NCBI RefSeq assembly: GCF_003352005.1
Contig: NZ_CP024848.1
Coordinates: forward strand, 2,985,001-3,049,000
DNA from: Oceanobacillus zhaokaii
GTDB taxonomy: Bacteria > Bacillota > Bacilli > Bacillales > Amphibacillaceae
DNA: 64,000 nt
Direction of reading: 5' to 3'
The stretch's first letter is position 1, and each line of letters starts with the position of its first letter. This document shows, piece by piece, positions 1 through 64,000 of this stretch. The position numbers and the translations under genes were made by a program. The notes below the pieces were generated by a model. The model did no database searches and had not been told where the DNA came from. It saw only the letters and a list, made by a program, of their open reading frames with translations.

Positions 1-797
1 CAATAAGAAGCCCAGCCTTCGTTCATAATTTTCGTTTCAAGCTGTGGCCAAAAATAGAGCATTTCTTCACGCATCATCGTTAATATATCGCGCTGCCAAT
101 CCTCTAATTCACGACTATGTTGTTCAATAAACAATAACAGATCTTTTTCTGGTCTGGCTGGAAATTTTTTATCCTTCTTACTTGTTCGTTTTTTCTTTTC
201 CACTGGTCTTTCACCGATATTCCATAGGTCATCATACGCTGTCTTCCGAATACTGATTTCTTCCTCTTCCTCCTCGTTCTCTTGGTGAGGAAGTTTAGAT
301 TTTACAATTGATGGGTCAATATGCTCCTGAATGGAAAGAATGGCATCTAGAAATTTTTCCACTTCATCTTTGCCAAAGGTCATTTCGTAATCAGCAATTC
401 GTTCAGCTGTTGCCGTCATACTCTCTACCATGTCGCGCCTCGTGTTGGAGAACCGCACATTATTTTTGAAAAAATCACAATGGGCAAGCACATGGGCGAT
501 GATTAATTTGTTTTGGATTAGCGTATTTGTATTTAATAAAAATGCATAACAAGGATTGGAATTAATCACTAGTTCATATATTTGGCTTAATCCAAGATCA
601 TACTGCAGTTTCATTCGATGAAACTGCTTTCCAAAACTCCAGTGTGTAAACCGGGTCGGCATACCATATGCTCCAAATGTATAAATAATATCTGCTGGAC
701 AAATCTCATAACGCATCGGATAGAAATCAAGACCAAATCCAGAGGCAATTTCCGTAATCTCCTCGATCGCACGACTTAGCTCCTTTGTTGTTGTCAA
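1..797 (-). CDS. spoVR: Stage V sporulation protein R (partial)
   Basis: Translating the minus strand from a TTG at 795-797 gives 265 residues in one open frame that runs off the window edge, so the C-terminal part is missing. The start [15 protein letters not shown] and the later stretch with [17 protein letters not shown] are typical of the SpoVR/YcgB family, which is involved in spore cortex formation in Bacillus. The TTG is chosen because GGAGGG lies just upstream and the family begins at this point. It lies near yhbH and prkA. The three families also occur together in enterobacteria (ycgB, yeaH, yeaG), which suggests a shared stress or sporulation role. The biochemical activity is unknown. 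Confidence 0.93.
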
Positions 798-953
798 ATA
801 GGATCCCTCCAAATGTGCTTTTTATAGTTTATGATGCAAGTTGAAAAACATGAACAATGAAAAGAAGAGAGTAATGAATTGAAATCTTTTTGGAAATTTT
901 GTATTAGTTTTTAACAGAAGGGAAACTTATGGAAAGGAGATATTTAATATAGA

Positions 954-1040
954 ATGTACGTAACATCAAAAGATGCCATACACAATATTATTGCAAATGC
1001 TGGAGGGATTTATTATGGGACAAAAACTATTATCAATTGA
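954..1040 (+). CDS. Possible 28-residue leader or small protein
   Basis: A short frame starts at ATG 954 and reads MYVTSKDAIHNIIANAGG and ten more residues before TGA at 1038-1040. A strong AAGGAGA motif lies about 13 bases upstream, which is wide for a ribosome binding site. It overlaps the first codons of the next gene in another frame, so it could couple translation or act as a leader peptide. No family is recognised and chance is a real alternative. Confidence 0.25.
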   Translation: MYVTSKDAIHNIIANAGGIYYGTKTIIN

Positions 1041-1365
1041 AGAATTGAATCATTTATTACAGCAATGGAACGGAAAATCCATTAAAATTGTAAAGCATGA
1101 ACTGGATGACCTTGATGAAACAATTTTAGATCTGGAAAGTCTTTCCTATTCAAATAATCATAATAAAAGCGATGGATATGAGGCTAAGCATGCTTTATAC
1201 CTTAATGGCAGCGGAGAAATTGAAACAACTTCAGATAACTATGAGACGCTGCCCATGGATTTTTACGAAATACCACTTGAAGACTCCTCATTATATGAGT
1301 TTGACGGCTCACGCTTCATTTTGAGTACGACTAGAGGTGTGTATACGATTGAGGTAGTGGGATAA
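1015..1365 (+). CDS. Hypothetical protein, 116 aa
   Basis: I do not recognise this protein. The ATG at 1015 (MGQKLLSIEEL) is preferred over an upstream in-frame ATG at 973 because TGGAGGG sits about seven bases before it. The product is small, acidic and soluble, with no signal peptide or membrane segment. The C-terminal half (EFDGSRFILSTTRGVYTIEVVG) looks like beta strands. It is the only plus-strand gene among the minus-strand spoVR, yhbH and prkA genes, and it converges on yhbH, with a hairpin terminator between them. Coding status is supported by the good ribosome binding site and full-length frame. Confidence 0.7.
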   Translation: MGQKLLSIEELNHLLQQWNGKSIKIVKHELDDLDETILDLESLSYSNNHNKSDGYEAKHALYLNGSGEIETTSDNYETLPMDFYEIPLEDSSLYEFDGSRFILSTTRGVYTIEVVG

Positions 1366-1381
1366 TGAACATTATTAGTAA

Positions 1382-1412
1382 AAGGAAAAGAATCCCCATA
1401 ATTAGGGATTCT
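1382..1412 (-). terminator. Rho-independent terminator of yhbH
   Basis: An eight-base-pair stem (AGAATCCC at 1389-1396 pairing with GGGATTCT at 1405-1412) overlaps the yhbH stop codon. On the minus strand it is followed by a T-rich run. It may also act on the converging small gene. Confidence 0.65.
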
Positions 1413-2574
1413 AGCTTTCAACTGTTTCTTTAATGAAAAAGCTTTTCATTGCATGATATACATCACGTTTTTCTTTTAATATATAATGTCGAAATTTCGG
1501 GTCATCAATTGTTTTATATGCATTCATTAAAGTCGAATAACGGTTATAGCCATTAACCTCACCGTAGCCAAACATTGCAGAAACATTCATAATTTCTTTT
1601 ACTAGATGGATACATTTTGGATTATCAGAAGTAATATTCTCACCATCAGAAAAGTGGAATGGATAAATATTATAACGAGATGGATTATACTCTTCTTCGA
1701 TAAGCTCTAATGCTTTTCGATAGGCAGACGAGCAAATTGTCCCACCACTTTCCCCTTTCGTGAAGAAATCCTCTTCAGATACAACCTTCGCTTCCGTATG
1801 GTGGGCAATAAATGATATCTCTACTGTCTCATATTTGGATCGCAAAAATTTTGTCATCCAGAAAAAGAAGCTTCTAGCCATATATTTCTCAAACGTTCCC
1901 ATCGATGCACTCGTATCCATCATTGCCAGTACAACTGCTTTCGATTCCGGTTTGATGACTTCATTCCATGTTTTGAAACGTAAATCATCATTATAAATCG
2001 GTGTAATTCCTGGTCTTCCTTCTCGGGCATTTCTGCGAATTGCAGTTAAAATTGTACGCTTTTTATCAATATTACCCATAAGTCCTTTATTTCGCACATC
2101 ATTAAATTCTATTTTTTCAGTCGTAATCTCTGCTTGTTCCTTTTTCTGTAAGTTTGGCAGCTCTAAATCTTTAAAAAGTGCCTCCTCTACTTCAGCGATT
2201 GAAACCTCTGTTTCATAATAATCTGATCCTGCCTTGTCACCTGCTTGACGCCCTTTTCCTTGACCATTATCACCTTCACCTGGTTCACGGGCAATGACAT
2301 CCCCTACTTCACTATCTCCATTACCTTGGCCAACTTGTTTCGATTTATCATAGTTATAACGAATCTTGTATTCATCTAATGAACGGATTGGAATTTTAAT
2401 TACATCGCGGCCATTTGACATAATAATATTCTCTTCACTAATGAGATCTGGTAAATTATTACGTATGGCTTCCTGAACCTTTTCAGCATGACGTTGTTGA
2501 TCTTGATAGCCTTTGCGATGGAGAGACCAGTTTTCCTGGGAGACAACAAAGTTCTGTTCTTGCTTATCCTGCAC
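1411..2574 (-). CDS. yhbH: Sporulation protein YhbH (DUF444/UPF0229)
   Basis: The 387-residue product belongs to the DUF444 family (YhbH in Bacillus, YeaH in E. coli). A von Willebrand A-like core is visible in the middle, with a MIDAS-type DTSASMG motif. A glycine- and lysine-rich region before it ([18 protein letters not shown]) is a likely flexible linker. The start is a GTG with GGAGAGGG upstream. It lies downstream of prkA in the same direction, about 180 bases away with a terminator between, so the two probably form separate but co-regulated units. In B. subtilis it is sporulation-linked; its molecular role is not established. Confidence 0.93.
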
Positions 2575-2703
2575 TTTTCCCTCTCCTTTATAATTGAATT
2601 TTCAGTAATTTTACGTTGGGTAAAAAAAATTCTTGTGTAATGCTTGCTTTCTTTATCATATGCAATGCGAAACAAGTTATTGCAAATTTTTCCTAAATAG
2701 ATT

Positions 2704-2743
2704 AAAAAAAACAAGACTAACTAGAGAATTAGCCTTGTTTTTT
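2704..2743 (-). terminator. Rho-independent terminator of prkA
   Basis: Inverted arms at 2710-2720 and 2729-2739 form an 11-base-pair stem (one G-U pair) followed on the minus strand by eight T residues. It sits just after the prkA stop codon. Confidence 0.88.
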
Positions 2744-2756
2744 CAATCCTCTATCA

Positions 2757-4652
2757 TTATCGATTTAACAAACTACCAACATAACGAAGTAATTCATTAG
2801 CAGAAGTAGAATTATAGCCATATTCGTCAATCAATCTTGCAATCACTTCGTTAACTTTCTTCAGCTGTGATTCATCTGGTGTTTGAGAAGATGTCGTAAT
2901 CTTTACTACATCCTTTAAATCCGCGAATAATTTCTTCTGGATGGCTTCTCGTAATCGTTCATGAGAATTATAATCAAATCGCTGTCCTTTTCGAGCAAAA
3001 GCGGAAAGTCGAATGAGAATTTCTTCACGGAATGCCTTCTTCGCATTTTCGGAGATACCAATTTGTTCTTCAATCGAACGCATCAGCTTCTCATCAGGAT
3101 TCATCTCTTCCCCTGTAAGTGGGTCGCGGAGCTTATTCTTATTACAAAATGCTTCGACATTGTCCAAATAATTATTCATTAAGCTCTTCGCAGATTCTTC
3201 ATAAGAATAAACAAATGCCTTCTGTACTTCCTTCTTCGCAATCTCATCATACTCCTTACGAGCAACAGCAATATAATTAATAAATTTATCCCGATCTTCT
3301 TTTGAAATTGATGGATGCTGCTCCAGCCCATCCTTTAATGATCGCAGGACATCAAGTGCGTTAATAGATGGAACCTCTTTACGAATAATCGTCGATGAAA
3401 TTCGATTGATTACATAACGTGGATCAATCCCGTTCATTCCTTCGTCGGAATACTCCTTCTGCAGTTCTTCCAGATCGATTTTATTGAATCCTTCAACGTT
3501 TTCTCCATCATATAACCGCATTTTCTTAACTAGATCAATTCCCTGCTTCTTCGACTCCTTTAACCGAGTCAAAATAGAGAAAATCGCTGCAACCCTAAGT
3601 GCTCTTGGAGCAATATGGACATGTGCCATATCACTGCTTTTAATCATTTTTTCATAAATCTTTTCTTCTTCACTCACACGTAGATTATATGGTATCGGCA
3701 TAACAATAATTCTTGAATGTAATGCTTCATTCTTTTTATTAGCTATAAAGGAGCGATACTCTGATTCGTTAGTATGTGCTACAATCAATTCGTCAGCACT
3801 GATAAGGGCGAATCGACCCGCTTTAAAATTCCCTTCCTGCGTAAGCGATAACAGGTGCCAAAGAAATTTTTCATCGGATTTTAAAATCTCTTGGAACTCC
3901 ATCATTCCACGGTTGGCCTTATTTAACTCTCCATCAAAACGGTAAGCTCTTGGGTCTGACTCCGAACCAAATTCCGCTATCGTCGAAAAGTCAATACTTC
4001 CTGTTAAGTCAGCAATATCTTGTGATTTAGGATCGGACGGGCTAAATGTACCAATACCTACGCGCTTATCTTCTGAAAAAAAGATACGCTCGATTATAAC
4101 ATCTTCTATCTTTCCATTATATTCTTGTTCCAAGCGCATCGTATTTAATGGAGACAAATTCCCCTCAATTCGAATTCCATATTCCTCAAAAAATTCTTCA
4201 CGTAAATGTTGTGGAATCAAATGCAAAGGATCTTCATGCATCGGGCAGCCTTTAATCGCATAAACCGCACCCGCATCTGTTCGAGAAAATTCCTCTAAAC
4301 CACGCTTTAATAGACTGACAATTGTGGATTTACCTCCACTAACCGGTCCCATCAATAACAAGATTCGCTTGCGCACATCAAGCCTTTTAGCTGCTGGGTG
4401 AAAATATTCTTCTACTAAACGTTCAATCGCTTCCTCTAGACCAAATATTTCATCGCTAAAGAATTCATAGATTTTTTTTCCATCCTTCTTCTCTATACCA
4501 GAATCCTTAATCATATTGAAAACGCGTGAATGAGCAGTTTGCGCCACCTCAGGTTTATCCTTAATAATCTCTAAATAATCTGCAAATGTGCCTTCCCATC
4601 GTAAGCGTCGTTCTTCTTCTCGATAATTCTTTACTTTATTTAATATACTCAT
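2757..4652 (-). CDS. prkA: Serine protein kinase PrkA
   Basis: The 631-residue product matches the family length. It has an N-terminal AAA-type PrkA domain with the P-loop GPVSGGKST near residue 102, and a C-terminal region assigned to the kinase-like PrkA domain. The ATG at 4652 (MSILNKVKNY) is preferred over the in-frame ATG at 4667 because GGAGGGAG lies eight bases upstream and other PrkA proteins begin here. PrkA is linked to sporulation and stress in Bacillus, and ATP-dependent protease activity has also been proposed for the family. It is grouped with yhbH and spoVR, as in the enterobacterial yeaG-yeaH-ycgB set. Confidence 0.95.
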   Translation of the reverse strand: MSILNKVKNYREEERRLRWEGTFADYLEIIKDKPEVAQTAHSRVFNMIKDSGIEKKDGKKIYEFFSDEIFGLEEAIERLVEEYFHPAAKRLDVRKRILLLMGPVSGGKSTIVSLLKRGLEEFSRTDAGAVYAIKGCPMHEDPLHLIPQHLREEFFEEYGIRIEGNLSPLNTMRLEQEYNGKIEDVIIERIFFSEDKRVGIGTFSPSDPKSQDIADLTGSIDFSTIAEFGSESDPRAYRFDGELNKANRGMMEFQEILKSDEKFLWHLLSLTQEGNFKAGRFALISADELIVAHTNESEYRSFIANKKNEALHSRIIVMPIPYNLRVSEEEKIYEKMIKSSDMAHVHIAPRALRVAAIFSILTRLKESKKQGIDLVKKMRLYDGENVEGFNKIDLEELQKEYSDEGMNGIDPRYVINRISSTIIRKEVPSINALDVLRSLKDGLEQHPSISKEDRDKFINYIAVARKEYDEIAKKEVQKAFVYSYEESAKSLMNNYLDNVEAFCNKNKLRDPLTGEEMNPDEKLMRSIEEQIGISENAKKAFREEILIRLSAFARKGQRFDYNSHERLREAIQKKLFADLKDVVKITTSSQTPDESQLKKVNEVIARLIDEYGYNSTSANELLRYVGSLLNR

Positions 4653-4826
4653 TTGAACTCCCTCCATCTATGCAGCGATTTATATATCCTATGCGCGGAC
4701 ATCCCTTATCATGCTATAGAAGTTCTAACCAATAAGTATTCCACATCACACAGGTCCGAGCTGTTAAATATTCCCCAGGAAACTTTTATCGAAAGTTGGA
4801 ATTTTTTGTCAATTATATATTGAAAA

Positions 4827-4870
4827 TTAACACACATCTCATTAACCAGTCGTAGGTTATTGCTATTATA
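4827..4870 (+). promoter_or_regulatory. Possible PhoP-type promoter region of ppx
   Basis: The 344-base gap before ppx contains TTAACA at 4827, TTAACC at 4842 and a -10-like TATAAT-type element near 4866. PhoP boxes are TTAACA-like repeats, but they normally recur every 11 bases and here the period is 15, so the match is imperfect. The rest of the gap shows no gene. Confidence 0.25.
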
Positions 4871-5011
4871 ATAGTGGGTAATGATAATAAGTAGTTGAGA
4901 AATGAACCATTAATTAAGAAATTCATTACATTTTCCGAACTGCTAAGTCCTGACGCTGAGTGACTTTTACAAACCCAGCTGATATATTTATACTAAAGAA
5001 GAGGTGGTTCC

Positions 5012-6538
5012 ATGAAGAAAAAATATTATTCAATAATTGATATTGGTTCAAATACAATGAGACTCGTTATATATACAAAAGATAAATCCGGTCGCTTACA
5101 TGAATTCGAAAATACGAAGGCTGTTGCAAGATTACGCAATTATCTTAATTCGGATAATACACTTTCGGATAAAGGTATCGCACGAATGGTCAATACATTG
5201 CGAAGCTTTAAGGAAGTCGTCGATACATACGAGCTAAATGAACTTGTCTGTGTAGCAACGGCAACAATTAGACAAGCAAAAAATAACCAAGCAATTAAAG
5301 AAATAGTAAAAAAGGAAGTAGGCTGGGAGATGCAGATTCTATCTGAGAAGGAAGAAGCCTATTATGGTTACCTAGCCGTTGTTAATTCAACATCGATTTC
5401 TGAGGGTATCACAGTAGATATCGGTGGCGGCAGTACGGAGATTACATATTTTAAGAATCGTCGACTTGTTGATTCTCATAGTTTTCCTTTTGGAGCATTA
5501 ACACTGAAGGACTGCTTAACTGGCAACAAATCCATGGAAAAGAAACTTGTTAATTTACGTGCCTATTTATTTGAGCAATTTAACACATTAGACTGGCTGG
5601 CAGATAAGCAACTACCTTTAATTGGAATAGGTGGAAGTGCACGTAATCTTGCTCAAATTCACCAATCACGGGAACACTATCCGCTTGCTGGACTTCATCA
5701 ATATCAAATGAATGACAGCGATATCGCTGAAACTACATCCTTTCTTTCCTCTTTATCTGATGAAGAGCTTAGAAAAGTCGAGGGGTTATCTGATGATCGA
5801 ATCGATACGATAGTACCAGCAGCAAATGTGTTTCTTTGTCTTTATCAAATTATTGATGCGAAAACGTTTGTACTTAGTAGAAAGGGATTGCGTGATGGCG
5901 TGTTTTATGAACGGTTAACCGATCATTTGGAATCTCCTCTGTATCCTAATGTACTTGAGGACAGCATTGAAGATTTAGTTCATAAGTATAATTTAAATGA
6001 AACACAAATTCAGCATGTTCAATTTTTAACTAAGAAGCTGCTTCAAGAGCTGCAAATTAACGGACTAGGTTCTTTAACTGGACATGATTGGGAATTGCTA
6101 GACCGTGCCTGTCGTGTATATAATCTAGGGCAATATATTGATTCTGAATCTAGTGCACAACATACCTTCTACCTGCTTGCAAACCGAACAATCGATGGAC
6201 TGATGCATATTAATCGTTTGAAATTAGCATTAATAGCATCCTTTAAGAATAAAACGGTATTTAATCAATTTATTGAACCTTTTCACAATTGGTTTTTAAA
6301 AAAGGAAAGAAAAAAGCTATGTACATTAGGTGCACTCCTTAAGTTCACTTATTCTTTAGATGCTACAAAACGACAGGTTGTTCAAGACTTTGATTTTTCA
6401 ATTAGTAAAGGTGCAATAAAACTTACGCTTTTCTGTAACAGTGACTTTATGCCTGAGGAATATCAAGCAAATAAACAAAAAAAACATCTAGAAAAAGCAC
6501 TTCATAATAATATTGAGCTAAAATTTGTGCGGAGTTAG
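5012..6538 (+). CDS. ppx: Exopolyphosphatase (Ppx/GppA family)
   Basis: The 508-residue product has the ASKHA-fold phosphate motifs DIGSNTMRLVIY at the N terminus, DIGGGSTEI around residue 139 and GIGGSARN near residue 208. A C-terminal helical region resembles the HD-like domain of long exopolyphosphatases. It removes terminal phosphates from polyphosphate and may also act on pppGpp. The start has GAGGTGG upstream. It is followed 234 bases later by ppk in the same direction, so synthesis and breakdown of polyphosphate are encoded together. Confidence 0.94.
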   Translation: MKKKYYSIIDIGSNTMRLVIYTKDKSGRLHEFENTKAVARLRNYLNSDNTLSDKGIARMVNTLRSFKEVVDTYELNELVCVATATIRQAKNNQAIKEIVKKEVGWEMQILSEKEEAYYGYLAVVNSTSISEGITVDIGGGSTEITYFKNRRLVDSHSFPFGALTLKDCLTGNKSMEKKLVNLRAYLFEQFNTLDWLADKQLPLIGIGGSARNLAQIHQSREHYPLAGLHQYQMNDSDIAETTSFLSSLSDEELRKVEGLSDDRIDTIVPAANVFLCLYQIIDAKTFVLSRKGLRDGVFYERLTDHLESPLYPNVLEDSIEDLVHKYNLNETQIQHVQFLTKKLLQELQINGLGSLTGHDWELLDRACRVYNLGQYIDSESSAQHTFYLLANRTIDGLMHINRLKLALIASFKNKTVFNQFIEPFHNWFLKKERKKLCTLGALLKFTYSLDATKRQVVQDFDFSISKGAIKLTLFCNSDFMPEEYQANKQKKHLEKALHNNIELKFVRS

Positions 6539-6772
6539 GATTTAAACTAATGTTCGAATTGAAAATATACAAAAATTTTACATTTAAACGACCTTTTTCT
6601 ACAAATTTTTTAGTATAATTATATATTGAGGAAATATAGTAATATTTCATTTATTTGTGATTTTCGCTAAATGTAGTTGAATGAACCAGTCTTCTGCAGG
6701 CGCCCTTTACTTAAATAATATTCTTGTAATGGGTCTTATTGCCTGTTCAGACGGGATAAAAGGGTGATATGG

Positions 6773-8869
6773 ATGACGAGTTTAGAAAATAAGACAAACC
6801 TAGATAATCCACAATTTTATAATAATCGTGAGCTCAGTTGGCTGGCATTTAATAAACGTGTCTTAGATGAAGCATTCGATCTTAAGAATCCACTCTTAGA
6901 GCGTTTGAAATTTATTGCTATCTTCGCATCGAACTTAGATGAGTTCTTTATGGTACGTGTTGCCGGCCTAAAGGATCAAGTCCAGGCAGGTTTTAATAAA
7001 CCAGAAAACAAAGCAGGACTAACACCGAAACAGCAGTTAAATGCGATTGCCAAGCAGAACCATATTCTCGTTGAAAAACAATATGAAGGATTCAATGTAC
7101 TGCAACAAGCACTTACAGATGAGAAGATTTGTATCCTTGAAATCGATCACCTTACCCTCGAAGAAAGAGATAAATTAGAAGAATACTTCGATGAGCAAAT
7201 CTTTCCTATTTTGACGCCGATGGCAATTGATGCATATCATCCATTTCCAATGCTACTGAATAAATCGATTAATTTGGCTGTTGTTTTAGAAGATACATAT
7301 GAAGTTGAGTTTAAAAGCAGAAAGAATGCGATTGTTCAAGTACCCGCTCTCTTAGACAGGTATATTCAAATTGGCAATACGAACCGTTATATATTATTAG
7401 AAGATATTATTTCTCATTTTCTGCATAAACTTTTTAAAGGTTACCGAGTTCATTCTGTCACTGAATTTCGAATAACAAGAAATGCAGATATGACGATACA
7501 TGAAGAAGGCGCACGTGACCTTCTTAAGGAGATCGAAAAGGAATTGCGCAAACGTAGATGGGGTGCAGCCGTTCGTCTTGAAGTACGTAAAGATAAATAT
7601 GATACTGCAGTTATTAGCTTTTTACTGAATGTACTTGAAATTCATAAGGATGACCTTTACATTGTCGATGGTCCACTTGATTTAACCTTCCTCTTCAGAT
7701 TCTATAAGGATGCACAAGTTGACCATGAGAACTTAATATATCAAACATTGATTCCACAGCGTCCACAAGATATCGATAGTAAGGAAAGTATCTTTGAAGC
7801 AGCGGAGAAACGAGATATATTCCTTCATCATCCTTACGAATCATTCGTTCCTGTTGTTGACTTAATAACGGAAGCTGCAATTGATCCTGAAGTAATGGCA
7901 ATCAAGCAAACCTTGTACCGTGTGAGTGGACATTCACCGATTATTAAAGGACTAAAGCAAGCAGCAGAAAATGGAAAGCAGGTAACCGTACTAGTTGAGC
8001 TTAAAGCGAGATTTGATGAAGAACAAAATGTTCACTGGGCAAAAGAATTAGAAAAAGCCGGCTGTCATGTAATCTACGGGATGAATTTCTTAAAAACCCA
8101 TAGTAAAATTACACTGATTATTCGAAAGAGAAAAGATAAAATTGTGCGTTTTGTCCATTTAGGGACCGGGAATTATAATGATTCCACTGCTGATTTATAT
8201 ACGGATATGGGGCTTGTCACAACAAAACGTAAATTCGGCATCGATGCCACGAACTTTTTCAATTATTTAAGTGGGTTCACAGAAAAACCTGATTTCAATC
8301 ATCTTTCTATGGCACCATTTGATATTCGGACCGATTTTATTCGTTATATTAATGAAGAGATTAACTTCCATCAATTACGTGGAAATGGGCATATTATAGC
8401 CAAGATGAATTCCCTAACAGATAAGGAAATTATTAAGAAATTTTATGAAGCATCACAAGCAGGTGTGAAAATTGATTTAATCGTTCGTGGAATATGTTGC
8501 TTGAAGCCTGGAATTGAAGGAGTAAGCGAGAATATTCGGGTTCGCAGTATTGTAGGCCGCTTCCTTGAGCATAGCCGGATTTATTATTTCCATAGCGACG
8601 GCGATGAAAAAATATTCCTCTCGTCAGCAGATTTAATGACTAGAAACATGGCGAAACGGGTAGAACTTCTTTTCCCAATTCACGAAGCAGCGGTTAAAAA
8701 GCGGATTAAAGAAGTATTGACTATCACGCTTCAAGACAATGTAAAAGCCCGTGAGCAATCAAACGACGGAACCTACCACTATGTAGAAGCAAAACCAGGT
8801 GAAGCAATAATTGATAGCCAAATGACATTATTTGATATGGCATATGATGTGTTGGAGGATGAGGAGTAG
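6773..8869 (+). CDS. ppk: Polyphosphate kinase 1
   Basis: The 698-residue product has the full PPK1 architecture: an N-terminal domain beginning FYNNRELSWLAFNKRVLDEA, a middle domain, and two C-terminal phospholipase-D-like lobes. The segment FLKTHSKI carries the histidine expected to be autophosphorylated, and HSRIYYFHSDG is the second histidine segment. It makes long-chain polyphosphate from ATP reversibly. The ATG at 6773 is preferred over an in-frame GTG at 6764 because AGGGTGA lies about six bases upstream. It pairs with ppx upstream. Confidence 0.95.
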   Translation: MTSLENKTNLDNPQFYNNRELSWLAFNKRVLDEAFDLKNPLLERLKFIAIFASNLDEFFMVRVAGLKDQVQAGFNKPENKAGLTPKQQLNAIAKQNHILVEKQYEGFNVLQQALTDEKICILEIDHLTLEERDKLEEYFDEQIFPILTPMAIDAYHPFPMLLNKSINLAVVLEDTYEVEFKSRKNAIVQVPALLDRYIQIGNTNRYILLEDIISHFLHKLFKGYRVHSVTEFRITRNADMTIHEEGARDLLKEIEKELRKRRWGAAVRLEVRKDKYDTAVISFLLNVLEIHKDDLYIVDGPLDLTFLFRFYKDAQVDHENLIYQTLIPQRPQDIDSKESIFEAAEKRDIFLHHPYESFVPVVDLITEAAIDPEVMAIKQTLYRVSGHSPIIKGLKQAAENGKQVTVLVELKARFDEEQNVHWAKELEKAGCHVIYGMNFLKTHSKITLIIRKRKDKIVRFVHLGTGNYNDSTADLYTDMGLVTTKRKFGIDATNFFNYLSGFTEKPDFNHLSMAPFDIRTDFIRYINEEINFHQLRGNGHIIAKMNSLTDKEIIKKFYEASQAGVKIDLIVRGICCLKPGIEGVSENIRVRSIVGRFLEHSRIYYFHSDGDEKIFLSSADLMTRNMAKRVELLFPIHEAAVKKRIKEVLTITLQDNVKAREQSNDGTYHYVEAKPGEAIIDSQMTLFDMAYDVLEDEE

Positions 8870-8935
8870 TTTTATTTATGTCCTAATATCGCTTCCACTT
8901 CCTATTAAATACTGACGATCAGCTTAAAGGAGTTT

Positions 8936-8969
8936 GTATCAATTCGCATTCTAATATGCTAATTGATAC
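8936..8969 (+). terminator. Hairpin downstream of ppk
   Basis: GTATCAATT and AATTGATAC arms, extended by GCAT/ATGC across single mismatches, form a long stem followed by CTGTTTTCTT. It may be a first terminator for ppk, just ahead of the stronger one at 8991. Confidence 0.5.
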
Positions 8970-8988
8970 CTGTTTTCTTAAATACGTA

Positions 8989-9026
8989 AGAAGCCCACCA
9001 AATCAACCATTTGATGGGCTTTTCTT
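8989..9026. terminator. Bidirectional terminator between ppk and the DUF2187 gene
   Basis: Thirteen-base arms at 8991-9003 and 9009-9021 pair with one mismatch. There are T-rich runs after the stem on the plus strand and an adenine-rich flank in front of it, so it suits both converging genes. Confidence 0.82.
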
Positions 9027-9032
9027 ATACTA

Positions 9033-9251
9033 TTATTTTACACGTTTATAATTTTTGTGATTAACTACAGTTTTTATGGGCTCGCCAGTAGTTGAGTTCT
9101 CCCCGATTTTAATAATCACGGAATTTTCTCGTACGGTTATTACCTCGCCCTTCTTTCCTTTTTGTTCACCTTTTACAACATTGATTGTTTCCCCTACTTT
9201 CGCATGGTTAACATTCGCTTCTTCCGTTTTTGGAGTTTTTTCTTCTGCCAA
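9033..9251 (-). CDS. DUF2187 (YkvS-like) KOW-type small protein
   Basis: This 72-residue protein has a polar N-terminal tail followed by KVGETINVVKGEQKGKKGEVITVRENSVIIKIG, the KOW-like core of the DUF2187 family. Such proteins are small, basic beta-barrels common in Bacillaceae; their function is not known, though nucleic-acid binding is likely by analogy with KOW domains. GGAGGAACAAG lies before the start. It ends at the bidirectional terminator shared with ppk. Confidence 0.82.
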   Translation of the reverse strand: MAEEKTPKTEEANVNHAKVGETINVVKGEQKGKKGEVITVRENSVIIKIGENSTTGEPIKTVVNHKNYKRVK

Positions 9252-9517
9252 AACTTGTTCCTCCTTTATTTAAGACGCATTTCTGGTTTTTCAACTTAAG
9301 AATATAATCGCAATATATATCTATCTTACCATTTTTTCCATAGTAATTCATAAGTAAACCCCTGGAAAGTGTCGAAACCCTAGATTTTTACACTTATTTT
9401 GTCATCAAAAGGAATCCTGTAGGAAACAAATTATTTACAATACTTTTACAGCTCTTTAATTGAACAACAATATTAACCTGCTATACTAATTGTTAAAGAG
9501 TATGGGGGGAGATTGTT

Positions 9518-10363
9518 ATGAGAATTGCTGTTATCGGTGACTTGCACTTTTCTGCCTTGAAAGAAGATAATAAAGTTTTCGAGAATGAGCGTAATGCATT
9601 TTATACAACATTTATTCAGAGGTTTTTTTCTACTCCAGCTGATTTATATGTTTCGATAGGTGATTTAACGAACTACGGATTACAGAAAGAATATGAAGCT
9701 ATCTATAAATTAATTAACGAACAGGAGAAACCATTTATCCATGTGTTTGGCAACCATGATACGTACGGATTGTTACGCAATGATGTTCTCAATCTAACGA
9801 AACAGAAACGATATCATGCGATTACTAAGGAGAACGCTGTTCTTGCATTTTTAGATACAACCAGGGAACAAGATTATAATGTATGGGGCGGCACATTAGA
9901 CATTGAACAGCAGGAGTGGTTGTCTGAAGTCGTTGAGCAATCTGGCGAACTACCAGTTATTGTATTTGCACATCATCCTGTACATGAAACGACGATGCAT
10001 TCTGATCGTGAAAATCAATCGATTCATCCAGACATTCCGATTTGGGATATTTTAAAAAAGAAGCAAGGCAAAGGATTATATATAAATGGTCATAATCATT
10101 GCATCTCCATTGCTGAGCGGGATCAATGGACGTTCATACAATTGGCAGCAGTGTTAGATCAACAAGCTGCAAGTGTGATTAATATAGCAGATACAGAGAT
10201 CACGATCGACTATTTTGATCTTACCGATGAGAATTTACAACAACAAGCCAAAACGATAGGTAATGCAATGGATCATTTTACATTAGAACGCCATCAGTTT
10301 GGAATTCTGGCAGATACCAATCATATCATTCAATTAAAACAGATTTTAAAACCAGAGGTCTAG
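9518..10363 (+). CDS. Calcineurin-like metallophosphoesterase
   Basis: The 281-residue product shows all the metal-binding blocks of the family in order: GDLHF near the N terminus, GDLTNYG, GNHDTYG, AHHPVH and NGHNHC. These residues normally hold a two-metal centre that hydrolyses phosphoester bonds. No signal peptide is present, so it should be cytoplasmic. The start has GGGGGAG upstream. The substrate cannot be deduced. It stands alone, with a weak hairpin and T-run just after the stop codon. Confidence 0.88.
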   Translation: MRIAVIGDLHFSALKEDNKVFENERNAFYTTFIQRFFSTPADLYVSIGDLTNYGLQKEYEAIYKLINEQEKPFIHVFGNHDTYGLLRNDVLNLTKQKRYHAITKENAVLAFLDTTREQDYNVWGGTLDIEQQEWLSEVVEQSGELPVIVFAHHPVHETTMHSDRENQSIHPDIPIWDILKKKQGKGLYINGHNHCISIAERDQWTFIQLAAVLDQQAASVINIADTEITIDYFDLTDENLQQQAKTIGNAMDHFTLERHQFGILADTNHIIQLKQILKPEV

Positions 10364-10600
10364 AGGTTATCAGAGATGATGGCCTTTTTCTTTTGGGTTC
10401 ATTTATTATTATTTGTTACTAGATGCGAGTACATTATTTTAAAGAGCGATTTGCTAATAATCCCTCCTCATCCAGTAATAGTTCTTAAATTATTACAACT
10501 AATCACTTCCTTCCTTCTACCTATTTTCTTATTTATTGCTATAATATAATAAACATAAAAAATACAAATTTTTATGGAAATTCGCTTAGAGGTGGACATC

Positions 10601-11830
10601 TTGGAAATTTATGTAGCTAGACAGCCCATATTAAATAACAATCAAGAAGTTTGCGCATATGAATTATTGTATCGCAGTAATAATCAAAATGAGTTTTCAA
10701 CTATTGATGGAGATTATGCTACATCTGATGTAATTAATAGTTTCATGCATATCGGGATTGAAGAACTATCAGAGGGTAAACCCTGTTTTATAAATTTCAC
10801 GGATACATTACTTGCTCATTCCGTACCAGAATTCTTTCCACCAGAAATGATTGTTGTAGAAGTCCTAGAGACCGTAATTCCAACCGAGCAGATTGTTGAG
10901 AGCTGTAGGAAGTTAAAGGAAAAAGGTTATAAAATTGCATTAGATGATTTTATTATGCGAGATGGAGATAAAAATTTTGAGAAACTGATAGAATTAGCCG
11001 ATATTATTAAAGTTGATATACATAACACACCCTATAAGGAGCAAAGGATTATTTTAAACGCCCTTAAGCAATATAATGTAATTTTGCTAGCCGAGAAAGT
11101 AGAAACAATGGCTGAATATGAGCAATGTTTAATAGATGGCTATACTTATTTTCAAGGTTACTTTTTCAGCAGACCTGCCGTCTTATCAACAAATGATGTG
11201 CCAGTTTACAATCATAACATTGTACTTATTTTGAGTGAACTTGCGCAACCTGAACCAAACATTGACAAGATCACGGGAATCATAGAAACAGATATTTCAC
11301 TATCGATTAAATTACTGCGATTAATAAATTCTCCGATGGTCGGATCGATTTACGAAATCAAATCAATCAAACAAGCTATCGCATATTTAGGATTTAATGA
11401 ATTAAATAAATGGATATTCCTGCTCTCTTTACGTGAAAGAGTAAATCAAAGGGATATGCGACTGGATGAAGTGATGAAGATGTGCTTTATTCGTGCTAAG
11501 ATTAGTGAATTAATTGCGTTGCATAAAGGAAAACGCGCTGAAGCCTCAAGCTACTTCTTAGTTGGTTTGCTTTCCTTAATTGATACATTAATGAAGCTGC
11601 CTTTAGATAAATTAATGAATCAGCTGCCATTAAATAATGATATTAAAAAAACAATCCTAGGAAAAAATACGCATTACAGCGATATTTTCCATTTAACTGT
11701 AACAATGGAAAGGGCCGATTGGAGAGAGCTGAATACTCTTGCTAACAAGGTAGATATCAGTAAAAGAAAGCTGTTTGAAATTTACAAAGAGGCGCTAAGA
11801 TGGACGAACGGAATTGTGAATGAAGCATAA
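10601..11830 (+). CDS. yuxH: EAL/HDOD domain signalling protein (YuxH-like)
   Basis: The product (about 409 residues) has an N-terminal EAL-like domain and a C-terminal HDOD domain, the layout of B. subtilis YuxH. The signature position reads EVLET instead of EAL, so c-di-GMP hydrolysis is doubtful and binding or protein contacts are more likely. The HDOD part begins near ILSELAQPEPNIDKI. A TTG at 10601 with AGAGGTGG upstream gives MEIYVARQPI, which aligns with the family start. An in-frame ATG at 10574 lacks a good ribosome binding site. It stands alone between a phosphoesterase and a converging polyprenyl synthase gene. Confidence 0.86.
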   Translation: MEIYVARQPILNNNQEVCAYELLYRSNNQNEFSTIDGDYATSDVINSFMHIGIEELSEGKPCFINFTDTLLAHSVPEFFPPEMIVVEVLETVIPTEQIVESCRKLKEKGYKIALDDFIMRDGDKNFEKLIELADIIKVDIHNTPYKEQRIILNALKQYNVILLAEKVETMAEYEQCLIDGYTYFQGYFFSRPAVLSTNDVPVYNHNIVLILSELAQPEPNIDKITGIIETDISLSIKLLRLINSPMVGSIYEIKSIKQAIAYLGFNELNKWIFLLSLRERVNQRDMRLDEVMKMCFIRAKISELIALHKGKRAEASSYFLVGLLSLIDTLMKLPLDKLMNQLPLNNDIKKTILGKNTHYSDIFHLTVTMERADWRELNTLANKVDISKRKLFEIYKEALRWTNGIVNEA

Positions 11831-11949
11831 TAAGTTTGATGGGTTTCAGGGTCAGATTTTTTGGTTGTCTTTTTAGTTTCCATTGTTTCGCGAAAAGCAA
11901 AAGGCAGATATGTAAAATTTAAGTTATTTATTATATCATCATAGAAAAA

Positions 11950-11982
11950 GAGTAGCCACAAGTTGCAGCTACTCCATTTTTC
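11950..11982. terminator. Bidirectional terminator
   Basis: GAGTAGC at 11950-11956 pairs with GCTACTC at 11968-11974. T-rich runs follow on both strands, serving the converging yuxH-like and polyprenyl synthase genes. Confidence 0.82.
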
Positions 11983-11987
11983 TGTTC

Positions 11988-14366
11988 TTAGTAATCTCGA
12001 TGTACAAGATAATTCAATACATGCTTTAGAAAGGGATTCTCCTGCTTCAATTCTTGTAATATCTCCATCCCAAGACAATAATGCTCCCACATCTCTTTTT
12101 TTGCTCCTTCTTGACCTAATACAGATACGAAAGTTGAATTGTTATTCTTTGAATCTCTATTAGGTGACTTCCCTAGTAGCTCTTGATCCCCATCTACATC
12201 AAGTAAGTCATCTTTAATCTGAAAAGCGATTCCTGCATGACGAGCGAATTTTTTCAATGCTTGTTTTTCTAATTCATCTGTTCCCGCTAGGATGGCTGGC
12301 ATTATCAGAGCTGCTTCAAATCCTAATCCTGTTTTATAGAAACACATTTGATTTAATTGCTCTAATGTCAATGGTTCTTCTTTGGTTTTTAAATCCATTG
12401 CCTGTCCTCGGCACATCTCTGCAGTCACGCTTGCCGAATAGTGGATCAGCTGGAGGACCAATTTCGCATCGAAGGTTTCGAGAGATGCCTGCTCTTCAAC
12501 TGCTTTTTGCGTCAAAAAAAGTCCAGTCAATTCCGCAACCGCAGTGTTATATGCTTCGTGGAGGGTCGGATTCCCCCTCCGTAGATCTGCATTATCCTGG
12601 GCTGGCAAATCATCATAAATCAAAGAAGCAGTATGCATATATTCCAATGATTTCAGCAATGGCAAAATTGCAGCCTTGTCTAATCTATATTTCTCTGTAC
12701 CCATAAACCATGTAACAATTGGTCGCAGCCGCTTTCCGCCACTAATTAAACTATAATTTGCAGCTTCAATAATCGGCTCATTCATTATAGAAACAGATCC
12801 ACCATTAGAGATGGGTAAGAAATCATTAATCTCCTTACGCATCATGCGTGTCATTTCTGTAAATTCTTCTCTCTCCTTTCGCTCCTTCTGCAAATTGCTA
12901 ACCATATGGTCACGAAGTAATTTATCGAAAAAGTCAACGTCAGTCGCTTTACGAACCATCTGTTGTATGGTTTGATTAAATGCAGGATTTGCAGAGAAAA
13001 ACAGTTCCATCACTTCATTGTATCCTTTATCTCCTTTTTTCTCTTTAAATCGTTTCAGCCCATTTATCGCACGGTCTAAAATAATATCGCTGGTCTTGGG
13101 ATCAGAATCATATACTTGATGAATTAAATTGGCGATAACCGTCCAATATAATTCAAACGGATTGATAAGGTCTGGACGTTTTTTATGGTGTTCGAGGTAA
13201 TACGTATACGGTGTTACCCTGCCACCTTCTCGATCGTCAACCATATCTGCAAAGTCATCTGCTAGTTGGTTGTATATACCGTAGTAAAATGTCCGATTAT
13301 CAATACCTTCGTCCTCTGGGGCACTGATGATGGAACGAACAATTAACCGAGATGCTGATGATTTTAAAATGACTGGGACATACAGCTCTTCATTCGTATA
13401 GTTTTCATTTGCGAGATTCTTAACACGGTCCACCTCTTGTGATTTAAAGAACACATAGGCCTGCTCAAGAAAAGCTCTCCATTCCTCTTCCGGCTGATTT
13501 TCCTTAATGAATTCAAAAGCAGCTTTTAGTTCAGAATGGATAAATAGCATTAAATTTCGATTTTTCCCAGTCCACTCACCTAACTCTGGTACAGCTCCTG
13601 TTACAAGGGTAACCCGGATCAGTTCGGAATACTGGTTTCTTTCCTGCTCAGACAATACATTTGAATCAAGTAAATCATCAATAAATGGATAGGTTAGACC
13701 ATAAGCATATCCAAGCCTAATTGTGGTATCGAGCCTTGTGGACTTCTCTTCCGGCGCAACCTCGTCTCCCAGTTCTTCAATCTCTTGCATGACTAATCCC
13801 GCAATAATCTTGATTAATTTCCGCTGCGCTTCTTCGGCATCCATTCCTTCAGGTATATTTGCTGTTATCGTCTTTAGCTTTTCAGTTACCCAAATTAGGG
13901 TGGATTCGATGCCGTTCCTTTGTGCTTTTCTGTATAATTTCGCCATGCTAAATACGTCATCATTATCAGCTTGTTTTGTTGTAAGATCTTTTTTCAAACC
14001 GTTTACGACACTTTGAATCCGTTGCTTCGTTTCTGGCGAATCTAGAGCCTTCCCCATGTCACGCATGAAAATATAGGAAATACTTCGATCAAGATAGGGC
14101 TCTAATTTTCCTGTCATATCCAACCACCCGATATACCTGTGATAATCCTTTTGACTTGGTTTCTTTTTATTTGTAAAAAAGGATAATAGTGAGCGACGAT
14201 GGATATGATTCGATTTCCATGATTCAAAATCCTTTGTTAACGTTGGCACATATGTCTCTCCTGCATGCTGGTCCGCAAGGGAATTAAAATACTCCACAGC
14301 CTTTTGCTCTGCCAGTCGATACGATCTGTCAGCATTTATTATTGTTTTTTCATTCATACTTTTCAT
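11988..14366 (-). CDS. Two-half polyprenyl diphosphate synthase / possible terpene synthase fusion
   Basis: At 792 residues this is more than twice the usual length of an isoprenyl diphosphate synthase. The C-terminal half (about 500-792) is a clear E-isoprenyl synthase: GGKRLRP at 543, the first aspartate motif DDLPAQD at 585 with RRG at 596, YKTG at 677 and the second motif DDLLD at 719. The N-terminal half has no obvious catalytic annotation but carries FIDDLLDS at 229 and LADDFADMVDDREGG at 368. Their order and spacing resemble the two metal-binding motifs of class I isoprenoid enzymes. It may be a prenyl transferase joined to a class I terpene cyclase. No other isoprenoid gene lies nearby. 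Confidence 0.82.
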   Translation of the reverse strand: MKSMNEKTIINADRSYRLAEQKAVEYFNSLADQHAGETYVPTLTKDFESWKSNHIHRRSLLSFFTNKKKPSQKDYHRYIGWLDMTGKLEPYLDRSISYIFMRDMGKALDSPETKQRIQSVVNGLKKDLTTKQADNDDVFSMAKLYRKAQRNGIESTLIWVTEKLKTITANIPEGMDAEEAQRKLIKIIAGLVMQEIEELGDEVAPEEKSTRLDTTIRLGYAYGLTYPFIDDLLDSNVLSEQERNQYSELIRVTLVTGAVPELGEWTGKNRNLMLFIHSELKAAFEFIKENQPEEEWRAFLEQAYVFFKSQEVDRVKNLANENYTNEELYVPVILKSSASRLIVRSIISAPEDEGIDNRTFYYGIYNQLADDFADMVDDREGGRVTPYTYYLEHHKKRPDLINPFELYWTVIANLIHQVYDSDPKTSDIILDRAINGLKRFKEKKGDKGYNEVMELFFSANPAFNQTIQQMVRKATDVDFFDKLLRDHMVSNLQKERKEREEFTEMTRMMRKEINDFLPISNGGSVSIMNEPIIEAANYSLISGGKRLRPIVTWFMGTEKYRLDKAAILPLLKSLEYMHTASLIYDDLPAQDNADLRRGNPTLHEAYNTAVAELTGLFLTQKAVEEQASLETFDAKLVLQLIHYSASVTAEMCRGQAMDLKTKEEPLTLEQLNQMCFYKTGLGFEAALIMPAILAGTDELEKQALKKFARHAGIAFQIKDDLLDVDGDQELLGKSPNRDSKNNNSTFVSVLGQEGAKKEMWEHYCLGMEILQELKQENPFLKHVLNYLVHRDY

Positions 14367-14434
14367 TACCTCAAATTCATGATTTCTTGAACATTCTCTT
14401 CTATTATATTAATCAAACGATACATCTATATCTA

Positions 14435-14941
14435 TTATTGTATTTTTCTCTGTTTTACAATACCAATTATTATTGGCAGAAACACGCTAAGTAATGCTGC
14501 GGGTAAGAACCACCCTCCTAATGGGTTCCCCCAACCTAACGCAATTGAAATGGACTCAAATATTATAGATGCAAAGATTATTAGTGAAATATTTTTTAAT
14601 TGATTAACCATCTTCCTGCTATTTAAATAAAATTGTTTCGCATTAGCTAAATTAAGTCGTTCGGAATAATTATGAGTTTCTGGGTATCTCTCAAATACTT
14701 GCATTAATAAAATAATGAAGACGCCTATTACTGGCAATATTAATAATTCCCATTTTACTCCCCACCGGTCAACTTCCCCAAGTGCATTATAATGTGCTGG
14801 AATCTGATCAGGCAGTGAATTCCAGACAACTATTAGTAAAATAATGCTTCCAATATAACATGAAAGGCCAATAATATCCCAAACGAATTCACTTTTGGTC
14901 TTTTCAAATTTAAGCTTTGGATGTTTCGAAGCGTTCGTCAT
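14435..14941 (-). CDS. DUF1648 membrane protein
   Basis: The 168-residue product has four or five predicted membrane helices and the motif LPDQIPAHYNALGEVDRWG after the first helix, which defines DUF1648 and is also found in SdpI-type immunity proteins. Function is unknown. It is too short to include the second conserved region of full SdpI. It lies 68 bases upstream of the polyprenyl synthase gene on the same strand and may be cotranscribed with it. The start ATG has a plausible GGGAG upstream. Confidence 0.78.
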   Translation of the reverse strand: MTNASKHPKLKFEKTKSEFVWDIIGLSCYIGSIILLIVVWNSLPDQIPAHYNALGEVDRWGVKWELLILPVIGVFIILLMQVFERYPETHNYSERLNLANAKQFYLNSRKMVNQLKNISLIIFASIIFESISIALGWGNPLGGWFLPAALLSVFLPIIIGIVKQRKIQ

Positions 14942-15325
14942 TGTAACACTCCCTTGGTAAATTCAATCCTATTTATAATTTAACTGTAATACGTGTGCAT
15001 GGTGAAAAAGATTCATCTTTATTTGCACAGGCTGGCGCACTCGTACCTTGGACCTGAGAAGGGATCTTTGCTGCTATGACACTCGTTGTTCAAATAACCG
15101 GTTTTCAAAAAATAAGCGTATTAGAGATGGGAAATAAAAATTTTTTCCAGACAATCAGAAAGTCACACTTTCTCACAGCAGTTCACAGGTATCACGTAAG
15201 ATGGTATTGATTACTGAAGTTTATCTCTTTACTGACCATTCCCAAAATGATATCGTGGATGTGCGATTAGGACAGGTATTTTATTTGGAATTGATAATCA
15301 AAACAGAAAGGAAATGACAATCAAA
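14942..15325. other. Gap of about 380 bases without a recognised gene
   Basis: This stretch lies between divergent genes. I see no coding frame, strong terminator or riboswitch in it. It must hold the promoters of the DUF1648 gene and of the broken oxidoreductase gene, but none stands out. Confidence 0.5.
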
Positions 15326-16311
15326 ATGAAAAGATTTCAAGCGCTCGTATTAGATAAAGCAAATGATGAGACGAATTTAGAAATCAAACAATTGAGCATG
15401 GATGATCTTCCAGAGGGAAACGTAACCATTCAGGTGAAATATTCAAGTGTAAACTTTAAGGACGGTTTAGTTGCGATTCAAAATAAAATTGTAAGCTCCT
15501 ACCCAATGGTTCCAGGAATAGATTTAGCTGGAACGGTTATTCATTCAAAAGTTGAACAATATAAACCAGGTGATGAAGTCATTGTTACTAGCTAGTAATT
15601 AGGTACAGGACATTTTGGTGGATTTAGTGAAATTGCACGTGTACCTTCAGGATGGGTTGTTCCTCTTCCAAAAGGATTATCTTTAAAGGAATCTATGATT
15701 CTCGGAACAGCTGGTTTTACCGCTGCATTAGCAGTTCAAAGGTTGGAAGACAATGGGTTGAACCCAACGATGGGCCTATTTTGGTAGCTGGTGCTACAGG
15801 TGGGGTAGGAAGTGTTGCTGTCAATATTTTAGCTGAAAAGGGTTATCATGTTGTAGCAAGTACGGGAAAAACAGATCAAAAAGAATATTTAAAAGGATTA
15901 GGTGCGAAACAAATCATTGTTCGCGATGAAATAGTAGATAACAACAATCAGTCAGTACGTGAAGAAAAATGGGCTGGTGCTATTGATCCTGTAGGCGGTA
16001 AAACACTCCAATACATTCTAAGTACATTGAAGTATGGTGGTTCTGTAGCTACATGTGGTTTTACAGGTGGAAGTGACGTTTCCACAACCGTTTTCCCCCA
16101 AATTACAAGAGGTATTAATTGGCTTGGTGTTGACTCTGTTCAATATCCAATGGAAAAACGTTTAGAAATTTGGAATCGACTAGGTGATGATTTGAAACCA
16201 ACAATGTTAAATGAAGAAATGTTACATGAAATCTCATTAAACGAGCTGCCAGAAGTATTACGTAATATTTTACAAGGCAAAGTAAGTGGAAGAACACTTG
16301 TTAAATTATAG
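15326..16311 (+). pseudogene. Broken YhdH/YhfP-family quinone oxidoreductase
   Basis: The frame starts MKRFQALVLDKAN and matches the YhdH/AcuI family (acryloyl-CoA reductase or quinone oxidoreductase type MDR protein). After GDEVIVTS it meets two tandem stops, TAG TAA at 15593-15598, where the family has SYELG. The same frame then continues as LGTGHFGGFSEIARVPSGW. A second lesion near 15765, a one-base deletion in the codons for NPNDGP, shifts the frame; the rest (ILVAGATGGVGSVAVNILAEKGY to the C-terminal TLVKL) is intact. With two stops and a frameshift it cannot make a full enzyme. Sequencing error is less likely given two separate lesions. Confidence 0.88.
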
Positions 16312-16496
16312 AATATAGATTTTTTAGGGAAAAAGGATGATGATTTTCTTTTTCCCTTTTTTACAACTAACTTTTACGTCCGTTTCTGCTCTTTGCTCTT
16401 AGGCGTTATTCAACTAGAAGTAACGATCCATCTCGTTCCTGAATCCAAAAAGGAGATAGAATAAAGTTACATTCGTGAAAGAATCCAGCTAATCAT

Positions 16497-16877
16497 TTAA
16501 CAGTTACAAATCATAACCACATTTCCATCTGGATCTTTTATATTAAACCAGGCTGTATCTCCTACTATTTCTATTTCTCTCACAATTGTAATGTCTTTAT
16601 CTTTAATATATTTATATGCTTCATCAATATTTGGGGCATATAGATTAAAAATAGGACTTGAGCTTACATTATGTTCGAAGCTTGGGTCAAAGGTGTGGTC
16701 ATCTAAAGTTAGAGATGTAGTCCCTCTTATTGGTACGTTAAAAACCGGGGACACAACTTTGTTTAGATCAACTTGCAACCCTAACAAATCGGAATACCAT
16801 TTTGCCGCTTTCTTCAAATTTGTCACATGAATAAACACGCTATTCATTTGATTTTTTATTGGGATTATTTTTTCCAT
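16497..16877 (-). CDS. VOC family (glyoxalase-like) protein
   Basis: The product (about 126 residues) has the paired beta-alpha-beta-beta-beta modules of the vicinal oxygen chelate fold, with VFIHVTNLKKAAKWYSDLLGL at the N terminus and WFNIKDPDGNVVMICNC at the end. The metal ligands cannot be assigned with certainty and the substrate is unknown. The ATG at 16877 (MEKIIPI) has AGGTGG eight bases upstream and is preferred to an in-frame GTG at 16889. It follows directly on a broken VOC gene, so the two were probably a tandem pair. Confidence 0.82.
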   Translation of the reverse strand: MEKIIPIKNQMNSVFIHVTNLKKAAKWYSDLLGLQVDLNKVVSPVFNVPIRGTTSLTLDDHTFDPSFEHNVSSSPIFNLYAPNIDEAYKYIKDKDITIVREIEIVGDTAWFNIKDPDGNVVMICNC

Positions 16878-16889
16878 GTATATAACCAC

Positions 16890-17243
16890 CTAATATTTAT
16901 TTTGAATAAGTCCAATACCAAGTCCAACAGGGTCTACCAAGTAAGCAAGATAAAAAGCATCAAATTCCATTTTTTCCCGTACAACCATCGCTCCATTGTC
17001 TTTAGCTCTAGAAATTGCCTCTTCAATTGAATCTACTTCAATTTGAATCCTTATTCCATGAGGATAATCAATTGGACCTTTTGCAATTCCGCCATTCATT
17101 TTAGGCTTAACTTAGTCTCCTGTTGTAACAGGCCAATAATCCCACTGTGGTTCGGCAATTTTCCAACCAAATACATTCGAATAAAATTCCGCTGCTTTTT
17201 CAGGCTCTTGACTATTTAGTTCAAAACCAATCACTCTTCCCAC
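16890..17243 (-). pseudogene. VOC family gene with a nonsense mutation
   Basis: From a GTG near 17243 the frame reads VGRVIGFELNSQEPEKAAEF and on to the WPVTTGD segment, then hits TAA at 17112-17114. It resumes in the same frame (KPKMNGGIAKGPIDYPHGI) to a stop at 16890-16892. This is a bacterial VOC protein of about 117 residues split by a single stop codon, probably a GAA to TAA change. Either half alone would be an incomplete fold. It abuts the intact VOC gene. Confidence 0.8.
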
Positions 17244-17377
17244 CTTCTCCACTCCCTTCTTCAAAAATATCATTAACTCGGTAACACACCTATCGTATTT
17301 AGTAACAAATGAGGATGGAAGATTCTAAATATTCATTTTAATAATATCATAAGTATACAATCCATTAAAGATATATT

Positions 17378-18607
17378 TCATGCTTGATAAAATTCCTTTT
17401 TCGAAGGATATAAGCTAAATATTAATAGGATTAAGGATAGAATCACCATCACAAAAACACCAATAATTACGGTTAATTGAATCGATATCATTTGAGCAGC
17501 CATTCCCATGATGCCTGTAGCTGCTATAATTAGTAATGCTTCAATTAGACTATAAATACTCCTTACTCTCCCCATCATATTAACTGGTATATTATTTTGA
17601 TAGAAAGTAAGGTACCCTGTATTGGCGTATGCGATAAAAAATGATAGAATGAAAAATCCTATCCCTGCAGAGAGAAAAGAATCTGAAAAAGCATATATAA
17701 TATATCCGGTTGAGACGAATACTGCACCACATCCAATTAATAATGAGGTTCGTATATTTTTTAATAGTAATACGTTTATCATAGCTCCAGTAATAATACC
17801 TGCCCCAGCAATCGTCACAAGGAAACCATATTCACTATCTGATAAAAATAAAACCTCTTTAGCAAACGCAGCCTCGAGTGAATCAACTGCACTTGCCATC
17901 ACGACCATGACACAGCTGAATAAAAAGCTAATGATCATGATATAGCTATATTTACGACTAAAATTAAACACTGCGGTCCAATCATTTTTTAATAAACCAA
18001 TAGTCATTTTTTCCTCTAAAGTAGAAGCAATCATTTGTTTTTCCAAATTTGGCATTAGAAACGTAATTAGTCCCGAAAGGAATAATGCTATAGCATTCAA
18101 ATAAATTGCAAATTCTGGTGAACCTATAAGAAATAGCATGCCTGCAACAGCTGGACCAGTCAGAAAAGCACCCGAAGTAACTAAACTATAGAGGGAATTA
18201 AATTTCTTCCTAGCTTCGACAGGTATTAATTTTGTAATATAAGTCATAGAAGTCGGCTCAAATAAAGAACTAGCCATATTCAGGATAAAAACTATGAAAT
18301 AAATTAGAGGTATAGATGATATTAATGGTAATAGAGTTATCAGCATCGCTCGGAAGATATCAAGGAAGATCATTAGTCTACGCTTATTTAAACGATCAAT
18401 AATACTTCCAGACCAAAAATTCGTAAATAAAGTAGCTAAAGGTTTAATAATATACAAACCTGATACTGCCAGTGGCGAACCAGTCATATCTAAAACGATT
18501 AAATTCAACGCGATAAAGTAAACCCATTCGCCAATATTTGAAATGCCAATCCCTAGTAATAGTATGGAACGGTATTTCCAAGAAGCAATTTTATTCTTTA
18601 ATAACAT
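17378..18607 (-). CDS. MFS transporter (MFS_3, macrolide-efflux type)
   Basis: The 409-residue product has about twelve hydrophobic helices and a loop sequence (SGSIIDRLNKRRLMIFLDIFRA) typical of the MefA/MFS_3 group of proton-driven exporters. The substrate is unknown. GGGGGAGCG lies eight bases before the ATG. The striking point is the leader: a T-box riboswitch at 18671-19005 lies upstream on the same strand, with its terminator ending about 60 bases from the start codon. Expression should therefore rise when the cognate tRNA is uncharged. This is unusual for a drug-type exporter. Confidence 0.88.
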   Translation of the reverse strand: MLLKNKIASWKYRSILLLGIGISNIGEWVYFIALNLIVLDMTGSPLAVSGLYIIKPLATLFTNFWSGSIIDRLNKRRLMIFLDIFRAMLITLLPLISSIPLIYFIVFILNMASSLFEPTSMTYITKLIPVEARKKFNSLYSLVTSGAFLTGPAVAGMLFLIGSPEFAIYLNAIALFLSGLITFLMPNLEKQMIASTLEEKMTIGLLKNDWTAVFNFSRKYSYIMIISFLFSCVMVVMASAVDSLEAAFAKEVLFLSDSEYGFLVTIAGAGIITGAMINVLLLKNIRTSLLIGCGAVFVSTGYIIYAFSDSFLSAGIGFFILSFFIAYANTGYLTFYQNNIPVNMMGRVRSIYSLIEALLIIAATGIMGMAAQMISIQLTVIIGVFVMVILSLILLIFSLYPSKKEFYQA

Positions 18608-18670
18608 ATTATCGCTCCCCCATTATTCAATATTTAGTGATTACAACACGCTACACTTCTTTATTAAAAA

Positions 18671-19005
18671 CAAAAAATTCCCACCCCCAAGACCTTAGCC
18701 TTGGAGACGAGATTTTTATAATCGTGGTGCCACCCCAGTTTGTTAATATGTCACCATATTAACCTCTTCAAGTACTGCAAAAGAACTAAGCGCAAGCACC
18801 GGTTTAGTGATGTATGGGCGCTAGCGCTGGACGAAATTTGCTTATACTTTAGCTCTATAACAGGAGCTCCTGTCACGCCATCATTTTCTCAAATCCAACG
18901 TGATACTCTGAGACTTGCTTCAATGAAATAATTTATACTCCGTTTCAGCATCTGGAGCTCTCTGTAATAAATGGTTTTCATTTACTCTTCTCTTCATCGC
19001 TTTTC
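18671..19005 (-). promoter_or_regulatory. T-box riboswitch (probably serine-specific) of the MFS gene
   Basis: Read on the minus strand, the leader starts with GCGATGAAGAGAAGAGTAAATG, the conserved Stem I entry with AGTA. It contains the CAGAGAG distal motif, a nine-base-pair Stem III (GTTAATATG/CATATTAAC) and the T-box sequence GGGGTGGCACCACG at 18723-18736. A 13-base-pair terminator stem follows (18679-18691 with 18700-18712) and then a T-run at 18672-18677. The specifier loop reads GAAGCAAG, so the codon is AGC (18917-18919, Ser) or GCA (18916-18918, Ala). The UGGC bulge predicts a G73 discriminator, which fits tRNA-Ser and not tRNA-Ala. A short repeat remnant at 18788-18833 sits between Stem I and Stem III. 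Confidence 0.9.
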
Positions 19006-19023
19006 CAGTATTTATTTTCAGAT

Positions 19024-19052
19024 ATCTTATCATTTAGAAAAATATAATACAA
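19024..19052 (-). promoter_or_regulatory. Sigma-A promoter of the T-box leader
   Basis: On the minus strand TTGTAT and TAAGAT are separated by exactly 17 bases, and transcription would begin about 15 bases before the T-box. Confidence 0.6.
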
Positions 19053-19107
19053 TACCCAATTTGTCACTCTTTTAGTTTGCTTAAGAAACTAAAAGTGGAT
19101 TCAACTA

Positions 19108-19671
19108 TCAATCACTTAATCCTTCTAGAAATTCATATACATGATCACTCATTTCTTTGTAATTCATCCAATGTAAATAATGAGTGCCCCCCATAATTAC
19201 CAGCTTATTTGGCCCGCAATTATTTAATTGCGAATGAAAAAATGTTATATTCGATTTAGCCTCTTCATTTCCCTTCTCATCCTCCTTAGTAAAAATCATC
19301 ACAGGAATTTCAGACGGAAATGTCATATCAATTGTGCTATCAATATTATTATTAATTTCATTTGCTTCAGTAACTACAGTTTTGTTGTAGCCTTTCCAAG
19401 CTGAGATAGCCTTTGTCATCCTTAAGTTTGCTTCTGAATAAGTACCTTTCTCTGCTATTGGAAGGAAGTTTTCGGGAGTTATGTATAACGCTAATCTTGC
19501 AATTCCAGTTGGTGCCATATAACGAAAATAGGCAGGCATGGCAGGGGCAGTTTCGCCAAAATACTCCAATGCTTGTGGCAATGTAGGATCTATTCCAATG
19601 ATGGCTTCAACTTCATCTGGATAGGTGTTGGCATAATACATACTGTAGATTCCAGATATTGAGTGGGGCAT
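19108..19671 (-). pseudogene. 5'-truncated alpha/beta hydrolase
   Basis: The 187-residue frame begins at the nucleophile elbow: PHSISGIYSMYYANTYPDEV matches the GHSISG segment of alpha/beta hydrolases, with the serine retained and the first glycine replaced by the start region. A TAA stop codon lies directly before the ATG in the same frame. The N-terminal 100 or so residues, including the oxyanion-hole strand, are therefore missing. The C-terminal part with the histidine segment GGTHYLHW is intact. It is best read as a remnant, not an active enzyme. Confidence 0.7.
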
Positions 19672-19747
19672 TTATCTTAGAGCTCTATTTCATAACTACG
19701 GATTAATTTTATTATGAATAATCTCGATTTATACTTTGCTAACTACT

Positions 19748-19769
19748 AAAAAAACAGGTCCTTTACCTG
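19748..19769 (-). terminator. Rho-independent terminator of the DUF4317 gene
   Basis: CAGGT and ACCTG arms (19755-19769) with a five-base loop are followed on the minus strand by seven T residues. Confidence 0.75.
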
Positions 19770-19801
19770 AGTAAAAAACCTGCCTTTGTCTTTGTTATCA
19801 C

Positions 19802-20992
19802 TTATTCCGAATCCTTTTCCGCCTTTTGGAACAATGCTTCTGGGAGCATTTCAAATCCTTCAATCATTGTATTTTCCTCTAATTCAATAATGAGACAAAG
19901 CTTGCCGTCAATATGAACCTGTCGAACATAACGAAGTTCTTGGGGACTCACTGCAATATCCGCTACCTTCGTTTTAATTTTGATTGACTTCGAGGAATAC
20001 TTTGGAACGATGCTCGTTGCTTTCATCTCATAGGATTTATCATCAATAATTTTATCAAACGCTGATTCGACCTTTTCCTTATCGATATCCTGGATGCCAC
20101 TGCTTGTCAGCACGTTAGCCACGTCCCGGTAATCAATTTTCGGTGTTTCAGGTTCCTCGTTTTCCTCTATCACACGCTGGATTTCATCATAGACATTGGC
20201 AAGGGTTGAAGTATTGATCTGGTCACCTGCTACATCTTTAACAATTTCTTCAAAAATAATTTTATCGTCTTCAGCTGTCATTGCCTCTTCCGCATTCAAC
20301 ACGTTTTCGATAAAGTGATAATCCAGCTCATATGCCTTTCCTGCAGAATAAAGCACCCGGTTCACATCCGCAGCATGATCGGTAAAGCAAGGAAACAGGA
20401 ATCCTCCCACAGGCGCCTTTAGATTAATTACTGGGTCAACAACAAAATGATACTTGAATTCCTTCTCCACATAGTCAAACAGCAATTCCTTCTTCGGATC
20501 CTGCGTTTTATTAATACTGCATAAAATGAAAGAATGTGAATAAACTTTATCTCGACTGCTCTCTTCTGACTCTTCATTGCTCCGTATGGTTGGCTTCAGA
20601 TATTCACCGCGAATAAACGTAACGACAATGTCATTTTCATATTGCTTATCTGCCAGCATTTTTTCTACAAGCTGAAGCATTTGACTCATCCACTCTTTCG
20701 TATCGTTTGCTAAAATCCCTTGATGGAGAATCAGCTGACTGCTGTTCTCTACCTCCCGCTTAAATTTCAGTTCAAATAATTTCTGATCCAATTGACCAGT
20801 TAGAACCTTCTTAAAGTTCGCCATAAATAAATCCTGCTGTTCCTGTTCCAGCATTTCAAATGGTGTGCTTTCGTAATGGTAAATATCACTGGATTCTTTC
20901 ATAATATACACATTAAAAATATCGTTAATTTTTAATAAATCATTGTTTACTTTGAATTGCTTCTTAATATCAGCTATATCTTTTTTATTCAA
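19802..20992 (-). CDS. DUF4317 family protein
   Basis: The 396-residue product starts MNKKDIADIKKQFKVNNDLLKI, characteristic of DUF4317, and has the usual length for that family. It is acidic and cytoplasmic, with no signal peptide or membrane segment. Function is unknown. A GGAGCG motif lies before the start and a clear terminator follows. It is a single-gene unit between the truncated hydrolase and the yoaT-like gene. Confidence 0.85.
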   Translation of the reverse strand: MNKKDIADIKKQFKVNNDLLKINDIFNVYIMKESSDIYHYESTPFEMLEQEQQDLFMANFKKVLTGQLDQKLFELKFKREVENSSQLILHQGILANDTKEWMSQMLQLVEKMLADKQYENDIVVTFIRGEYLKPTIRSNEESEESSRDKVYSHSFILCSINKTQDPKKELLFDYVEKEFKYHFVVDPVINLKAPVGGFLFPCFTDHAADVNRVLYSAGKAYELDYHFIENVLNAEEAMTAEDDKIIFEEIVKDVAGDQINTSTLANVYDEIQRVIEENEEPETPKIDYRDVANVLTSSGIQDIDKEKVESAFDKIIDDKSYEMKATSIVPKYSSKSIKIKTKVADIAVSPQELRYVRQVHIDGKLCLIIELEENTMIEGFEMLPEALFQKAEKDSE

Positions 20993-21174
20993 AATCGCTC
21001 CGCTCCTGGTCGTTGAACTTTAGCCTGCCTGCTGATACAGGTTTTATGGCATTGTTTTATTTTAACACAGAAATAACTAATTTCCGCATCTGGCAATTAA
21101 TCTTGAATTCGATGCAACCATTCGAGCATTACTTTTTCATTTAATAATTTTTGTTCGTTAGGAGAAGCTTAGCC

Positions 21175-21217
21175 CAAAAAAGTAGTATTCTTACTATACT
21201 AAGGATACTACTTTTTT
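21175..21217. terminator. Bidirectional terminator
   Basis: Perfect 13-base arms (21176-21188 and 21205-21217) end in runs of A and T. It lies upstream of the DUF4317 gene and just downstream of the yoaT-like gene, and serves the latter. Confidence 0.82.
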
Positions 21218-21248
21218 AAAAGATGGTTCTGTTCTTCATCGGTTATTT

Positions 21249-22073
21249 TCAATCCTGGTGGATTTTCCCCTTAACAAGCTTTAACGTCGCTACTATAAGA
21301 AAGCTGACAATCACTAATAATACCCATGAACTCACCTTTCCCAGATGAACGATACTCCATGCATCGGTTTGGTTTGGATATTCCCAAGCGCCAAAGAAAG
21401 TGGCGATATTTTCGGCTATCCATATAAACAATCCGATGAGTACAAAAGAAAGTGCAAGTGGCATACGGTATCTAGTTCCATCAACCTCGTATGTGACCCA
21501 TGATTGCCAAAAAACGATAATGACAAGTCCTGCTAACCAATAACGGATGTCAATCCAATAATGGTGAGTAAAAAAATTTAAATAAATTGCAGCAGCAAGA
21601 GGGACAACTACAAAAAACGGCGGCCACCTAACTAGTTCAACATTCAGCCTCCTCCAGGCCTGGCAAAGATAACTTGCTACACTTGCATACATGAATCCAC
21701 TATACAAAGGCACTTCAAAAATTTTAAAATATCCTTCCTCTGGATAGGACCAGGATCCCATATGTACTTTGAATATTTCAAGAGCAAGTCCAATAAGGTG
21801 AAACAAAGTGATAACCTTTAGTTCATCGCGCGTTTCAAGCCCAGAGCGTACCATCCACCATTGCATCAGAAGGAAGATGATAAGCAGCAAGTCATACCTG
21901 GGAAGGAAGGGTAATGGAACGATTTGCGTAAGAGCCAAAGAGGCAAAAATTGCGACTGGAAATAAACATGATAAGGTCTGCTCCCATCCAAAACGAACGA
22001 GTTGGTTTATTGCTCTCAGAATATGTGCCTTCAAAGTTTTTTTCTGAACATCATTCTGAATGGTAAAATTCAT
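21249..22073 (-). CDS. yoaT: DUF817 membrane protein (YoaT-like)
   Basis: The 274-residue product has about eight hydrophobic helices and matches the DUF817 family, which includes B. subtilis YoaT. Conserved segments include FKVHMGSWSYPEEGY and FFGAWEYPNQTDAW. GGGGAG lies before the ATG. It follows a yozG-like regulator and a DUF2975 gene, the same local order as yoaS-yozG-yoaT in B. subtilis, so the block is ancestral. Function is unknown. Confidence 0.87.
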   Translation of the reverse strand: MNFTIQNDVQKKTLKAHILRAINQLVRFGWEQTLSCLFPVAIFASLALTQIVPLPFLPRYDLLLIIFLLMQWWMVRSGLETRDELKVITLFHLIGLALEIFKVHMGSWSYPEEGYFKIFEVPLYSGFMYASVASYLCQAWRRLNVELVRWPPFFVVVPLAAAIYLNFFTHHYWIDIRYWLAGLVIIVFWQSWVTYEVDGTRYRMPLALSFVLIGLFIWIAENIATFFGAWEYPNQTDAWSIVHLGKVSSWVLLVIVSFLIVATLKLVKGKIHQD

Positions 22074-22158
22074 AAGTAACTCCCCTTTTATGAATTGGAT
22101 TCATTGGAATAATGGAAAGGAGCTCTCCCAGTCCTCTGCATCTTACCAGTTACGATTC

Positions 22159-22383
22159 TCATTTACCTTGTGTTTCTTCATCACTTCGGTACTCCAAAAT
22201 ATCCCCCGGCTGGCAATCCAATGCCTTACATATCCCCTCTAAAGTGGATAATCGAATCGCCTTTGCCTTCCCGTTTTTCAATATAGAAAGGTTCGCCATT
22301 GTAATTCCAACTCTTTCAGATAGCTCTGTTACGCTCATTTTTCTTTTAGCTAACATCACATCAATATTGATTATAATTGCCAT
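22159..22383 (-). CDS. yozG: YozG-like XRE-family regulator
   Basis: The 74-residue product is a single Cro/CI helix-turn-helix domain (MLAKRKMSVTELSERVGITM, then LEGICKALDCQPGDILEY). The ATG at 22383 has GAGGTG upstream and is preferred over an in-frame GTG at 22392. It starts ten bases after the DUF2975 gene ends, so the two are cotranscribed. Such regulators are regularly encoded next to DUF2975 membrane proteins, which may modulate them. It probably controls this small operon. Confidence 0.87.
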   Translation of the reverse strand: MAIIINIDVMLAKRKMSVTELSERVGITMANLSILKNGKAKAIRLSTLEGICKALDCQPGDILEYRSDEETQGK

Positions 22384-22393
22384 TTTATTCACC

Positions 22394-22870
22394 TCAGACC
22401 GTTAAATCATTTTCAGATTTTATATCAATTGCTTCTTTTAATAGTTTTTGAAGCACAGCAGCGAACACTGCGATTACCATGGAAGCAAAGATTGGGACCA
22501 TTCCGATTATAATGAGACCTGGTGCATCGTCCAGCTCTGCTACGATATATACAAATGGCAAAATTATCACATATAAACCAGTGATTATCATTGCACAAAA
22601 CTTAATATTCTTTAGTGACTTAACAGACAACTCAGAGAATGATTGATTTTTGTCAATAAAGCTTAAAAGTTTTAAAGCCTGATACAATGCAGCCAAATAA
22701 GGTATTACAGATACATATATACCTATTACAATAGGATATAGTATATGGGCATAATCTGGATTTACTGGATTATTAGCTAACCAAGGTAAACCAAATACAC
22801 ACAAAGCAAGAACCGGTATTCCAAGAAGAATAACAGCAACCTTTAAAAAGAATGTTGAAACTTGTTTCAT
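22394..22870 (-). CDS. yoaS: DUF2975 membrane protein (YoaS-like)
   Basis: The 158-residue product has four predicted membrane helices and the DUF2975 hallmark ALKLLSFIDKNQSFSELSVKSLKNIK between the second and third. The ATG at 22870 has GAGGTG upstream and replaces an in-frame GTG at 22879. It is the first gene of a unit with the yozG-like regulator. Function is unknown. Confidence 0.85.
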   Translation of the reverse strand: MKQVSTFFLKVAVILLGIPVLALCVFGLPWLANNPVNPDYAHILYPIVIGIYVSVIPYLAALYQALKLLSFIDKNQSFSELSVKSLKNIKFCAMIITGLYVIILPFVYIVAELDDAPGLIIIGMVPIFASMVIAVFAAVLQKLLKEAIDIKSENDLTV

Positions 22871-23108
22871 AAAAAGCACCTCGCTTGATTATTTTCATTT
22901 TTGATTCTAACACATTATTTATCGATTTACAATAAATAATTATTGATTTATATAACCTTTTTATTGAAATAGTATTATTAAAAATAGTTATCTCCACTAC
23001 CTATGGTGATAACCTAATTTGAATTTATTCGTTAAGAAAGTTGTATATTTCCTTATCTAATAAAAAAAAGCATTCCTTATTATAGGAAATGGTTCCGTTT
23101 TGAGTTGC

Positions 23109-23156
23109 ATTCTCAATAAACACAATTTTTTATAGAAAATTGTGTTTATTGAGAAT
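23109..23156. repeat. Perfect 21-base-pair inverted repeat
   Basis: Arms at 23109-23129 and 23136-23156 are exact reverse complements around the six-base loop TTATAG. They are AT-rich (core CAATAAACACAA). No T-run follows, so a simple terminator is unlikely. It could be a transposon-derived palindrome or an RNA hairpin. Confidence 0.85.
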
Positions 23157-23245
23157 TGTTAATATACGGTAAATAACTTTTGTGAAATATTGTACTTAAA
23201 GTAACGTGGCAGGATAGTTTAGCAAGATCTTAGATAGTAATTAAT

Positions 23246-23365
23246 ATGATTTTTTATAGAAGAAATGATTTCCTTAAAGAAGCAGTTGATATTGCTTCTT
23301 ATTTTTATAACTCAAATGGAAAGTTAGCTTTACGTAAAAGATGGCGGAGTGAAAGTGAAAAATAA
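23246..23365 (+). CDS. Possible 39-residue protein or gene remnant
   Basis: A frame from ATG 23246 reads MIFYRRNDFLKEAVDIASYF and ends RSESEK. It overlaps the start of a truncated XRE gene by a few bases, as a coupled upstream gene would. There is no clear ribosome binding site, so it may be the 3' remnant of a lost gene. Confidence 0.25.
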   Translation: MIFYRRNDFLKEAVDIASYFYNSNGKLALRKRWRSESEK

Positions 23366-23414
23366 ACTTGAAGAAATTAGAAAACGGTATGGTATTACAC
23401 AAGAAGAACTATGA
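23355..23414 (+). pseudogene. Truncated XRE helix-turn-helix gene
   Basis: A GTG with GGCGGAG upstream begins VKNKLEEIRKRYGITQEEL and then stops at TGA 23412. This is the first third of the small XRE regulators whose N terminus reads KNKLEELRKERGITQEELAE. The rest of the domain is missing. Confidence 0.65.
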
Positions 23415-23461
23415 TGTGTATTAAAAAAACAGAGTTATGTTTACATCCTCACTAAACAAAA

Positions 23462-24382
23462 CTAAGAAACTGTTGGTTCAATCACAGTCAATGTATTTTC
23501 TGTTGAATTTAGATTTACATTAGCACCTATTGGAATAGCAGCTTTATAAAAGCCATGACCTGTAGTAAGGTTGATTATCAGTGGTTTTCTTAAGGGGACT
23601 AATAAAGCATTAATTAAATCTTCATATGTTGTACCATAAGATACAAGGCAATTCGTACATTCTCCTATAATAATACCAAGACAATCTTGAAATTTACCTG
23701 ACATTAATAATTGAGTTAAATACCTAAATATCATTGTAGTTGGAGAGTGGGTTTCTTCTAAAAAAAGTATTTTTCCTTTTGTATTAATTTCATATGGTGT
23801 ACCGAGTGCATTTACTAATGAAGTCATATTTCCACCTACTATAGGGCCTGTTACATTTCCCGGCACTAAACCCCTTAGGTCTAAATTTGGCGGATTTTGA
23901 ATCATCCTGGGGGAATTCAACGTGGAAGTTGCTTCAAAAAATTGATTGAAGTTATAAGCAGGTGTTTCTGGTCTAAAGTCAATAAGCATTAAACTATGGA
24001 ATGTAATTAAATTACTAAATTGATATAAACTATTTAATAATACTGTTATGTCACTATAACCAGATATAATTTTAGGATTTTGTCTTATGACGTCAAAATT
24101 CAGATAAGGGAGAATGGTCTGAACTCCAGTCCCACCACGGGTGGCAAGGATCATTTTGACACTGGGATCTCTGAACATATTCATTAAATCATCTGCTCTT
24201 TGTTGAGCGGATGCAGCTACAATGCCATCAGAAGAATAAACATGCCTGCCAAAAACGATATTAAAGCCCATATCTCTCAAGAATTGTACCCTGGTATTAA
24301 TAGTATTTGCATCAAGAGGGCTGCCAAGTGTAACTAATCCAATTGTATCTCCTCTTTGTAACAACGAAGGTCTTATTGCCAT
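23462..24382 (-). CDS. LD-carboxypeptidase, peptidase family S66
   Basis: The product (about 306 residues) matches the S66 family (LD-carboxypeptidase A / MccF type). Catalytic elements are visible: the serine in GYSDIT, a glutamate in LFLEETHSP and the histidine in TTGHGFYKA. These enzymes cleave the L-D bond between residues 3 and 4 of peptidoglycan tetrapeptides, or in the MccF branch detoxify peptide antibiotics. There is no signal peptide. The ATG at 24382 (MAIRPSLLQRGD) is chosen over an in-frame GTG at 24391, which lies too close to GAGGG. It is flanked on both sides by gene debris and a shared 14-base motif. Confidence 0.88.
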   Translation of the reverse strand: MAIRPSLLQRGDTIGLVTLGSPLDANTINTRVQFLRDMGFNIVFGRHVYSSDGIVAASAQQRADDLMNMFRDPSVKMILATRGGTGVQTILPYLNFDVIRQNPKIISGYSDITVLLNSLYQFSNLITFHSLMLIDFRPETPAYNFNQFFEATSTLNSPRMIQNPPNLDLRGLVPGNVTGPIVGGNMTSLVNALGTPYEINTKGKILFLEETHSPTTMIFRYLTQLLMSGKFQDCLGIIIGECTNCLVSYGTTYEDLINALLVPLRKPLIINLTTGHGFYKAAIPIGANVNLNSTENTLTVIEPTVS

Positions 24383-24648
24383 ATTTTCCACGCCCTCTCC
24401 ACAATTAAATTTATTGATAATAAATGGTATTATAAAGTGATTTGAATTATGTCATTTTAAAGATAACTACTTATTAAATGCTCAAACATTTAATGTACAG
24501 TCGAAGAATAATGTGTAATAAAAGCGTATTTACTTGTTCGACTGTGTGGTACTTTAACATAACAATGAGAGCATTCACTATGGCGGTCTTTCTTTGGCTA
24601 AAGGGCAGGATAGTTTAAACAAGAAAGTATTGGAAAGGGGAAGCATAA

Positions 24649-24771
24649 ATGACCAAGTATATTTATATTGCTTCACCAATGAGATTATATAAAGGTTCAT
24701 TCGGTTCAAATTCTGGATCTCCTGAACAACCGAATGTCTTTAGAAAAGAATTAGATTACATAACCATTTAA
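24649..24771 (+). pseudogene. 40-residue N-terminal remnant of an unknown gene
   Basis: A strong ribosome binding site (GGAAAGGGGAAG) precedes an ATG at 24649, giving MTKYIYIASPMRLYKGSFGS and then NSGSPEQPNVFRKELDYITI before a stop. The sequence resembles the N terminus of a longer hypothetical protein seen in bacilli, so this looks like a 5' fragment. The surrounding gap (24392-24907) also has a pair of nine-base inverted arms at 24497-24505 and 24537-24545. Confidence 0.55.
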
Positions 24772-24907
24772 CCATTAATCGTTGATCTGTCATTTAATTA
24801 ATATGCACTTAAAACGGAACGCTTTATCATTATAGGAAGTGCTCGATAACTTTAGACTTTTCTATTTATAGTTTAGTTTAGCTTGCCACAATAATTTAAG
24901 TACAGAG

Positions 24908-25459
24908 TCATGACTTTCTTTGATATGATATTTCTCTATGAGAATAAAAACTCTCTAACCCGAGTAGTCTTTTCTTCATCGGGATGCCCCCACGGTAGCC
25001 TGCCATTTTCCCACCTTTACTAATTACACGATGGCATGGAACTATAATCAATACTGGATTTGCGCCAATCGCGGATCCAACCGCACGTACGGACTTTGGC
25101 TTGCCAATCTGTTCCGCAATATCTGTATATGTCAACTTCTCACCAAATGGAATGTTTTGCAACGATTTCCACACTGCATCCTGAAAGGGCGTACCAATTA
25201 AATCAACAGGTAAATTAAATACTTTGCGTTCTCCATTTAAATAATCAACCAATTGATCTGCATAGATGGAAATCTTGTCACTGTCGTCTATTAGACTAGC
25301 TTTCGGTCTGTTCTTTTTAAACCATGCTTCCATTTCCTCGATTCCAGCTCCGTGTGAGCCGACATAGCATAATCCCTCTTGCGATACCGCAAGATAGATA
25401 GACCAATCGTCCATGTTAATCAGTCCGTAATAAACGGTTTGTTCTTCACTGTGTTTCAT
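24908..25459 (-). CDS. ogt: Methylated-DNA--protein-cysteine methyltransferase
   Basis: The 183-residue product has the C-terminal active-site motif PCHRVI with the alkyl-accepting cysteine, and the helix-turn-helix segment LTYTDIAEQIGKPKSVRAVGSAIGANP. It repairs O6-methylguanine by irreversible transfer of the alkyl group to itself. The start MKHSEEQTVYYG has GGAGCGG upstream. It is divergent from hxlR. DNA alkyl repair beside formaldehyde detoxification is functionally sensible, but the link is inference. Confidence 0.93.
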   Translation of the reverse strand: MKHSEEQTVYYGLINMDDWSIYLAVSQEGLCYVGSHGAGIEEMEAWFKKNRPKASLIDDSDKISIYADQLVDYLNGERKVFNLPVDLIGTPFQDAVWKSLQNIPFGEKLTYTDIAEQIGKPKSVRAVGSAIGANPVLIIVPCHRVISKGGKMAGYRGGIPMKKRLLGLESFYSHREISYQRKS

Positions 25460-25752
25460 GTGCTACCGCTCCTTTCGATTGCCTCTACTTGTATTATACC
25501 TCGCGATGGTGGAATTGTATTATTATTTTGGATTAACAAGCAAGATATCAAAAGTAATAGCTTGTCTGCCAATTTAGAAAGCAATCGTTAATATAATTTA
25601 GTTTAAATGAAAGATTCACAGAATGTTTCCTTTTTCGAATAAGCCGCTTTCTAAGACAATACTCATTCGACATGTAATAATAGAAGAACATATACCACTA
25701 CCCAATTAGCTGGTACAAAAATAACATGACATTCACGAAGGAGTTGAACAGA

Positions 25753-26121
25753 TTGGGACATCTTTGTGACAAGGTGTATAACTGTGAAAAAGAATTAACC
25801 CTCGGTGTAATCGGCGGCAAATGGAAGATGCTCATCTTATGGCATCTTGGTAGACAAGGAACAAAGCGGTTTAACGAACTGAAATCACTTATGCCAGGAA
25901 TCACGCAAAGAATGCTGGTAAAACAGCTGCGCGAGCTTGAAGAAGATCGTATTGTTCACCGCGAAGTATATCCAGTCGTTCCACCAAAAGTAGAGTATTC
26001 ACTTACAGAGCATGGCATCAGTTTATTACCTATTCTTGATATGATGTATAAATGGGGAGAAAACTATATGGACAATGTCGCTAGTAAGAATGGAGTAGAG
26101 ATTAAAGAAGCTGTGAAATAA
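25753..26121 (+). CDS. hxlR: HxlR-family transcriptional activator
   Basis: The product is a winged-helix HxlR protein with the hallmark cysteine in [20 protein letters not shown]. In B. subtilis HxlR responds to formaldehyde and activates hxlAB. A TTG at 25753 is preferred because AAGGAG lies nine bases upstream and it gives nearly the family start; an ATG at 25726 has no ribosome binding site. Here hxlR is upstream of hxlA in the same direction, unlike the divergent arrangement in B. subtilis. This supports direct regulation of the downstream pair. Confidence 0.92.
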
Positions 26122-26174
26122 TTTTCCAGCTTTTTCACAGTATACTTTGTGTGACTATGTGATGTTAATGTGCG

Positions 26175-26214
26175 TACTTACATTATTTGTATATTTACTA
26201 TAGAGTAGTAAGTA
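26175..26214 (+). promoter_or_regulatory. Inverted repeat in the hxlAB control region
   Basis: TACTTAC at 26175-26181 and GTAAGTA at 26208-26214 are inverted copies inside the 133-base region between hxlR and hxlA. They are candidates for HxlR binding and overlap the likely promoter. This is inference from position only. Confidence 0.3.
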
Positions 26215-26254
26215 TAGTTAATTTAACTAAATTATTCTAAGGAGTGGAATATTC

Positions 26255-26896
26255 ATGGAACTTCAATTAGCACTAGATCTTGTTAACATTCCAGAAGCGA
26301 TTGAACTTGTAAAGGAAGTTCAAGATTCAATTGATATCGTAGAAATTGGTACACCTATTATCAATAGCGAGGGACATGCGGCTGTTCGTGAGATGAAAAA
26401 TGCATTTCCAAACTTAACAGTTCTTGCCGATATTAAAATTATGGATGCTGCTGGTTATGAAGTATCCCAAGCTTCTGCAGCAGGAGCAGATATTATCACG
26501 ATACTTGGTGCAGCGGAAGACAGCTCAATCCAAGGAGCAGTAGAAGAAGCGAAGAAATTAGGCAAGAAAATTCTAGTTGATTTAATAGCAGTAAAAGATA
26601 TAGAACAACGCGCGAAAGAGCTTGATTCATTTGGTGTCGATTATATTTGTGTCCACACTGGGTATGACCTTCAAGCAGAAGGTAAGAATTCCTTTGAAGA
26701 TCTTGAAACGATTAAAGGCGTTGTAAAAAATGCGAAGACTGCCATTGCTGGGGGCATTAAATTAGAAACATTGCCAGAAGTGATTAAATCCCAACCAGAT
26801 CTAATTATTGTCGGTGGCGGAATTACAAGTAAGGACGATAAGACTGCTGTAGCTGCCGAAATGAAAAAGCTTATCGAAGAAAGTACGGTAGCTTAA
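26255..26896 (+). CDS. hxlA: 3-hexulose-6-phosphate synthase
   Basis: The 213-residue product is a TIM-barrel enzyme of the orotidine-phosphate-decarboxylase superfamily, with the catalytic LADIKIMDAAGYE segment. It condenses formaldehyde with ribulose 5-phosphate to hexulose 6-phosphate, the first step of the ribulose monophosphate pathway. AAGGAGTGG lies before the ATG. It is followed 18 bases later by hxlB and preceded by hxlR. In bacilli it serves formaldehyde detoxification, and in methylotrophs assimilation. Confidence 0.95.
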   Translation: MELQLALDLVNIPEAIELVKEVQDSIDIVEIGTPIINSEGHAAVREMKNAFPNLTVLADIKIMDAAGYEVSQASAAGADIITILGAAEDSSIQGAVEEAKKLGKKILVDLIAVKDIEQRAKELDSFGVDYICVHTGYDLQAEGKNSFEDLETIKGVVKNAKTAIAGGIKLETLPEVIKSQPDLIIVGGGITSKDDKTAVAAEMKKLIEESTVA

Positions 26897-26913
26897 GAAG
26901 GGAAGCCGCTTAA

Positions 26914-27471
26914 ATGGAGACTGCACAATTTGCACAAAGAATTATCGATGAACTACATCATGCTGCTGAGCAATTGTCGAATGAAAATGCGGAAAAACTC
27001 GTCGAGCATATTCTAACATCGGATAAGATTTTTGTTACAGGTGCTGGTCGCTCAGGTTTAATGGGCAAGGCCTTTGCCATGCGGATGATGCATATGGGTC
27101 TCGATTCATATGTCGTAGGTGAAACGGTTACTGCGACCTATGAGGAGGGTGACATTCTAATTATCGGTTCTGGTTCAGGAGAAACGAAGAGTTTAATTCC
27201 AATGGTTGAAAAAGCAAAAAGCATTGGTGGAACCGTTGCAGTTGTCACAATCAATCCTGAATCAACACTTGGGAAATTAGCAGATATCACTGTTCAATTA
27301 CCTGGTGCACCAAAGGATCAATCGTCAAGTGAATACCAAACGATCCAGCCGATGGGCTCTTTATTCGAGCAGACCCTTTTGCTATTCTATGATGCGATTA
27401 TATTACGCTTTATGGAGAAAAAAGGACTCGACTCACAGACGATGTATGGTAAGCATGCGAATCTTGAATAG
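26914..27471 (+). CDS. hxlB: 6-phospho-3-hexuloisomerase
   Basis: The 185-residue product is a single SIS domain (TGAGRSGLMGKAFAMRMMHMG, then IGSGSGETKSLIPM) and isomerises hexulose 6-phosphate to fructose 6-phosphate. AAGGGAAG lies before the ATG. It forms an operon with hxlA and ends at a strong terminator. Confidence 0.95.
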   Translation: METAQFAQRIIDELHHAAEQLSNENAEKLVEHILTSDKIFVTGAGRSGLMGKAFAMRMMHMGLDSYVVGETVTATYEEGDILIIGSGSGETKSLIPMVEKAKSIGGTVAVVTINPESTLGKLADITVQLPGAPKDQSSSEYQTIQPMGSLFEQTLLLFYDAIILRFMEKKGLDSQTMYGKHANLE

Positions 27472-27479
27472 ATATTTTC

Positions 27480-27517
27480 AAAAAAACAGTTAGGATTGTT
27501 TCCTAACTGTTTTTTTA
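27480..27517 (+). terminator. Rho-independent terminator of hxlAB
   Basis: The stem pairs ACAGTTAGGA with TCCTAACTGT around a five-base loop and is followed by seven T residues. An A-run precedes it. Confidence 0.92.
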
Positions 27518-27635
27518 GTATTGTCGTAGGTTTGCCCATTTTCCTTAGCGGTGTGAGACCTATCCCTATTTATTACCAAGTTAATTTAATAAATGCTACG
27601 CTAAAAAACAAAGGCAAACCTTCATTTTATCTAAT

Positions 27636-28283
27636 TTATCCGTTCTTCTTCCTATCAGTAGCGATGTCCTGTTCATCTTTCCTGCTAAGCCTATACAATA
27701 AATGAGTCAAATTAATGAATAAAAGCGGAAAACCAAACCCAAACAGGTAAGAAATGATTCTCTCCCCAAGATTTTGTCCAAAGATATATCGCATTAACCC
27801 AATCTCCCACTCCCGGTGACCTCCCATAGTGGCACCGGCAACGAATAAGATGGGCAAGACCATAATCAGTAATACTCCTAATGCAAATGTATTAAACCAG
27901 TCTTTCCTCTTTAACATAGGGACTATAGCTTCACCCCAAAAGCCAAATACAAAAACAGCACCAACAAGCACTAATAAAATGATTTGCAGTAATAATGCCC
28001 CACTAGCTGCCTTTAAACCTGAAAACAAACATAATATTGAAACTAGAATAAAGGAACCATAGCCTATTAAAGGATATATCCTTTCTATCCTAAAAATTAC
28101 GCCAACAAACGTTAATATGGTATGCAAAATAAATATACTAAGTGCCGCAAACGTATAAAAGGAATCATAAAATGGCGTCCAGAGTGTAAAAAGAAATATT
28201 AAGGGTAATGAGACAGACATTAACAATCCCCACTTATATTCTTTTGTTTTTCTATATTTTTTCTTTCGTTTTATTATACTCAA
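27636..28283 (-). CDS. Unknown integral membrane protein
   Basis: The product has a very basic N terminus (KRKKKYRKTKEYKWG) and about six hydrophobic helices; I do not recognise the family. A TTG at 28283 is chosen because AAGGATAGG lies nine bases upstream. An in-frame TTG at 28304 has no ribosome binding site, so the start is uncertain. A 20-codon frame with a strong ribosome binding site lies directly upstream. Confidence 0.68.
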   Translation of the reverse strand: MSIIKRKKKYRKTKEYKWGLLMSVSLPLIFLFTLWTPFYDSFYTFAALSIFILHTILTFVGVIFRIERIYPLIGYGSFILVSILCLFSGLKAASGALLLQIILLVLVGAVFVFGFWGEAIVPMLKRKDWFNTFALGVLLIMVLPILFVAGATMGGHREWEIGLMRYIFGQNLGERIISYLFGFGFPLLFINLTHLLYRLSRKDEQDIATDRKKNG

Positions 28284-28322
28284 GTTATTCGACCTATCCT
28301 TCAAATATATATTAAAAAAGTT

Positions 28323-28385
28323 CTAATCCCAATGGTTAAATATGACCTCACCAACCGTTTTAGGTACATCCCATCGAAGCAACAT
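28323..28385 (-). CDS. Possible 20-residue small protein
   Basis: AGGAGGAAT sits just before an ATG at 28385 that opens a 20-codon frame (MLLRWDVPKTVGEV and six more residues). It ends shortly before the membrane protein gene on the same strand. The ribosome binding site is the main support; no homology is recognised. Confidence 0.3.
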   Translation of the reverse strand: MLLRWDVPKTVGEVIFNHWD

Positions 28386-28433
28386 CACATTCCTCCTATC
28401 TTCTCCAATAACAATATGTATATATGAAATTTC

Positions 28434-28997
28434 TTATTTAAGTTTCGCAAAATCCTGCTTTAATAATGAATACATATATAAATCATCGAACTTTCCACCC
28501 GTAAACTCATAATTTCTTAACAAGCCTTCTCGAATAAATCCTAGTTTTTCTACGAGCTTTAGTGACGGTATGTTAGGCGGTTCAATTAGCGCTTCGATTC
28601 TTTCTAAGTTGAAATTCTCGAACCCGTAACTTACTACTGCTTGGAGTGCTTCACTTGCAATTCCTTTTCCCCAATAGCTGCTATTTAGTTCATAGCCAAT
28701 TTCGGTTCGAAAATGCTCTCGGACCATGTTTAGAAAACCACAGCTGCCAATCACCTCATCATTACCTTTCAAAGTGATTCCCCATCTAATTCCATCTTTA
28801 TTATCGAATATCGTTTGATACCATGCTATCTCACTTAAGGCGTCGTTAATCGTTTCAAAAGGTGCTAATCCATAATATTTCATTACTTTTTTATCAGATA
28901 GATAGTTAAAAATACTGTTTGCATCGCTTTTTTCAATTTTTCTTAACACTAGTCGGTTCGTTTCAATTATCGGAAATGGAACAAGATTTTTAGTCAT
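28434..28997 (-). CDS. GNAT-family N-acetyltransferase (RimJ/RimL type)
   Basis: The 187-residue product begins with IETNRLVLRKIEKSDANSIF and has the acetyl-CoA binding segment YWGKGIASEALQAVV followed by NIPSLKLVEKLGFIREG. This is the pattern of ribosomal-protein or small-molecule acetyltransferases such as YdaF or YnaD. The substrate is unknown. GAGGGA lies before the ATG. It is a single-gene unit. Confidence 0.88.
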   Translation of the reverse strand: MTKNLVPFPIIETNRLVLRKIEKSDANSIFNYLSDKKVMKYYGLAPFETINDALSEIAWYQTIFDNKDGIRWGITLKGNDEVIGSCGFLNMVREHFRTEIGYELNSSYWGKGIASEALQAVVSYGFENFNLERIEALIEPPNIPSLKLVEKLGFIREGLLRNYEFTGGKFDDLYMYSLLKQDFAKLK

Positions 28998-29198
28998 AGG
29001 TAATCCCTCTATTATTTATATTCTTTAATTAGTTTAACATTTTAAATACCAATAGCAGAATCATTTTTTTCACAATTAACTTATATTACCTTCATATTAA
29101 CTCACTCTCTGGAATTTATCTTTGGCAACCATAAGAAAACATAAAAAATATACATTTACCTAAATGCGGATAGGTGACTGTCACTCCCCTTAACATAG

Positions 29199-29236
29199 AA
29201 AAAATCCCTGTTGCAGTTAGTGCAACAGGGATTTTT
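29199..29236. terminator. Strong bidirectional terminator
   Basis: AAATCCCTGTTGCA pairs perfectly with TGCAACAGGGATTT around a five-base loop. There are A- and T-runs on the two sides. It terminates the HesB-like gene on the minus strand. Confidence 0.9.
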
Positions 29237-29248
29237 ATTAACTATATC

Positions 29249-29548
29249 TTAGTGGTGATGTCCACCTTTTGATGAATTCGTAATTACGAAACCTTCATTA
29301 TCTACATAAAAATATTGAATCCAAACACCATCCAGAAAATCTTCGCGTGCATCAAGTAAAATATCTACGTCCTTGTCTGTTTTAATGATTTCATCATGTT
29401 CTGTTGGTGTATCAAGCTTGATTCCATAATGTGCATGATCACCATGCATATGTTCAATGTAAACACGAATCATTTTTCCCTCTGCTTCTTCTGTAGCAAG
29501 CATTTTCTTTAATTCTTTAGCTGCATTTCGATTAATTTTACAATTCAT
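29249..29548 (-). CDS. HesB/IscA-like (YneR-type) protein
   Basis: The 99-residue product has the HesB/IscA-like fold pattern (INRNAAKELKKML, then GIKLDTPTEHDEI and WIQYFYVDNEGFVITN). The three cysteines that bind iron or clusters in IscA are absent; the only cysteine is at position 3. It ends in GGHHH and has a histidine-rich stretch EHMHGDHAHYG, so metal binding by histidine is possible. AAGGAG lies before the ATG. A role in cluster assembly is uncertain. Confidence 0.75.
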   Translation of the reverse strand: MNCKINRNAAKELKKMLATEEAEGKMIRVYIEHMHGDHAHYGIKLDTPTEHDEIIKTDKDVDILLDAREDFLDGVWIQYFYVDNEGFVITNSSKGGHHH

Positions 29549-29694
29549 CTTTTATGTCTCCTTTTCCTAACTGTTAAGATTGTTTATGATACATTATCGC
29601 ATAAAAGAGTCTTTAATGTCACTCATGTTGGTTTATCCATCTATATTAAGTTTCCCCAATTTACAGGTTCCTAAAACAGATAGCTCATTGCTAA

Positions 29695-30135
29695 CTATTT
29701 TAAGACTTCCTCATTATATTTATCTACATGTACCTCTTCGCCACCAACAATATAATATTGTGAGCTCCCTTTTTGTACAACCCATGTCATAATATGATTT
29801 TGATCAACTTTCGCGATTACAAAATGCCATGCCTCACCGTAACTATCATCCAATTTTTCGATTAAATCTGGATTTAGTTTCCGTTCATTAAGCTCGATGA
29901 TGTTCATGAACGCTATTCCTTCCATGTTAATGACATCAGCCGTTAAGTCACTCATGAGTTCATCTAATTGTTTATCTGCTAAAAAATCTTCAGAAAAATA
30001 CGATACAGCTTTATCAACATCTTCATTTAATGCTGCCATATACATGTCTTCCACGATTCGTGCGGTTACCGAATTCATACATCCACTTAACAATAGGAAA
30101 CAAACGACAAAAGAAAATAGCCCTAATCTTTTCAT
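29695..30135 (-). CDS. Small lipoprotein
   Basis: The product starts MKRLGLFSFVVCFLLLSGC, a type II signal peptide with lipobox LSGC, so it should be anchored outside the membrane. The mature part (about 127 residues) begins with IVEDMYMAALNEDVDKAVSYFSEDF, reminiscent of NTF2/DUF4878-like lipoproteins, but the match is not certain. The ATG at 30135 is preferred over one at 30165 because it opens the signal peptide directly. It lies just downstream of the cytochrome-containing quinoprotein gene on the same strand. Confidence 0.75.
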   Translation of the reverse strand: MKRLGLFSFVVCFLLLSGCMNSVTARIVEDMYMAALNEDVDKAVSYFSEDFLADKQLDELMSDLTADVINMEGIAFMNIIELNERKLNPDLIEKLDDSYGEAWHFVIAKVDQNHIMTWVVQKGSSQYYIVGGEEVHVDKYNEEVLK

Positions 30136-30262
30136 AAAATATTCAAACCCCTTATGTAAATGCAAAATGAATAACCTAATTGTAAGCTATTTTTCTATTG
30201 TTTCAAAGCTAAAGGAAATAAGAAAAGGGTAGAATACGAGGTATTCTACCCATCTTACGTAT

Positions 30263-32578
30263 TTATTCATCTAGTTTCGCAACAATCTCACTAATATATG
30301 CTGCAACATCATCAATTTCCTCTTCCGTCAATGTGCCTTCAAAGGCTGGCATTGTTTCTCCACCAGCTTTAACTCTAGCAATAACCTCTTCCTTGTTGGA
30401 TACTATATTACTAGTTTGTAAATTAGGGCCATTATGACCGTTAGCACCTTCAGTTCCGTGACATGCTAGACAGTTACTTTCATAAACAGCTAGCCCATTT
30501 GCTGTCTTACCTTCACCAGATGAAACTGATTCACCCTCTTTATCATCTTCAGATTCTGAATCTTCAGCTGCTGAGGCATCTTCAGCATTAACTTTTACAA
30601 CATCGTCAACGGATTCAAATTTTCCATCTAGTGAAAATGTCCATATTGAATCACCATGCTTCGTACCCGCTAGAGAATTACCTGCCGCCATAACCGTGAC
30701 ATATTGTTTACCATCAACTTCATACGTAATTGGCGGAGCATTTACTCCGGCATCTGTCATGAATTCCCATAATTGCTCACCTGTTTTAGCATTGTAAGCA
30801 ATCAGCCTTCCATCATTATGACCTACAAATAAAAGATTCCCGTTGGTCGTCATTGCTCCACTGTATGCTTGTCCATCCCATTCCTGCTGCCAGGCAATAG
30901 TATTGGTTTTCACATCCATTGCTGTAACTGTACCTCTAACTGGTGCATCCATGACAGGAGCTATAATACTTCCAAGCCAGTAATGTCCTTCTTCAACAGC
31001 ATCTGGATTGTATTCAATATCTTCGTGGCGTGAAAATGTTTGGTACTGATCACTTCCTAATACATAAAAGTATTCTGTATTTGGATTGTATGCTGATGGC
31101 GGCCAGTTAGCCCCTCCGGATGCAGCAGGTTTCAATGTCAATGGCTCTTCCCAAAATGGATCAAATATCTTCCCAAATTTCCCTTCAAAATCATCTGGAA
31201 GATCATTTTCTACATCCTCTTCAGTAACTTCCTGTGGAACGAATGAATCTCCTTTTGGATATGGTTGTGTTGCAGCTGTCTTTTGCCTTTCATCCTGAGG
31301 TACGGCCTTCTCCTCAATGCCAATCAATGGTTCTCCATTTGAACGATCTAGGAAATAAATCCAGCCCGTTTTTCCAGCCTGACCAAGCCCTTTACGCATT
31401 TCGCCATCAATTTCAACATCAAATAGGATAACTGGGTTAGGAGCATCCAAATCCCAAATATCATGATGAACCTCTTGGAAATGCCATGCATATTCTCCTG
31501 TCGTAGCATCTATCGCTACAATTGATGCAGCATATAAGTTATCCCCTTCCCGATTACTACCGTCAACGTCTGGTGCAGCATTCCCTGTTGAGAAATAAAT
31601 TAAGCCTAGTTCAGGATCAACTGCAGGGGTTTGCCACACCGGGGCACCACCCGTCATCCATGCCTTATTATCTGATGGCCATGTGTCATGTCCATTTTCT
31701 CCTGGACCAGGAATCGTATAAAAACGCCATAATTCACGTCCCATTTCAGCATCGAACGCAGTTACACGCCCCCTAATTCCGTATTCTCCACCAGCAAGAC
31801 CCGTGTAGACCTTACCATCATAGTACAGTGGTGCACTTGTAATCGTATAGCCTTTTTCCCACTCAGCAACTCTTTCCTCCCAAATTACTTCCCCTGTTTT
31901 TTGATCCAACGCTACTAATCTAGCATCTAATAACCCTACAAATACTTTCCCATCACCAACTGCAACGCCGCGACTTGTCCAGCCGCAACATACAGTTGTT
32001 AGTTTTTCAGTAATATGTGGTCGATATTCCCAAATCGTCTCCCCAGTAATTGCATCGAGCGCTAGCACATCATTTGCCCCAGTAATCACGTACATTACAC
32101 CATCATATACAACTGGTGATGCCTCACCAGAGTATTTAAAATCTAAACCAGATCCCATACTTGCAACCCATTCTGCTTTTAACTCCCCAACATTAGATGC
32201 ATTGATTTGGTCAAGTGGTGAATAGCGTTGATTATTAAGGGTACCACCATTTGTTAACCAATTACTTGTCGGCAGCTCTTGTAATTCTGCTGCTGTAAAT
32301 GCTGGTGCCACTTCCGCCTCATACGGTTTAAGCTGTTTCACTACTGCATCGGTTTCAATCGTTTCTATACCTTCCGAATCCTCGGTTTCCTCAAGTTCTC
32401 CGGGATCTTCTGGTTCTGTCGGTTCCTCCGGTTCTTCTGCCTCTGACTGCTCCTCAGAACCTGCTGTTGCTTTTGCGGGTTCTGCATTATTATTTGTTGA
32501 TAATGCCCATCCCCCTACACCCGCTGCAAATAAAATGAAGATACCAATAATTGCCCAAACTATCTTTTTATTCTCCAA
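30263..32578 (-). CDS. Membrane-anchored PQQ-type dehydrogenase with C-terminal cytochrome c
   Basis: The 771-residue product has an N-terminal membrane anchor (residues 7-26), an acidic Glu/Pro-rich tether (about 40-75), an eight-bladed PQQ-type propeller (about 105-650) and a C-terminal cytochrome c. The propeller shows the vicinal cysteines at 197-198, Glu265 in GGEYG, Asn333 in STGN and the catalytic Asp376 in WDLD, all expected of PQQ alcohol dehydrogenases. The haem motif CLACH is at 703-707, with Met743 as likely sixth ligand. It probably oxidises an alcohol or aldehyde outside the membrane and passes electrons to the haem. The start is TTG with GGGGGG upstream. A sigma-A promoter and an upstream terminator make it its own unit. 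PQQ enzymes are rare in Gram-positive bacteria. Confidence 0.88.
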   Translation of the reverse strand: MENKKIVWAIIGIFILFAAGVGGWALSTNNNAEPAKATAGSEEQSEAEEPEEPTEPEDPGELEETEDSEGIETIETDAVVKQLKPYEAEVAPAFTAAELQELPTSNWLTNGGTLNNQRYSPLDQINASNVGELKAEWVASMGSGLDFKYSGEASPVVYDGVMYVITGANDVLALDAITGETIWEYRPHITEKLTTVCCGWTSRGVAVGDGKVFVGLLDARLVALDQKTGEVIWEERVAEWEKGYTITSAPLYYDGKVYTGLAGGEYGIRGRVTAFDAEMGRELWRFYTIPGPGENGHDTWPSDNKAWMTGGAPVWQTPAVDPELGLIYFSTGNAAPDVDGSNREGDNLYAASIVAIDATTGEYAWHFQEVHHDIWDLDAPNPVILFDVEIDGEMRKGLGQAGKTGWIYFLDRSNGEPLIGIEEKAVPQDERQKTAATQPYPKGDSFVPQEVTEEDVENDLPDDFEGKFGKIFDPFWEEPLTLKPAASGGANWPPSAYNPNTEYFYVLGSDQYQTFSRHEDIEYNPDAVEEGHYWLGSIIAPVMDAPVRGTVTAMDVKTNTIAWQQEWDGQAYSGAMTTNGNLLFVGHNDGRLIAYNAKTGEQLWEFMTDAGVNAPPITYEVDGKQYVTVMAAGNSLAGTKHGDSIWTFSLDGKFESVDDVVKVNAEDASAAEDSESEDDKEGESVSSGEGKTANGLAVYESNCLACHGTEGANGHNGPNLQTSNIVSNKEEVIARVKAGGETMPAFEGTLTEEEIDDVAAYISEIVAKLDE

Positions 32579-32745
32579 TAAAATGCCCCCCTGTTTTCTT
32601 TAAGTAGGAAATACAAAGAACATCATAAAGAAATACTATTTTACTATTTTTTTATGGTTGGTAACGTTTTCATAAATCTCCTCCTTTTAAAGTCCTAAAT
32701 TTTTCTTCCTATACAACCCTATAGACATAAGACTAATCACGTAAC

Positions 32746-32774
32746 ATTCTACGCTGAATATTGGGAATTGTCAA
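32746..32774 (-). promoter_or_regulatory. Sigma-A promoter of the cytochrome-quinoprotein gene
   Basis: On the minus strand TTGACA and TAGAAT are separated by exactly 17 bases, a near-consensus sigma-A promoter. It lies about 170 bases upstream of the start, leaving a long leader without a recognised element. Confidence 0.82.
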
Positions 32775-32859
32775 TTTTTCATATAAAACTTGATTAACTT
32801 TTCTGTAATGAGGAAATATCTATACTGGTACCATTAATAAGTCTAACAATATATAAGAA

Positions 32860-32890
32860 AGGGGAGGAATACACTAAGGTATCCTCCCCT
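32860..32890 (-). terminator. Rho-independent terminator after the cupredoxin gene
   Basis: AGGGGAGGATAC pairs with GTATTCCTCCCCT (one bulged base), followed on the minus strand by a T-rich run. It separates the upstream three-gene unit from the cytochrome-quinoprotein gene. Confidence 0.8.
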
Positions 32891-32907
32891 ACAATCGATA
32901 ACAATAT

Positions 32908-33285
32908 TTAACTTACAACTAAATTTCCTGCCATGCTATCATGGCCCACCCCACAAAGAATGTTACAATAAAATTCAAACGTTCCAACCTCATCTGCAAC
33001 AAACTCTATCGTTTCACCATCTAAAAGCGTAACATCATATCCTTCAACTTCAATACCGTGAGTTCCAGAATCGCTAACTAAAGTTAATTTAACTCTGTCG
33101 CCTTTGTTTACACTTATTTCATCTTGATCAAATTCAAAATTAGTAGCATGAATGGTTATTTCCACTACTTTACCTGATTCTTCTTGATTTGCTCCCTGAT
33201 CTGTATCACTAGTATCTCCACCACATGCTGTTAATAAAAGAACGAATAGTGATGCGATTAAAACCCCAAAAAACTTTTCTTTCAT
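32908..33285 (-). CDS. CuA-type cupredoxin lipoprotein
   Basis: The 125-residue product starts with a lipoprotein signal (LLLTACGG) and is otherwise a single cupredoxin domain. It carries a full set of binuclear CuA ligands, as in cytochrome oxidase subunit II: His76, Cys107, Cys111, His115 and Met118 in FYCNILCGVGHDSM. No transmembrane COX2 helices are present. This fits an electron carrier tethered to the outer face of the membrane. The ATG at 33285 has GGGGGAAG upstream. It follows the repeat lipoprotein and a quinoprotein in one unit, so it may accept electrons from the quinoprotein. Confidence 0.88.
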   Translation of the reverse strand: MKEKFFGVLIASLFVLLLTACGGDTSDTDQGANQEESGKVVEITIHATNFEFDQDEISVNKGDRVKLTLVSDSGTHGIEVEGYDVTLLDGETIEFVADEVGTFEFYCNILCGVGHDSMAGNLVVS

Positions 33286-33328
33286 TTTACTTCCCCCTCT
33301 AATGTGATTTTTTGTTAACGGATTTGCT

Positions 33329-34489
33329 TTACCCTTCTTTCGGAACAATCATTGTCGGTTCATTTTCATTTGGTTCAGGCAAAAATTCAGAAGAAACCAT
33401 GTCTCCAGACTCTTTTCCCTCTAACAAAAACTTTTCAAATGATGCTTGGTAAAAGGTTGGAGACCCATTCCAGACTAATTTAGGAACTTTCATCGTAAAA
33501 GTACCATCTCTATTTGGGATTGTCACCGAATATTCAACGTCTCCATCTACATGTAATCCAATCATTATCCCTGTGTAAAGCGCTCCTGGAGCCGTTCTAC
33601 TAACTAGATACGGTGGTTCGTCTGTAATGACTTCCCCTTCACTTGGTAGTTGGATGTCAACTTGTACACTTATATCTTCTGGAAATTGAAATACTCTATT
33701 ATCTGGGAGATGGTAAGTTACCCCTTCATATACGACATTTAAATAGTGGTCCTCATCGTCTTCTGGTAAATACATCATTTGATATTCTCCATCTTCATTA
33801 CTTGGATGTGACACAGTGAATCCTTCCACACCATCCCGACGTAGATTCACAGTAGCTCCTTCAATTGGATTCCCTTCACTATCTACAACAGTTCCATGTA
33901 CACTATATTTACTGGTTCCAAAAGCTGGGTATTCTTGATTTTCATCTAAGATTGCCGTACCTTCTACAACCACGAATTTTTCATCCTCTTTTGAGGGTTC
34001 CACACTAATTATTTCTATAGGATAGCTAACGGTTATTTTTTCACTTAGTGACAGTAACGCATGTTTTGTTTCATCTAAAAGTTCACCATCACCTATTTTA
34101 GCATTGTCAACATTTACAACTTCGACGGTTTTATTCGCTAAGTTATTGCGGTCAATCATAAAACTAAATGAGCCAGTTTCATCTGTTTTTATTATTCTCT
34201 TCGCATCAACTTGAATTGCAGCATCATTGACAGGCTTTCCGTCCACCGTTAATATCCCTATTACCTCTTCCAGTTGTGAATTATCTAAACGCCAAGGAGT
34301 AACTGATAAATTTTGTTTATCTAAAGATAGGGAGACATCTTGCACAACAGCCTTTTCTCGTTGCTCTTCCTCCATATCTTTTTGTCCCTGTTTTTGTCCA
34401 CTTTCAATTTGATCCTCACTTGTTCCAGTACAGGCAGATAATAATGGTATTATCAACATGAAAAAAATGAATAAAAGCTTCTTTACCAC
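33329..34489 (-). CDS. Lipoprotein with carboxypeptidase-regulatory-like repeats
   Basis: The 386-residue product has a lipoprotein signal (LIIPLLSAC) and then beta-rich modules. GKPVNDAAIQVDAKRIIKTDETGSF and GTVVDSEGNPIEGATVNLRR are typical of carboxypeptidase regulatory-like domains, which are immunoglobulin-like carriers often found in surface proteins. No catalytic motif is seen. It sits between a quinoprotein gene and the CuA gene and may hold the components together at the cell surface. Its role is not known. Confidence 0.78.
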   Translation of the reverse strand: MVKKLLFIFFMLIIPLLSACTGTSEDQIESGQKQGQKDMEEEQREKAVVQDVSLSLDKQNLSVTPWRLDNSQLEEVIGILTVDGKPVNDAAIQVDAKRIIKTDETGSFSFMIDRNNLANKTVEVVNVDNAKIGDGELLDETKHALLSLSEKITVSYPIEIISVEPSKEDEKFVVVEGTAILDENQEYPAFGTSKYSVHGTVVDSEGNPIEGATVNLRRDGVEGFTVSHPSNEDGEYQMMYLPEDDEDHYLNVVYEGVTYHLPDNRVFQFPEDISVQVDIQLPSEGEVITDEPPYLVSRTAPGALYTGIMIGLHVDGDVEYSVTIPNRDGTFTMKVPKLVWNGSPTFYQASFEKFLLEGKESGDMVSSEFLPEPNENEPTMIVPKEG

Positions 34490-34512
34490 TCCTTCTCCCC
34501 CTCTCCAAATGA

Positions 34513-34538
34513 AAGGCAGAGAGCACCCTCTCTGCCTT
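34513..34538 (-). other. Strong hairpin between cotranscribed genes
   Basis: Perfect 11-base arms AAGGCAGAGAG and CTCTCTGCCTT enclose a four-base loop. It lies between the quinoprotein and repeat-lipoprotein genes. On the minus strand only a weak T-run follows, so it may attenuate or stabilise the mRNA and not fully terminate it. Confidence 0.65.
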
Positions 34539-34578
34539 ACTACTATTCGTTTGGGTCCAAGAGTCGAGCTCCATTGCT

Positions 34579-36330
34579 TTAATCACCTTGCTCCTTATCC
34601 CCACCTAAAGCGAACACAAAGATTTGTGGATCTCTACCTGCAGAAGTAATGGCGATATATTGCTTCCCATTTTTGGTAAAAATAGATGGTGCTGCAGAAA
34701 TCGTTTCACCCGTTGTTTGGAAATTCCACAGATTTTCTCCTGTAGCTGTATCAATTGCTTGCACATTTCCACTTAATTCTCCAAAGAAAGTTATTCCTGT
34801 AGCTGTACTTGATAAACCTCCGCGCATCGCATCGTCCGTTTTGATTTGATAAACAATTTCACCATTTTCTAAATCAATCGCTGTAACCGTACCGTAACTT
34901 TCCACATCATCTGCTGGTGCTGCATATGAAGTACCAAATGCCCACACACTTCCGTTCTTTTCTACTGCTTCTTGTTCATTCCCTGCCACTTTGATAATAC
35001 TCGGTGATTCAATCCCCGGAATTAACACCAAATTAAGTTCAGGATCAAAGGTGTCTGGGGCATAGTTCTGACCGCCTAGAATTCCAGGGTATACTAAAGT
35101 ACCTTCTGGTGTTGGATCGGGGTGATCTATTTTACTGAAAGCAATATTTTCATAAATGGTTTCTCCTGATTCAGCATCCCATGCCCACCATTCCCCGCCT
35201 TTACTACCTTCAGCAACTACTCGGCGCTCCTCACCGTTAATAGTAGCAGTAAATACAGATGGGCTATCCGCACTGTCATAATCCCATAGATCATGAGAAA
35301 TCTGTTGATTTACCCACTTCATTTGACCTGTGTCAGCTTCTACCGCTATAACGGAGTTCGTATGTGGATTCGCTCCTGGCCGTTTTTCCCCATAGAAATC
35401 AGGGGCAGGATTACCTGCAGCAAAGTATATTGTATCTGTTTCTGGGTCAACACTTGGTGGCATCCATACTGCACCACCTCCACCAAATAAGCCTTCCGCC
35501 AGCCAATCTTCTCCTTTAGGGGGAACAGTCCAAAATGGTTCATCCCATGCGGGACTTAAATCACTTGAATTAAATGCCATCTCGAATCCACGAACTCCAT
35601 TGTCTCCACCAGATGAACCTACGAATATTTTTCCATCATAATAGATTGGAGCTGTTGTTTCATAGTAACCATTTTCAGGCGTGAGTGTAGGAAAGTAATC
35701 ACTTAATAAGATTCGATCAATCGTTTCTCCGGTCTCTTGATCGATAGAAACGAGTCCAACATCACCAGTAATCATGAATACTTTTCCTTCCCCTACTGCC
35801 ACTCCCCGATTAGTCATTGGCATACTTTGACGCTCTAGCGTATCTAATAATTCTTGAGGTGGTTCCCATCGCCACTTTTCTTCTCCTGTAACCGCATCAA
35901 ATGCAAAGACATAGTTTGCCCCAGTTGTAACATACAGGACCCCATCGATGATAATCGGATAGCTTTGATTTCCTGCTGGAATGTTTTCATTTAATTCTTT
36001 AAACTTTTGAGACCAGACTAACCCTAGATCATTCACATTATCTTTCGTTATTTCATCAAATGGAACATGACGGGTTAATTCTAAATCATAACCAAATGTT
36101 GACCAGTTTTCATACTCAGCATCCTCTGGTTCCTCGGTTTCTTCTGGCTCTTCCGTTTCTTCTGGTTCTTCAGCCTCTTCTGGTTCTGCTTTCTCTTCTG
36201 GCTGTTTCTCAACTTCTTCTGACTGTTGAACGGATGTATTATTATGAATAGCCATTTGCCAAACAAGGACTCCAATAATTACAAGTAAGGCCAATCCGCC
36301 AACCAACCAAATAATTGTTCTGTTTTTCAA
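34579..36330 (-). CDS. Membrane-anchored PQQ-type dehydrogenase without haem
   Basis: The 583-residue product has an N-terminal anchor (about 7-25), a long Glu/Pro/Thr tether (about 40-72) and a PQQ-type propeller. Metal and catalytic positions by comparison with PQQ alcohol dehydrogenases are Asp243 in GGDNG (normally Glu), Asn307 in AAGN and Asp350 in WDYD, followed by a second Asp352. The vicinal cysteine pair of the partner enzyme is absent, as is any CxxCH, so it needs an outside electron acceptor. The TTG start has AGGGGG upstream. It is the first gene of a unit with a repeat lipoprotein and a CuA cupredoxin. Substrate unknown; a non-catalytic propeller cannot be excluded. Confidence 0.85.
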   Translation of the reverse strand: MKNRTIIWLVGGLALLVIIGVLVWQMAIHNNTSVQQSEEVEKQPEEKAEPEEAEEPEETEEPEETEEPEDAEYENWSTFGYDLELTRHVPFDEITKDNVNDLGLVWSQKFKELNENIPAGNQSYPIIIDGVLYVTTGANYVFAFDAVTGEEKWRWEPPQELLDTLERQSMPMTNRGVAVGEGKVFMITGDVGLVSIDQETGETIDRILLSDYFPTLTPENGYYETTAPIYYDGKIFVGSSGGDNGVRGFEMAFNSSDLSPAWDEPFWTVPPKGEDWLAEGLFGGGGAVWMPPSVDPETDTIYFAAGNPAPDFYGEKRPGANPHTNSVIAVEADTGQMKWVNQQISHDLWDYDSADSPSVFTATINGEERRVVAEGSKGGEWWAWDAESGETIYENIAFSKIDHPDPTPEGTLVYPGILGGQNYAPDTFDPELNLVLIPGIESPSIIKVAGNEQEAVEKNGSVWAFGTSYAAPADDVESYGTVTAIDLENGEIVYQIKTDDAMRGGLSSTATGITFFGELSGNVQAIDTATGENLWNFQTTGETISAAPSIFTKNGKQYIAITSAGRDPQIFVFALGGDKEQGD

Positions 36331-36734
36331 AAAAACACCCCCTGTATTTTTTGAAAATTAGCTTGAGACCTTGTTATAAGATCATAAAAATAGACCACCC
36401 CCTAGCTATAAATACTGCTTTTTTATTAATGAGTTACCTTTCATTATCATTATGTTATAAATTATATGCGGATATTTTTTGGTTATTAATTTTATGTGGA
36501 ATGTTGTGAACAGTATTCGGGAATAGTAAAGCCCTATTTGTTGAAGGATACTGGTGTAGAAGCGATTTCTATTTGGGGTAAAATAACGAAGCTATACAAA
36601 CAAAAATCCCTAGTAGTAGACAATCGGTCAAAATCTACTACCAAGGACAAAACACACCTATTTTATATCTTTTTTCGATAATAGTCCAAATTTGTTCATA
36701 GGAATTCCGCGGGTATTTAATAACAATTATTCCG
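36331..36734. other. 404-base gap upstream of the quinoprotein unit
   Basis: No gene is seen. The minus strand has a possible -10 TATAAT element, and partly Fur-box-like ATAAT-GATAAT hexamers at about 36439-36456. An eight-base-pair hairpin (GTAGTAGA/TCTACTAC) lies near 36612-36640. None is conclusive. Confidence 0.4.
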
Positions 36735-38174
36735 TTACACAATACCAAACCACGTATAAAGCGCGATAACAACAAATACTGCTAATGTTTTAATGATTGT
36801 AATCATGAATATGTCGCCATATGACTGTCTATGCGTTAATCCTGTAACAGCAAGCAACGTAATTACAGCGCCGTTATGTGGAAGTGTATCCATACCACCT
36901 GATGCCATCGCAACAACTCGATGCATAACTTCAGGTGAAATACCCGCTGCGGCGATTGCTTGATTGTATTGATCTGCCATCGCACTTAAAGCAATCCCCA
37001 TTCCTCCAGACGCAGACCCTGTAATACCTGCAAGTGTACTCGTCGTCACTGCACCATTAACAAGTGGATTCGTAAATGTACCCGATATCCCATTACTAAT
37101 TGCGGTAAACCCAGGAAGAGCTGAGATAACGCCACCAAAACCATATTCCGATCCTGTGTTCATAACGGCTAATAATGAACCGCCAATACTCGTGTTTAGT
37201 CCTTCTTTAAGCTTTGTCTTCACTCGTTTAAAATTATAGGCGAGTGCCGTGATAATTCCGACAACCAATGCAATTTCAACTGCCCAGATCGAAGCGGTTT
37301 TAGCAACATCGACAGCATATTGCTCTAATCCAAGTAAAGCAAAATCAAATCCATCTGGATACCAACTTGGTATTGCCTTCGTTAAATAATTATTCATTAC
37401 TGCTACGAGAACAAGTGGAACAAATGCTAGAATCTGTTTTATAACAGATTGATTCGAGTTTAAATTTGGCATAGATTCTTCACTACTTGTTGCTTTTTCC
37501 TTTTCAAGAGCAGCAGCAGCTTCATCTCCAAACCCAAAGTAACCTTCTCCCTTTTTCTTGGCTTGTCTCTTTCTCCACTCTAAGTATGCAAGTCCTGCAC
37601 CAAAGACAATGATACCGCCGATTATTCCAAGTACTGGTGCAGCATAAATGTTTGTCCCAAAGAAAGAGGTAGGGATAACATTTTGAATTTGTGGTGTACC
37701 AGGTATGGCATCCATCGTGAAAGTAAATGCACCAAGTGCAATCGTTGCAGGCATCAACCTTTTAGGGATATCTGCTTGAATAAACAATTGTTTCGCAAAA
37801 GGATAGATGGCAAAAACGGCAACAAATAAGCTTACGCCACTATATGTTAAAATTGCACCTAGCAAAATAACCGTCAACATAGCCTGTTTAGCACCGATAA
37901 ATCTTACAATTGTTTTTGCAATGGATTCTGCAATCCCTGACATTTCAACAACTTTCCCGAAAATGGCACCTAATAAGAAGACTGGGAAATAGTTCTTAAT
38001 AAATTCAACCATCTTTTCCATGAATACACCGGAATAGAACGGCAGTATGTTGATCGGATCTATAAAGACAACAGCTAATAAGGCAGCTATCGGCGCGAAT
38101 AAGATAACAGAATATCCGCGATATGCAGCAGTCATTAATAGCGCTAGTGCTACTAAAATTGTAATTAATTCCAT
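36735..38174 (-). CDS. GntP-family permease (YxjC-like)
   Basis: The product (about 479 residues) has some twelve hydrophobic helices and the GntP-family segments DAIPGTPQIQNVIPTSFFGT and MASGGMDTLPHNGAVITLLAVT. In B. subtilis the homologous yxjC gene lies with scoAB and yxjF. The likely substrate is 3-hydroxybutyrate, acetoacetate or a similar small acid; this is inference from context. The ATG at 38174 has AGGGGGATG upstream and is preferred over an ORF start at 38219. It is the last gene of the sigma-54-type operon. Confidence 0.88.
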   Translation of the reverse strand: MELITILVALALLMTAAYRGYSVILFAPIAALLAVVFIDPINILPFYSGVFMEKMVEFIKNYFPVFLLGAIFGKVVEMSGIAESIAKTIVRFIGAKQAMLTVILLGAILTYSGVSLFVAVFAIYPFAKQLFIQADIPKRLMPATIALGAFTFTMDAIPGTPQIQNVIPTSFFGTNIYAAPVLGIIGGIIVFGAGLAYLEWRKRQAKKKGEGYFGFGDEAAAALEKEKATSSEESMPNLNSNQSVIKQILAFVPLVLVAVMNNYLTKAIPSWYPDGFDFALLGLEQYAVDVAKTASIWAVEIALVVGIITALAYNFKRVKTKLKEGLNTSIGGSLLAVMNTGSEYGFGGVISALPGFTAISNGISGTFTNPLVNGAVTTSTLAGITGSASGGMGIALSAMADQYNQAIAAAGISPEVMHRVVAMASGGMDTLPHNGAVITLLAVTGLTHRQSYGDIFMITIIKTLAVFVVIALYTWFGIV

Positions 38175-38247
38175 GTACACATCCCCCTGACAATTTAATA
38201 TATCTCGTAAAGGCTTCACTAACCTAAGAATGTCGAAAGGTTAGAAA

Positions 38248-38380
38248 ACTACGGTTTAGCCAAGCCTTTCGATGACAGCCTTAGTTCGAATCAAAAGTCC
38301 TTTTGATTCTGCGATGTATCACTTCGTAGTGTTCCTTTGTGCACTTACTCGTTAAGAAGGTTTTTATACCTTCCTATCTA
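38248..38380. repeat. Dispersed intergenic repeat copy
   Basis: Positions 38248-38280 match 54758-54790 at 28 of 33 bases. The right end (CGTTAAGAAGG and beyond, from 38350) resembles 23030 onward. It lies between the thiolase and permease genes and has no coding frame. Confidence 0.6.
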
Positions 38381-38390
38381 CCCAAGAATA

Positions 38391-39569
38391 TTAAACCCTC
38401 TCCACTACCATCGCAATACCTTGTCCTCCACCGATACATAAGGATGCAACACCATATCTTTTCTCACTTCTAATTAGTTCCCTTATTAATGTGTATAATA
38501 CTCGATTACCACTTGCCCCAATTGGATGTCCTAGCGCAATGGCCCCACCATTTACATTTACTTTTTCTCTATCTAAACCTAGTTCTTTTTCTACAGCTAA
38601 ATATTGAGCTGCAAATGCTTCATTTATTTCAAAAAGATCTATATCGTCTATTGCCAAAGACGCTTTTTCTAATGCATGTTTAATCGCGGGGACAGGACCA
38701 ATGCCCATCAACGCCGGGTCTACGCCAGCAATACCCCAGGAAATAATTTTAGCCAGTGGATTTAAACTATTTTTTTGCACAACATTTTCACTTGCCACCA
38801 CAATTGCACCTGCACCATCATTGATTCCGCTCGCATTTCCACCCGTTACTGTACCATCTTTTTTAAACGAAGGCCTGAGCTTCGCTAATTTTTCTGTCGA
38901 CGTATCTTCACGGATATGTTCGTCTTCCTTCACTATCAATGTTCCTTTTCGCGTTGATATTTCAACTGGAACAATTTCTTCAGCAAACTTTCCTTGACGT
39001 CTTGCCTCAGCGGCTCGCATATGGCTTAGATAGGCATATTCATCCTGCTCTTCTCGTGTAATCGAGTATTTTTCAGCGAGATTTTCAGCCGTTACACCCA
39101 TGCCAGAGCCAATATATTCGTCAGTTAAAGACGCCCATAGAGTATCGTCGATTTGTGGTGTTCCAAGCTTTGTACCAAACCGACTTCCCCTTAATGCATG
39201 TGGTGACAGACTCATATTTTCAACACCACCAGCAAGCGCCACTTCCCCATCGCCAAGCATGATCGCCTGGGCAGCGGAAACGACCGACTGAAGTCCCGAG
39301 CCACATAAGCGATTAACTGTCAGTGCTGGACTTGTCAATGGGATATCTGATTTTAAGGCAATATGTCGAGATAAATATGGTGCATTTTTTGCAGAATGAA
39401 TGACATTGCCAATGACCGAAAAATCAATGCTGCTTGGATCAATACCACTGCGACGAATGGCTTCCTTGCTTGCTGTGACACCTAGTTCTGTTGGGTCAAC
39501 ATCCTTCAAGCTTCCACCAAAGGTTCCGAAAGGTGTTCTAGCACCCTCTAAAATATATACCGCTTTCAT
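38391..39569 (-). CDS. Acetyl-CoA acetyltransferase (thiolase)
   Basis: The 392-residue product has the thiolase catalytic set: cysteine in LCGSGLQS, histidine in GHPIGASG and the second cysteine in LCIGGGQG. It splits acetoacetyl-CoA into two acetyl-CoA. Its place after scoB and 3-hydroxybutyrate dehydrogenase makes this the degradative last step of ketone-body use. It begins about 24 bases after the dehydrogenase gene. Confidence 0.92.
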   Translation of the reverse strand: MKAVYILEGARTPFGTFGGSLKDVDPTELGVTASKEAIRRSGIDPSSIDFSVIGNVIHSAKNAPYLSRHIALKSDIPLTSPALTVNRLCGSGLQSVVSAAQAIMLGDGEVALAGGVENMSLSPHALRGSRFGTKLGTPQIDDTLWASLTDEYIGSGMGVTAENLAEKYSITREEQDEYAYLSHMRAAEARRQGKFAEEIVPVEISTRKGTLIVKEDEHIREDTSTEKLAKLRPSFKKDGTVTGGNASGINDGAGAIVVASENVVQKNSLNPLAKIISWGIAGVDPALMGIGPVPAIKHALEKASLAIDDIDLFEINEAFAAQYLAVEKELGLDREKVNVNGGAIALGHPIGASGNRVLYTLIRELIRSEKRYGVASLCIGGGQGIAMVVERV

Positions 39570-39592
39570 TTCTGCTATCTCCCTTCTGTTCG

Positions 39593-40369
39593 TTACTGTG
39601 CAGTATAACCGCCATCGATTAATACTGCTTGGCCAGTAACTCCTTTTGCTTTATCACTCGCCAAAAATAGAGCATAATCGGCAATTTCTTGTACGTCCAG
39701 TAAGCGTTTTTGTGGCACTAATGGATACAATACTTCTTCAAGCACTTTTTCCAGTGGTACATTTCGGGTTTTTGCTAAATCAGCGAATTGTCCTCGAACA
39801 AGTGGCGTATCGACATAACCAGGGCAAATTGCATTCACTGTTATGCCATGATCTGCCCCTTCTAATGCCGCTACCTTCGTTAAGCCAATGACACCATGTT
39901 TGGCACTATTGTATGCAGCTTTTCCAGCAAAACCAATGACACCATTAATTGAAGCCATGTTTAAAATTCTTCCTGATCCTTGTTTCTTCATGATTGGAAA
40001 CACATGCTTCGTTGCCATAAATGGAGCTACTAACATCACCTTAATCATAAATTCATATTTATCAGTTGGAAAATCCTCCAGGTCTGCGACATGCTGCAAT
40101 CCGGCATTATTAAATAAAACATCCAGTCTTCCATACTTTTCAACAGTCCTGTCAATTGCCTGCTGCAGCTCTTCTTCCTTCGTCACATCACATTTTAACC
40201 CTAAACAGTCATAACCCTCTTTTTGCAGTTGCTCCGTTACCTCCTTCACCTTTTCTTCATTAATATCTGAAAAAGCTACCTTTGCACCATTTTTTAAAAA
40301 TGAAATACCAATTTCATGACCAATTCCACTCGCTGCACCAGTTATAAACACTACTTTATCTTTGACCAT
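39593..40369 (-). CDS. yxjF: 3-hydroxybutyrate dehydrogenase (SDR)
   Basis: The 258-residue SDR has the nucleotide-binding TGAASGIG, the NAG segment and the catalytic Tyr/Lys of AYNSAKHG. Its neighbours and overall sequence match B. subtilis YxjF, a likely 3-hydroxybutyrate dehydrogenase that yields acetoacetate. AGGAGG lies before the ATG. It sits between scoB and thiolase. Confidence 0.88.
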   Translation of the reverse strand: MVKDKVVFITGAASGIGHEIGISFLKNGAKVAFSDINEEKVKEVTEQLQKEGYDCLGLKCDVTKEEELQQAIDRTVEKYGRLDVLFNNAGLQHVADLEDFPTDKYEFMIKVMLVAPFMATKHVFPIMKKQGSGRILNMASINGVIGFAGKAAYNSAKHGVIGLTKVAALEGADHGITVNAICPGYVDTPLVRGQFADLAKTRNVPLEKVLEEVLYPLVPQKRLLDVQEIADYALFLASDKAKGVTGQAVLIDGGYTAQ

Positions 40370-40388
40370 TTTACAATTCCTCCTTTAT

Positions 40389-41069
40389 TTAGTACGTACC
40401 CATTCGGAGGCTTTCACTCACATGTAACGCTGCATCAGTTGATTCAATTATTTCTTCTATACTAAATCCTTTTGCAACTTCAACAAGTACTAGCCCCTTA
40501 TTCTCTACATCGATAACTGCACGATCGGTAATAATCCGATTGACAACATTTTTACCTGTTAGTGGAAGTGTACATGTTTTTAAAATTTTCGCCTCACCCT
40601 TTTTATTCACATGGTCCATAATCACGACAATTTTCTTCGCTCCATGGACGAGGTCCATTGCTCCACCCATCCCTTTAATCATTTTCCCAGGTATCATCCA
40701 ATTTGCTAGATCTCCCTTTTCGGAAACTTCCATACCACCTAGAATGGCAAGATCTATATGACCTCCACGGATCATTGCAAATGACTCGGCACTGCTAAAA
40801 TAAGATGCCCCTGTTATCGCTGTTACGGTTTCTTTCCCAGCATTGATTAAATCTGGGTCTACTTCTTCCTCATACGGAAATCGACCGATACCAAGTAAAC
40901 CATTCTCTGATTGGAGAACAACTTCTTTTCCAGGTTGAATATAATTTGCAACCATCGTCGGCATGCCAATTCCTAAATTCACATAGGAACCGTTCACAAT
41001 TTCCTGCTCCGCTCTTTTTGCAATCCTTTCTCTTACAGTCGTTTTATCGAACTTGTTTTGTTTTATCAT
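40389..41069 (-). CDS. scoB: Succinyl-CoA:3-oxoacid CoA-transferase subunit B
   Basis: The 226-residue product carries the catalytic glutamate in [10 protein letters not shown], typical of the beta subunit of class I CoA transferases. It activates acetoacetate to acetoacetyl-CoA with succinyl-CoA. GGAGGGAAC lies before the ATG. It follows scoA closely and the two subunits form the enzyme. Confidence 0.93.
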
Positions 41070-41091
41070 TTTGTTCCCTCCTCCCTAAGGA

Positions 41092-41787
41092 TTATGCATG
41101 CTGTGTTATTGTCAGCTTTTCAATACGTTTTTCTTGTTTGCCCTCAATTAGCCGTTGTACATAAATTCCCGGAGTATGAATTTGAGCAGGGGAAAGTGTT
41201 CCCGGTTCAACCAATTCCTCCACTTCGGCAATCGTTACGTTTCCAGCAGTTGCAATCATTGGATTAAAGTTTTGCGCTGTTTTTCTATAAATCAAATTTC
41301 CCTTTTTATCACCAACCGCTGCTCGAACAAGGCTAAAATCCGCCTTTAATGCGGTTTGCAGCAAGTATTCTTTATTATTAAATGTACGTACTTCAATTCC
41401 TTCTGCAATCGGTGTCCCTACCCCTGCTGGAGTATAAAATGCAGGAATCCCTGCTCCACCTGCACGAATTCGCTCTGCAAGCGTCCCTTGTGGAACGAGC
41501 TCTACCTCTAGCTCGCCTGATAAGACTTGACGCTCAAACTCTTTATTTTCGCCAACATAAGAGCCTATCATTTTATCAATCTGCTTATTCTGTAATAATA
41601 ATCCCAGACCCCAATCATCCACACCGCAATTATTAGAAATTACCGTCAAATGTTTTACTTCAGAATCTCTGAGGGCTAGAATAAGATTCTCCGGAATGCC
41701 AACAAGACCGAAGCCTCCTACCATAATCGTCGAGCCATCAGTAATATCCTTTACTGCTTCATTAAATGATGTATGAATTTGTTTCAT
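41092..41787 (-). CDS. scoA: Succinyl-CoA:3-oxoacid CoA-transferase subunit A
   Basis: The product (231 residues) has the glycine-rich [13 protein letters not shown] segment of CoA-transferase alpha subunits. The ATG at 41787 ([11 protein letters not shown]) has GGGAG upstream. A longer frame from 41829 would begin inside the sigma-54 promoter and is rejected. It is the first gene of the ketone-body operon. Confidence 0.93.
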
Positions 41788-41815
41788 CACTGCTTCTCTC
41801 CCTTCCAGATATATA

Positions 41816-41834
41816 CATGCAAAAATCATGCCAA
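41816..41834 (-). promoter_or_regulatory. Sigma-54 promoter of the sco operon
   Basis: On the minus strand TTGGCATGATTTTTGCATG carries the -24 GG and -12 GC elements exactly ten bases apart, a near-perfect match to TGGCAC-N5-TTGCA. It lies about 30 bases upstream of scoA, and a sigma-54-type activator gene lies upstream. Confidence 0.9.
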
Positions 41835-41953
41835 CTATATAAAAATCCCATAAGTTAATAATTTAACTAGCATCATTTCTTTAGATGACAGCATTGAGCT
41901 GACTAATGAAGTGAGTGGACTATTTAAAAATCTCTTACTAATTAATAATAAAA

Positions 41954-41989
41954 CATACCTACTTTCCAGATTCTTGGAAAATAGGTATG
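41954..41989. terminator. Bidirectional terminator between activator and sco operon
   Basis: CATACCTA and TAGGTATG arms, extended through TTTCC/GGAAA, form a stem of about 14 pairs with one mismatch and T-rich runs on both sides. On the minus strand it ends the activator mRNA. Confidence 0.78.
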
Positions 41990-42042
41990 ATTCTTTTTAA
42001 CAAAATATTGTAAACCTTTTCAAAAACTACCAATTACTTTTA

Positions 42043-42058
42043 TTCCGGAATTTCGGAA
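42043..42058 (-). promoter_or_regulatory. Candidate enhancer for the sigma-54 activator
   Basis: TTCCG and CGGAA inverted halves separated by six bases lie about 210-225 bases upstream of the sigma-54 promoter, a usual distance for an activator site. It is just beyond the activator stop codon. Inference from position and symmetry. Confidence 0.4.
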
Positions 42059-42079
42059 TGAATTCCATGTTAGTGGAAA

Positions 42080-43444
42080 TCAAAGATCATATTTACTTAT
42101 TTTATCATATAAGCTTGATTTCCCGATTCCCAATAATTTCGCTGCAGCTTGCTTGTCCCCATTTGCTTTTTTCAGTGTACGTTCTATTGCCAATTTTTCC
42201 GTTTGCTCAATAATCTCCTTTAATGTACCAGCATTCTCATTCACTAAACCATTTGGCTGCAAATGATCTGGAAGATCTTTCAAATGTATTCTCTCGGAGT
42301 TTGTCAGATGTACTGCTGACTCTATTACGTTTTCTAACTCTCTAACATTCCCCGGCCAGGTGTAATGCATAAAATAGTCCAATACCTTTGTATCGAAGTC
42401 AAGCACACGCTTACCTGTACGATTCGTTATCTTTTGAAGAATATATTTTGCTAGTACTCGAATATCCTCTGGCCTTTCTCTAAGCGGCGGTGTCTGCATT
42501 TGAATTACATTTATTCGATAAAATAAATCTTCTCTAAACTGCTGTTCCTGAATCAGTTTCTCCAGTGGCTGATTAGTAGCCGTAATGATTCTTACATCAA
42601 CTTTATCTGTCTGAACCGCGCCAATTGCTTCTACTTCTCCGTCTTGCAAAACTCGGAGTATTTTCACCTGTGCATTTAATGGCATATCACCAATTTCATC
42701 TAAGAACAATGTTCCTCCATTCGCAAGCTGGAATTTCCCAAGTTTTCCACCCTTCTTCGCCCCTGTAAAAGCACCCTCTTTATAGCCAAATAATTCTGAC
42801 TCTAGTAAGTGCTCGGGAATCGAAGCACAATTAATTGAAACAAATGGTTTCGTATGCCGCTCACTTAAATGATGAATACTGTGAGCGACGAGCTCCTTCC
42901 CAGTTCCACTTTCCCCTCTGATTAGTACGGTGGCATCACTCGGTGCGATTTTCTTAATTTTCGTTTTCAATTCCGTAATTTGTGGAGAATTCCCAATTAT
43001 ATCGTGTAAAGAATATGTTGTTCCATAGCGGTCGTTTAGTTGTTTGCGATATTCCTCCAATTCAAGTAGCAGCTCTTTAATGTGACTATTCATGTTCATC
43101 CATTCTTTCGTATCACGAAAAAGAACAATGCCAACCGCACCAACCACCCGTTCATTGGCACGTACGGCAACTCGATTGGCAATCATATGATTTCCACGTA
43201 TGTACTGCAGATCAGCTATCTCATCTTTGCCTGTTCTCGCAACAATGTGCATTCTCGAATTCTCAATCACATCGGCAACAGGTTTTCCAATTGCATCCTC
43301 TCTCTTTACTTCAAGGAAATTACAATAGTGGTCATTCAAGTATATGATCCTGCCTTCCGCATCAACAATAACTAAGCAATAGTAGAGATTTTCAAGGACC
43401 GTCTCTAGTATTTCGTTACGATATGGACTGATTAAACGATGCAT
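42080..43444 (-). CDS. Sigma-54-dependent activator, PAS-AAA+-Fis
   Basis: The product (454 residues) has an N-terminal PAS sensor domain (ETVLENLYYCLVIVDAEGRI), a central AAA+ domain with GESGTGKE Walker A, the sigma-54 contact loop GAFTGA and DEIG Walker B, and a C-terminal Fis-type helix-turn-helix (DKQAAAKLLGIGKSSLYDKI). The ATG at 43444 has GGAGGTAAATC upstream. It most likely drives the sco operon, whose sigma-54 promoter lies beyond its 3' end. The PAS ligand may be an acyl or ketone compound; not determinable here. Confidence 0.93.
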   Translation of the reverse strand: MHRLISPYRNEILETVLENLYYCLVIVDAEGRIIYLNDHYCNFLEVKREDAIGKPVADVIENSRMHIVARTGKDEIADLQYIRGNHMIANRVAVRANERVVGAVGIVLFRDTKEWMNMNSHIKELLLELEEYRKQLNDRYGTTYSLHDIIGNSPQITELKTKIKKIAPSDATVLIRGESGTGKELVAHSIHHLSERHTKPFVSINCASIPEHLLESELFGYKEGAFTGAKKGGKLGKFQLANGGTLFLDEIGDMPLNAQVKILRVLQDGEVEAIGAVQTDKVDVRIITATNQPLEKLIQEQQFREDLFYRINVIQMQTPPLRERPEDIRVLAKYILQKITNRTGKRVLDFDTKVLDYFMHYTWPGNVRELENVIESAVHLTNSERIHLKDLPDHLQPNGLVNENAGTLKEIIEQTEKLAIERTLKKANGDKQAAAKLLGIGKSSLYDKISKYDL

Positions 43445-43566
43445 TGATTTACCTCCAAAATTTCGACTGTTTCTATGATTATACCAATACAGATGTTTAG
43501 CTAGCAATATTCTGATTTATTCAGTGAACATTGTAGACAGAATAGCTCCTTGGGAAGGGGCTGAGT

Positions 43567-44505
43567 TTAAATATAGTATATATATTTTCCGTCCTTTACT
43601 TCACGCACACATTCGTTCTTCACATATAAATATTCCAAATGTGCAATTGTCTCCCCAATTGCGAACCTTTTATCATGGGTATTTTTTATCTTAGGAAATA
43701 GCTCTTGGCAAACTTCGTAAACAGTACACCCGTCAGCAATTATTTCCAATGAATGTGTTAGTCTTTCATCATGATGAGCTATTATTTCATCTATTCGATC
43801 ATTCGCCCCGTAAAATGGCTGCCCATGTGAAGGTACAACAAAATCAACATCCAATTTTTTAATTTTAGCTAACGAATTTAAAAATGTTTTTAATGGATTC
43901 GGATCACCATGAAACCAGTAAGAAATATTCGGCGTAATATTGGGTAAAATATGATCTGTTGCCAGTAGCATACTCTTCTCTTTGTTATATAAAGTAATCA
44001 AACCATCTGAATGTCCTGGAGTAAAAATCACTTCATATTCGTACATGCCAAACGGGATTAATTCACCTTCTTGAAAATAATGATTTATTTTTGGGTATGG
44101 AGTGACAAGCGAGATAAATTCCTCTGTGTTGCTGGACATTTGATTTGCAATATCATCAGGAATACCTGCTAGTAAATAATTATCAGTTAATTTATCTAGA
44201 TAGAGATCTTCCCATGCGTTTAGTCCTGCATCCGCATCAACCATGGACATCGAAACACTAGCGCCTGTTTTCTGTTGCAGACCGCCAACATAACCGAAAT
44301 GATCTGGATGATAATGGGTTACTAAAATATTCGTTACCGTTTTTCCGTCTAGTTCCTGTTCCCATCTTTTTACTGTTTCAACATTATGAAGACCAGCGTC
44401 GATTACCGTCCAACCATCCGTTCCTTCAGCAATGAAACTGTTTACGTGGTTAAGACGGAAAGGGAGATCTAGTTTTATAGAATTGATTCCGAATTGTTCT
44501 AGCAT
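43567..44505 (-). CDS. MBL-fold metallo-hydrolase
   Basis: The product (312 residues) is a metallo-beta-lactamase-fold protein with the metal motif THYHPDHFGYVGG and a second histidine segment FTPGHSDGL, then DHILP. Family members hydrolyse thioesters, lactones or phosphoesters. The ATG at 44505 is chosen over an in-frame GTG at 44520. It is the last gene of the catabolic cluster, so a thioester or lactone hydrolase role is plausible but unproven. Confidence 0.85.
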   Translation of the reverse strand: MLEQFGINSIKLDLPFRLNHVNSFIAEGTDGWTVIDAGLHNVETVKRWEQELDGKTVTNILVTHYHPDHFGYVGGLQQKTGASVSMSMVDADAGLNAWEDLYLDKLTDNYLLAGIPDDIANQMSSNTEEFISLVTPYPKINHYFQEGELIPFGMYEYEVIFTPGHSDGLITLYNKEKSMLLATDHILPNITPNISYWFHGDPNPLKTFLNSLAKIKKLDVDFVVPSHGQPFYGANDRIDEIIAHHDERLTHSLEIIADGCTVYEVCQELFPKIKNTHDKRFAIGETIAHLEYLYVKNECVREVKDGKYIYYI

Positions 44506-44540
44506 TTTATTCACTTCCACTCTATTATTATTATTAATTA

Positions 44541-45317
44541 CTATCTCCCTTTAAATTCAGGCTTTCTCTTATCGAAAAATGCACGAACTCCTTCTTGTTT
44601 ATCCTCTGATTGTAGAAGTAATGTCTGTATCGTTGTCTCTTGCATGTCATTTGTGTCATAGGTTAATTCTGCCGAGTGATTAACTAACTGCTTAACGAAT
44701 TGATTAGCAAGGGGTGGACCATCGATAATAAACTGAGCAAAGTCTGCCGCACCCTGTAGTAGATCACCTTCGACAACCTTATTTACGATGCCTTTTTCAT
44801 ATGCTTCTTGTGCAGAAACCGGCCTTGCCGATGAAATCCACTCCTTGGCAATGGTAGAAGGCAACATTTCAGATAATGTCTTTACAAGTCCAAGATCGGG
44901 AATAATTCCTACATTGGTAAAACTACAGACAAATTTCGCCTTTGAATCTATTACAACGAAGTCTGCGGCAAGGGCGATACTGAAACCAGCACCTGCGGCA
45001 AATCCATGTACAGCACTTATGACATATTTATCTAATTTCCTAATCGTTTGAATAACTGCTAGTGCCTGTTTCATATATTTCATGATTTCTGCGATATTGT
45101 TTAGATTATTCAATGTATCTAAATCCCCACCAGCAGAAAAAGCCTTACCCTCACCTGATAAGATGATTACCTTTATGTCATCATCTGCGTCCGCATCTTT
45201 TAATGCAAACAACAATTCATTTGCCATCTCCACGGATAATGCATTCCGCTTTTCTGGTCTATTCATGGAAATATATGCGATATTATTATCTTTTTTTACT
45301 TTTACTACGTCTGACAT
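44541..45317 (-). CDS. Enoyl-CoA hydratase/isomerase family protein
   Basis: The 258-residue crotonase has the typical ALSVEMANELLFAL, the oxyanion-hole GEGKAFSAGGDL and GFAAGAGFSIALA blocks. It hydrates or isomerises enoyl-CoA in beta-oxidation-like pathways. It begins four bases before the next downstream gene region and has GAAGGTG upstream of its ATG. It is one of three crotonases in the cluster, which suggests each acts on a different intermediate. Confidence 0.88.
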   Translation of the reverse strand: MSDVVKVKKDNNIAYISMNRPEKRNALSVEMANELLFALKDADADDDIKVIILSGEGKAFSAGGDLDTLNNLNNIAEIMKYMKQALAVIQTIRKLDKYVISAVHGFAAGAGFSIALAADFVVIDSKAKFVCSFTNVGIIPDLGLVKTLSEMLPSTIAKEWISSARPVSAQEAYEKGIVNKVVEGDLLQGAADFAQFIIDGPPLANQFVKQLVNHSAELTYDTNDMQETTIQTLLLQSEDKQEGVRAFFDKRKPEFKGR

Positions 45318-45321
45318 ATGA

Positions 45322-46302
45322 TCACCTTCTCATTATTTTATCGATTAATGAACTGCTCACTTTTTCCTGTGCCGTCCTATATTGTCCTAATAGTTCTTGT
45401 GTAATTTCAGCAATTGATTGAGTCTCTTTTATTCCGCCAATCCCTTGGCCTGCACCCCAGATATCCTTCCAGGCACGAATGTTTGGATTCCCGAGCTCTG
45501 AGAAATCAATTTTTCCTTTTTCCGGAAGATTATTTGGATCCAGCCCTGAGTTAATAATACTTGGAATCAAGTAATTTGCTGATATACCACTAAAAGCCGG
45601 TGTATAAATAATGTCATCGATTGACGAGTCAATTGCCATTCGAATGTATTCCTCACTTGCACCACTTTCCTCTGCAACGATAAAATGTGTTCCCATATAA
45701 GCAAAATCTGCACCAAGAACCTCTGCAGCAAGTATATCTTCACCTTTCGACATACTTCCTCCCAAAATAATCGGTCCGTCAAAAAACTCTCTGACTTCAT
45801 GAACAAATGCGATTGGATTAAGTGTTCCACCATGACCACCTGCACCGTTAGCAACAAGAATCAATCCATCGCTTCCTTTTTCCAATGCTTTTTTAGCGAA
45901 TTTCACATTAATGACATCCGAGAATACGAGCCCACCATAGTTATGGACAATTTTCACAACAGGACTTGGATCACCTAGTGATGTTATAACAAGTGGCGGC
46001 TGATGTTTTTCAATCAATTGAAGATCTGCTTCAAAACGCATATTTGATTTATGACTAATAAAATTGATTGCCCATGGTGAGATTACTTTTGAAGGATTTT
46101 CCATTCTGATTTTCTCTAAGTCACTCTTGATTTCAATTATCCACTTTTCAAGCAATTCCGTTGTGCGGGCATTTAGTGCTGGAAAAGACCCAATAATTCC
46201 AGCCTCACATGCGCAGATTACCATTTTAGGATTAGATATTAAAAACATTGGAGCCATGATGACGGGTAATTTCACTTGTTGCTTTAATTCGTTTAACTGC
46301 AT
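45322..46302 (-). CDS. Nitronate monooxygenase-family FMN protein
   Basis: The 326-residue TIM-barrel flavoprotein has LPVIMAPMFLISNPKMV at the N terminus and the FMN phosphate loop GAGGHGG. The family covers nitronate monooxygenases and the enoyl-reductase FabK. In a CoA-based operon a redox step on an acyl-CoA is as likely as nitronate oxidation. It starts with AAAGGAGATAATCC upstream and lies between two crotonase genes, with a long palindrome before it. Confidence 0.83.
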   Translation of the reverse strand: MQLNELKQQVKLPVIMAPMFLISNPKMVICACEAGIIGSFPALNARTTELLEKWIIEIKSDLEKIRMENPSKVISPWAINFISHKSNMRFEADLQLIEKHQPPLVITSLGDPSPVVKIVHNYGGLVFSDVINVKFAKKALEKGSDGLILVANGAGGHGGTLNPIAFVHEVREFFDGPIILGGSMSKGEDILAAEVLGADFAYMGTHFIVAEESGASEEYIRMAIDSSIDDIIYTPAFSGISANYLIPSIINSGLDPNNLPEKGKIDFSELGNPNIRAWKDIWGAGQGIGGIKETQSIAEITQELLGQYRTAQEKVSSSLIDKIMRR

Positions 46303-46336
46303 TTGGATTATCTCCTTTTTATAAAGATTCTTTTAA

Positions 46337-46363
46337 CCATCTCCTCTCTAGGAGAGGAGATGG
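46337..46363. repeat. Perfect 12-base-pair palindromic hairpin
   Basis: CCATCTCCTCTC and GAGAGGAGATGG enclose a three-base loop (TAG). No T-run follows on either strand, so it is not a normal terminator. It lies between the second crotonase and nitronate-monooxygenase genes of the operon. Confidence 0.8.
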
Positions 46364-46408
46364 AAATTTAATAAACATAAACGAAGACTCGGTTTATTAG
46401 CTCTAAGT

Positions 46409-47209
46409 TTAAATCCCTGTTTTAACTCTTCTAAAATTCGGTTGTCGTTTTTCTTTAAATGCTTGTATTCCTTCCTCATGATCCTCTGTGGAAACGATCG
46501 TTGCCTGTGTAATCCGCTCTAATTCAAGAATCTCATCTAAGGTAGAATTAAACGATTGATCCGTAATCTTCTTAATAAATCCATATGCCACAGAAGGACC
46601 AGTAGCTAATTTATTTGCAAATTCATTGACTTTTTCTTTGAAATTACTTATTGGATAAATATGGTTTACAATCCCTAAAGTATATGCTTCCTCAACCGAA
46701 ATAGGCTCTGCACTGAATAATAATTCCTTTGCACGATATGGACCAATTAACCTTGGGAGAAAGTATAGTCCTCCCCCATCAGATATTAATCCTACTTTTG
46801 AAAAGCTTAATGCGAATTTACTACCTTCTTCAGCCAGGATAATATCACAGGCTAATGCCAAATTAAATCCGGCTCCTGCCGCAAATCCATGGACTGCAGC
46901 AATAATAGGCTTTTCTAAATCCCTCATTGATAGAATTAATTCATTTAATTCTCCAATATGATCATAGGCCTCCAATGGTTGTTTTTTTCCCATTGTTTTT
47001 ACATCTCCACCAGAGCAAAATGCACGACCTGTTCCCGATATAGTAACCACCTGAATCGCCTGGTCTCTTTTAGCTAGTGTGATTGCATCTTTTAAACCTA
47101 TAATCATTTCTGGGCTAAAGGCATTTAGACTATCTGGGCGATTTAAGGTAAGGTTTAGTAATCCTTCATTTCTAGTAACTAGTAAATCCTCGCTTTGATT
47201 AACTTCCAT
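46409..47209 (-). CDS. Enoyl-CoA hydratase/isomerase family protein
   Basis: The 266-residue crotonase shows SLNAFSPEMIIGLKDA, GTGRAFCSGGDVKTM and GFAAGAGFNLALACD. It is clearly related to, but distinct from, the crotonase at 44541. AGGAGG lies before the ATG. Likely role: hydration or ring/chain-opening of a CoA thioester in the cluster pathway. Confidence 0.88.
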   Translation of the reverse strand: MEVNQSEDLLVTRNEGLLNLTLNRPDSLNAFSPEMIIGLKDAITLAKRDQAIQVVTISGTGRAFCSGGDVKTMGKKQPLEAYDHIGELNELILSMRDLEKPIIAAVHGFAAGAGFNLALACDIILAEEGSKFALSFSKVGLISDGGGLYFLPRLIGPYRAKELLFSAEPISVEEAYTLGIVNHIYPISNFKEKVNEFANKLATGPSVAYGFIKKITDQSFNSTLDEILELERITQATIVSTEDHEEGIQAFKEKRQPNFRRVKTGI

Positions 47210-47277
47210 AACAGATCCTCCTTATATACATTTTAAGATTTAATTTCCTTTATTTTTAAGGGAGATATTACTATCTA

Positions 47278-47694
47278 CTAACCAGCGATAAAGTTTTGCT
47301 CTAGATTTTTTCGAATCAACACCGGTATTGGCTCCGTTCTTTGTTCAGCATAATTAAAGCAGACAAGTGTAGCAGTTGCACGTGCAATGACAATCTCAGT
47401 ATCAGAAACTGTAATCTCGTGAGCTACTTTGAAACTTTTTGTGCCAATGTTTGTAACAACTGTCGCAACCTTTAGCGTTTGGCTAGCAAACGCTTGCGCC
47501 ACATAATCACATGTTGTAGATGCTAAGATAAAATTATTGATAGGAGGTCGTTCTCCCATTTTGACTCCCAATTCATTAAAAAACTTTGTCCGGGCTTCCT
47601 CAAGATATAAAAAATAACTCGTATTATTTACATGACCTGCTGCATCTGTTTCTGCAAAACGAACATACACCTCAATATCAAATGACGTTATCAT
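47278..47694 (-). CDS. Acyl-CoA thioesterase (hot-dog, 4HBT type)
   Basis: The product (138 residues) has the hot-dog pattern VRFAETDAAGHVNNTSYFLYLEEA with the catalytic-type aspartate. It hydrolyses an acyl-CoA and can release or recycle CoA. The ATG at 47694 has AAGGAGGT upstream. It lies between thiolase and crotonase genes. Confidence 0.85.
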   Translation of the reverse strand: MITSFDIEVYVRFAETDAAGHVNNTSYFLYLEEARTKFFNELGVKMGERPPINNFILASTTCDYVAQAFASQTLKVATVVTNIGTKSFKVAHEITVSDTEIVIARATATLVCFNYAEQRTEPIPVLIRKNLEQNFIAG

Positions 47695-47768
47695 AGTAAC
47701 CTCCTTCATTGCAGCAATAGTATTCTAATTTCCGGTTAGAACGTTAGTTTTTTCTACCCTCTCTAGAC

Positions 47769-48938
47769 CTACTCAGCTTCAATGATTGTGGCAATACCCT
47801 GCCCTCCGCCAATACAAGCAGTGATAAGTGCATACCTTCCATTTGAACGCTTTAGCTCATAGATAGCTTTTGTGGCAAGTATTGCTCCGGTAGCACCTAA
47901 TGGGTGACCATGTGAAATTGCTCCACCATTAACATTTAGTTTTTCTGGATCTAGGTTTAGCTCTCGATCACAGGCAATCACTTGTGCAGCAAATGCCTCA
48001 TTTAGCTCGATAATATCTATCTCACTTAAACTAAGACCGGATTTTTCGAGGACTTTTTTTGTTGCAGGTACAGGACCTATTCCCATAATATTGGGATCTA
48101 CTCCGGCAACAGCAGTAGCACGAATGGTTGCCAATGGTGTAATATTTAATTCTTCTGCTTTTTCTCTCGACATAATCACTAGGGCTGACGCAGCATCGTT
48201 TAACCCCGAGCTGCTCCCGGCTGTTACCGTTCCATCTTTTAGAAATGCAGGTTTTAATTTTGAAAGTCCTTCGATTGTCGTATTTGGTCGGGGATGTTCA
48301 TCCGTTTTAAAAACAATCGGTTCTCCTTTCCTGACAGGAACCGTTATTGGGACGATTTGTGCGTCAAAGCGCCCTTCTTCTATAGCTTTTGCCATTCTTT
48401 GCTGGCTTCGTAAAGAAAACTCATCCTGTTCTTCCCTACTAATTTCATATTTTTCCGCTAAATTTTCCGCTGTAATTCCCATTGGTGGATCACCTATTTC
48501 TTTTGGTGAGAGTTGGGAACCCCGGAACTGTGGTGGTGTAGAACTGTACGCTTTTTCTGGACGATCCATTAAGTATGGGGCACGGCTCATGCTCTCCGTT
48601 CCACCTGCAATATAAATATCCCCATCACCCGATTTAATAGCTTGAGCAGCCAAGGTAATGGCGTTTATACCTGAACCGCATTGCCGATCGATTGTCAGAC
48701 CTGGTAATTCTATTGCAAGACCTGACTGTAATGCTGTTAATCTAGCAATATTTCCCCCACCACTTAACACATTTCCAAATATCACGTCATCAATATGCTC
48801 CGGTTCAATACCTACCCGCTTAATAGCCTCTTTAATTACTTCAGCTCCAAATACATGTGGAGGGATACTCGCTAAAGCTCCTCCCTGTCTTGCAATCGGT
48901 GTTCGAACTGCTGACACAATAACCGCATCTCTTTTCAT
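47769..48938 (-). CDS. Acetyl-CoA acyltransferase (thiolase)
   Basis: The 389-residue thiolase has its catalytic cysteine in RQCGSGINA, histidine in GHPLGATG and cysteine in CIGGGQG. It carries out the thiolytic cleavage step of the cluster pathway. It differs in sequence from the ketone-body thiolase at 38391, so it is probably specific for a longer or branched 3-oxoacyl-CoA. Confidence 0.9.
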   Translation of the reverse strand: MKRDAVIVSAVRTPIARQGGALASIPPHVFGAEVIKEAIKRVGIEPEHIDDVIFGNVLSGGGNIARLTALQSGLAIELPGLTIDRQCGSGINAITLAAQAIKSGDGDIYIAGGTESMSRAPYLMDRPEKAYSSTPPQFRGSQLSPKEIGDPPMGITAENLAEKYEISREEQDEFSLRSQQRMAKAIEEGRFDAQIVPITVPVRKGEPIVFKTDEHPRPNTTIEGLSKLKPAFLKDGTVTAGSSSGLNDAASALVIMSREKAEELNITPLATIRATAVAGVDPNIMGIGPVPATKKVLEKSGLSLSEIDIIELNEAFAAQVIACDRELNLDPEKLNVNGGAISHGHPLGATGAILATKAIYELKRSNGRYALITACIGGGQGIATIIEAE

Positions 48939-49015
48939 AATTCCATTCGCCCCTTCTTATTCGCTTTATAATAACGATACAAAACGGTCAATATAAAAAT
49001 CGATATCAACGTGAT

Positions 49016-49420
49016 TCATAAATATTTTTTAAATGTGATTTCCCCTTTAATTACTTCTTGACCATTTTGATTAACAGCCGCGACTTTAAAGTTAAGTAAT
49101 TCATTATTCTTTTCTTGTAACCTTGCTTTAAGTGTTATAACATCCTCAAGAAAAACCATTCCTGCAAAACGTATTTTATAATCTTGAATAAACCCTTCTT
49201 CTAAGAAGGGAGTGAATAATTTTGATAAATTCCCCATTGTCCACATCCCGTGAGCAATAATCCCTGGCAGCTGAGCTTTGGTTGCTTCGGCATCAATCGT
49301 ATGAATAGGATTAAAATCACCTGAAGCCCCTGCATATTTAATTAAATTGATTCTCGATACTGGGCTAAGTGTTATCTCCTCAAGCAATTGTCCTTTTTCT
49401 AAATCAACTATACTTTTCAT
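49016..49420 (-). CDS. MaoC-like dehydratase
   Basis: The 134-residue hot-dog protein has the hydratase-2 motif ASGDFNPIHTIDAEA, with the expected Asp and His. It hydrates enoyl-CoA. Its start codon overlaps the stop of the upstream FAS1-like dehydratase gene, so the two are translationally coupled and likely form a heteromeric hydratase. Confidence 0.87.
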   Translation of the reverse strand: MKSIVDLEKGQLLEEITLSPVSRINLIKYAGASGDFNPIHTIDAEATKAQLPGIIAHGMWTMGNLSKLFTPFLEEGFIQDYKIRFAGMVFLEDVITLKARLQEKNNELLNFKVAAVNQNGQEVIKGEITFKKYL

Positions 49421-49866
49421 CTATCCAATTCCTTTCTTACTGCCTCAGTTACAAGAACAGTTTGCGTTTCGCTATAGATAACTTTTCCTTCCTTGTCATC
49501 TCCATAAGCTTTTAAAATTACAAATCCAATTAGCCCCATGCTTCCGTTCTTTTCATAATAATCTACGACTTCGGTATAACAATAAATCTCTTCACCTACT
49601 AATAATGGTCTTTCGTAATGATAGATTTGTTCCCCATGAATAAGTCCGATATTTGGAAGGTAGAAATCCTCAATTTTTCCATAATCAAATACTCTAGGGA
49701 AGGTAATTGGTGCAATGTTTTGGCCGTATCTTGATTGTTTTCCATATTCCTCATCGACAAATATAGGATGTACGTTACCAATGGCCTCTGCAAATCGTTT
49801 TACTGCTCCCCTTTCAACAGTATTTTTAACTTTTTTTGATTTTTTCCCAATTGAATCTTGAAACAT
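49417..49866 (-). CDS. MaoC N-terminal / FAS1-like dehydratase
   Basis: The product (149 residues) is the partner half of a heteromeric MaoC hydratase: VERGAVKRFAEAIGNVHPIFVDEEYGK is the N-terminal MaoC-type segment. The ATG at 49866 (MFQDSIGKKSK) has AAGGGGATG upstream. Two-subunit hydratases of this form occur in pathways for bulky or branched acyl-CoAs. Confidence 0.85.
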   Translation of the reverse strand: MFQDSIGKKSKKVKNTVERGAVKRFAEAIGNVHPIFVDEEYGKQSRYGQNIAPITFPRVFDYGKIEDFYLPNIGLIHGEQIYHYERPLLVGEEIYCYTEVVDYYEKNGSMGLIGFVILKAYGDDKEGKVIYSETQTVLVTEAVRKELDR

Positions 49867-49922
49867 AAACACATCCCCTTTTTGAAAAGAATAAGAAAGT
49901 ATAAAAATTTCCATTTTACAAT

Positions 49923-50090
49923 ATCCTAGACGAGATAGGACACGTCCAGCACCAGCGCCCAGCGATTAGTAAACTTCAAACTTCCTCCTATGATAAGTCA
50001 ACATCGGCTCATTCTTAGCCGTGTTTTTTTATCTCGTCAGAAGTTCTCCAGTTTGTATGTCGCTAAACGGGCGCTTGAGCTTTTGTTCAT
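49923..50090. repeat. Dispersed intergenic repeat element
   Basis: This 170-base stretch between the MaoC and SDR genes holds no frame. Its left part contains CGTCCAGCACCAGCGCCCA and its right part CGCTAAACGGGCGCTTGAGC. Both have close matches in the T-box leader at 18788-18833. It resembles the GC-rich palindromic intergenic repeats seen in bacilli. Confidence 0.65.
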
Positions 50091-50099
50091 TTAATAAAT

Positions 50100-50864
50100 T
50101 TAATCTTTTGGACCACCAGCAACATAAATAACCTGACCATTAACAAACGAAGATCTCTCATCAGCAAAAAATGATACCGCATTCGCAATGTCAACTGGCT
50201 TTCCACTTCTACCTACTGGAATCGTATCTACACTTAATTTCACCATCTCTTCAAAGGTGATACCCACTCTTTCAGCTGTTTCCTTCGTCATCTCTGTTTC
50301 AATAAATCCTGGTGCAACAGCATTAACTGTAATCCCAAACTTTCCAAGTTCAATGGCAAGTGTCTTTGTCAAGCCCTGCAGTCCAGCTTTTGCTGTTGCA
50401 TAATTTGCTTGTCCGCGATTCCCAAGTGCAGAGGTAGATGAAATATTAATGATACGTCCATATTTTTGATTCACCATATATTTTTGAGCTGCACGGGAAG
50501 CATAAAATGATCCTTTTAGGTGTACGTCCATTACTAGTTCCCAGTCACTATCTGTCATCTTAAATAATAAATTATCCCGAATAATTCCTGCATTATTTAC
50601 CAAAATATCAAGTGATCCAAATGCTGCAACAACTTCTTTCATTGCAGTTTCTACCTCATTAGCATCAACTACATTCACTACTTTAGAAAAAACCTTATAG
50701 CCCTGATCGTTTAATTCCTTGGCAGTTCTAATTAGTGCCTCTTCATTTATGTCGATGATTGCTACCTTTGCACCCTCTTCGGCAAATAATTGAGCAATCC
50801 CTCTTCCTATTCCTCGACTTCCACCCGTAATAAAGGCAACGCTTTCATTAAATCTACCTGTCAT
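50100..50864 (-). CDS. SDR oxidoreductase (FabG-like)
   Basis: The 254-residue SDR has TGGSRGIGRG, NNAGIIRD and the catalytic ANYATAKAG segment. It is a 3-oxoacyl reductase or hydroxyacyl-CoA dehydrogenase; in this cluster oxidation of a 3-hydroxyacyl-CoA is likely. AGGAGG lies before its start and it follows the acyl-CoA dehydrogenase gene closely. Confidence 0.87.
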   Translation of the reverse strand: MTGRFNESVAFITGGSRGIGRGIAQLFAEEGAKVAIIDINEEALIRTAKELNDQGYKVFSKVVNVVDANEVETAMKEVVAAFGSLDILVNNAGIIRDNLLFKMTDSDWELVMDVHLKGSFYASRAAQKYMVNQKYGRIINISSTSALGNRGQANYATAKAGLQGLTKTLAIELGKFGITVNAVAPGFIETEMTKETAERVGITFEEMVKLSVDTIPVGRSGKPVDIANAVSFFADERSSFVNGQVIYVAGGPKD

Positions 50865-50890
50865 CTTTAATTCCTCCTTTATACCTTGAT

Positions 50891-52066
50891 TTATATAAAT
50901 TGCCCTACTTTAACATGACCCTTTAATAAGTTTCTAGAGATTATTAAACGTTGAATTTCATCTGTTCCATCGTAAATTCTCCATAATCTTGCTTCACGAT
51001 ACCATCGTTCAATTGGAAGTTCCTTTGTATATCCCATACCTCCATGAATTTGCAACACACGATCCACAACGTTATTCCCCATATTTGCTCCGTATAGCTT
51101 AGCCATGGATGCCAAATGTCGATTATCTTCTCCTTGATCTAAGGTAAATGCTGCATTTAATACGAGCCATTTAGCAGCTTCAATTTCCACTGCAGAATCA
51201 GCAATCATCCACTGAATGGCCTGTCTTTCAGAAATTGGCTTCCCGAAAGTCTCCCGTTCTTTTGAATAATTAATTGCCATTTGTAATAATCTTTCCGCTG
51301 CACCAACAGCTGTTGCTCCAACAACCCATCTCGCGAAACCAATCCATTCTAAACCAAGCTGATAGCCACCATCCACTTCCCCGAGAATGTTTTCCTCTGG
51401 CACACGAACATTATCAAATACTAACCCCGCAGGACCCCATTCTCCCATTGTGTGAATATACTCTGATTTCCATCCCATATCTCGATCGACAATAAAACAG
51501 GTGACACCATCCATTCCAGTTCGTTGATGCTTTTCTTTGTCTGTTACAGCAATGACCATAACAAAATCTGCTTCATTTCCTCCTGTTATAAATGTTTTTT
51601 CTCCATTAATTACCCACTCATTTCCATCTTTAATTGCTGTTGTTCTTATACCTCTTGTATCAGATCCTGCACTAGGCTCGGTCATTGCAAAACATGATTT
51701 TTTCTCACCATTAATTGTTGGAATCAAGTATTTCATCTTTTGTTCTTCATTCCCATAGTAAAGAATATTATCTGCTGAACCGCCAAATTGGAATGGGACA
51801 AAGGTTTTTGAAACTTCCATTAATACAATCGCCATCATCATTTGGCCTATATCTGCTCCGCCAAATTCAGCGGGTGTATTAATTCCCCAGAATCCAGCTT
51901 TTTTTGCCTTTAATTGGAGCTCTTCTAATTTTTCTTTCGGTAAGCTCGGTTTTCCTTCCCTTTCATTTCGAAGAACGTCATTTTCTAAAGGAATTAATTC
52001 CTTTTCTACAAATTTTCGGATAGTTTCTTGAACCATTTTTTGTTCCTCTGTTAGGCGTAAATACAT
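50891..52066 (-). CDS. Acyl-CoA dehydrogenase
   Basis: The product (391 residues) has the FAD-family blocks AMTEPSAGSDTRGIRT and GGMGYTKELPIERWYREARLWRIYDGTDEIQR. The catalytic glutamate expected of the family cannot be placed with certainty. It introduces the first double bond in the acyl-CoA. The ATG at 52066 has AGGAGTG upstream. A TetR-type palindrome lies about 40 bases upstream. Confidence 0.92.
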   Translation of the reverse strand: MYLRLTEEQKMVQETIRKFVEKELIPLENDVLRNEREGKPSLPKEKLEELQLKAKKAGFWGINTPAEFGGADIGQMMMAIVLMEVSKTFVPFQFGGSADNILYYGNEEQKMKYLIPTINGEKKSCFAMTEPSAGSDTRGIRTTAIKDGNEWVINGEKTFITGGNEADFVMVIAVTDKEKHQRTGMDGVTCFIVDRDMGWKSEYIHTMGEWGPAGLVFDNVRVPEENILGEVDGGYQLGLEWIGFARWVVGATAVGAAERLLQMAINYSKERETFGKPISERQAIQWMIADSAVEIEAAKWLVLNAAFTLDQGEDNRHLASMAKLYGANMGNNVVDRVLQIHGGMGYTKELPIERWYREARLWRIYDGTDEIQRLIISRNLLKGHVKVGQFI

Positions 52067-52102
52067 GTAAATCACTCCTGTTCATTTTATTTAATCTAAA
52101 AC

Positions 52103-52120
52103 ATACTAACTGGTAAGTAT
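52103..52120 (-). promoter_or_regulatory. Candidate TetR-family operator
   Basis: ATACTAACTGGTAAGTAT is an 18-base palindrome (ATACTNACNNGTNAGTAT) upstream of the acyl-CoA dehydrogenase gene, typical of TetR-family sites in fatty-acid catabolism. A second similar palindrome lies at 60389. Confidence 0.5.
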
Positions 52121-52196
52121 ATTTTATATATGAATTAATAGGGATTTTTGTAATCTTTATCTATATATCTAAGACAAGCTCCAATTTCCCTTAAAT

Positions 52197-53429
52197 TTAT
52201 TTAACAGGTACGGTTATAATCTCGCTATCTTCAATAACAGCTGCATTAAACTCCCACTGTAAAGCACCTACATCATCTATTCCTTTAAGGGGAAGTATTG
52301 CTTTATCCTCAGAAACATTTTGAATGCCGCCATTCACAGCTTTCATAATTGCTTCCTTATCATCGACTGTACCTGCCGCTTTCATCGCCTCAACCAATGC
52401 ATATAAACTTTGATAATTTAATGCAGACTCGGAAGTTGCATATTGCTCATTGTATAGATCTTTATATGTTTCTACAAAATTATTACTAGAGTCACTATCA
52501 AGATCTTCAATAGGTATAACACCAATAGAACCATTAAGCATTTCGTAACCACCTAGAAATCCTGACATTTCTTCCAATTTCGCTTGGTCCATGATCATGA
52601 AGCCTCCAGTAAACCCTAATTCCTTTGCTTGTTTTATTACTAGAGCTGTAGGTTCTGATGGGCCACCAACAAACAGTACATCTGGATTCTTATTTAATGC
52701 GTTAGTCATAATAGTAAAGTAGTCTGTTTCTTTAGCAAAATCAATTTCAGTCTTATAGACTATTTCGCCACCCATTTCTTCCCAAACAGGAACAATTGAT
52801 TCCGACCAATCTTTACCATACTGAGAATTTGTAGGAAGAAGTGCCATTCTTGTACCGAAATTTTCTAACATATATCTTGTAAATGGTTCAGCCCAAACAC
52901 TGTATTGTGGAGGAATCCCTATCATTAACTCATTGCCCTGTTCATATTGTCTCGGTTCACTTGTATAGGCCATAATAATATAATCATCTGCTTCATTCGT
53001 AACCTGTGTTGCTAAAACACCACCACTATGAGGAATCCAAACTGCAACTGGATTATTCTCTGAAATCATTCGTTTAACATTCACACCAGTTTCGTTTGGT
53101 AAATACTTATCATCTAAGGCAATAATTTTCAGCTTGTATGTTATTCCGTCAACTTCAAAACCAGTTTTATTAATTTCATCAGCGGCCATTTCCAGTCCAT
53201 TCAATACATTCAGTCCGTATTGAGCTCCGGGACCGCTTAATGGACCACTATATCCTATCTCAACAATCTCCTCGTCTTTACTTAATTCTGGCATTTCATC
53301 ACTAGTTTCTACTTCATCGCCTTTTTCACTATTCGTCGAATTACCTTGTGAAACATCTACACAAGCAATTAAACCAAAGATTAATATGAAAAACATGCCA
53401 AGTAAAAATGTTCTTTTTGTTAATATCAT
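52197..53429 (-). CDS. ABC substrate-binding lipoprotein (LivK-like), copy 1
   Basis: The product (410 residues) has a lipoprotein signal with LIAC lipobox and a Peripla_BP_6 fold (IGYSGPLSGPGAQYGLNVLNG, then YSEDF-like domain boundaries). It captures the substrate of the Liv-type importer. The ATG at 53429 has GGAGG six bases upstream. It is closely similar along its whole length to the next gene (both have KRMISE/KRIVSE, GGPSEPTALVIKQAKE and MIMDQAK), so they are recent tandem duplicates. Confidence 0.88.
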   Translation of the reverse strand: MILTKRTFLLGMFFILIFGLIACVDVSQGNSTNSEKGDEVETSDEMPELSKDEEIVEIGYSGPLSGPGAQYGLNVLNGLEMAADEINKTGFEVDGITYKLKIIALDDKYLPNETGVNVKRMISENNPVAVWIPHSGGVLATQVTNEADDYIIMAYTSEPRQYEQGNELMIGIPPQYSVWAEPFTRYMLENFGTRMALLPTNSQYGKDWSESIVPVWEEMGGEIVYKTEIDFAKETDYFTIMTNALNKNPDVLFVGGPSEPTALVIKQAKELGFTGGFMIMDQAKLEEMSGFLGGYEMLNGSIGVIPIEDLDSDSSNNFVETYKDLYNEQYATSESALNYQSLYALVEAMKAAGTVDDKEAIMKAVNGGIQNVSEDKAILPLKGIDDVGALQWEFNAAVIEDSEIITVPVK

Positions 53430-53485
53430 TTCCAACCTCCTTTTCTACTAAAGAGCAATAATCTTAATGATAGACAGATAAAGTC

Positions 53486-54724
53486 TTACTCAATTTTAAA
53501 CGGAATAGAAATAACTTCTCCATCCTCAACAGCACCAGCATCGAATTTCCATTGTAAACTTCCAACCTCATCCATTTCTTTGAGAGGAATGACTATCTTA
53601 TTTTCAGGAATGTTTTGAATGCCTTCATTGACAGCCTCCATAATTGCTTCTCGATCAGTTACTGTTCCTGCTACTTTCATCGCTTCTACAAGTACATAAA
53701 GACTTTGATAACTTAAGGAAGAATCAGCAGTTGCGAATTGTTCATCAAATAACCGCTTATATGTTTCTACGAAGTTACTACTTGACTGACTGTTAATCTG
53801 GTCAATAGGAAGGGCACCAATTGAGCCTTCAAGCATTTCATAACCTCCTAAAAACCCTGACATTTCTTCCATTTTTGCTTGGTCCATGATCATGAAACCA
53901 CCGTCAAATCCAAATTCCTTTGCTTGTTTTATGACTAGTGCAGTCGGCTCTGATGGTCCTCCTACGAAAAGAACATCAGGATTTTCATTTAATGCATTAG
54001 ACATAGTGGTAAAATAATCTGTTTCTTTAGCAAAGTCAATTGCACTTTCATAAACAATTTCTCCGCCCATATCCTCCCAGATAGGCTTAATTACATTTAA
54101 CCAATCCATCCCATATTGTGAGTTTGTTGGAAGAAGGGCCATTTTCGTTCCAAAATGCTCCAACATATATTTACTATACGTTTCAGGCCATATATTATAT
54201 TGTGGAGAAACCCCTATCATTAACTTATTTCCTTGTTCATACATCCTCGGTTCACTAGTTTGAGCCATGATAATAAAATCATCCTGCTCATTAAAAACCT
54301 GAGTTGCAAAAACACCACCACTATGCGGAATCCAAACTGCTATAGGAGAGTCTTCTGAAACGATACGCTTTACATTTATACCTGTCTCATTTGGTAGATA
54401 TTTATCATCCAGTGCAACCAATTCAAGTTTATATGTTGTATCATTTACTATAAAACCAACTTCATTTATTTCATCCAATGCCATTTTCAATCCATTTATT
54501 ACATTTGCTCCATATTGTGCTGCAGCACCACTTAATGGTCCACTATAGCCAATTTTTACAATCTCTTCTCCTTGATTAACTTTTGGAGTCACTGCATGTG
54601 TCTCCTCCTTACTATTAACCTCTTCCTCGATAGAATTACTTGATGATACATCTACACAGGCTATTAGACCAATAGTGAGTAACATTAGTACTCCTAGAAA
54701 AGAAAGATATTGCATTTTTTTCAT
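53486..54724 (-). CDS. ABC substrate-binding lipoprotein (LivK-like), copy 2
   Basis: The product (412 residues) has a lipobox (LIAC) and the same Peripla_BP_6 layout as copy 1. The ATG at 54724 (MKKMQYLSF) has AGGGGGAC upstream. It lies directly between livF and copy 1. Two paralogous binding proteins for one transporter widen or refine the substrate range. Confidence 0.88.
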   Translation of the reverse strand: MKKMQYLSFLGVLMLLTIGLIACVDVSSSNSIEEEVNSKEETHAVTPKVNQGEEIVKIGYSGPLSGAAAQYGANVINGLKMALDEINEVGFIVNDTTYKLELVALDDKYLPNETGINVKRIVSEDSPIAVWIPHSGGVFATQVFNEQDDFIIMAQTSEPRMYEQGNKLMIGVSPQYNIWPETYSKYMLEHFGTKMALLPTNSQYGMDWLNVIKPIWEDMGGEIVYESAIDFAKETDYFTTMSNALNENPDVLFVGGPSEPTALVIKQAKEFGFDGGFMIMDQAKMEEMSGFLGGYEMLEGSIGALPIDQINSQSSSNFVETYKRLFDEQFATADSSLSYQSLYVLVEAMKVAGTVTDREAIMEAVNEGIQNIPENKIVIPLKEMDEVGSLQWKFDAGAVEDGEVISIPFKIE

Positions 54725-54757
54725 TATAGTCCCCCTAATATAATACAAGATCAGATA

Positions 54758-54790
54758 ACTATGGTTGAACCAAGCCTTTAGGTGACAGCC
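54758..54790. repeat. Short dispersed repeat
   Basis: Matches 38248-38280 at 28 of 33 bases, in the gap between livF and the binding-protein genes. No frame or terminator is seen in this gap. Confidence 0.55.
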
Positions 54791-54847
54791 TATGTTGCAC
54801 TGTAAAATGAAAATTTTTTACTCTTTTAGCCTATACCAATATTTTAG

Positions 54848-55567
54848 CTACGCCCCAATATATGCCTTGCGTATCTCTTGATTGTTTAATAATTCATCAC
54901 TACTACCTTTTACTACAATTTGGCCGTTTTCGATAACGTAACCTCTATCGGCTATCTTTAAGGCCGCACTTGCATTTTGCTCAGCTAATAAAATGGTTGT
55001 ACCCTCTTTATTGATTCGCTGAATGATCTCAAACATTTGCTTCACTATTAATGGTGCAAGACCTAAAGATGGTTCATCGAGCATAAGTAATTTTGGTTTC
55101 GACATTAATGCTCTTCCAATTGCAAGCATTTGTTGCTGTCCACCACTCATCGAACCGGCATGATCACCTTTCTTTTCTTTGAGGATGGGAAATAATTCAT
55201 ATACATGCTCCATAATCATCTTTAATTCCTTCTTGTTTTTCCGGTGTACAAACCCACCCATTTGAAGGTTTTCAGAAACGGACATTTCAGGAAACAACTT
55301 TCTCCCTTCCGCACATTGTACAATTCCAAGCTTCACTAGTTTATCTGGCGACATGCCATTTACTTTTTTACCAAGAAATTGAATTTCTCCTTTTTTAGGC
55401 TTCGTTAGACCACTGATTGCCCTGAATATCGTACTCTTACCTGCACCATTTGCCCCAAGTAATACAACGAGTTCCCCTTGTTTCACCTCCATATTAATTC
55501 CTTGTAGTGCAGTAAATGGACCATAGTTAACAGATACATCGGTAATATTAAACTTTAACTGGCTCAT
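54848..55567 (-). CDS. livF: ABC transporter ATP-binding protein (LivF)
   Basis: The product (239 residues) has Walker A GANGAGKST, the signature MSGGQQQMLAIGRAL and Walker B LLMLDEPSLGLAP. The ATG at 55567 (MSQLKFNITDVSVNYG) lies inside the end of livG, a 20-base overlap, with GGGGAG upstream. It is one of two ATPases energising the branched-chain-type importer. Confidence 0.92.
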   Translation of the reverse strand: MSQLKFNITDVSVNYGPFTALQGINMEVKQGELVVLLGANGAGKSTIFRAISGLTKPKKGEIQFLGKKVNGMSPDKLVKLGIVQCAEGRKLFPEMSVSENLQMGGFVHRKNKKELKMIMEHVYELFPILKEKKGDHAGSMSGGQQQMLAIGRALMSKPKLLMLDEPSLGLAPLIVKQMFEIIQRINKEGTTILLAEQNASAALKIADRGYVIENGQIVVKGSSDELLNNQEIRKAYIGA

Positions 55568-56324
55568 CTTCTTCACTCCCCAAATAAGCTTCAATCACAA
55601 CTGGATTATTTTGAATCTCTTTAGGTGTTCCTTCTGCAATGCGAGCACCTTGATTTAATACAACTATCCGATCTGCAAGAGACATAATCATCGACATCTT
55701 ATGTTCAATAAGACAAACCGTTAGTCCACTTTCTGCCATCTTTTTAATCAATGTAGACAGCCCATCCGTTTCACCAGGATTAACACCTGCGGCCGGCTCA
55801 TCCAGAAGCACCAATTCAGGATCTGTAGTGAGCGCTAAAGCAAAGGCAACCCTTTTCTTTTGTTCCTGTGTAATATTTCCAATTCGTTCATCCGATAAAT
55901 CGGAAATTTCCATAAATTCTAGTGCATCATAAGCCTTTTGAATACTTTCCATTTCTTCCCTTTTCTCCCGTTTCGTACGAAGAATTGCATCGAAAAGGCC
56001 TGATTTTGTTCTTAAACGATTACCGATAATGAGATTATCTAGAACCGTTTCATCTTCAAAGAGATTTGTAGTTTGGAATGTCCTAGCAATTCCAAGCTTA
56101 GCAATTTTATTTGCTGGCATTTTTGTGATATCTTCCCCTTTAAACATTATGGTTCCAGATGTAGGGCGATGGAACCCACTAATTAGATTAAAGAACGTTG
56201 ATTTACCTGCACCATTTGGACCTATTATTGCATGAATGTCTCCCTTTTTAACTTCGAAATTAACTTCATTTACTGCCCTTAACCCGCCGAACGATTTAGT
56301 TAGATTTTCAACCTTGAGAATCAT
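55548..56324 (-). CDS. livG: ABC transporter ATP-binding protein (LivG), unusual signature
   Basis: The 258-residue ATPase has Walker A GPNGAGKST and Walker B LVLLDEPAAGVNPGE. The ABC signature reads ITQEQ instead of the usual LSYGQ or LSGGQ, an unusual substitution at the ATP-contacting Ser/Gly positions. The stop and start codons overlap with livM. It pairs with LivF. Confidence 0.91.
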   Translation of the reverse strand: MILKVENLTKSFGGLRAVNEVNFEVKKGDIHAIIGPNGAGKSTFFNLISGFHRPTSGTIMFKGEDITKMPANKIAKLGIARTFQTTNLFEDETVLDNLIIGNRLRTKSGLFDAILRTKREKREEMESIQKAYDALEFMEISDLSDERIGNITQEQKKRVAFALALTTDPELVLLDEPAAGVNPGETDGLSTLIKKMAESGLTVCLIEHKMSMIMSLADRIVVLNQGARIAEGTPKEIQNNPVVIEAYLGSEEDEPVKV

Positions 56325-57331
56325 TACCCTACCTCCTCTACGCCAGCTCGTTTGTCCTCGTTCTGCCTATTCCCTTTTATTTTCCGCCGCCTTAATCTAC
56401 TTGTAAGATCGTTAATCGCACCTGCAATCCCCTGCGGATAAAAGATGACAATTAAAAGTAAAATAGGCCCAAAAATTAACATCCTATATTCTTGTAAGAA
56501 CTGTAACGACTGTGTTAAAAAGACAATAAGCAATGTTCCAATAACGGGGCCAGAAATTGTTCCAATCCCGCCTATTATTAGGTAAATTAACATCTCAAAT
56601 CCTAGAAAAGTTGAGCCTATTTCCGGTCCAATAAATCGGATGAATGACGCGTAAAGTGCTCCAGAGAGAGATGCAAAAAAACAAGAAATAACAAATGCTA
56701 ATAATTGATTCTTCTTAGTTGATATTCCGATTGTAAGTGCTAGCTCCTCACTATTACGTATAGCAATAAAAGTACGTCCTAAGAGTGATTGTACAATCCG
56801 CTTTGTAATAAATATGGTCAATATAAGGAAAAAAAGCAGTAAATAATAATGGGCTGTTAAACTATCAAACCTAATTGGTCCAATTGGTGATGGACTTGGG
56901 ATTCCAATCAATCCCCTGACCCCGCCTGTTAAGCTATCCCATTTATCTATGATTAAATAAATAATGTAACCAACACACATCGTGTAAATCGCAAAGAAAT
57001 GACCATTTGTACGAAGAGAAATTAATCCTACTAATATACCTAAAATGGTTGCTAAGACACACGCAGCAAGCAGTGCGATCCAAAAGTTCCAACCAGCTTT
57101 CACTGTTAATATCCCTAACGTATATGCTCCTATTGCGAAGAATCCAATATGTGCTAGTGATAAATTCCCAGTATATCCAGTGAAAATATTTATCCCGTAC
57201 ACACTGATTGACCAAATACAAACTAATGCCAGTACATGCAATATATATTCATTCGGTACAATAAACGGCATGAATAGAGCGATAACGAGAATAAGATATA
57301 TTCCATTTCGTTTATTGAATATCGTTGCCAT
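56324..57331 (-). CDS. livM: ABC transporter permease (LivM)
   Basis: The 335-residue product has about ten hydrophobic helices and the LivM-type segments GYTGNLSLAHIGFFAIGAYT and FRSLRTNGHFFAIYT-like region with IGGIGTISGPVIGT. It ends in a basic tail. It forms the channel with LivH; its genes overlap end to start on both sides. Confidence 0.91.
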   Translation of the reverse strand: MATIFNKRNGIYLILVIALFMPFIVPNEYILHVLALVCIWSISVYGINIFTGYTGNLSLAHIGFFAIGAYTLGILTVKAGWNFWIALLAACVLATILGILVGLISLRTNGHFFAIYTMCVGYIIYLIIDKWDSLTGGVRGLIGIPSPSPIGPIRFDSLTAHYYLLLFFLILTIFITKRIVQSLLGRTFIAIRNSEELALTIGISTKKNQLLAFVISCFFASLSGALYASFIRFIGPEIGSTFLGFEMLIYLIIGGIGTISGPVIGTLLIVFLTQSLQFLQEYRMLIFGPILLLIVIFYPQGIAGAINDLTSRLRRRKIKGNRQNEDKRAGVEEVG

Positions 57332-58194
57332 TAGTTAGCCCTCCTAACAAATAGCCCTGTAGGTTTCACTGTCAAAATGATGACAAGTAGAACGAACGCA
57401 ATAACGTCTTTATATTCTCCTGAAATATACGTTGCCCCAAAGCTTTCCACAATACCAAGCAGATAACCTGCTATAATTGCACCTGGAATACTACCCATTC
57501 CCCCTATAATGATGATAACAAATGCCTTCATTATCACTAGATCGCCCATACCAGGAAAAACGAGATTTATTGGTGAAGATAATGATGCAGCGGCAGCAGC
57601 TAGTATACCTGATATCGCAAAGGTTAGCATGGCGACCATGTTAGCATTAATTCCTACCAAATAGGCCCCCTCTCTATTTTGTGCCATTGCAATTATTGCT
57701 GAGCCAATCATTGTCTTTGTTAAGAAGAAATGAAGGATAAGCATAATAATTACAGTAGCAAAGATTACGATTAACCGCTGTTGTGTAAATGTGATCCCAA
57801 AGATTTTTATCGCCTCTCCATATGGGCTAACCATTTTCTGATAATTAGGCCCCCAAATAACTTGAGCCAGTGCAACTAGAAATAACAAAATACCAATCGC
57901 ACCCATCATTTGATGGAGGGCAGGGGATTTTCTTAACGGATGAAAGATAAGACGTTCTGATGAAAGGGCAAGTAATGCTGTTACCAACATCGCTAATAGC
58001 ATAGCTATCCAGTATGGAACACCAAATAAAGTCATGACGGTCAATGTTACATATGCTCCAATCATATAAAACGCACCCTGAGCGAAATTAGGAACATGAA
58101 GGATTCCGAAAACCATTGTCAACCCCAATGCTACTAGGCTGTAAACTCCCCCATTAGAAAGACCATTTAATAATTGTTGAAAAAACAATTCCAT
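57331..58194 (-). CDS. livH: ABC transporter permease (LivH)
   Basis: The 287-residue product has about eight hydrophobic helices and LivH-type segments NGLSNGGVYSLVALGLTMVFGIL and IIGGMGSIPGAIIAGYLLGI. It is the first of the four overlapping transporter genes, so a promoter should lie in the 230-base gap upstream, though I see no convincing one. Confidence 0.91.
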   Translation of the reverse strand: MELFFQQLLNGLSNGGVYSLVALGLTMVFGILHVPNFAQGAFYMIGAYVTLTVMTLFGVPYWIAMLLAMLVTALLALSSERLIFHPLRKSPALHQMMGAIGILLFLVALAQVIWGPNYQKMVSPYGEAIKIFGITFTQQRLIVIFATVIIMLILHFFLTKTMIGSAIIAMAQNREGAYLVGINANMVAMLTFAISGILAAAAASLSSPINLVFPGMGDLVIMKAFVIIIIGGMGSIPGAIIAGYLLGIVESFGATYISGEYKDVIAFVLLVIILTVKPTGLFVRRAN

Positions 58195-58424
58195 TACTCT
58201 TCACCTCACTTTTTTTCTTTTAGCGATTTACCTTCTAAAGGAATAGGAATCATTCTAAACAGATTTATTACTATTTTATATTGTCATCAGTCTGTGTAGC
58301 AGGAATTACTCCCGTATAATAATGTTCCCATTTTAAGGAGTATCTTCTGTGATGGTCTTTTAGTGATAAATGAAACAACAATCATAGAATAGAAATGAAA
58401 GGAAGAGCAAACAATATTTTCATA

Positions 58425-59171
58425 TTAAATATTCAATGTCCCTCCATCAATAATCAGGGTTTCACCGGTAATAAATGATGCTTCATCGGAAGCTAAAAAT
58501 AGAACTGCATTCGCTATTTCTTCTGGTTTTCCGATTCTCTTAAGCGCATTTGCAGTAGATAGAACAGGCCATTTATCTGTCTTCTTCCAATCCTCTACCA
58601 TATTCGTATCAATAATGCCCGGGGCTATTGCATTAACTCGGATATTATTCCTTCCAAATTCTGTTGCGGCCGTTTTCGTAAGTGCAATTACACTACTTTT
58701 AGAAGCCGAGTAGGCCGATACTAGTTTTTGGCCCTTAATTCCAGCAATGCTTGTAGTATTAATAATGGAACTTCCTGGCTCCATTTTAGGAATGGCATAT
58801 TTCATTCCAAGGAACACGCCCGTTATGTTTATATCCATAACTTTTTGCCATTCTTCCAGTGAAATGTCTGGTAGTTTTTTCTCTTTACTATTCACGCCTG
58901 CATTATTGAATAAAATATCTAAATGTCCGTATGCATCTATCGTTTCTTGGATCAAGTTCTCTACATCGATTGGAATAGTCATATCTGATTTAATAAACGC
59001 TGCTTCGCCTCCATTCCGCTTAATTAACTTTACTGTTTCAACACCTGCTTCTTCACTAATATCGGCAATCATTACTTTGGCACCTTCCATTGCAAATCGT
59101 ATAGCAGATGCCCTACCAATATCACCCCCGCCACCGGTAATAATAGCAACCTTATCTTGTAACCTCATCAA
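58425..59171 (-). CDS. SDR family oxidoreductase
   Basis: The 248-residue SDR has TGGGGDIGRA, NNAGVNSK and the catalytic YSASKSS. The closing stretch FITGETLIIDGGTLNI is typical. It oxidises a hydroxy group or reduces a ketone in the imported compound. It stands between the oxidoreductase and livH, in the same direction. Confidence 0.86.
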   Translation of the reverse strand: MMRLQDKVAIITGGGGDIGRASAIRFAMEGAKVMIADISEEAGVETVKLIKRNGGEAAFIKSDMTIPIDVENLIQETIDAYGHLDILFNNAGVNSKEKKLPDISLEEWQKVMDINITGVFLGMKYAIPKMEPGSSIINTTSIAGIKGQKLVSAYSASKSSVIALTKTAATEFGRNNIRVNAIAPGIIDTNMVEDWKKTDKWPVLSTANALKRIGKPEEIANAVLFLASDEASFITGETLIIDGGTLNI

Positions 59172-59295
59172 ACCACCCTTTCAAAGTTCCACTAGTTGGA
59201 GAAACATTTCAGAACTTCACCACTTGTACTTCTCGAACTTGATAGATCTCCCTCTGTTTCTTGGAGAATATACTAGAACTAAAATTCGGATAATA

Positions 59296-60276
59296 TTAAG
59301 GCTTAACTATCAATTTCCCATATGTTTTCCTGTCTGCTAAAACTTCCAACGCATTAGGAACTTCTTTATAATCGTATTCCCGGTAAATCAATGGACGTAT
59401 TGCCCCTTCATCATAGAGCTTCATTAAATCATCATGAATTTTTTTAACCTTTTCTGGAAATAATCTTCCGAAGAGCCCCCAATGAACACCTACGATAGAA
59501 TAATTTTTAATTAGGGCATGATTAACAGGTACTTCTGGAATACGACCTCCTGCAAAGCCAATCACTAAAAGACGTCCATCAAAAGCTATACATTTACGCG
59601 ATCGGTCAAATACATCCGCACCGACTGGATCATAGATGACATCTGCTCCACGTCCATTCGTTTCTTCTTTTACAATTTTCACAAAATCCTCTGATTTATA
59701 ATCTATAGCAATATCTGCCCCTAGTTCCTTACATATTTGTACTTTCTCTAATCCACCCGCAGTCGCAATAATTTTAGCACCGATAGCTTTGCCAATTTGA
59801 ATAGCTGCAGAGCCTACCCCTCCTGCCCCTGCATGAACTAGAAGAACCTCTCCTTTTTGCAAATTACCGCGGTGATGTAATGCATAATAGGTAGTTTGAT
59901 AGGTAATAAACATAGCTGCCGCCTCACTAGCAGACATCGAATCTGATATCACATAGACCGAATCTTCTGGAACACAAACCCACTCAGACAATCCACCATC
60001 CGGAAGTGCTGGTGTTGCAATAATACGTTGCCCTACCTTTAAATGACAATCCTTCCCTACTTCGCGAATAATACCTGAAACCTCTGCACCCGGTGTAAAT
60101 GGGATAGGCGGTTTCTCCTGATATTTCCCTTGGCAAAGTAGAATATCAAAGAAGTTAAGTGATGATGCCTCAACCTCAATTAATACTTTGCCAGCCTCAA
60201 CGGATGGCCGTTTCGTTTCTTGTAAATCTAATACATCGATAGGATCTCCTAACTTTGTAACCTTCCAGCTGCGCAT
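59296..60276 (-). CDS. NADPH:quinone oxidoreductase-type MDR protein
   Basis: The 326-residue medium-chain dehydrogenase has the GAGGVGSAAIQIGK nucleotide-binding motif and lacks the cysteine and histidine zinc ligands. It is of the zeta-crystallin/quinone oxidoreductase type, which reduces quinones or activated double bonds such as enoyl-CoA. A palindrome at 60389 lies upstream. Confidence 0.87.
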   Translation of the reverse strand: MRSWKVTKLGDPIDVLDLQETKRPSVEAGKVLIEVEASSLNFFDILLCQGKYQEKPPIPFTPGAEVSGIIREVGKDCHLKVGQRIIATPALPDGGLSEWVCVPEDSVYVISDSMSASEAAAMFITYQTTYYALHHRGNLQKGEVLLVHAGAGGVGSAAIQIGKAIGAKIIATAGGLEKVQICKELGADIAIDYKSEDFVKIVKEETNGRGADVIYDPVGADVFDRSRKCIAFDGRLLVIGFAGGRIPEVPVNHALIKNYSIVGVHWGLFGRLFPEKVKKIHDDLMKLYDEGAIRPLIYREYDYKEVPNALEVLADRKTYGKLIVKP

Positions 60277-60388
60277 TTACATTCCCTCCCATATTTTATA
60301 GATGATCAATCTAGTCACCGACTTTTTCTCAAATCCAAGAAATTGATCAATGTTTCTATTATTCAATGGTAGTAGTTAAAAAATTTAG

Positions 60389-60406
60389 ATACTAAACGTA
60401 TAGTAT
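60389..60406 (-). promoter_or_regulatory. Candidate TetR-family operator
   Basis: ATACTAAACGTATAGTAT is an 18-base near-palindrome in the gap upstream of the oxidoreductase gene. Thirteen of eighteen bases match the palindrome at 52103, so one regulator may bind both. Confidence 0.4.
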
Positions 60407-60442
60407 GTTAAAAATGAATTATCCCAAAAGTGCTTACACAAC

Positions 60443-61981
60443 TTAAAAACCTGTAGGCCAATTTGCAAGGCGTCTTTCACTTTTTGACCCGTTTTTTAAG
60501 CATGCATATTCCAATGTTTGTGAAAGAAACTTCCTTGTTTCTCTAGGATCGATAATATCATCAATTAAATGCTTCCCCGCTGCTTTATAAGGGGAACTGT
60601 CGAAATTCCATGATTTCAATAATTCCTGGCGCTCTTCTTTTAGATTCTCTGATTGTTGAAGATCACGACCATACACAACGTTAATACCTACTTCAGGACC
60701 TGTAAAATTAATTTCCGCTGTTGGCCAGGCTACAACAAAATCAGCACCCATCGTTGGCCCACACATATTACCATAAGCTGCACCGATACTCTTTCGTATC
60801 ACAACAGAAATCTTCGGTACAGTAGACTGGGCAAGTGCTTGATTCCACATCATTATTTTAGTTGGCATTTTTAGTTTTTCTGCCTCACTTGATACTCGAA
60901 AACCGGGAATATCATGTAAAAAGACAAGTGGAATATTATAAGAATCGCACATACATATAAAATCAGTAGCCTTTTCGCATTCTTTTGCACCTGCAGCACC
61001 TGCAAATTTCATCGGCTGATTTGCAACGATTCCTATTACTCTTCCATTGATTCGTGCCATTACTGTAATAAGAGCCGTACCGTATAATGATTTGATTTCA
61101 AAATACTCACCATCGTCAATAATTAGTTTAATTACTTTTTTCATGTCATATGCACGTTGTCGCCTTGTTGGAACGATATTAACAACTTCTTCCAATCTGC
61201 GATATGGATCATCTTTCGTTTCTTTAAAAGGTGGCTCCTTCGTCGCATTAAGTGGCATATAGCTTAAGAATTGTTTCATTTCCTCAATAGAAGCTTCTTC
61301 ATTATCGGTAAAACGATCCACTTGACCAGTGTAGTTAGCATGGATCTTCCAACCACCAAGCTCTTCATTTGAAATTTTTTCACCTGTTGCTACCTCAAGC
61401 ATTCGGGGTCCTGCTACCGCCATCGTAGTTCCTTTTAATTGTGTTACAAAATCGGAAGTTGCCGCAGTCCATGTTGGTCCACCAAAGCTATCTCCTAAAA
61501 TAGCAGTGATCATTGGGACCTGCCGATTGTGCAGTAAAAGTTCATTTGGAAATAGCATTTGACTTATTCCATCTGAACCCATTCCGTCCGGCATTCTCAG
61601 GCCGCCACCCTCCATTAAGTTAAGCAACGGGAATCCTCGCTTCACTGCAAAATTGTGTATCGATTGCGCCTTCCGGAAATATACCATACCTTCCGTTCCT
61701 GCAAAAACCGTTTTATCCGCTGCTTGCAAAACGATTGGACGTCCATCCACTTTTGCAAGCCCTGTTATTACACCATCACCAGCACTTTTCTCTTCAAGTC
61801 CAATTTGGTCTGAATGGGCAAGCATCCCTAATTCCAAAAATGTATTAGCATCCACGAGCTTTTCTATTCTTTCCCTTGCCGTATTACTTCCAAATTCATG
61901 TAGCTTTTGAATTTTTTCTTTTCCACCACCATATTTAGCTTTCTCTTTACGTTTTAATAAATCCTCTATTACATTTTCCAA
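60443..61981 (-). CDS. Acyl-CoA carboxylase carboxyltransferase (beta) subunit
   Basis: The 512-residue product has the two crotonase-fold halves of propionyl-/methylcrotonyl-type carboxyltransferases (VDGRPIVLQAADKTVFAG in the N half and PLVFLHDIPGF and KISVVIRKSIGAAYGNM in the C half). It resembles B. subtilis YngE. Its partners, biotin carboxylase and biotin carrier, are not in the window, so it is an orphan here. Carboxylation of propionyl-, methylcrotonyl- or geranyl-CoA-type substrates is possible; the specificity cannot be read. Confidence 0.88.
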   Translation of the reverse strand: MENVIEDLLKRKEKAKYGGGKEKIQKLHEFGSNTARERIEKLVDANTFLELGMLAHSDQIGLEEKSAGDGVITGLAKVDGRPIVLQAADKTVFAGTEGMVYFRKAQSIHNFAVKRGFPLLNLMEGGGLRMPDGMGSDGISQMLFPNELLLHNRQVPMITAILGDSFGGPTWTAATSDFVTQLKGTTMAVAGPRMLEVATGEKISNEELGGWKIHANYTGQVDRFTDNEEASIEEMKQFLSYMPLNATKEPPFKETKDDPYRRLEEVVNIVPTRRQRAYDMKKVIKLIIDDGEYFEIKSLYGTALITVMARINGRVIGIVANQPMKFAGAAGAKECEKATDFICMCDSYNIPLVFLHDIPGFRVSSEAEKLKMPTKIMMWNQALAQSTVPKISVVIRKSIGAAYGNMCGPTMGADFVVAWPTAEINFTGPEVGINVVYGRDLQQSENLKEERQELLKSWNFDSSPYKAAGKHLIDDIIDPRETRKFLSQTLEYACLKNGSKSERRLANWPTGF

Positions 61982-62046
61982 ATCTCATCCCCTCTTCCAT
62001 TGGATTCAAGGCATTCTTTAACTTAGCGTTTAAAGAATTTCTTTTT

Positions 62047-63711
62047 TTAATGATTCCCCTTTAGAATTCTCCGTAATATTTTTCCAGAGCTTGTTGCTGG
62101 TAAACGTTCAAGAAACTCAACATACCGGGGATATTTATACGCAGCCATTTTTTCTTTAGACCACTCGATTATTTCATTCTCATTGACTTTATCTTTGTAT
62201 TCATCCTTTAAGACAATATAGGCTTTCACAGTCTCCCCTCTTCTTTCATCTGGTACACCAATGATAGCTACTTGAGAGATTGCTTCATGATTACTCATTA
62301 AAGTTTCAACGTCCTCGGGAAATACACTAAAACCTGACGACTTAATCATCTCTTTCAGCCGACCATTGAAGTACAGAAACCCATCTTCATCAAGTAATCC
62401 GATATCACCTGTAAAAACCCAGCCATCTCTAAGCGTCTCCTCAGTTGCATCGGGACGATTTAAATATCCTTTAAACACTCCCGGGTTTTTTACTACAATT
62501 TCCCCTTGCTCTCCTGGTAGTAAATCCTTACCTGTTTCAAAATCAACAATTCGGATTTCTGTATCATAAGTGGCAATTCCACATGTACCAAATTTTATGT
62601 TGTCAATTGGCATAAAAGTATCACATGTGTGTGTTTCACTTAGTCCATAAGAAGCTTCTAAAAGTATGCAGCCATCTGTAAGTTTATTCCATGCTGTGGC
62701 TAGAACTTGGTCAATTTTCATTCCAAAACTCGTTGCGAAGTTCAATTCAAGTGACGTCAAATTTCTTTTTTCAATCCCTGGATAATTTAGAATGGCAGCA
62801 TTCATCGTAGCTATCGTATATATCTTATTTACTTTGTAGTCTTCGATAGCTTTTATCGCTACTTCCGTATCAAATCTTGTTAGTAAGATACATGTTGAGC
62901 CACTATAAACAGGAATATTTACGCCCATTACCATTCCTGCAATGTGGCAAAGTGGCGCAGAAGCTAGTGTCTTATCCGCTTGTTCAATTTGGTATCCTTG
63001 AGCAGTTGCAGCAGTTTTAAACAGAGCATTTCCAAGAGTAAGCATTGCCGCCTTTGGTCTTCCGGTTGTTCCAGATGTAAATACCATAAGACCTACATCT
63101 TCCCAAATATCAAAATTATCTACCTTTGAAATTGGCTCGTTTGCATGAATAGCCTCTAATAAATCAAAATCACTATTGATTCTTTCGATAGTAGTTTTGA
63201 GTTCATTCGGCAATGGTAATGTCGGAATATCTGGAAGAAAATCAGCGTAATTCGTTGTAATAATATATTGAAGTGATGGCGTTTTTACTTTTATATTCTC
63301 AACTAGATGATACAATTCCTGACCTGCGATAACTGCTTTAATTTCCGCTTCATTAATGAAATACTCTAACTCAGATTCCTTATACATTGGATTTAGTGGC
63401 ACAACGATTGCACCAAGCATTTGAATGGCATAATGACCAATCAGGTATTGTGGACAATTCTGCATAAATAGAGCAATTCTATCACCTTTACTAACGCCCA
63501 GATTATAAAGAAACTGAGCGAAACAGCGTGTATTGTTGTTTAATTGACTCCATGTAATGTTATTTCCATAAAATACATATGCTGTTTGCCCCGGGCGCTC
63601 TAGAGCATTTTTCATTAAGTATTCATGCAATGGCTTTTCACCTAGACGGTATTTTAACGTATCCGGAACACCCTTTGGCCAACTTTTCTTTAATACGGAC
63701 CTCACTATCAT
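62047..63711 (-). CDS. AMP-forming acyl-CoA synthetase
   Basis: The 554-residue product has the adenylate-forming motifs VFTSGTTGRPKAAMLT, YGLSE and TGDIGLLDEDGFLYFNGRLKEMI, and the final catalytic lysine in LPATSSGKILRR. It activates a free acid to its CoA thioester at the entry to the pathway. The preferred acid is unknown. It is among the most upstream genes of the cluster seen here. Confidence 0.91.
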   Translation of the reverse strand: MIVRSVLKKSWPKGVPDTLKYRLGEKPLHEYLMKNALERPGQTAYVFYGNNITWSQLNNNTRCFAQFLYNLGVSKGDRIALFMQNCPQYLIGHYAIQMLGAIVVPLNPMYKESELEYFINEAEIKAVIAGQELYHLVENIKVKTPSLQYIITTNYADFLPDIPTLPLPNELKTTIERINSDFDLLEAIHANEPISKVDNFDIWEDVGLMVFTSGTTGRPKAAMLTLGNALFKTAATAQGYQIEQADKTLASAPLCHIAGMVMGVNIPVYSGSTCILLTRFDTEVAIKAIEDYKVNKIYTIATMNAAILNYPGIEKRNLTSLELNFATSFGMKIDQVLATAWNKLTDGCILLEASYGLSETHTCDTFMPIDNIKFGTCGIATYDTEIRIVDFETGKDLLPGEQGEIVVKNPGVFKGYLNRPDATEETLRDGWVFTGDIGLLDEDGFLYFNGRLKEMIKSSGFSVFPEDVETLMSNHEAISQVAIIGVPDERRGETVKAYIVLKDEYKDKVNENEIIEWSKEKMAAYKYPRYVEFLERLPATSSGKILRRILKGNH

Positions 63712-63781
63712 TCTCCTTCTTTCCTTATAAAGTGTGGCATTAAGGATCGAGCAAATTTTATTAACTTATTTTAAGAATAGT

Positions 63782-64000
63782 TTATTGATGAATAAATCTC
63801 GGCTCCCTTTTTTCAATAAAAGCCTGTACTCCTTCTTTTACATCATCCGTTTTGAAAACCTCCTCAAAAAGGGAAGCCTCTTTCTCAATTCCTTCTACTA
63901 AACTTAATTCTAACCCCTCGTCAACAGCTTGTTTAATTCTTGATAATGCTTGTAGGGATTTACTAGCAATTTGACGCGCCAGCTTTATTGCAGTTTCATA
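63782..64000 (-). CDS. Enoyl-CoA hydratase family protein (partial, C-terminal)
   Basis: The last 72 residues are present (ETAIKLARQIASKSLQALSRIKQA to EKREPRFIHQ), matching the C-terminal helix of crotonases. The N-terminal part lies beyond the window. It stands just upstream of the CoA ligase gene and is the third crotonase in the cluster. Confidence 0.82.
   Translation of the reverse strand, partial: YETAIKLARQIASKSLQALSRIKQAVDEGLELSLVEGIEKEASLFEEVFKTDDVKEGVQAFIEKREPRFIHQ

Follow-up and report, generated by a model that had tools for sequence, protein, structure and literature searches.

Related systems

CuA is known mainly from terminal oxidases and nitrous oxide reductase. The lanthanide-dependent dehydrogenases PedH and XoxF (6zcv, 6zcw, 6dam) are not known to carry a fused haem domain. 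Type II quinohemoprotein alcohol dehydrogenases (ADHs) from Pseudomonas putida HK5 and Comamonas (1yiq, 1kv9, 1kb0) consist of a propeller followed by a C-terminal cytochrome c. According to a passage of PMC11845868, the additional Asp of the DxD motif marks lanthanide-dependent ADHs (XoxF/PedH). The absence of XoxF from Gram-positive MAGs is judged unsurprising in a passage of PMC10875860, XoxF being periplasmic.

In passages of PMC7300363, quinoproteins of heterotrophic marine Thaumarchaeota are described as being without the Cys-Cys pair; some display DYD/DxD, most have a predicted transmembrane stretch, and the quinone pool or blue copper proteins are proposed as acceptors. The authors report PQQ synthesis as encoded in these genomes. 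The same passages mention neither CuA nor fusions, unlike what is found here for the PQQ2 family. A Parageobacillus quinoprotein sugar dehydrogenase is a surface lipoprotein of a Bacillales species in which no PQQ pathway was found and scavenging was suggested, as given in passages of PMC13068155. Its homologues are aldose sugar dehydrogenases, a different class of quinoprotein, and a CuA or haem partner is absent from those passages. A literature search covering few subscription papers showed no paper joining 'quinoprotein' with 'CuA domain', none joining 'PQQ-dependent' with Bacillaceae, alcohol dehydrogenase and lipoprotein, and none joining 'PQQ-dependent dehydrogenase' with cupredoxin and Firmicutes.

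Layout of the locus

The window is the whole 64,000-nt stretch of Oceanobacillus zhaokaii DNA that was analysed. A sequence-only reading had described two membrane-anchored PQQ-type propellers, a CuA lipoprotein and a carboxypeptidase-regulatory-like lipoprotein, and all four open reading frames are present (Table 1).

Table 1. Features of the quinoprotein locus, with positions in the window
Feature	Position	Strand	Basis or remark
PQQ2, membrane-anchored PQQ-type propeller, 583 aa	34579..36330	minus	Open reading frame, Pfam, alignment; model of relative P0124
CPreg, lipoprotein with CarboxypepD_reg domain, 386 aa	33329..34489	minus	Open reading frame, Pfam
CuA lipoprotein, 125 aa	32908..33285	minus	Proposed PQQ2 electron acceptor; ligand residues
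Terminator-like hairpin with T-rich tail, 3′ of the CuA gene	32845..32905	minus	Folding
Promoter-like TTGACA-17-TAGAAT upstream of QHADH	32746..32774	minus	Consensus match only
QHADH, transmembrane-anchored propeller-cytochrome c, quinohemoprotein alcohol dehydrogenase-like, 771 aa	30263..32578	minus	Open reading frame, Pfam, model
Strong terminator-like hairpin 3′ of QHADH	30227..30251	minus	Folding, z −7.02
Lipoprotein lp156	29695..30165	minus	Without Pfam family

The CuA gene lies in an open reading frame at 32908-33348, with a longer TTG start at 33348; the ATG at 33285 is the likely start. Compared with O. arenosus, PQQ2, CPreg, CuA and QHADH give omega values of 0.05 to 0.20 and contain no internal stops. 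Thus the four genes are not chance open reading frames, and a relic module is ruled out for the O. zhaokaii genome.

The four genes had also been taken as one module. They do all adjoin here, but they look like two units, PQQ2-CPreg-CuA and QHADH: of the 24 intact QHADH loci read outside the window, 23 contain none of PQQ2, CPreg and CuA. The four-gene set is seen only in the window and in O. arenosus, and two of the QHADH-alone genomes (G374, G394) carry a PQQ2-CuA fusion elsewhere. The hairpin 3′ of the CuA gene has a folding energy of −18.4 kcal/mol (z −3.15; 2 of 200 shuffles equally good). The promoter-like candidate is one of 22 such consensus sites in the region, compared with 23.4 in shuffles.

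The two propellers

Both propellers match Pfam PF01011 (QHADH 378.1 bits, PQQ2 259.2 bits, cut-off 26.7), and no further PF01011 protein was found in the genome. Each has a transmembrane-like stretch at its N-terminus plus an acidic linker, with no lipobox Cys, and the predicted QHADH model displays a helix at positions 4–28. This model aligns to type II quinohemoprotein ADHs from residue 83-91 to 769-771. The fold of PQQ2 was judged from the model of P0124, a PQQ2-CuA fusion that is 74% identical over 87% of PQQ2. Foldseek places BamB below 30 quinoprotein rows for both models. Foldseek and VIA rows scarcely reach the CuA domain and the cytochrome domain of these models, so the folds of those two domains rest on sequence.

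The PQQ/metal positions and vicinal Cys pair in QHADH are C197-C198, R203, E265, W315, N333, D376, D378, K403 and N491. The corresponding positions in PQQ2 are R175, D243 (replacing Glu), W289, N307, D350, D352 (DYD), K377 and N422, with no haem motif and no vicinal Cys pair. No variation occurs at the listed PQQ/metal positions in either alignment, the window and O. arenosus sequences included. The metal-ligand Glu, E265, is found in 73 of 73 QHADH-family sequences, and the PQQ2 family has Asp in 70 of 70. PQQ2 thus differs from PedH and XoxF: its Glu is replaced by Asp and it lacks the Cys pair, a lack that also sets it apart from the type II enzymes. The second Asp of DxD is D378 in 73/73 of the QHADH family and D352 in 70/70 of the PQQ2 family; at this position 1yiq, 1kv9 and 1kb0 have Thr. 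The Asp is not exclusive, as 10 of 14 proteobacterial relatives examined have it also. The metal in both propellers would probably be a lanthanide or calcium.

In sequence and predicted model, both propellers resemble catalytic quinoprotein dehydrogenases and not BamB, and sequence, predicted fold and PQQ/metal residues speak against a BamB-like or empty propeller. As far as residues and fold tell, neither a missing PQQ pocket nor a grouping with BamB was found, and the earlier reading of both as PQQ enzymes is supported.

The NCBIfam matches bear on whether the propellers could be PQQ-free, as structural or 'empty' quinoproteins kept without PQQ synthesis. The acido_non_PQQ family (TIGR04528) is the second-best match of both (QHADH 369.5, PQQ2 275.9, under the cut-off of 650). 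PqqC is found in none of the 18 intact-QHADH genomes of the family sample, and the O. zhaokaii genome itself has no PqqB or PqqC match and only MoaA-like PqqE matches, which would suit such proteins. However, TIGR03075 (PQQ-dependent dehydrogenase, methanol/ethanol family) outscores acido_non_PQQ for both propellers (QHADH 475.3, PQQ2 300.1, both under the cut-off of 480.05). With the invariant PQQ/metal positions, an omega of 0.05 and 0.07 for the two propellers against O. arenosus, and relatives of both families in genomes with pqq operons, a PQQ2-type gene lying directly beside the operon in three, a PQQ-free role appears quite improbable.

PQQ supply

For PQQ-dependent enzymes, the cofactor would come from outside, one of the options raised earlier, and the genome search bears this out. 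The search covered PqqB, PqqC and PqqE. In the single-contig genome there is no PqqB and no PqqC, and PqqE gives only two sub-cut-off matches, which read as MoaA-type proteins; no pqq genes were noted within the window. Because PqqB, PqqC and PqqE are not found in the genome, PQQ is probably scavenged by O. zhaokaii.

A PQQ2-cytochrome fusion is found directly upstream of pqq genes in three genomes. In the order sample of 397 genomes, each of the 10 that are positive for PqqC also has QHADH or PQQ2-type proteins, some QHADH-family members being found in genomes with pqq operons. A class sample of 200 genomes shows PqqC above cut-off in none and PQQ2-type proteins in 3, the window's included. 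If the proposal set out below is true, the feeding of Bacillaceae with PQQ from producers can be tested directly, as pqq operons are present in related genera.

The CuA lipoprotein and CPreg

In the CuA lipoprotein, Cys21 is the lipobox Cys, and H76, C107, C111, H115 and M118 are the five positions of side-chain ligands. Two Cys, two His and a Met in a cupredoxin-like domain indicate a putative CuA protein, with a Pfam Cupredoxin_1 score of 24.3 bits, slightly under the cut-off of 27. The CuA ligand set and cupredoxin are shared with cytochrome c oxidase subunit II and nitrous oxide reductase, but here CuA is a small lipoprotein or a quinoprotein domain, outside any oxidase or reductase.

PQQ2-CuA fusions are found in 11 of the 120 listed PQQ2 relatives, and fusion open reading frames also in two genomes at the DNA level. 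The window CuA is 41 to 50% identical to the fused CuA domains. Other PQQ2 relatives have cytochrome c or sulfocyanin fused instead, at the same C-terminal place. These natural fusions give strong support to the CuA lipoprotein as the predicted acceptor for PQQ2, and so back the suggestion that it could serve the haem-less propeller.

The lipoprotein could also be a free-standing copper carrier, or oxidase-related, that lies beside PQQ2 by accident. Its best solved relatives are cytochrome c oxidase CuA domains (E about 1e-7) and most listed PQQ2 relatives are without the CuA motif. Among the matches listed, standalone relatives consist of the window protein, the O. arenosus protein and three others that are more distant and lack the motif. 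A chance neighbour is nevertheless unlikely in view of the fusions, the identity to the fused domains and the other one-electron carriers that occupy the same place in PQQ2 relatives.

The CarboxypepD_reg domain of CPreg scores 44.9 bits. Of the 10 genomes found, 6 have a CPreg homologue next to a PQQ2-type gene, and a copper acceptor is present in 6/6. CPreg probably helps to dock or assemble the PQQ2-copper pair.

Proposed electron path

What the analysis shows are domains with their ligand residues, predicted folds, natural fusions, gene neighbourhoods and three unmatched pqq families; the occupancy by PQQ and metal, the electron path, the substrate and the part played by CPreg are inferred. 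PQQ2 and QHADH would be extracytoplasmic quinoprotein dehydrogenases tethered to the Gram-positive membrane, each made as an apo-protein. Each would take up PQQ straight from the medium, probably together with a lanthanide or calcium ion, because there is no outer membrane and PQQ synthesis is not found in the genome. QHADH, like a type II quinohemoprotein ADH, would pass electrons from substrate to PQQ, its own haem c and the respiratory chain. From the PQQ of haem-less PQQ2 they would go to the neighbouring CuA lipoprotein, which in some other Bacillaceae is present as the C-terminal part of the same protein, and then to cytochrome c or a haem-copper oxidase. We consider it likely that these are two surface PQQ dehydrogenases supplied with external PQQ, QHADH working through its own haem and PQQ2 through the CuA lipoprotein.

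Chances are evenly balanced that there is a wider class of Gram-positive surface quinoproteins, in which a CuA acceptor (fused or as partner lipoprotein), cytochrome c and sulfocyanin are interchangeable and PQQ, probably with lanthanide, is scavenged. If the proposal is true, a primary dehydrogenase has CuA as its redox partner, and the biology of PQQ, perhaps also of lanthanides, reaches Gram-positive cell surfaces.

Spread and neighbours of QHADH

The new element is the proposed quinoprotein-CuA pair; the form of QHADH is already known, and the claim that the haem-fused propeller is new in form does not hold. Its PF13442 cytochrome domain (57.7 bits) carries one CXXCH, C703xxC706H707, with M743 as a possible axial Met, and all four residues are conserved in 73/73 family sequences, as are the vicinal Cys pair and the PQQ/metal residues. 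Propeller, C-terminal cytochrome c with CXXCH and Met, Cys pair and PQQ/metal residues thus appear to place it with the type II quinohemoprotein ADHs. QHADH differs from 1yiq, 1kv9 and 1kb0 in its N-terminal transmembrane anchor to a Gram-positive membrane.

The family is patchily spread in the order, with intact QHADH in 18 of 397 sampled genomes; 7924 relatives were matched, of which the best 120 are listed. Genome searches with protein queries scored a few candidates per genome, 2 in those for QHADH spread and for PQQ2-CuA fusions elsewhere, at strict limits (1e-60, 1e-100) and may therefore overlook divergent relatives and second copies. A plasmid source is rejected, as just 6 plasmid records reach E 1e-100 or better, each with <60% identity. 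O. chungangensis retains only a broken C-terminal part of QHADH, close to the neighbours seen here, and none of PQQ2, CPreg and CuA was found in the stretch examined.

About 3 kb from QHADH, on the opposite strand, are hxlA (26255-26896) and hxlB (26914-27471), both above profile cut-offs. QHADH might on this ground be a methanol dehydrogenase supplying formaldehyde to the RuMP enzymes HxlA and HxlB. But O. chungangensis, which has lost the module, still has hxlAB near this locus, and among 23 loci searched they are found at the two O. chungangensis copies only. Of 25 intact loci, 10 have TRAP transporters beside QHADH and 5 a GSDH-type quinoprotein, and these are its recurrent neighbours. The coupling to hxlAB is therefore weak and a methanol dehydrogenase very improbable. 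No substrate is claimed for QHADH, because TRAP transporters adjoin it at those 10 loci and a sulfoacetaldehyde acetyltransferase is near it at one only (L113). A homologue of lp156 is also found downstream of QHADH at four other loci (L018, L019, L113, L114).

The four genes and their transcription

The four genes form a real module and are under purifying selection. PQQ2 is a PQQ-type propeller in which the haem motif is absent, and QHADH is a type II quinohemoprotein alcohol dehydrogenase-like propeller whose C-terminal part is a cytochrome c domain. As read from the sequence, both show one N-terminal transmembrane-like stretch and then an acidic linker, and lipoboxes are present in CPreg (CarboxypepD_reg domain) and CuA (CuA ligand set). 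PQQ2 and QHADH are the only PF01011 (PQQ propeller) proteins found in the source genome, a single contig of 4.10 Mb. The closest named relative for the locus is Oceanobacillus arenosus.

A T-rich tailed hairpin is found 3′ of CuA (z = −3.15, folding against shuffled sequences) and a stronger one 3′ of QHADH (z = −7.02). QHADH also has its own promoter-like site, of a type no commoner in this region than in shuffled sequences. The genes thus probably make up two units, PQQ2-CPreg-CuA and QHADH. The sequence between PQQ2 and CPreg offers a further candidate hairpin, and a single PQQ2-CPreg-CuA transcript is therefore unproven.

Coordinates of features in the window and in other loci (L numbers)
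Feature	Position	Strand	Remark
PQQ2	window 34579-36330	-	ORF
CPreg	window 33329-34489	-	ORF
CuA	window 32908-33285 (from ATG)	-	ORF
QHADH	window 30263-32578	-	ORF
HxlR-like regulator (by eye), hxlA, hxlB	window 25726-27471	+	RuMP formaldehyde fixation; beside module
792 aa ORF	window 11988-14366	-	polyprenyl synthetase domain only at residues 532-757
Sigma-54 PAS activator; by eye CoA-transferase pair, SDR, thiolase, then GntP-type permease	window 36735-43507	-	
~150-165 aa probably secreted protein	L112 5659-6150; L075 4930-5376; L087 7159-7656; L088 7618-8070		
Sulfoacetaldehyde acetyltransferase	L113 16567-18339		above NCBIfam cut-off

Proposed acceptors of PQQ2

Among the matches listed, 11 of 120 PQQ2 relatives carry a C-terminal domain with the CuA ligand motif and 109 show no such motif. 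PQQ2-CuA fusion open reading frames are present at the DNA level in genomes G374 and G394, and the CuA lipoprotein of the window is 41-50% identical to the 13 fused CuA domains. Other proteins with this propeller have a different C-terminal domain: a cytochrome c in G139, G261 and G653, a sulfocyanin-type (type 1 copper) domain at L086 (PF06525, 49.7 bits) and, by eye, a type 1 copper domain in the L117 fusion. In a midpoint-rooted FastTree tree, QHADH and the proteobacterial quinohemoproteins fall outside a single group (support 1.0) that takes in PQQ2-type proteins of all acceptor kinds; some branches within this group are weak. It is mainly because acceptor domains interchange on one propeller that electron transfer from PQQ2 to CuA is proposed. 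The PQQ2-CuA pair is a new variant.

CPreg homologues adjoin PQQ2-type genes in six genomes (G000, G312, G374, G394, G111, G410), all with a copper acceptor. CPreg was not found in the fetched loci of the cytochrome-fused G139, G261 and G653 (in G261 the acceptor of a second copy was not seen), or in that of G513, whose PQQ2-type protein has no acceptor domain. Since CPreg is found with copper acceptors and not with the others, it may serve the copper pair.

A probably secreted protein is encoded next to cytochrome-fused PQQ2 genes at loci that lack CPreg; its L112 copy gives no Pfam or NCBIfam family match.

PQQ synthesis and co-occurrence

Searches of the source genome covered PqqB, PqqC and PqqE and gave no match to PqqB or PqqC. 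The two PqqE matches, both below cut-off, are MoaA-type by eye and 25-28% identical to a Bacillaceae PqqE. The PqqC search is effective in the order, since 10 of 397 genomes pass the cut-off. Among the loci read, those of eight genomes carry pqqBCDE with an MFS transporter (L074, L075, L088, L091-L094, L112), and a PqqA-like peptide is present in all seven in which it was looked for (all but L112). The transporters after these Bacillaceae operons are mutually related and might move PQQ.

QHADH is found in eight of the ten PqqC-positive genomes and PQQ2-type proteins in the other two, versus an intact QHADH or PQQ2-type protein in 11 of 387 PqqC-negative genomes, a broken G150 copy left out (Fisher p = 1.5e-14 per genome, 397-genome order sample). 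The genus-level figure is fairer because seven of the ten belong to one genus: 10 of the 135 genera have a quinoprotein, and these 10 include all three with PqqC (p = 3e-4). Within the source organism's family, of which 159 genomes were sampled, an intact QHADH is present in 18, and PqqC is found in none of these 18. The single PqqC genome of that sample, G653, is without QHADH and carries a PQQ2-cytochrome fusion directly 5′ of pqqB; this gene order is also seen in G139 and G261. Most simply, PQQ would be a cofactor of both families, and the O. zhaokaii lineage would scavenge it. Such scavenging would be like that suggested for a Parageobacillus sugar quinoprotein in PMC13068155, and like that reported for Gram-negatives with PqqU in PMC12124388.

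QHADH loci elsewhere

QHADH is a known kind of enzyme in a Gram-positive setting; a sister branch with 52% identity is found in MAGs labelled Alphaproteobacteria. Intact QHADH loci (25 including the window, some shortened by contig ends) show a nearby TRAP transporter in 10, a GSDH-type quinoprotein in five, the PQQ2-CPreg-CuA set in two (the window and O. arenosus) and none of these in eight. In O. chungangensis (L027 / L073) QHADH is reduced to a broken C-terminal part and PQQ2, CPreg and CuA are not found in the fetched stretch; this is a lineage-specific loss.

The GSDH-type neighbour places two PQQ enzyme types together; it is PF07995 in L115, with relatives in L058, L059, L060 and L116. 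In one genome (L113), a sulfoacetaldehyde acetyltransferase gene lies close to QHADH and a TRAP transporter, which makes an organosulfonate link possible.

Neighbouring genes

hxlAB is also found near the remnant QHADH locus of O. chungangensis. The first ~530 residues of the 792 aa open reading frame give no Pfam family match. The gene set upstream of PQQ2 that includes the sigma-54 activator is perhaps a ketone body/short-chain acid operon.
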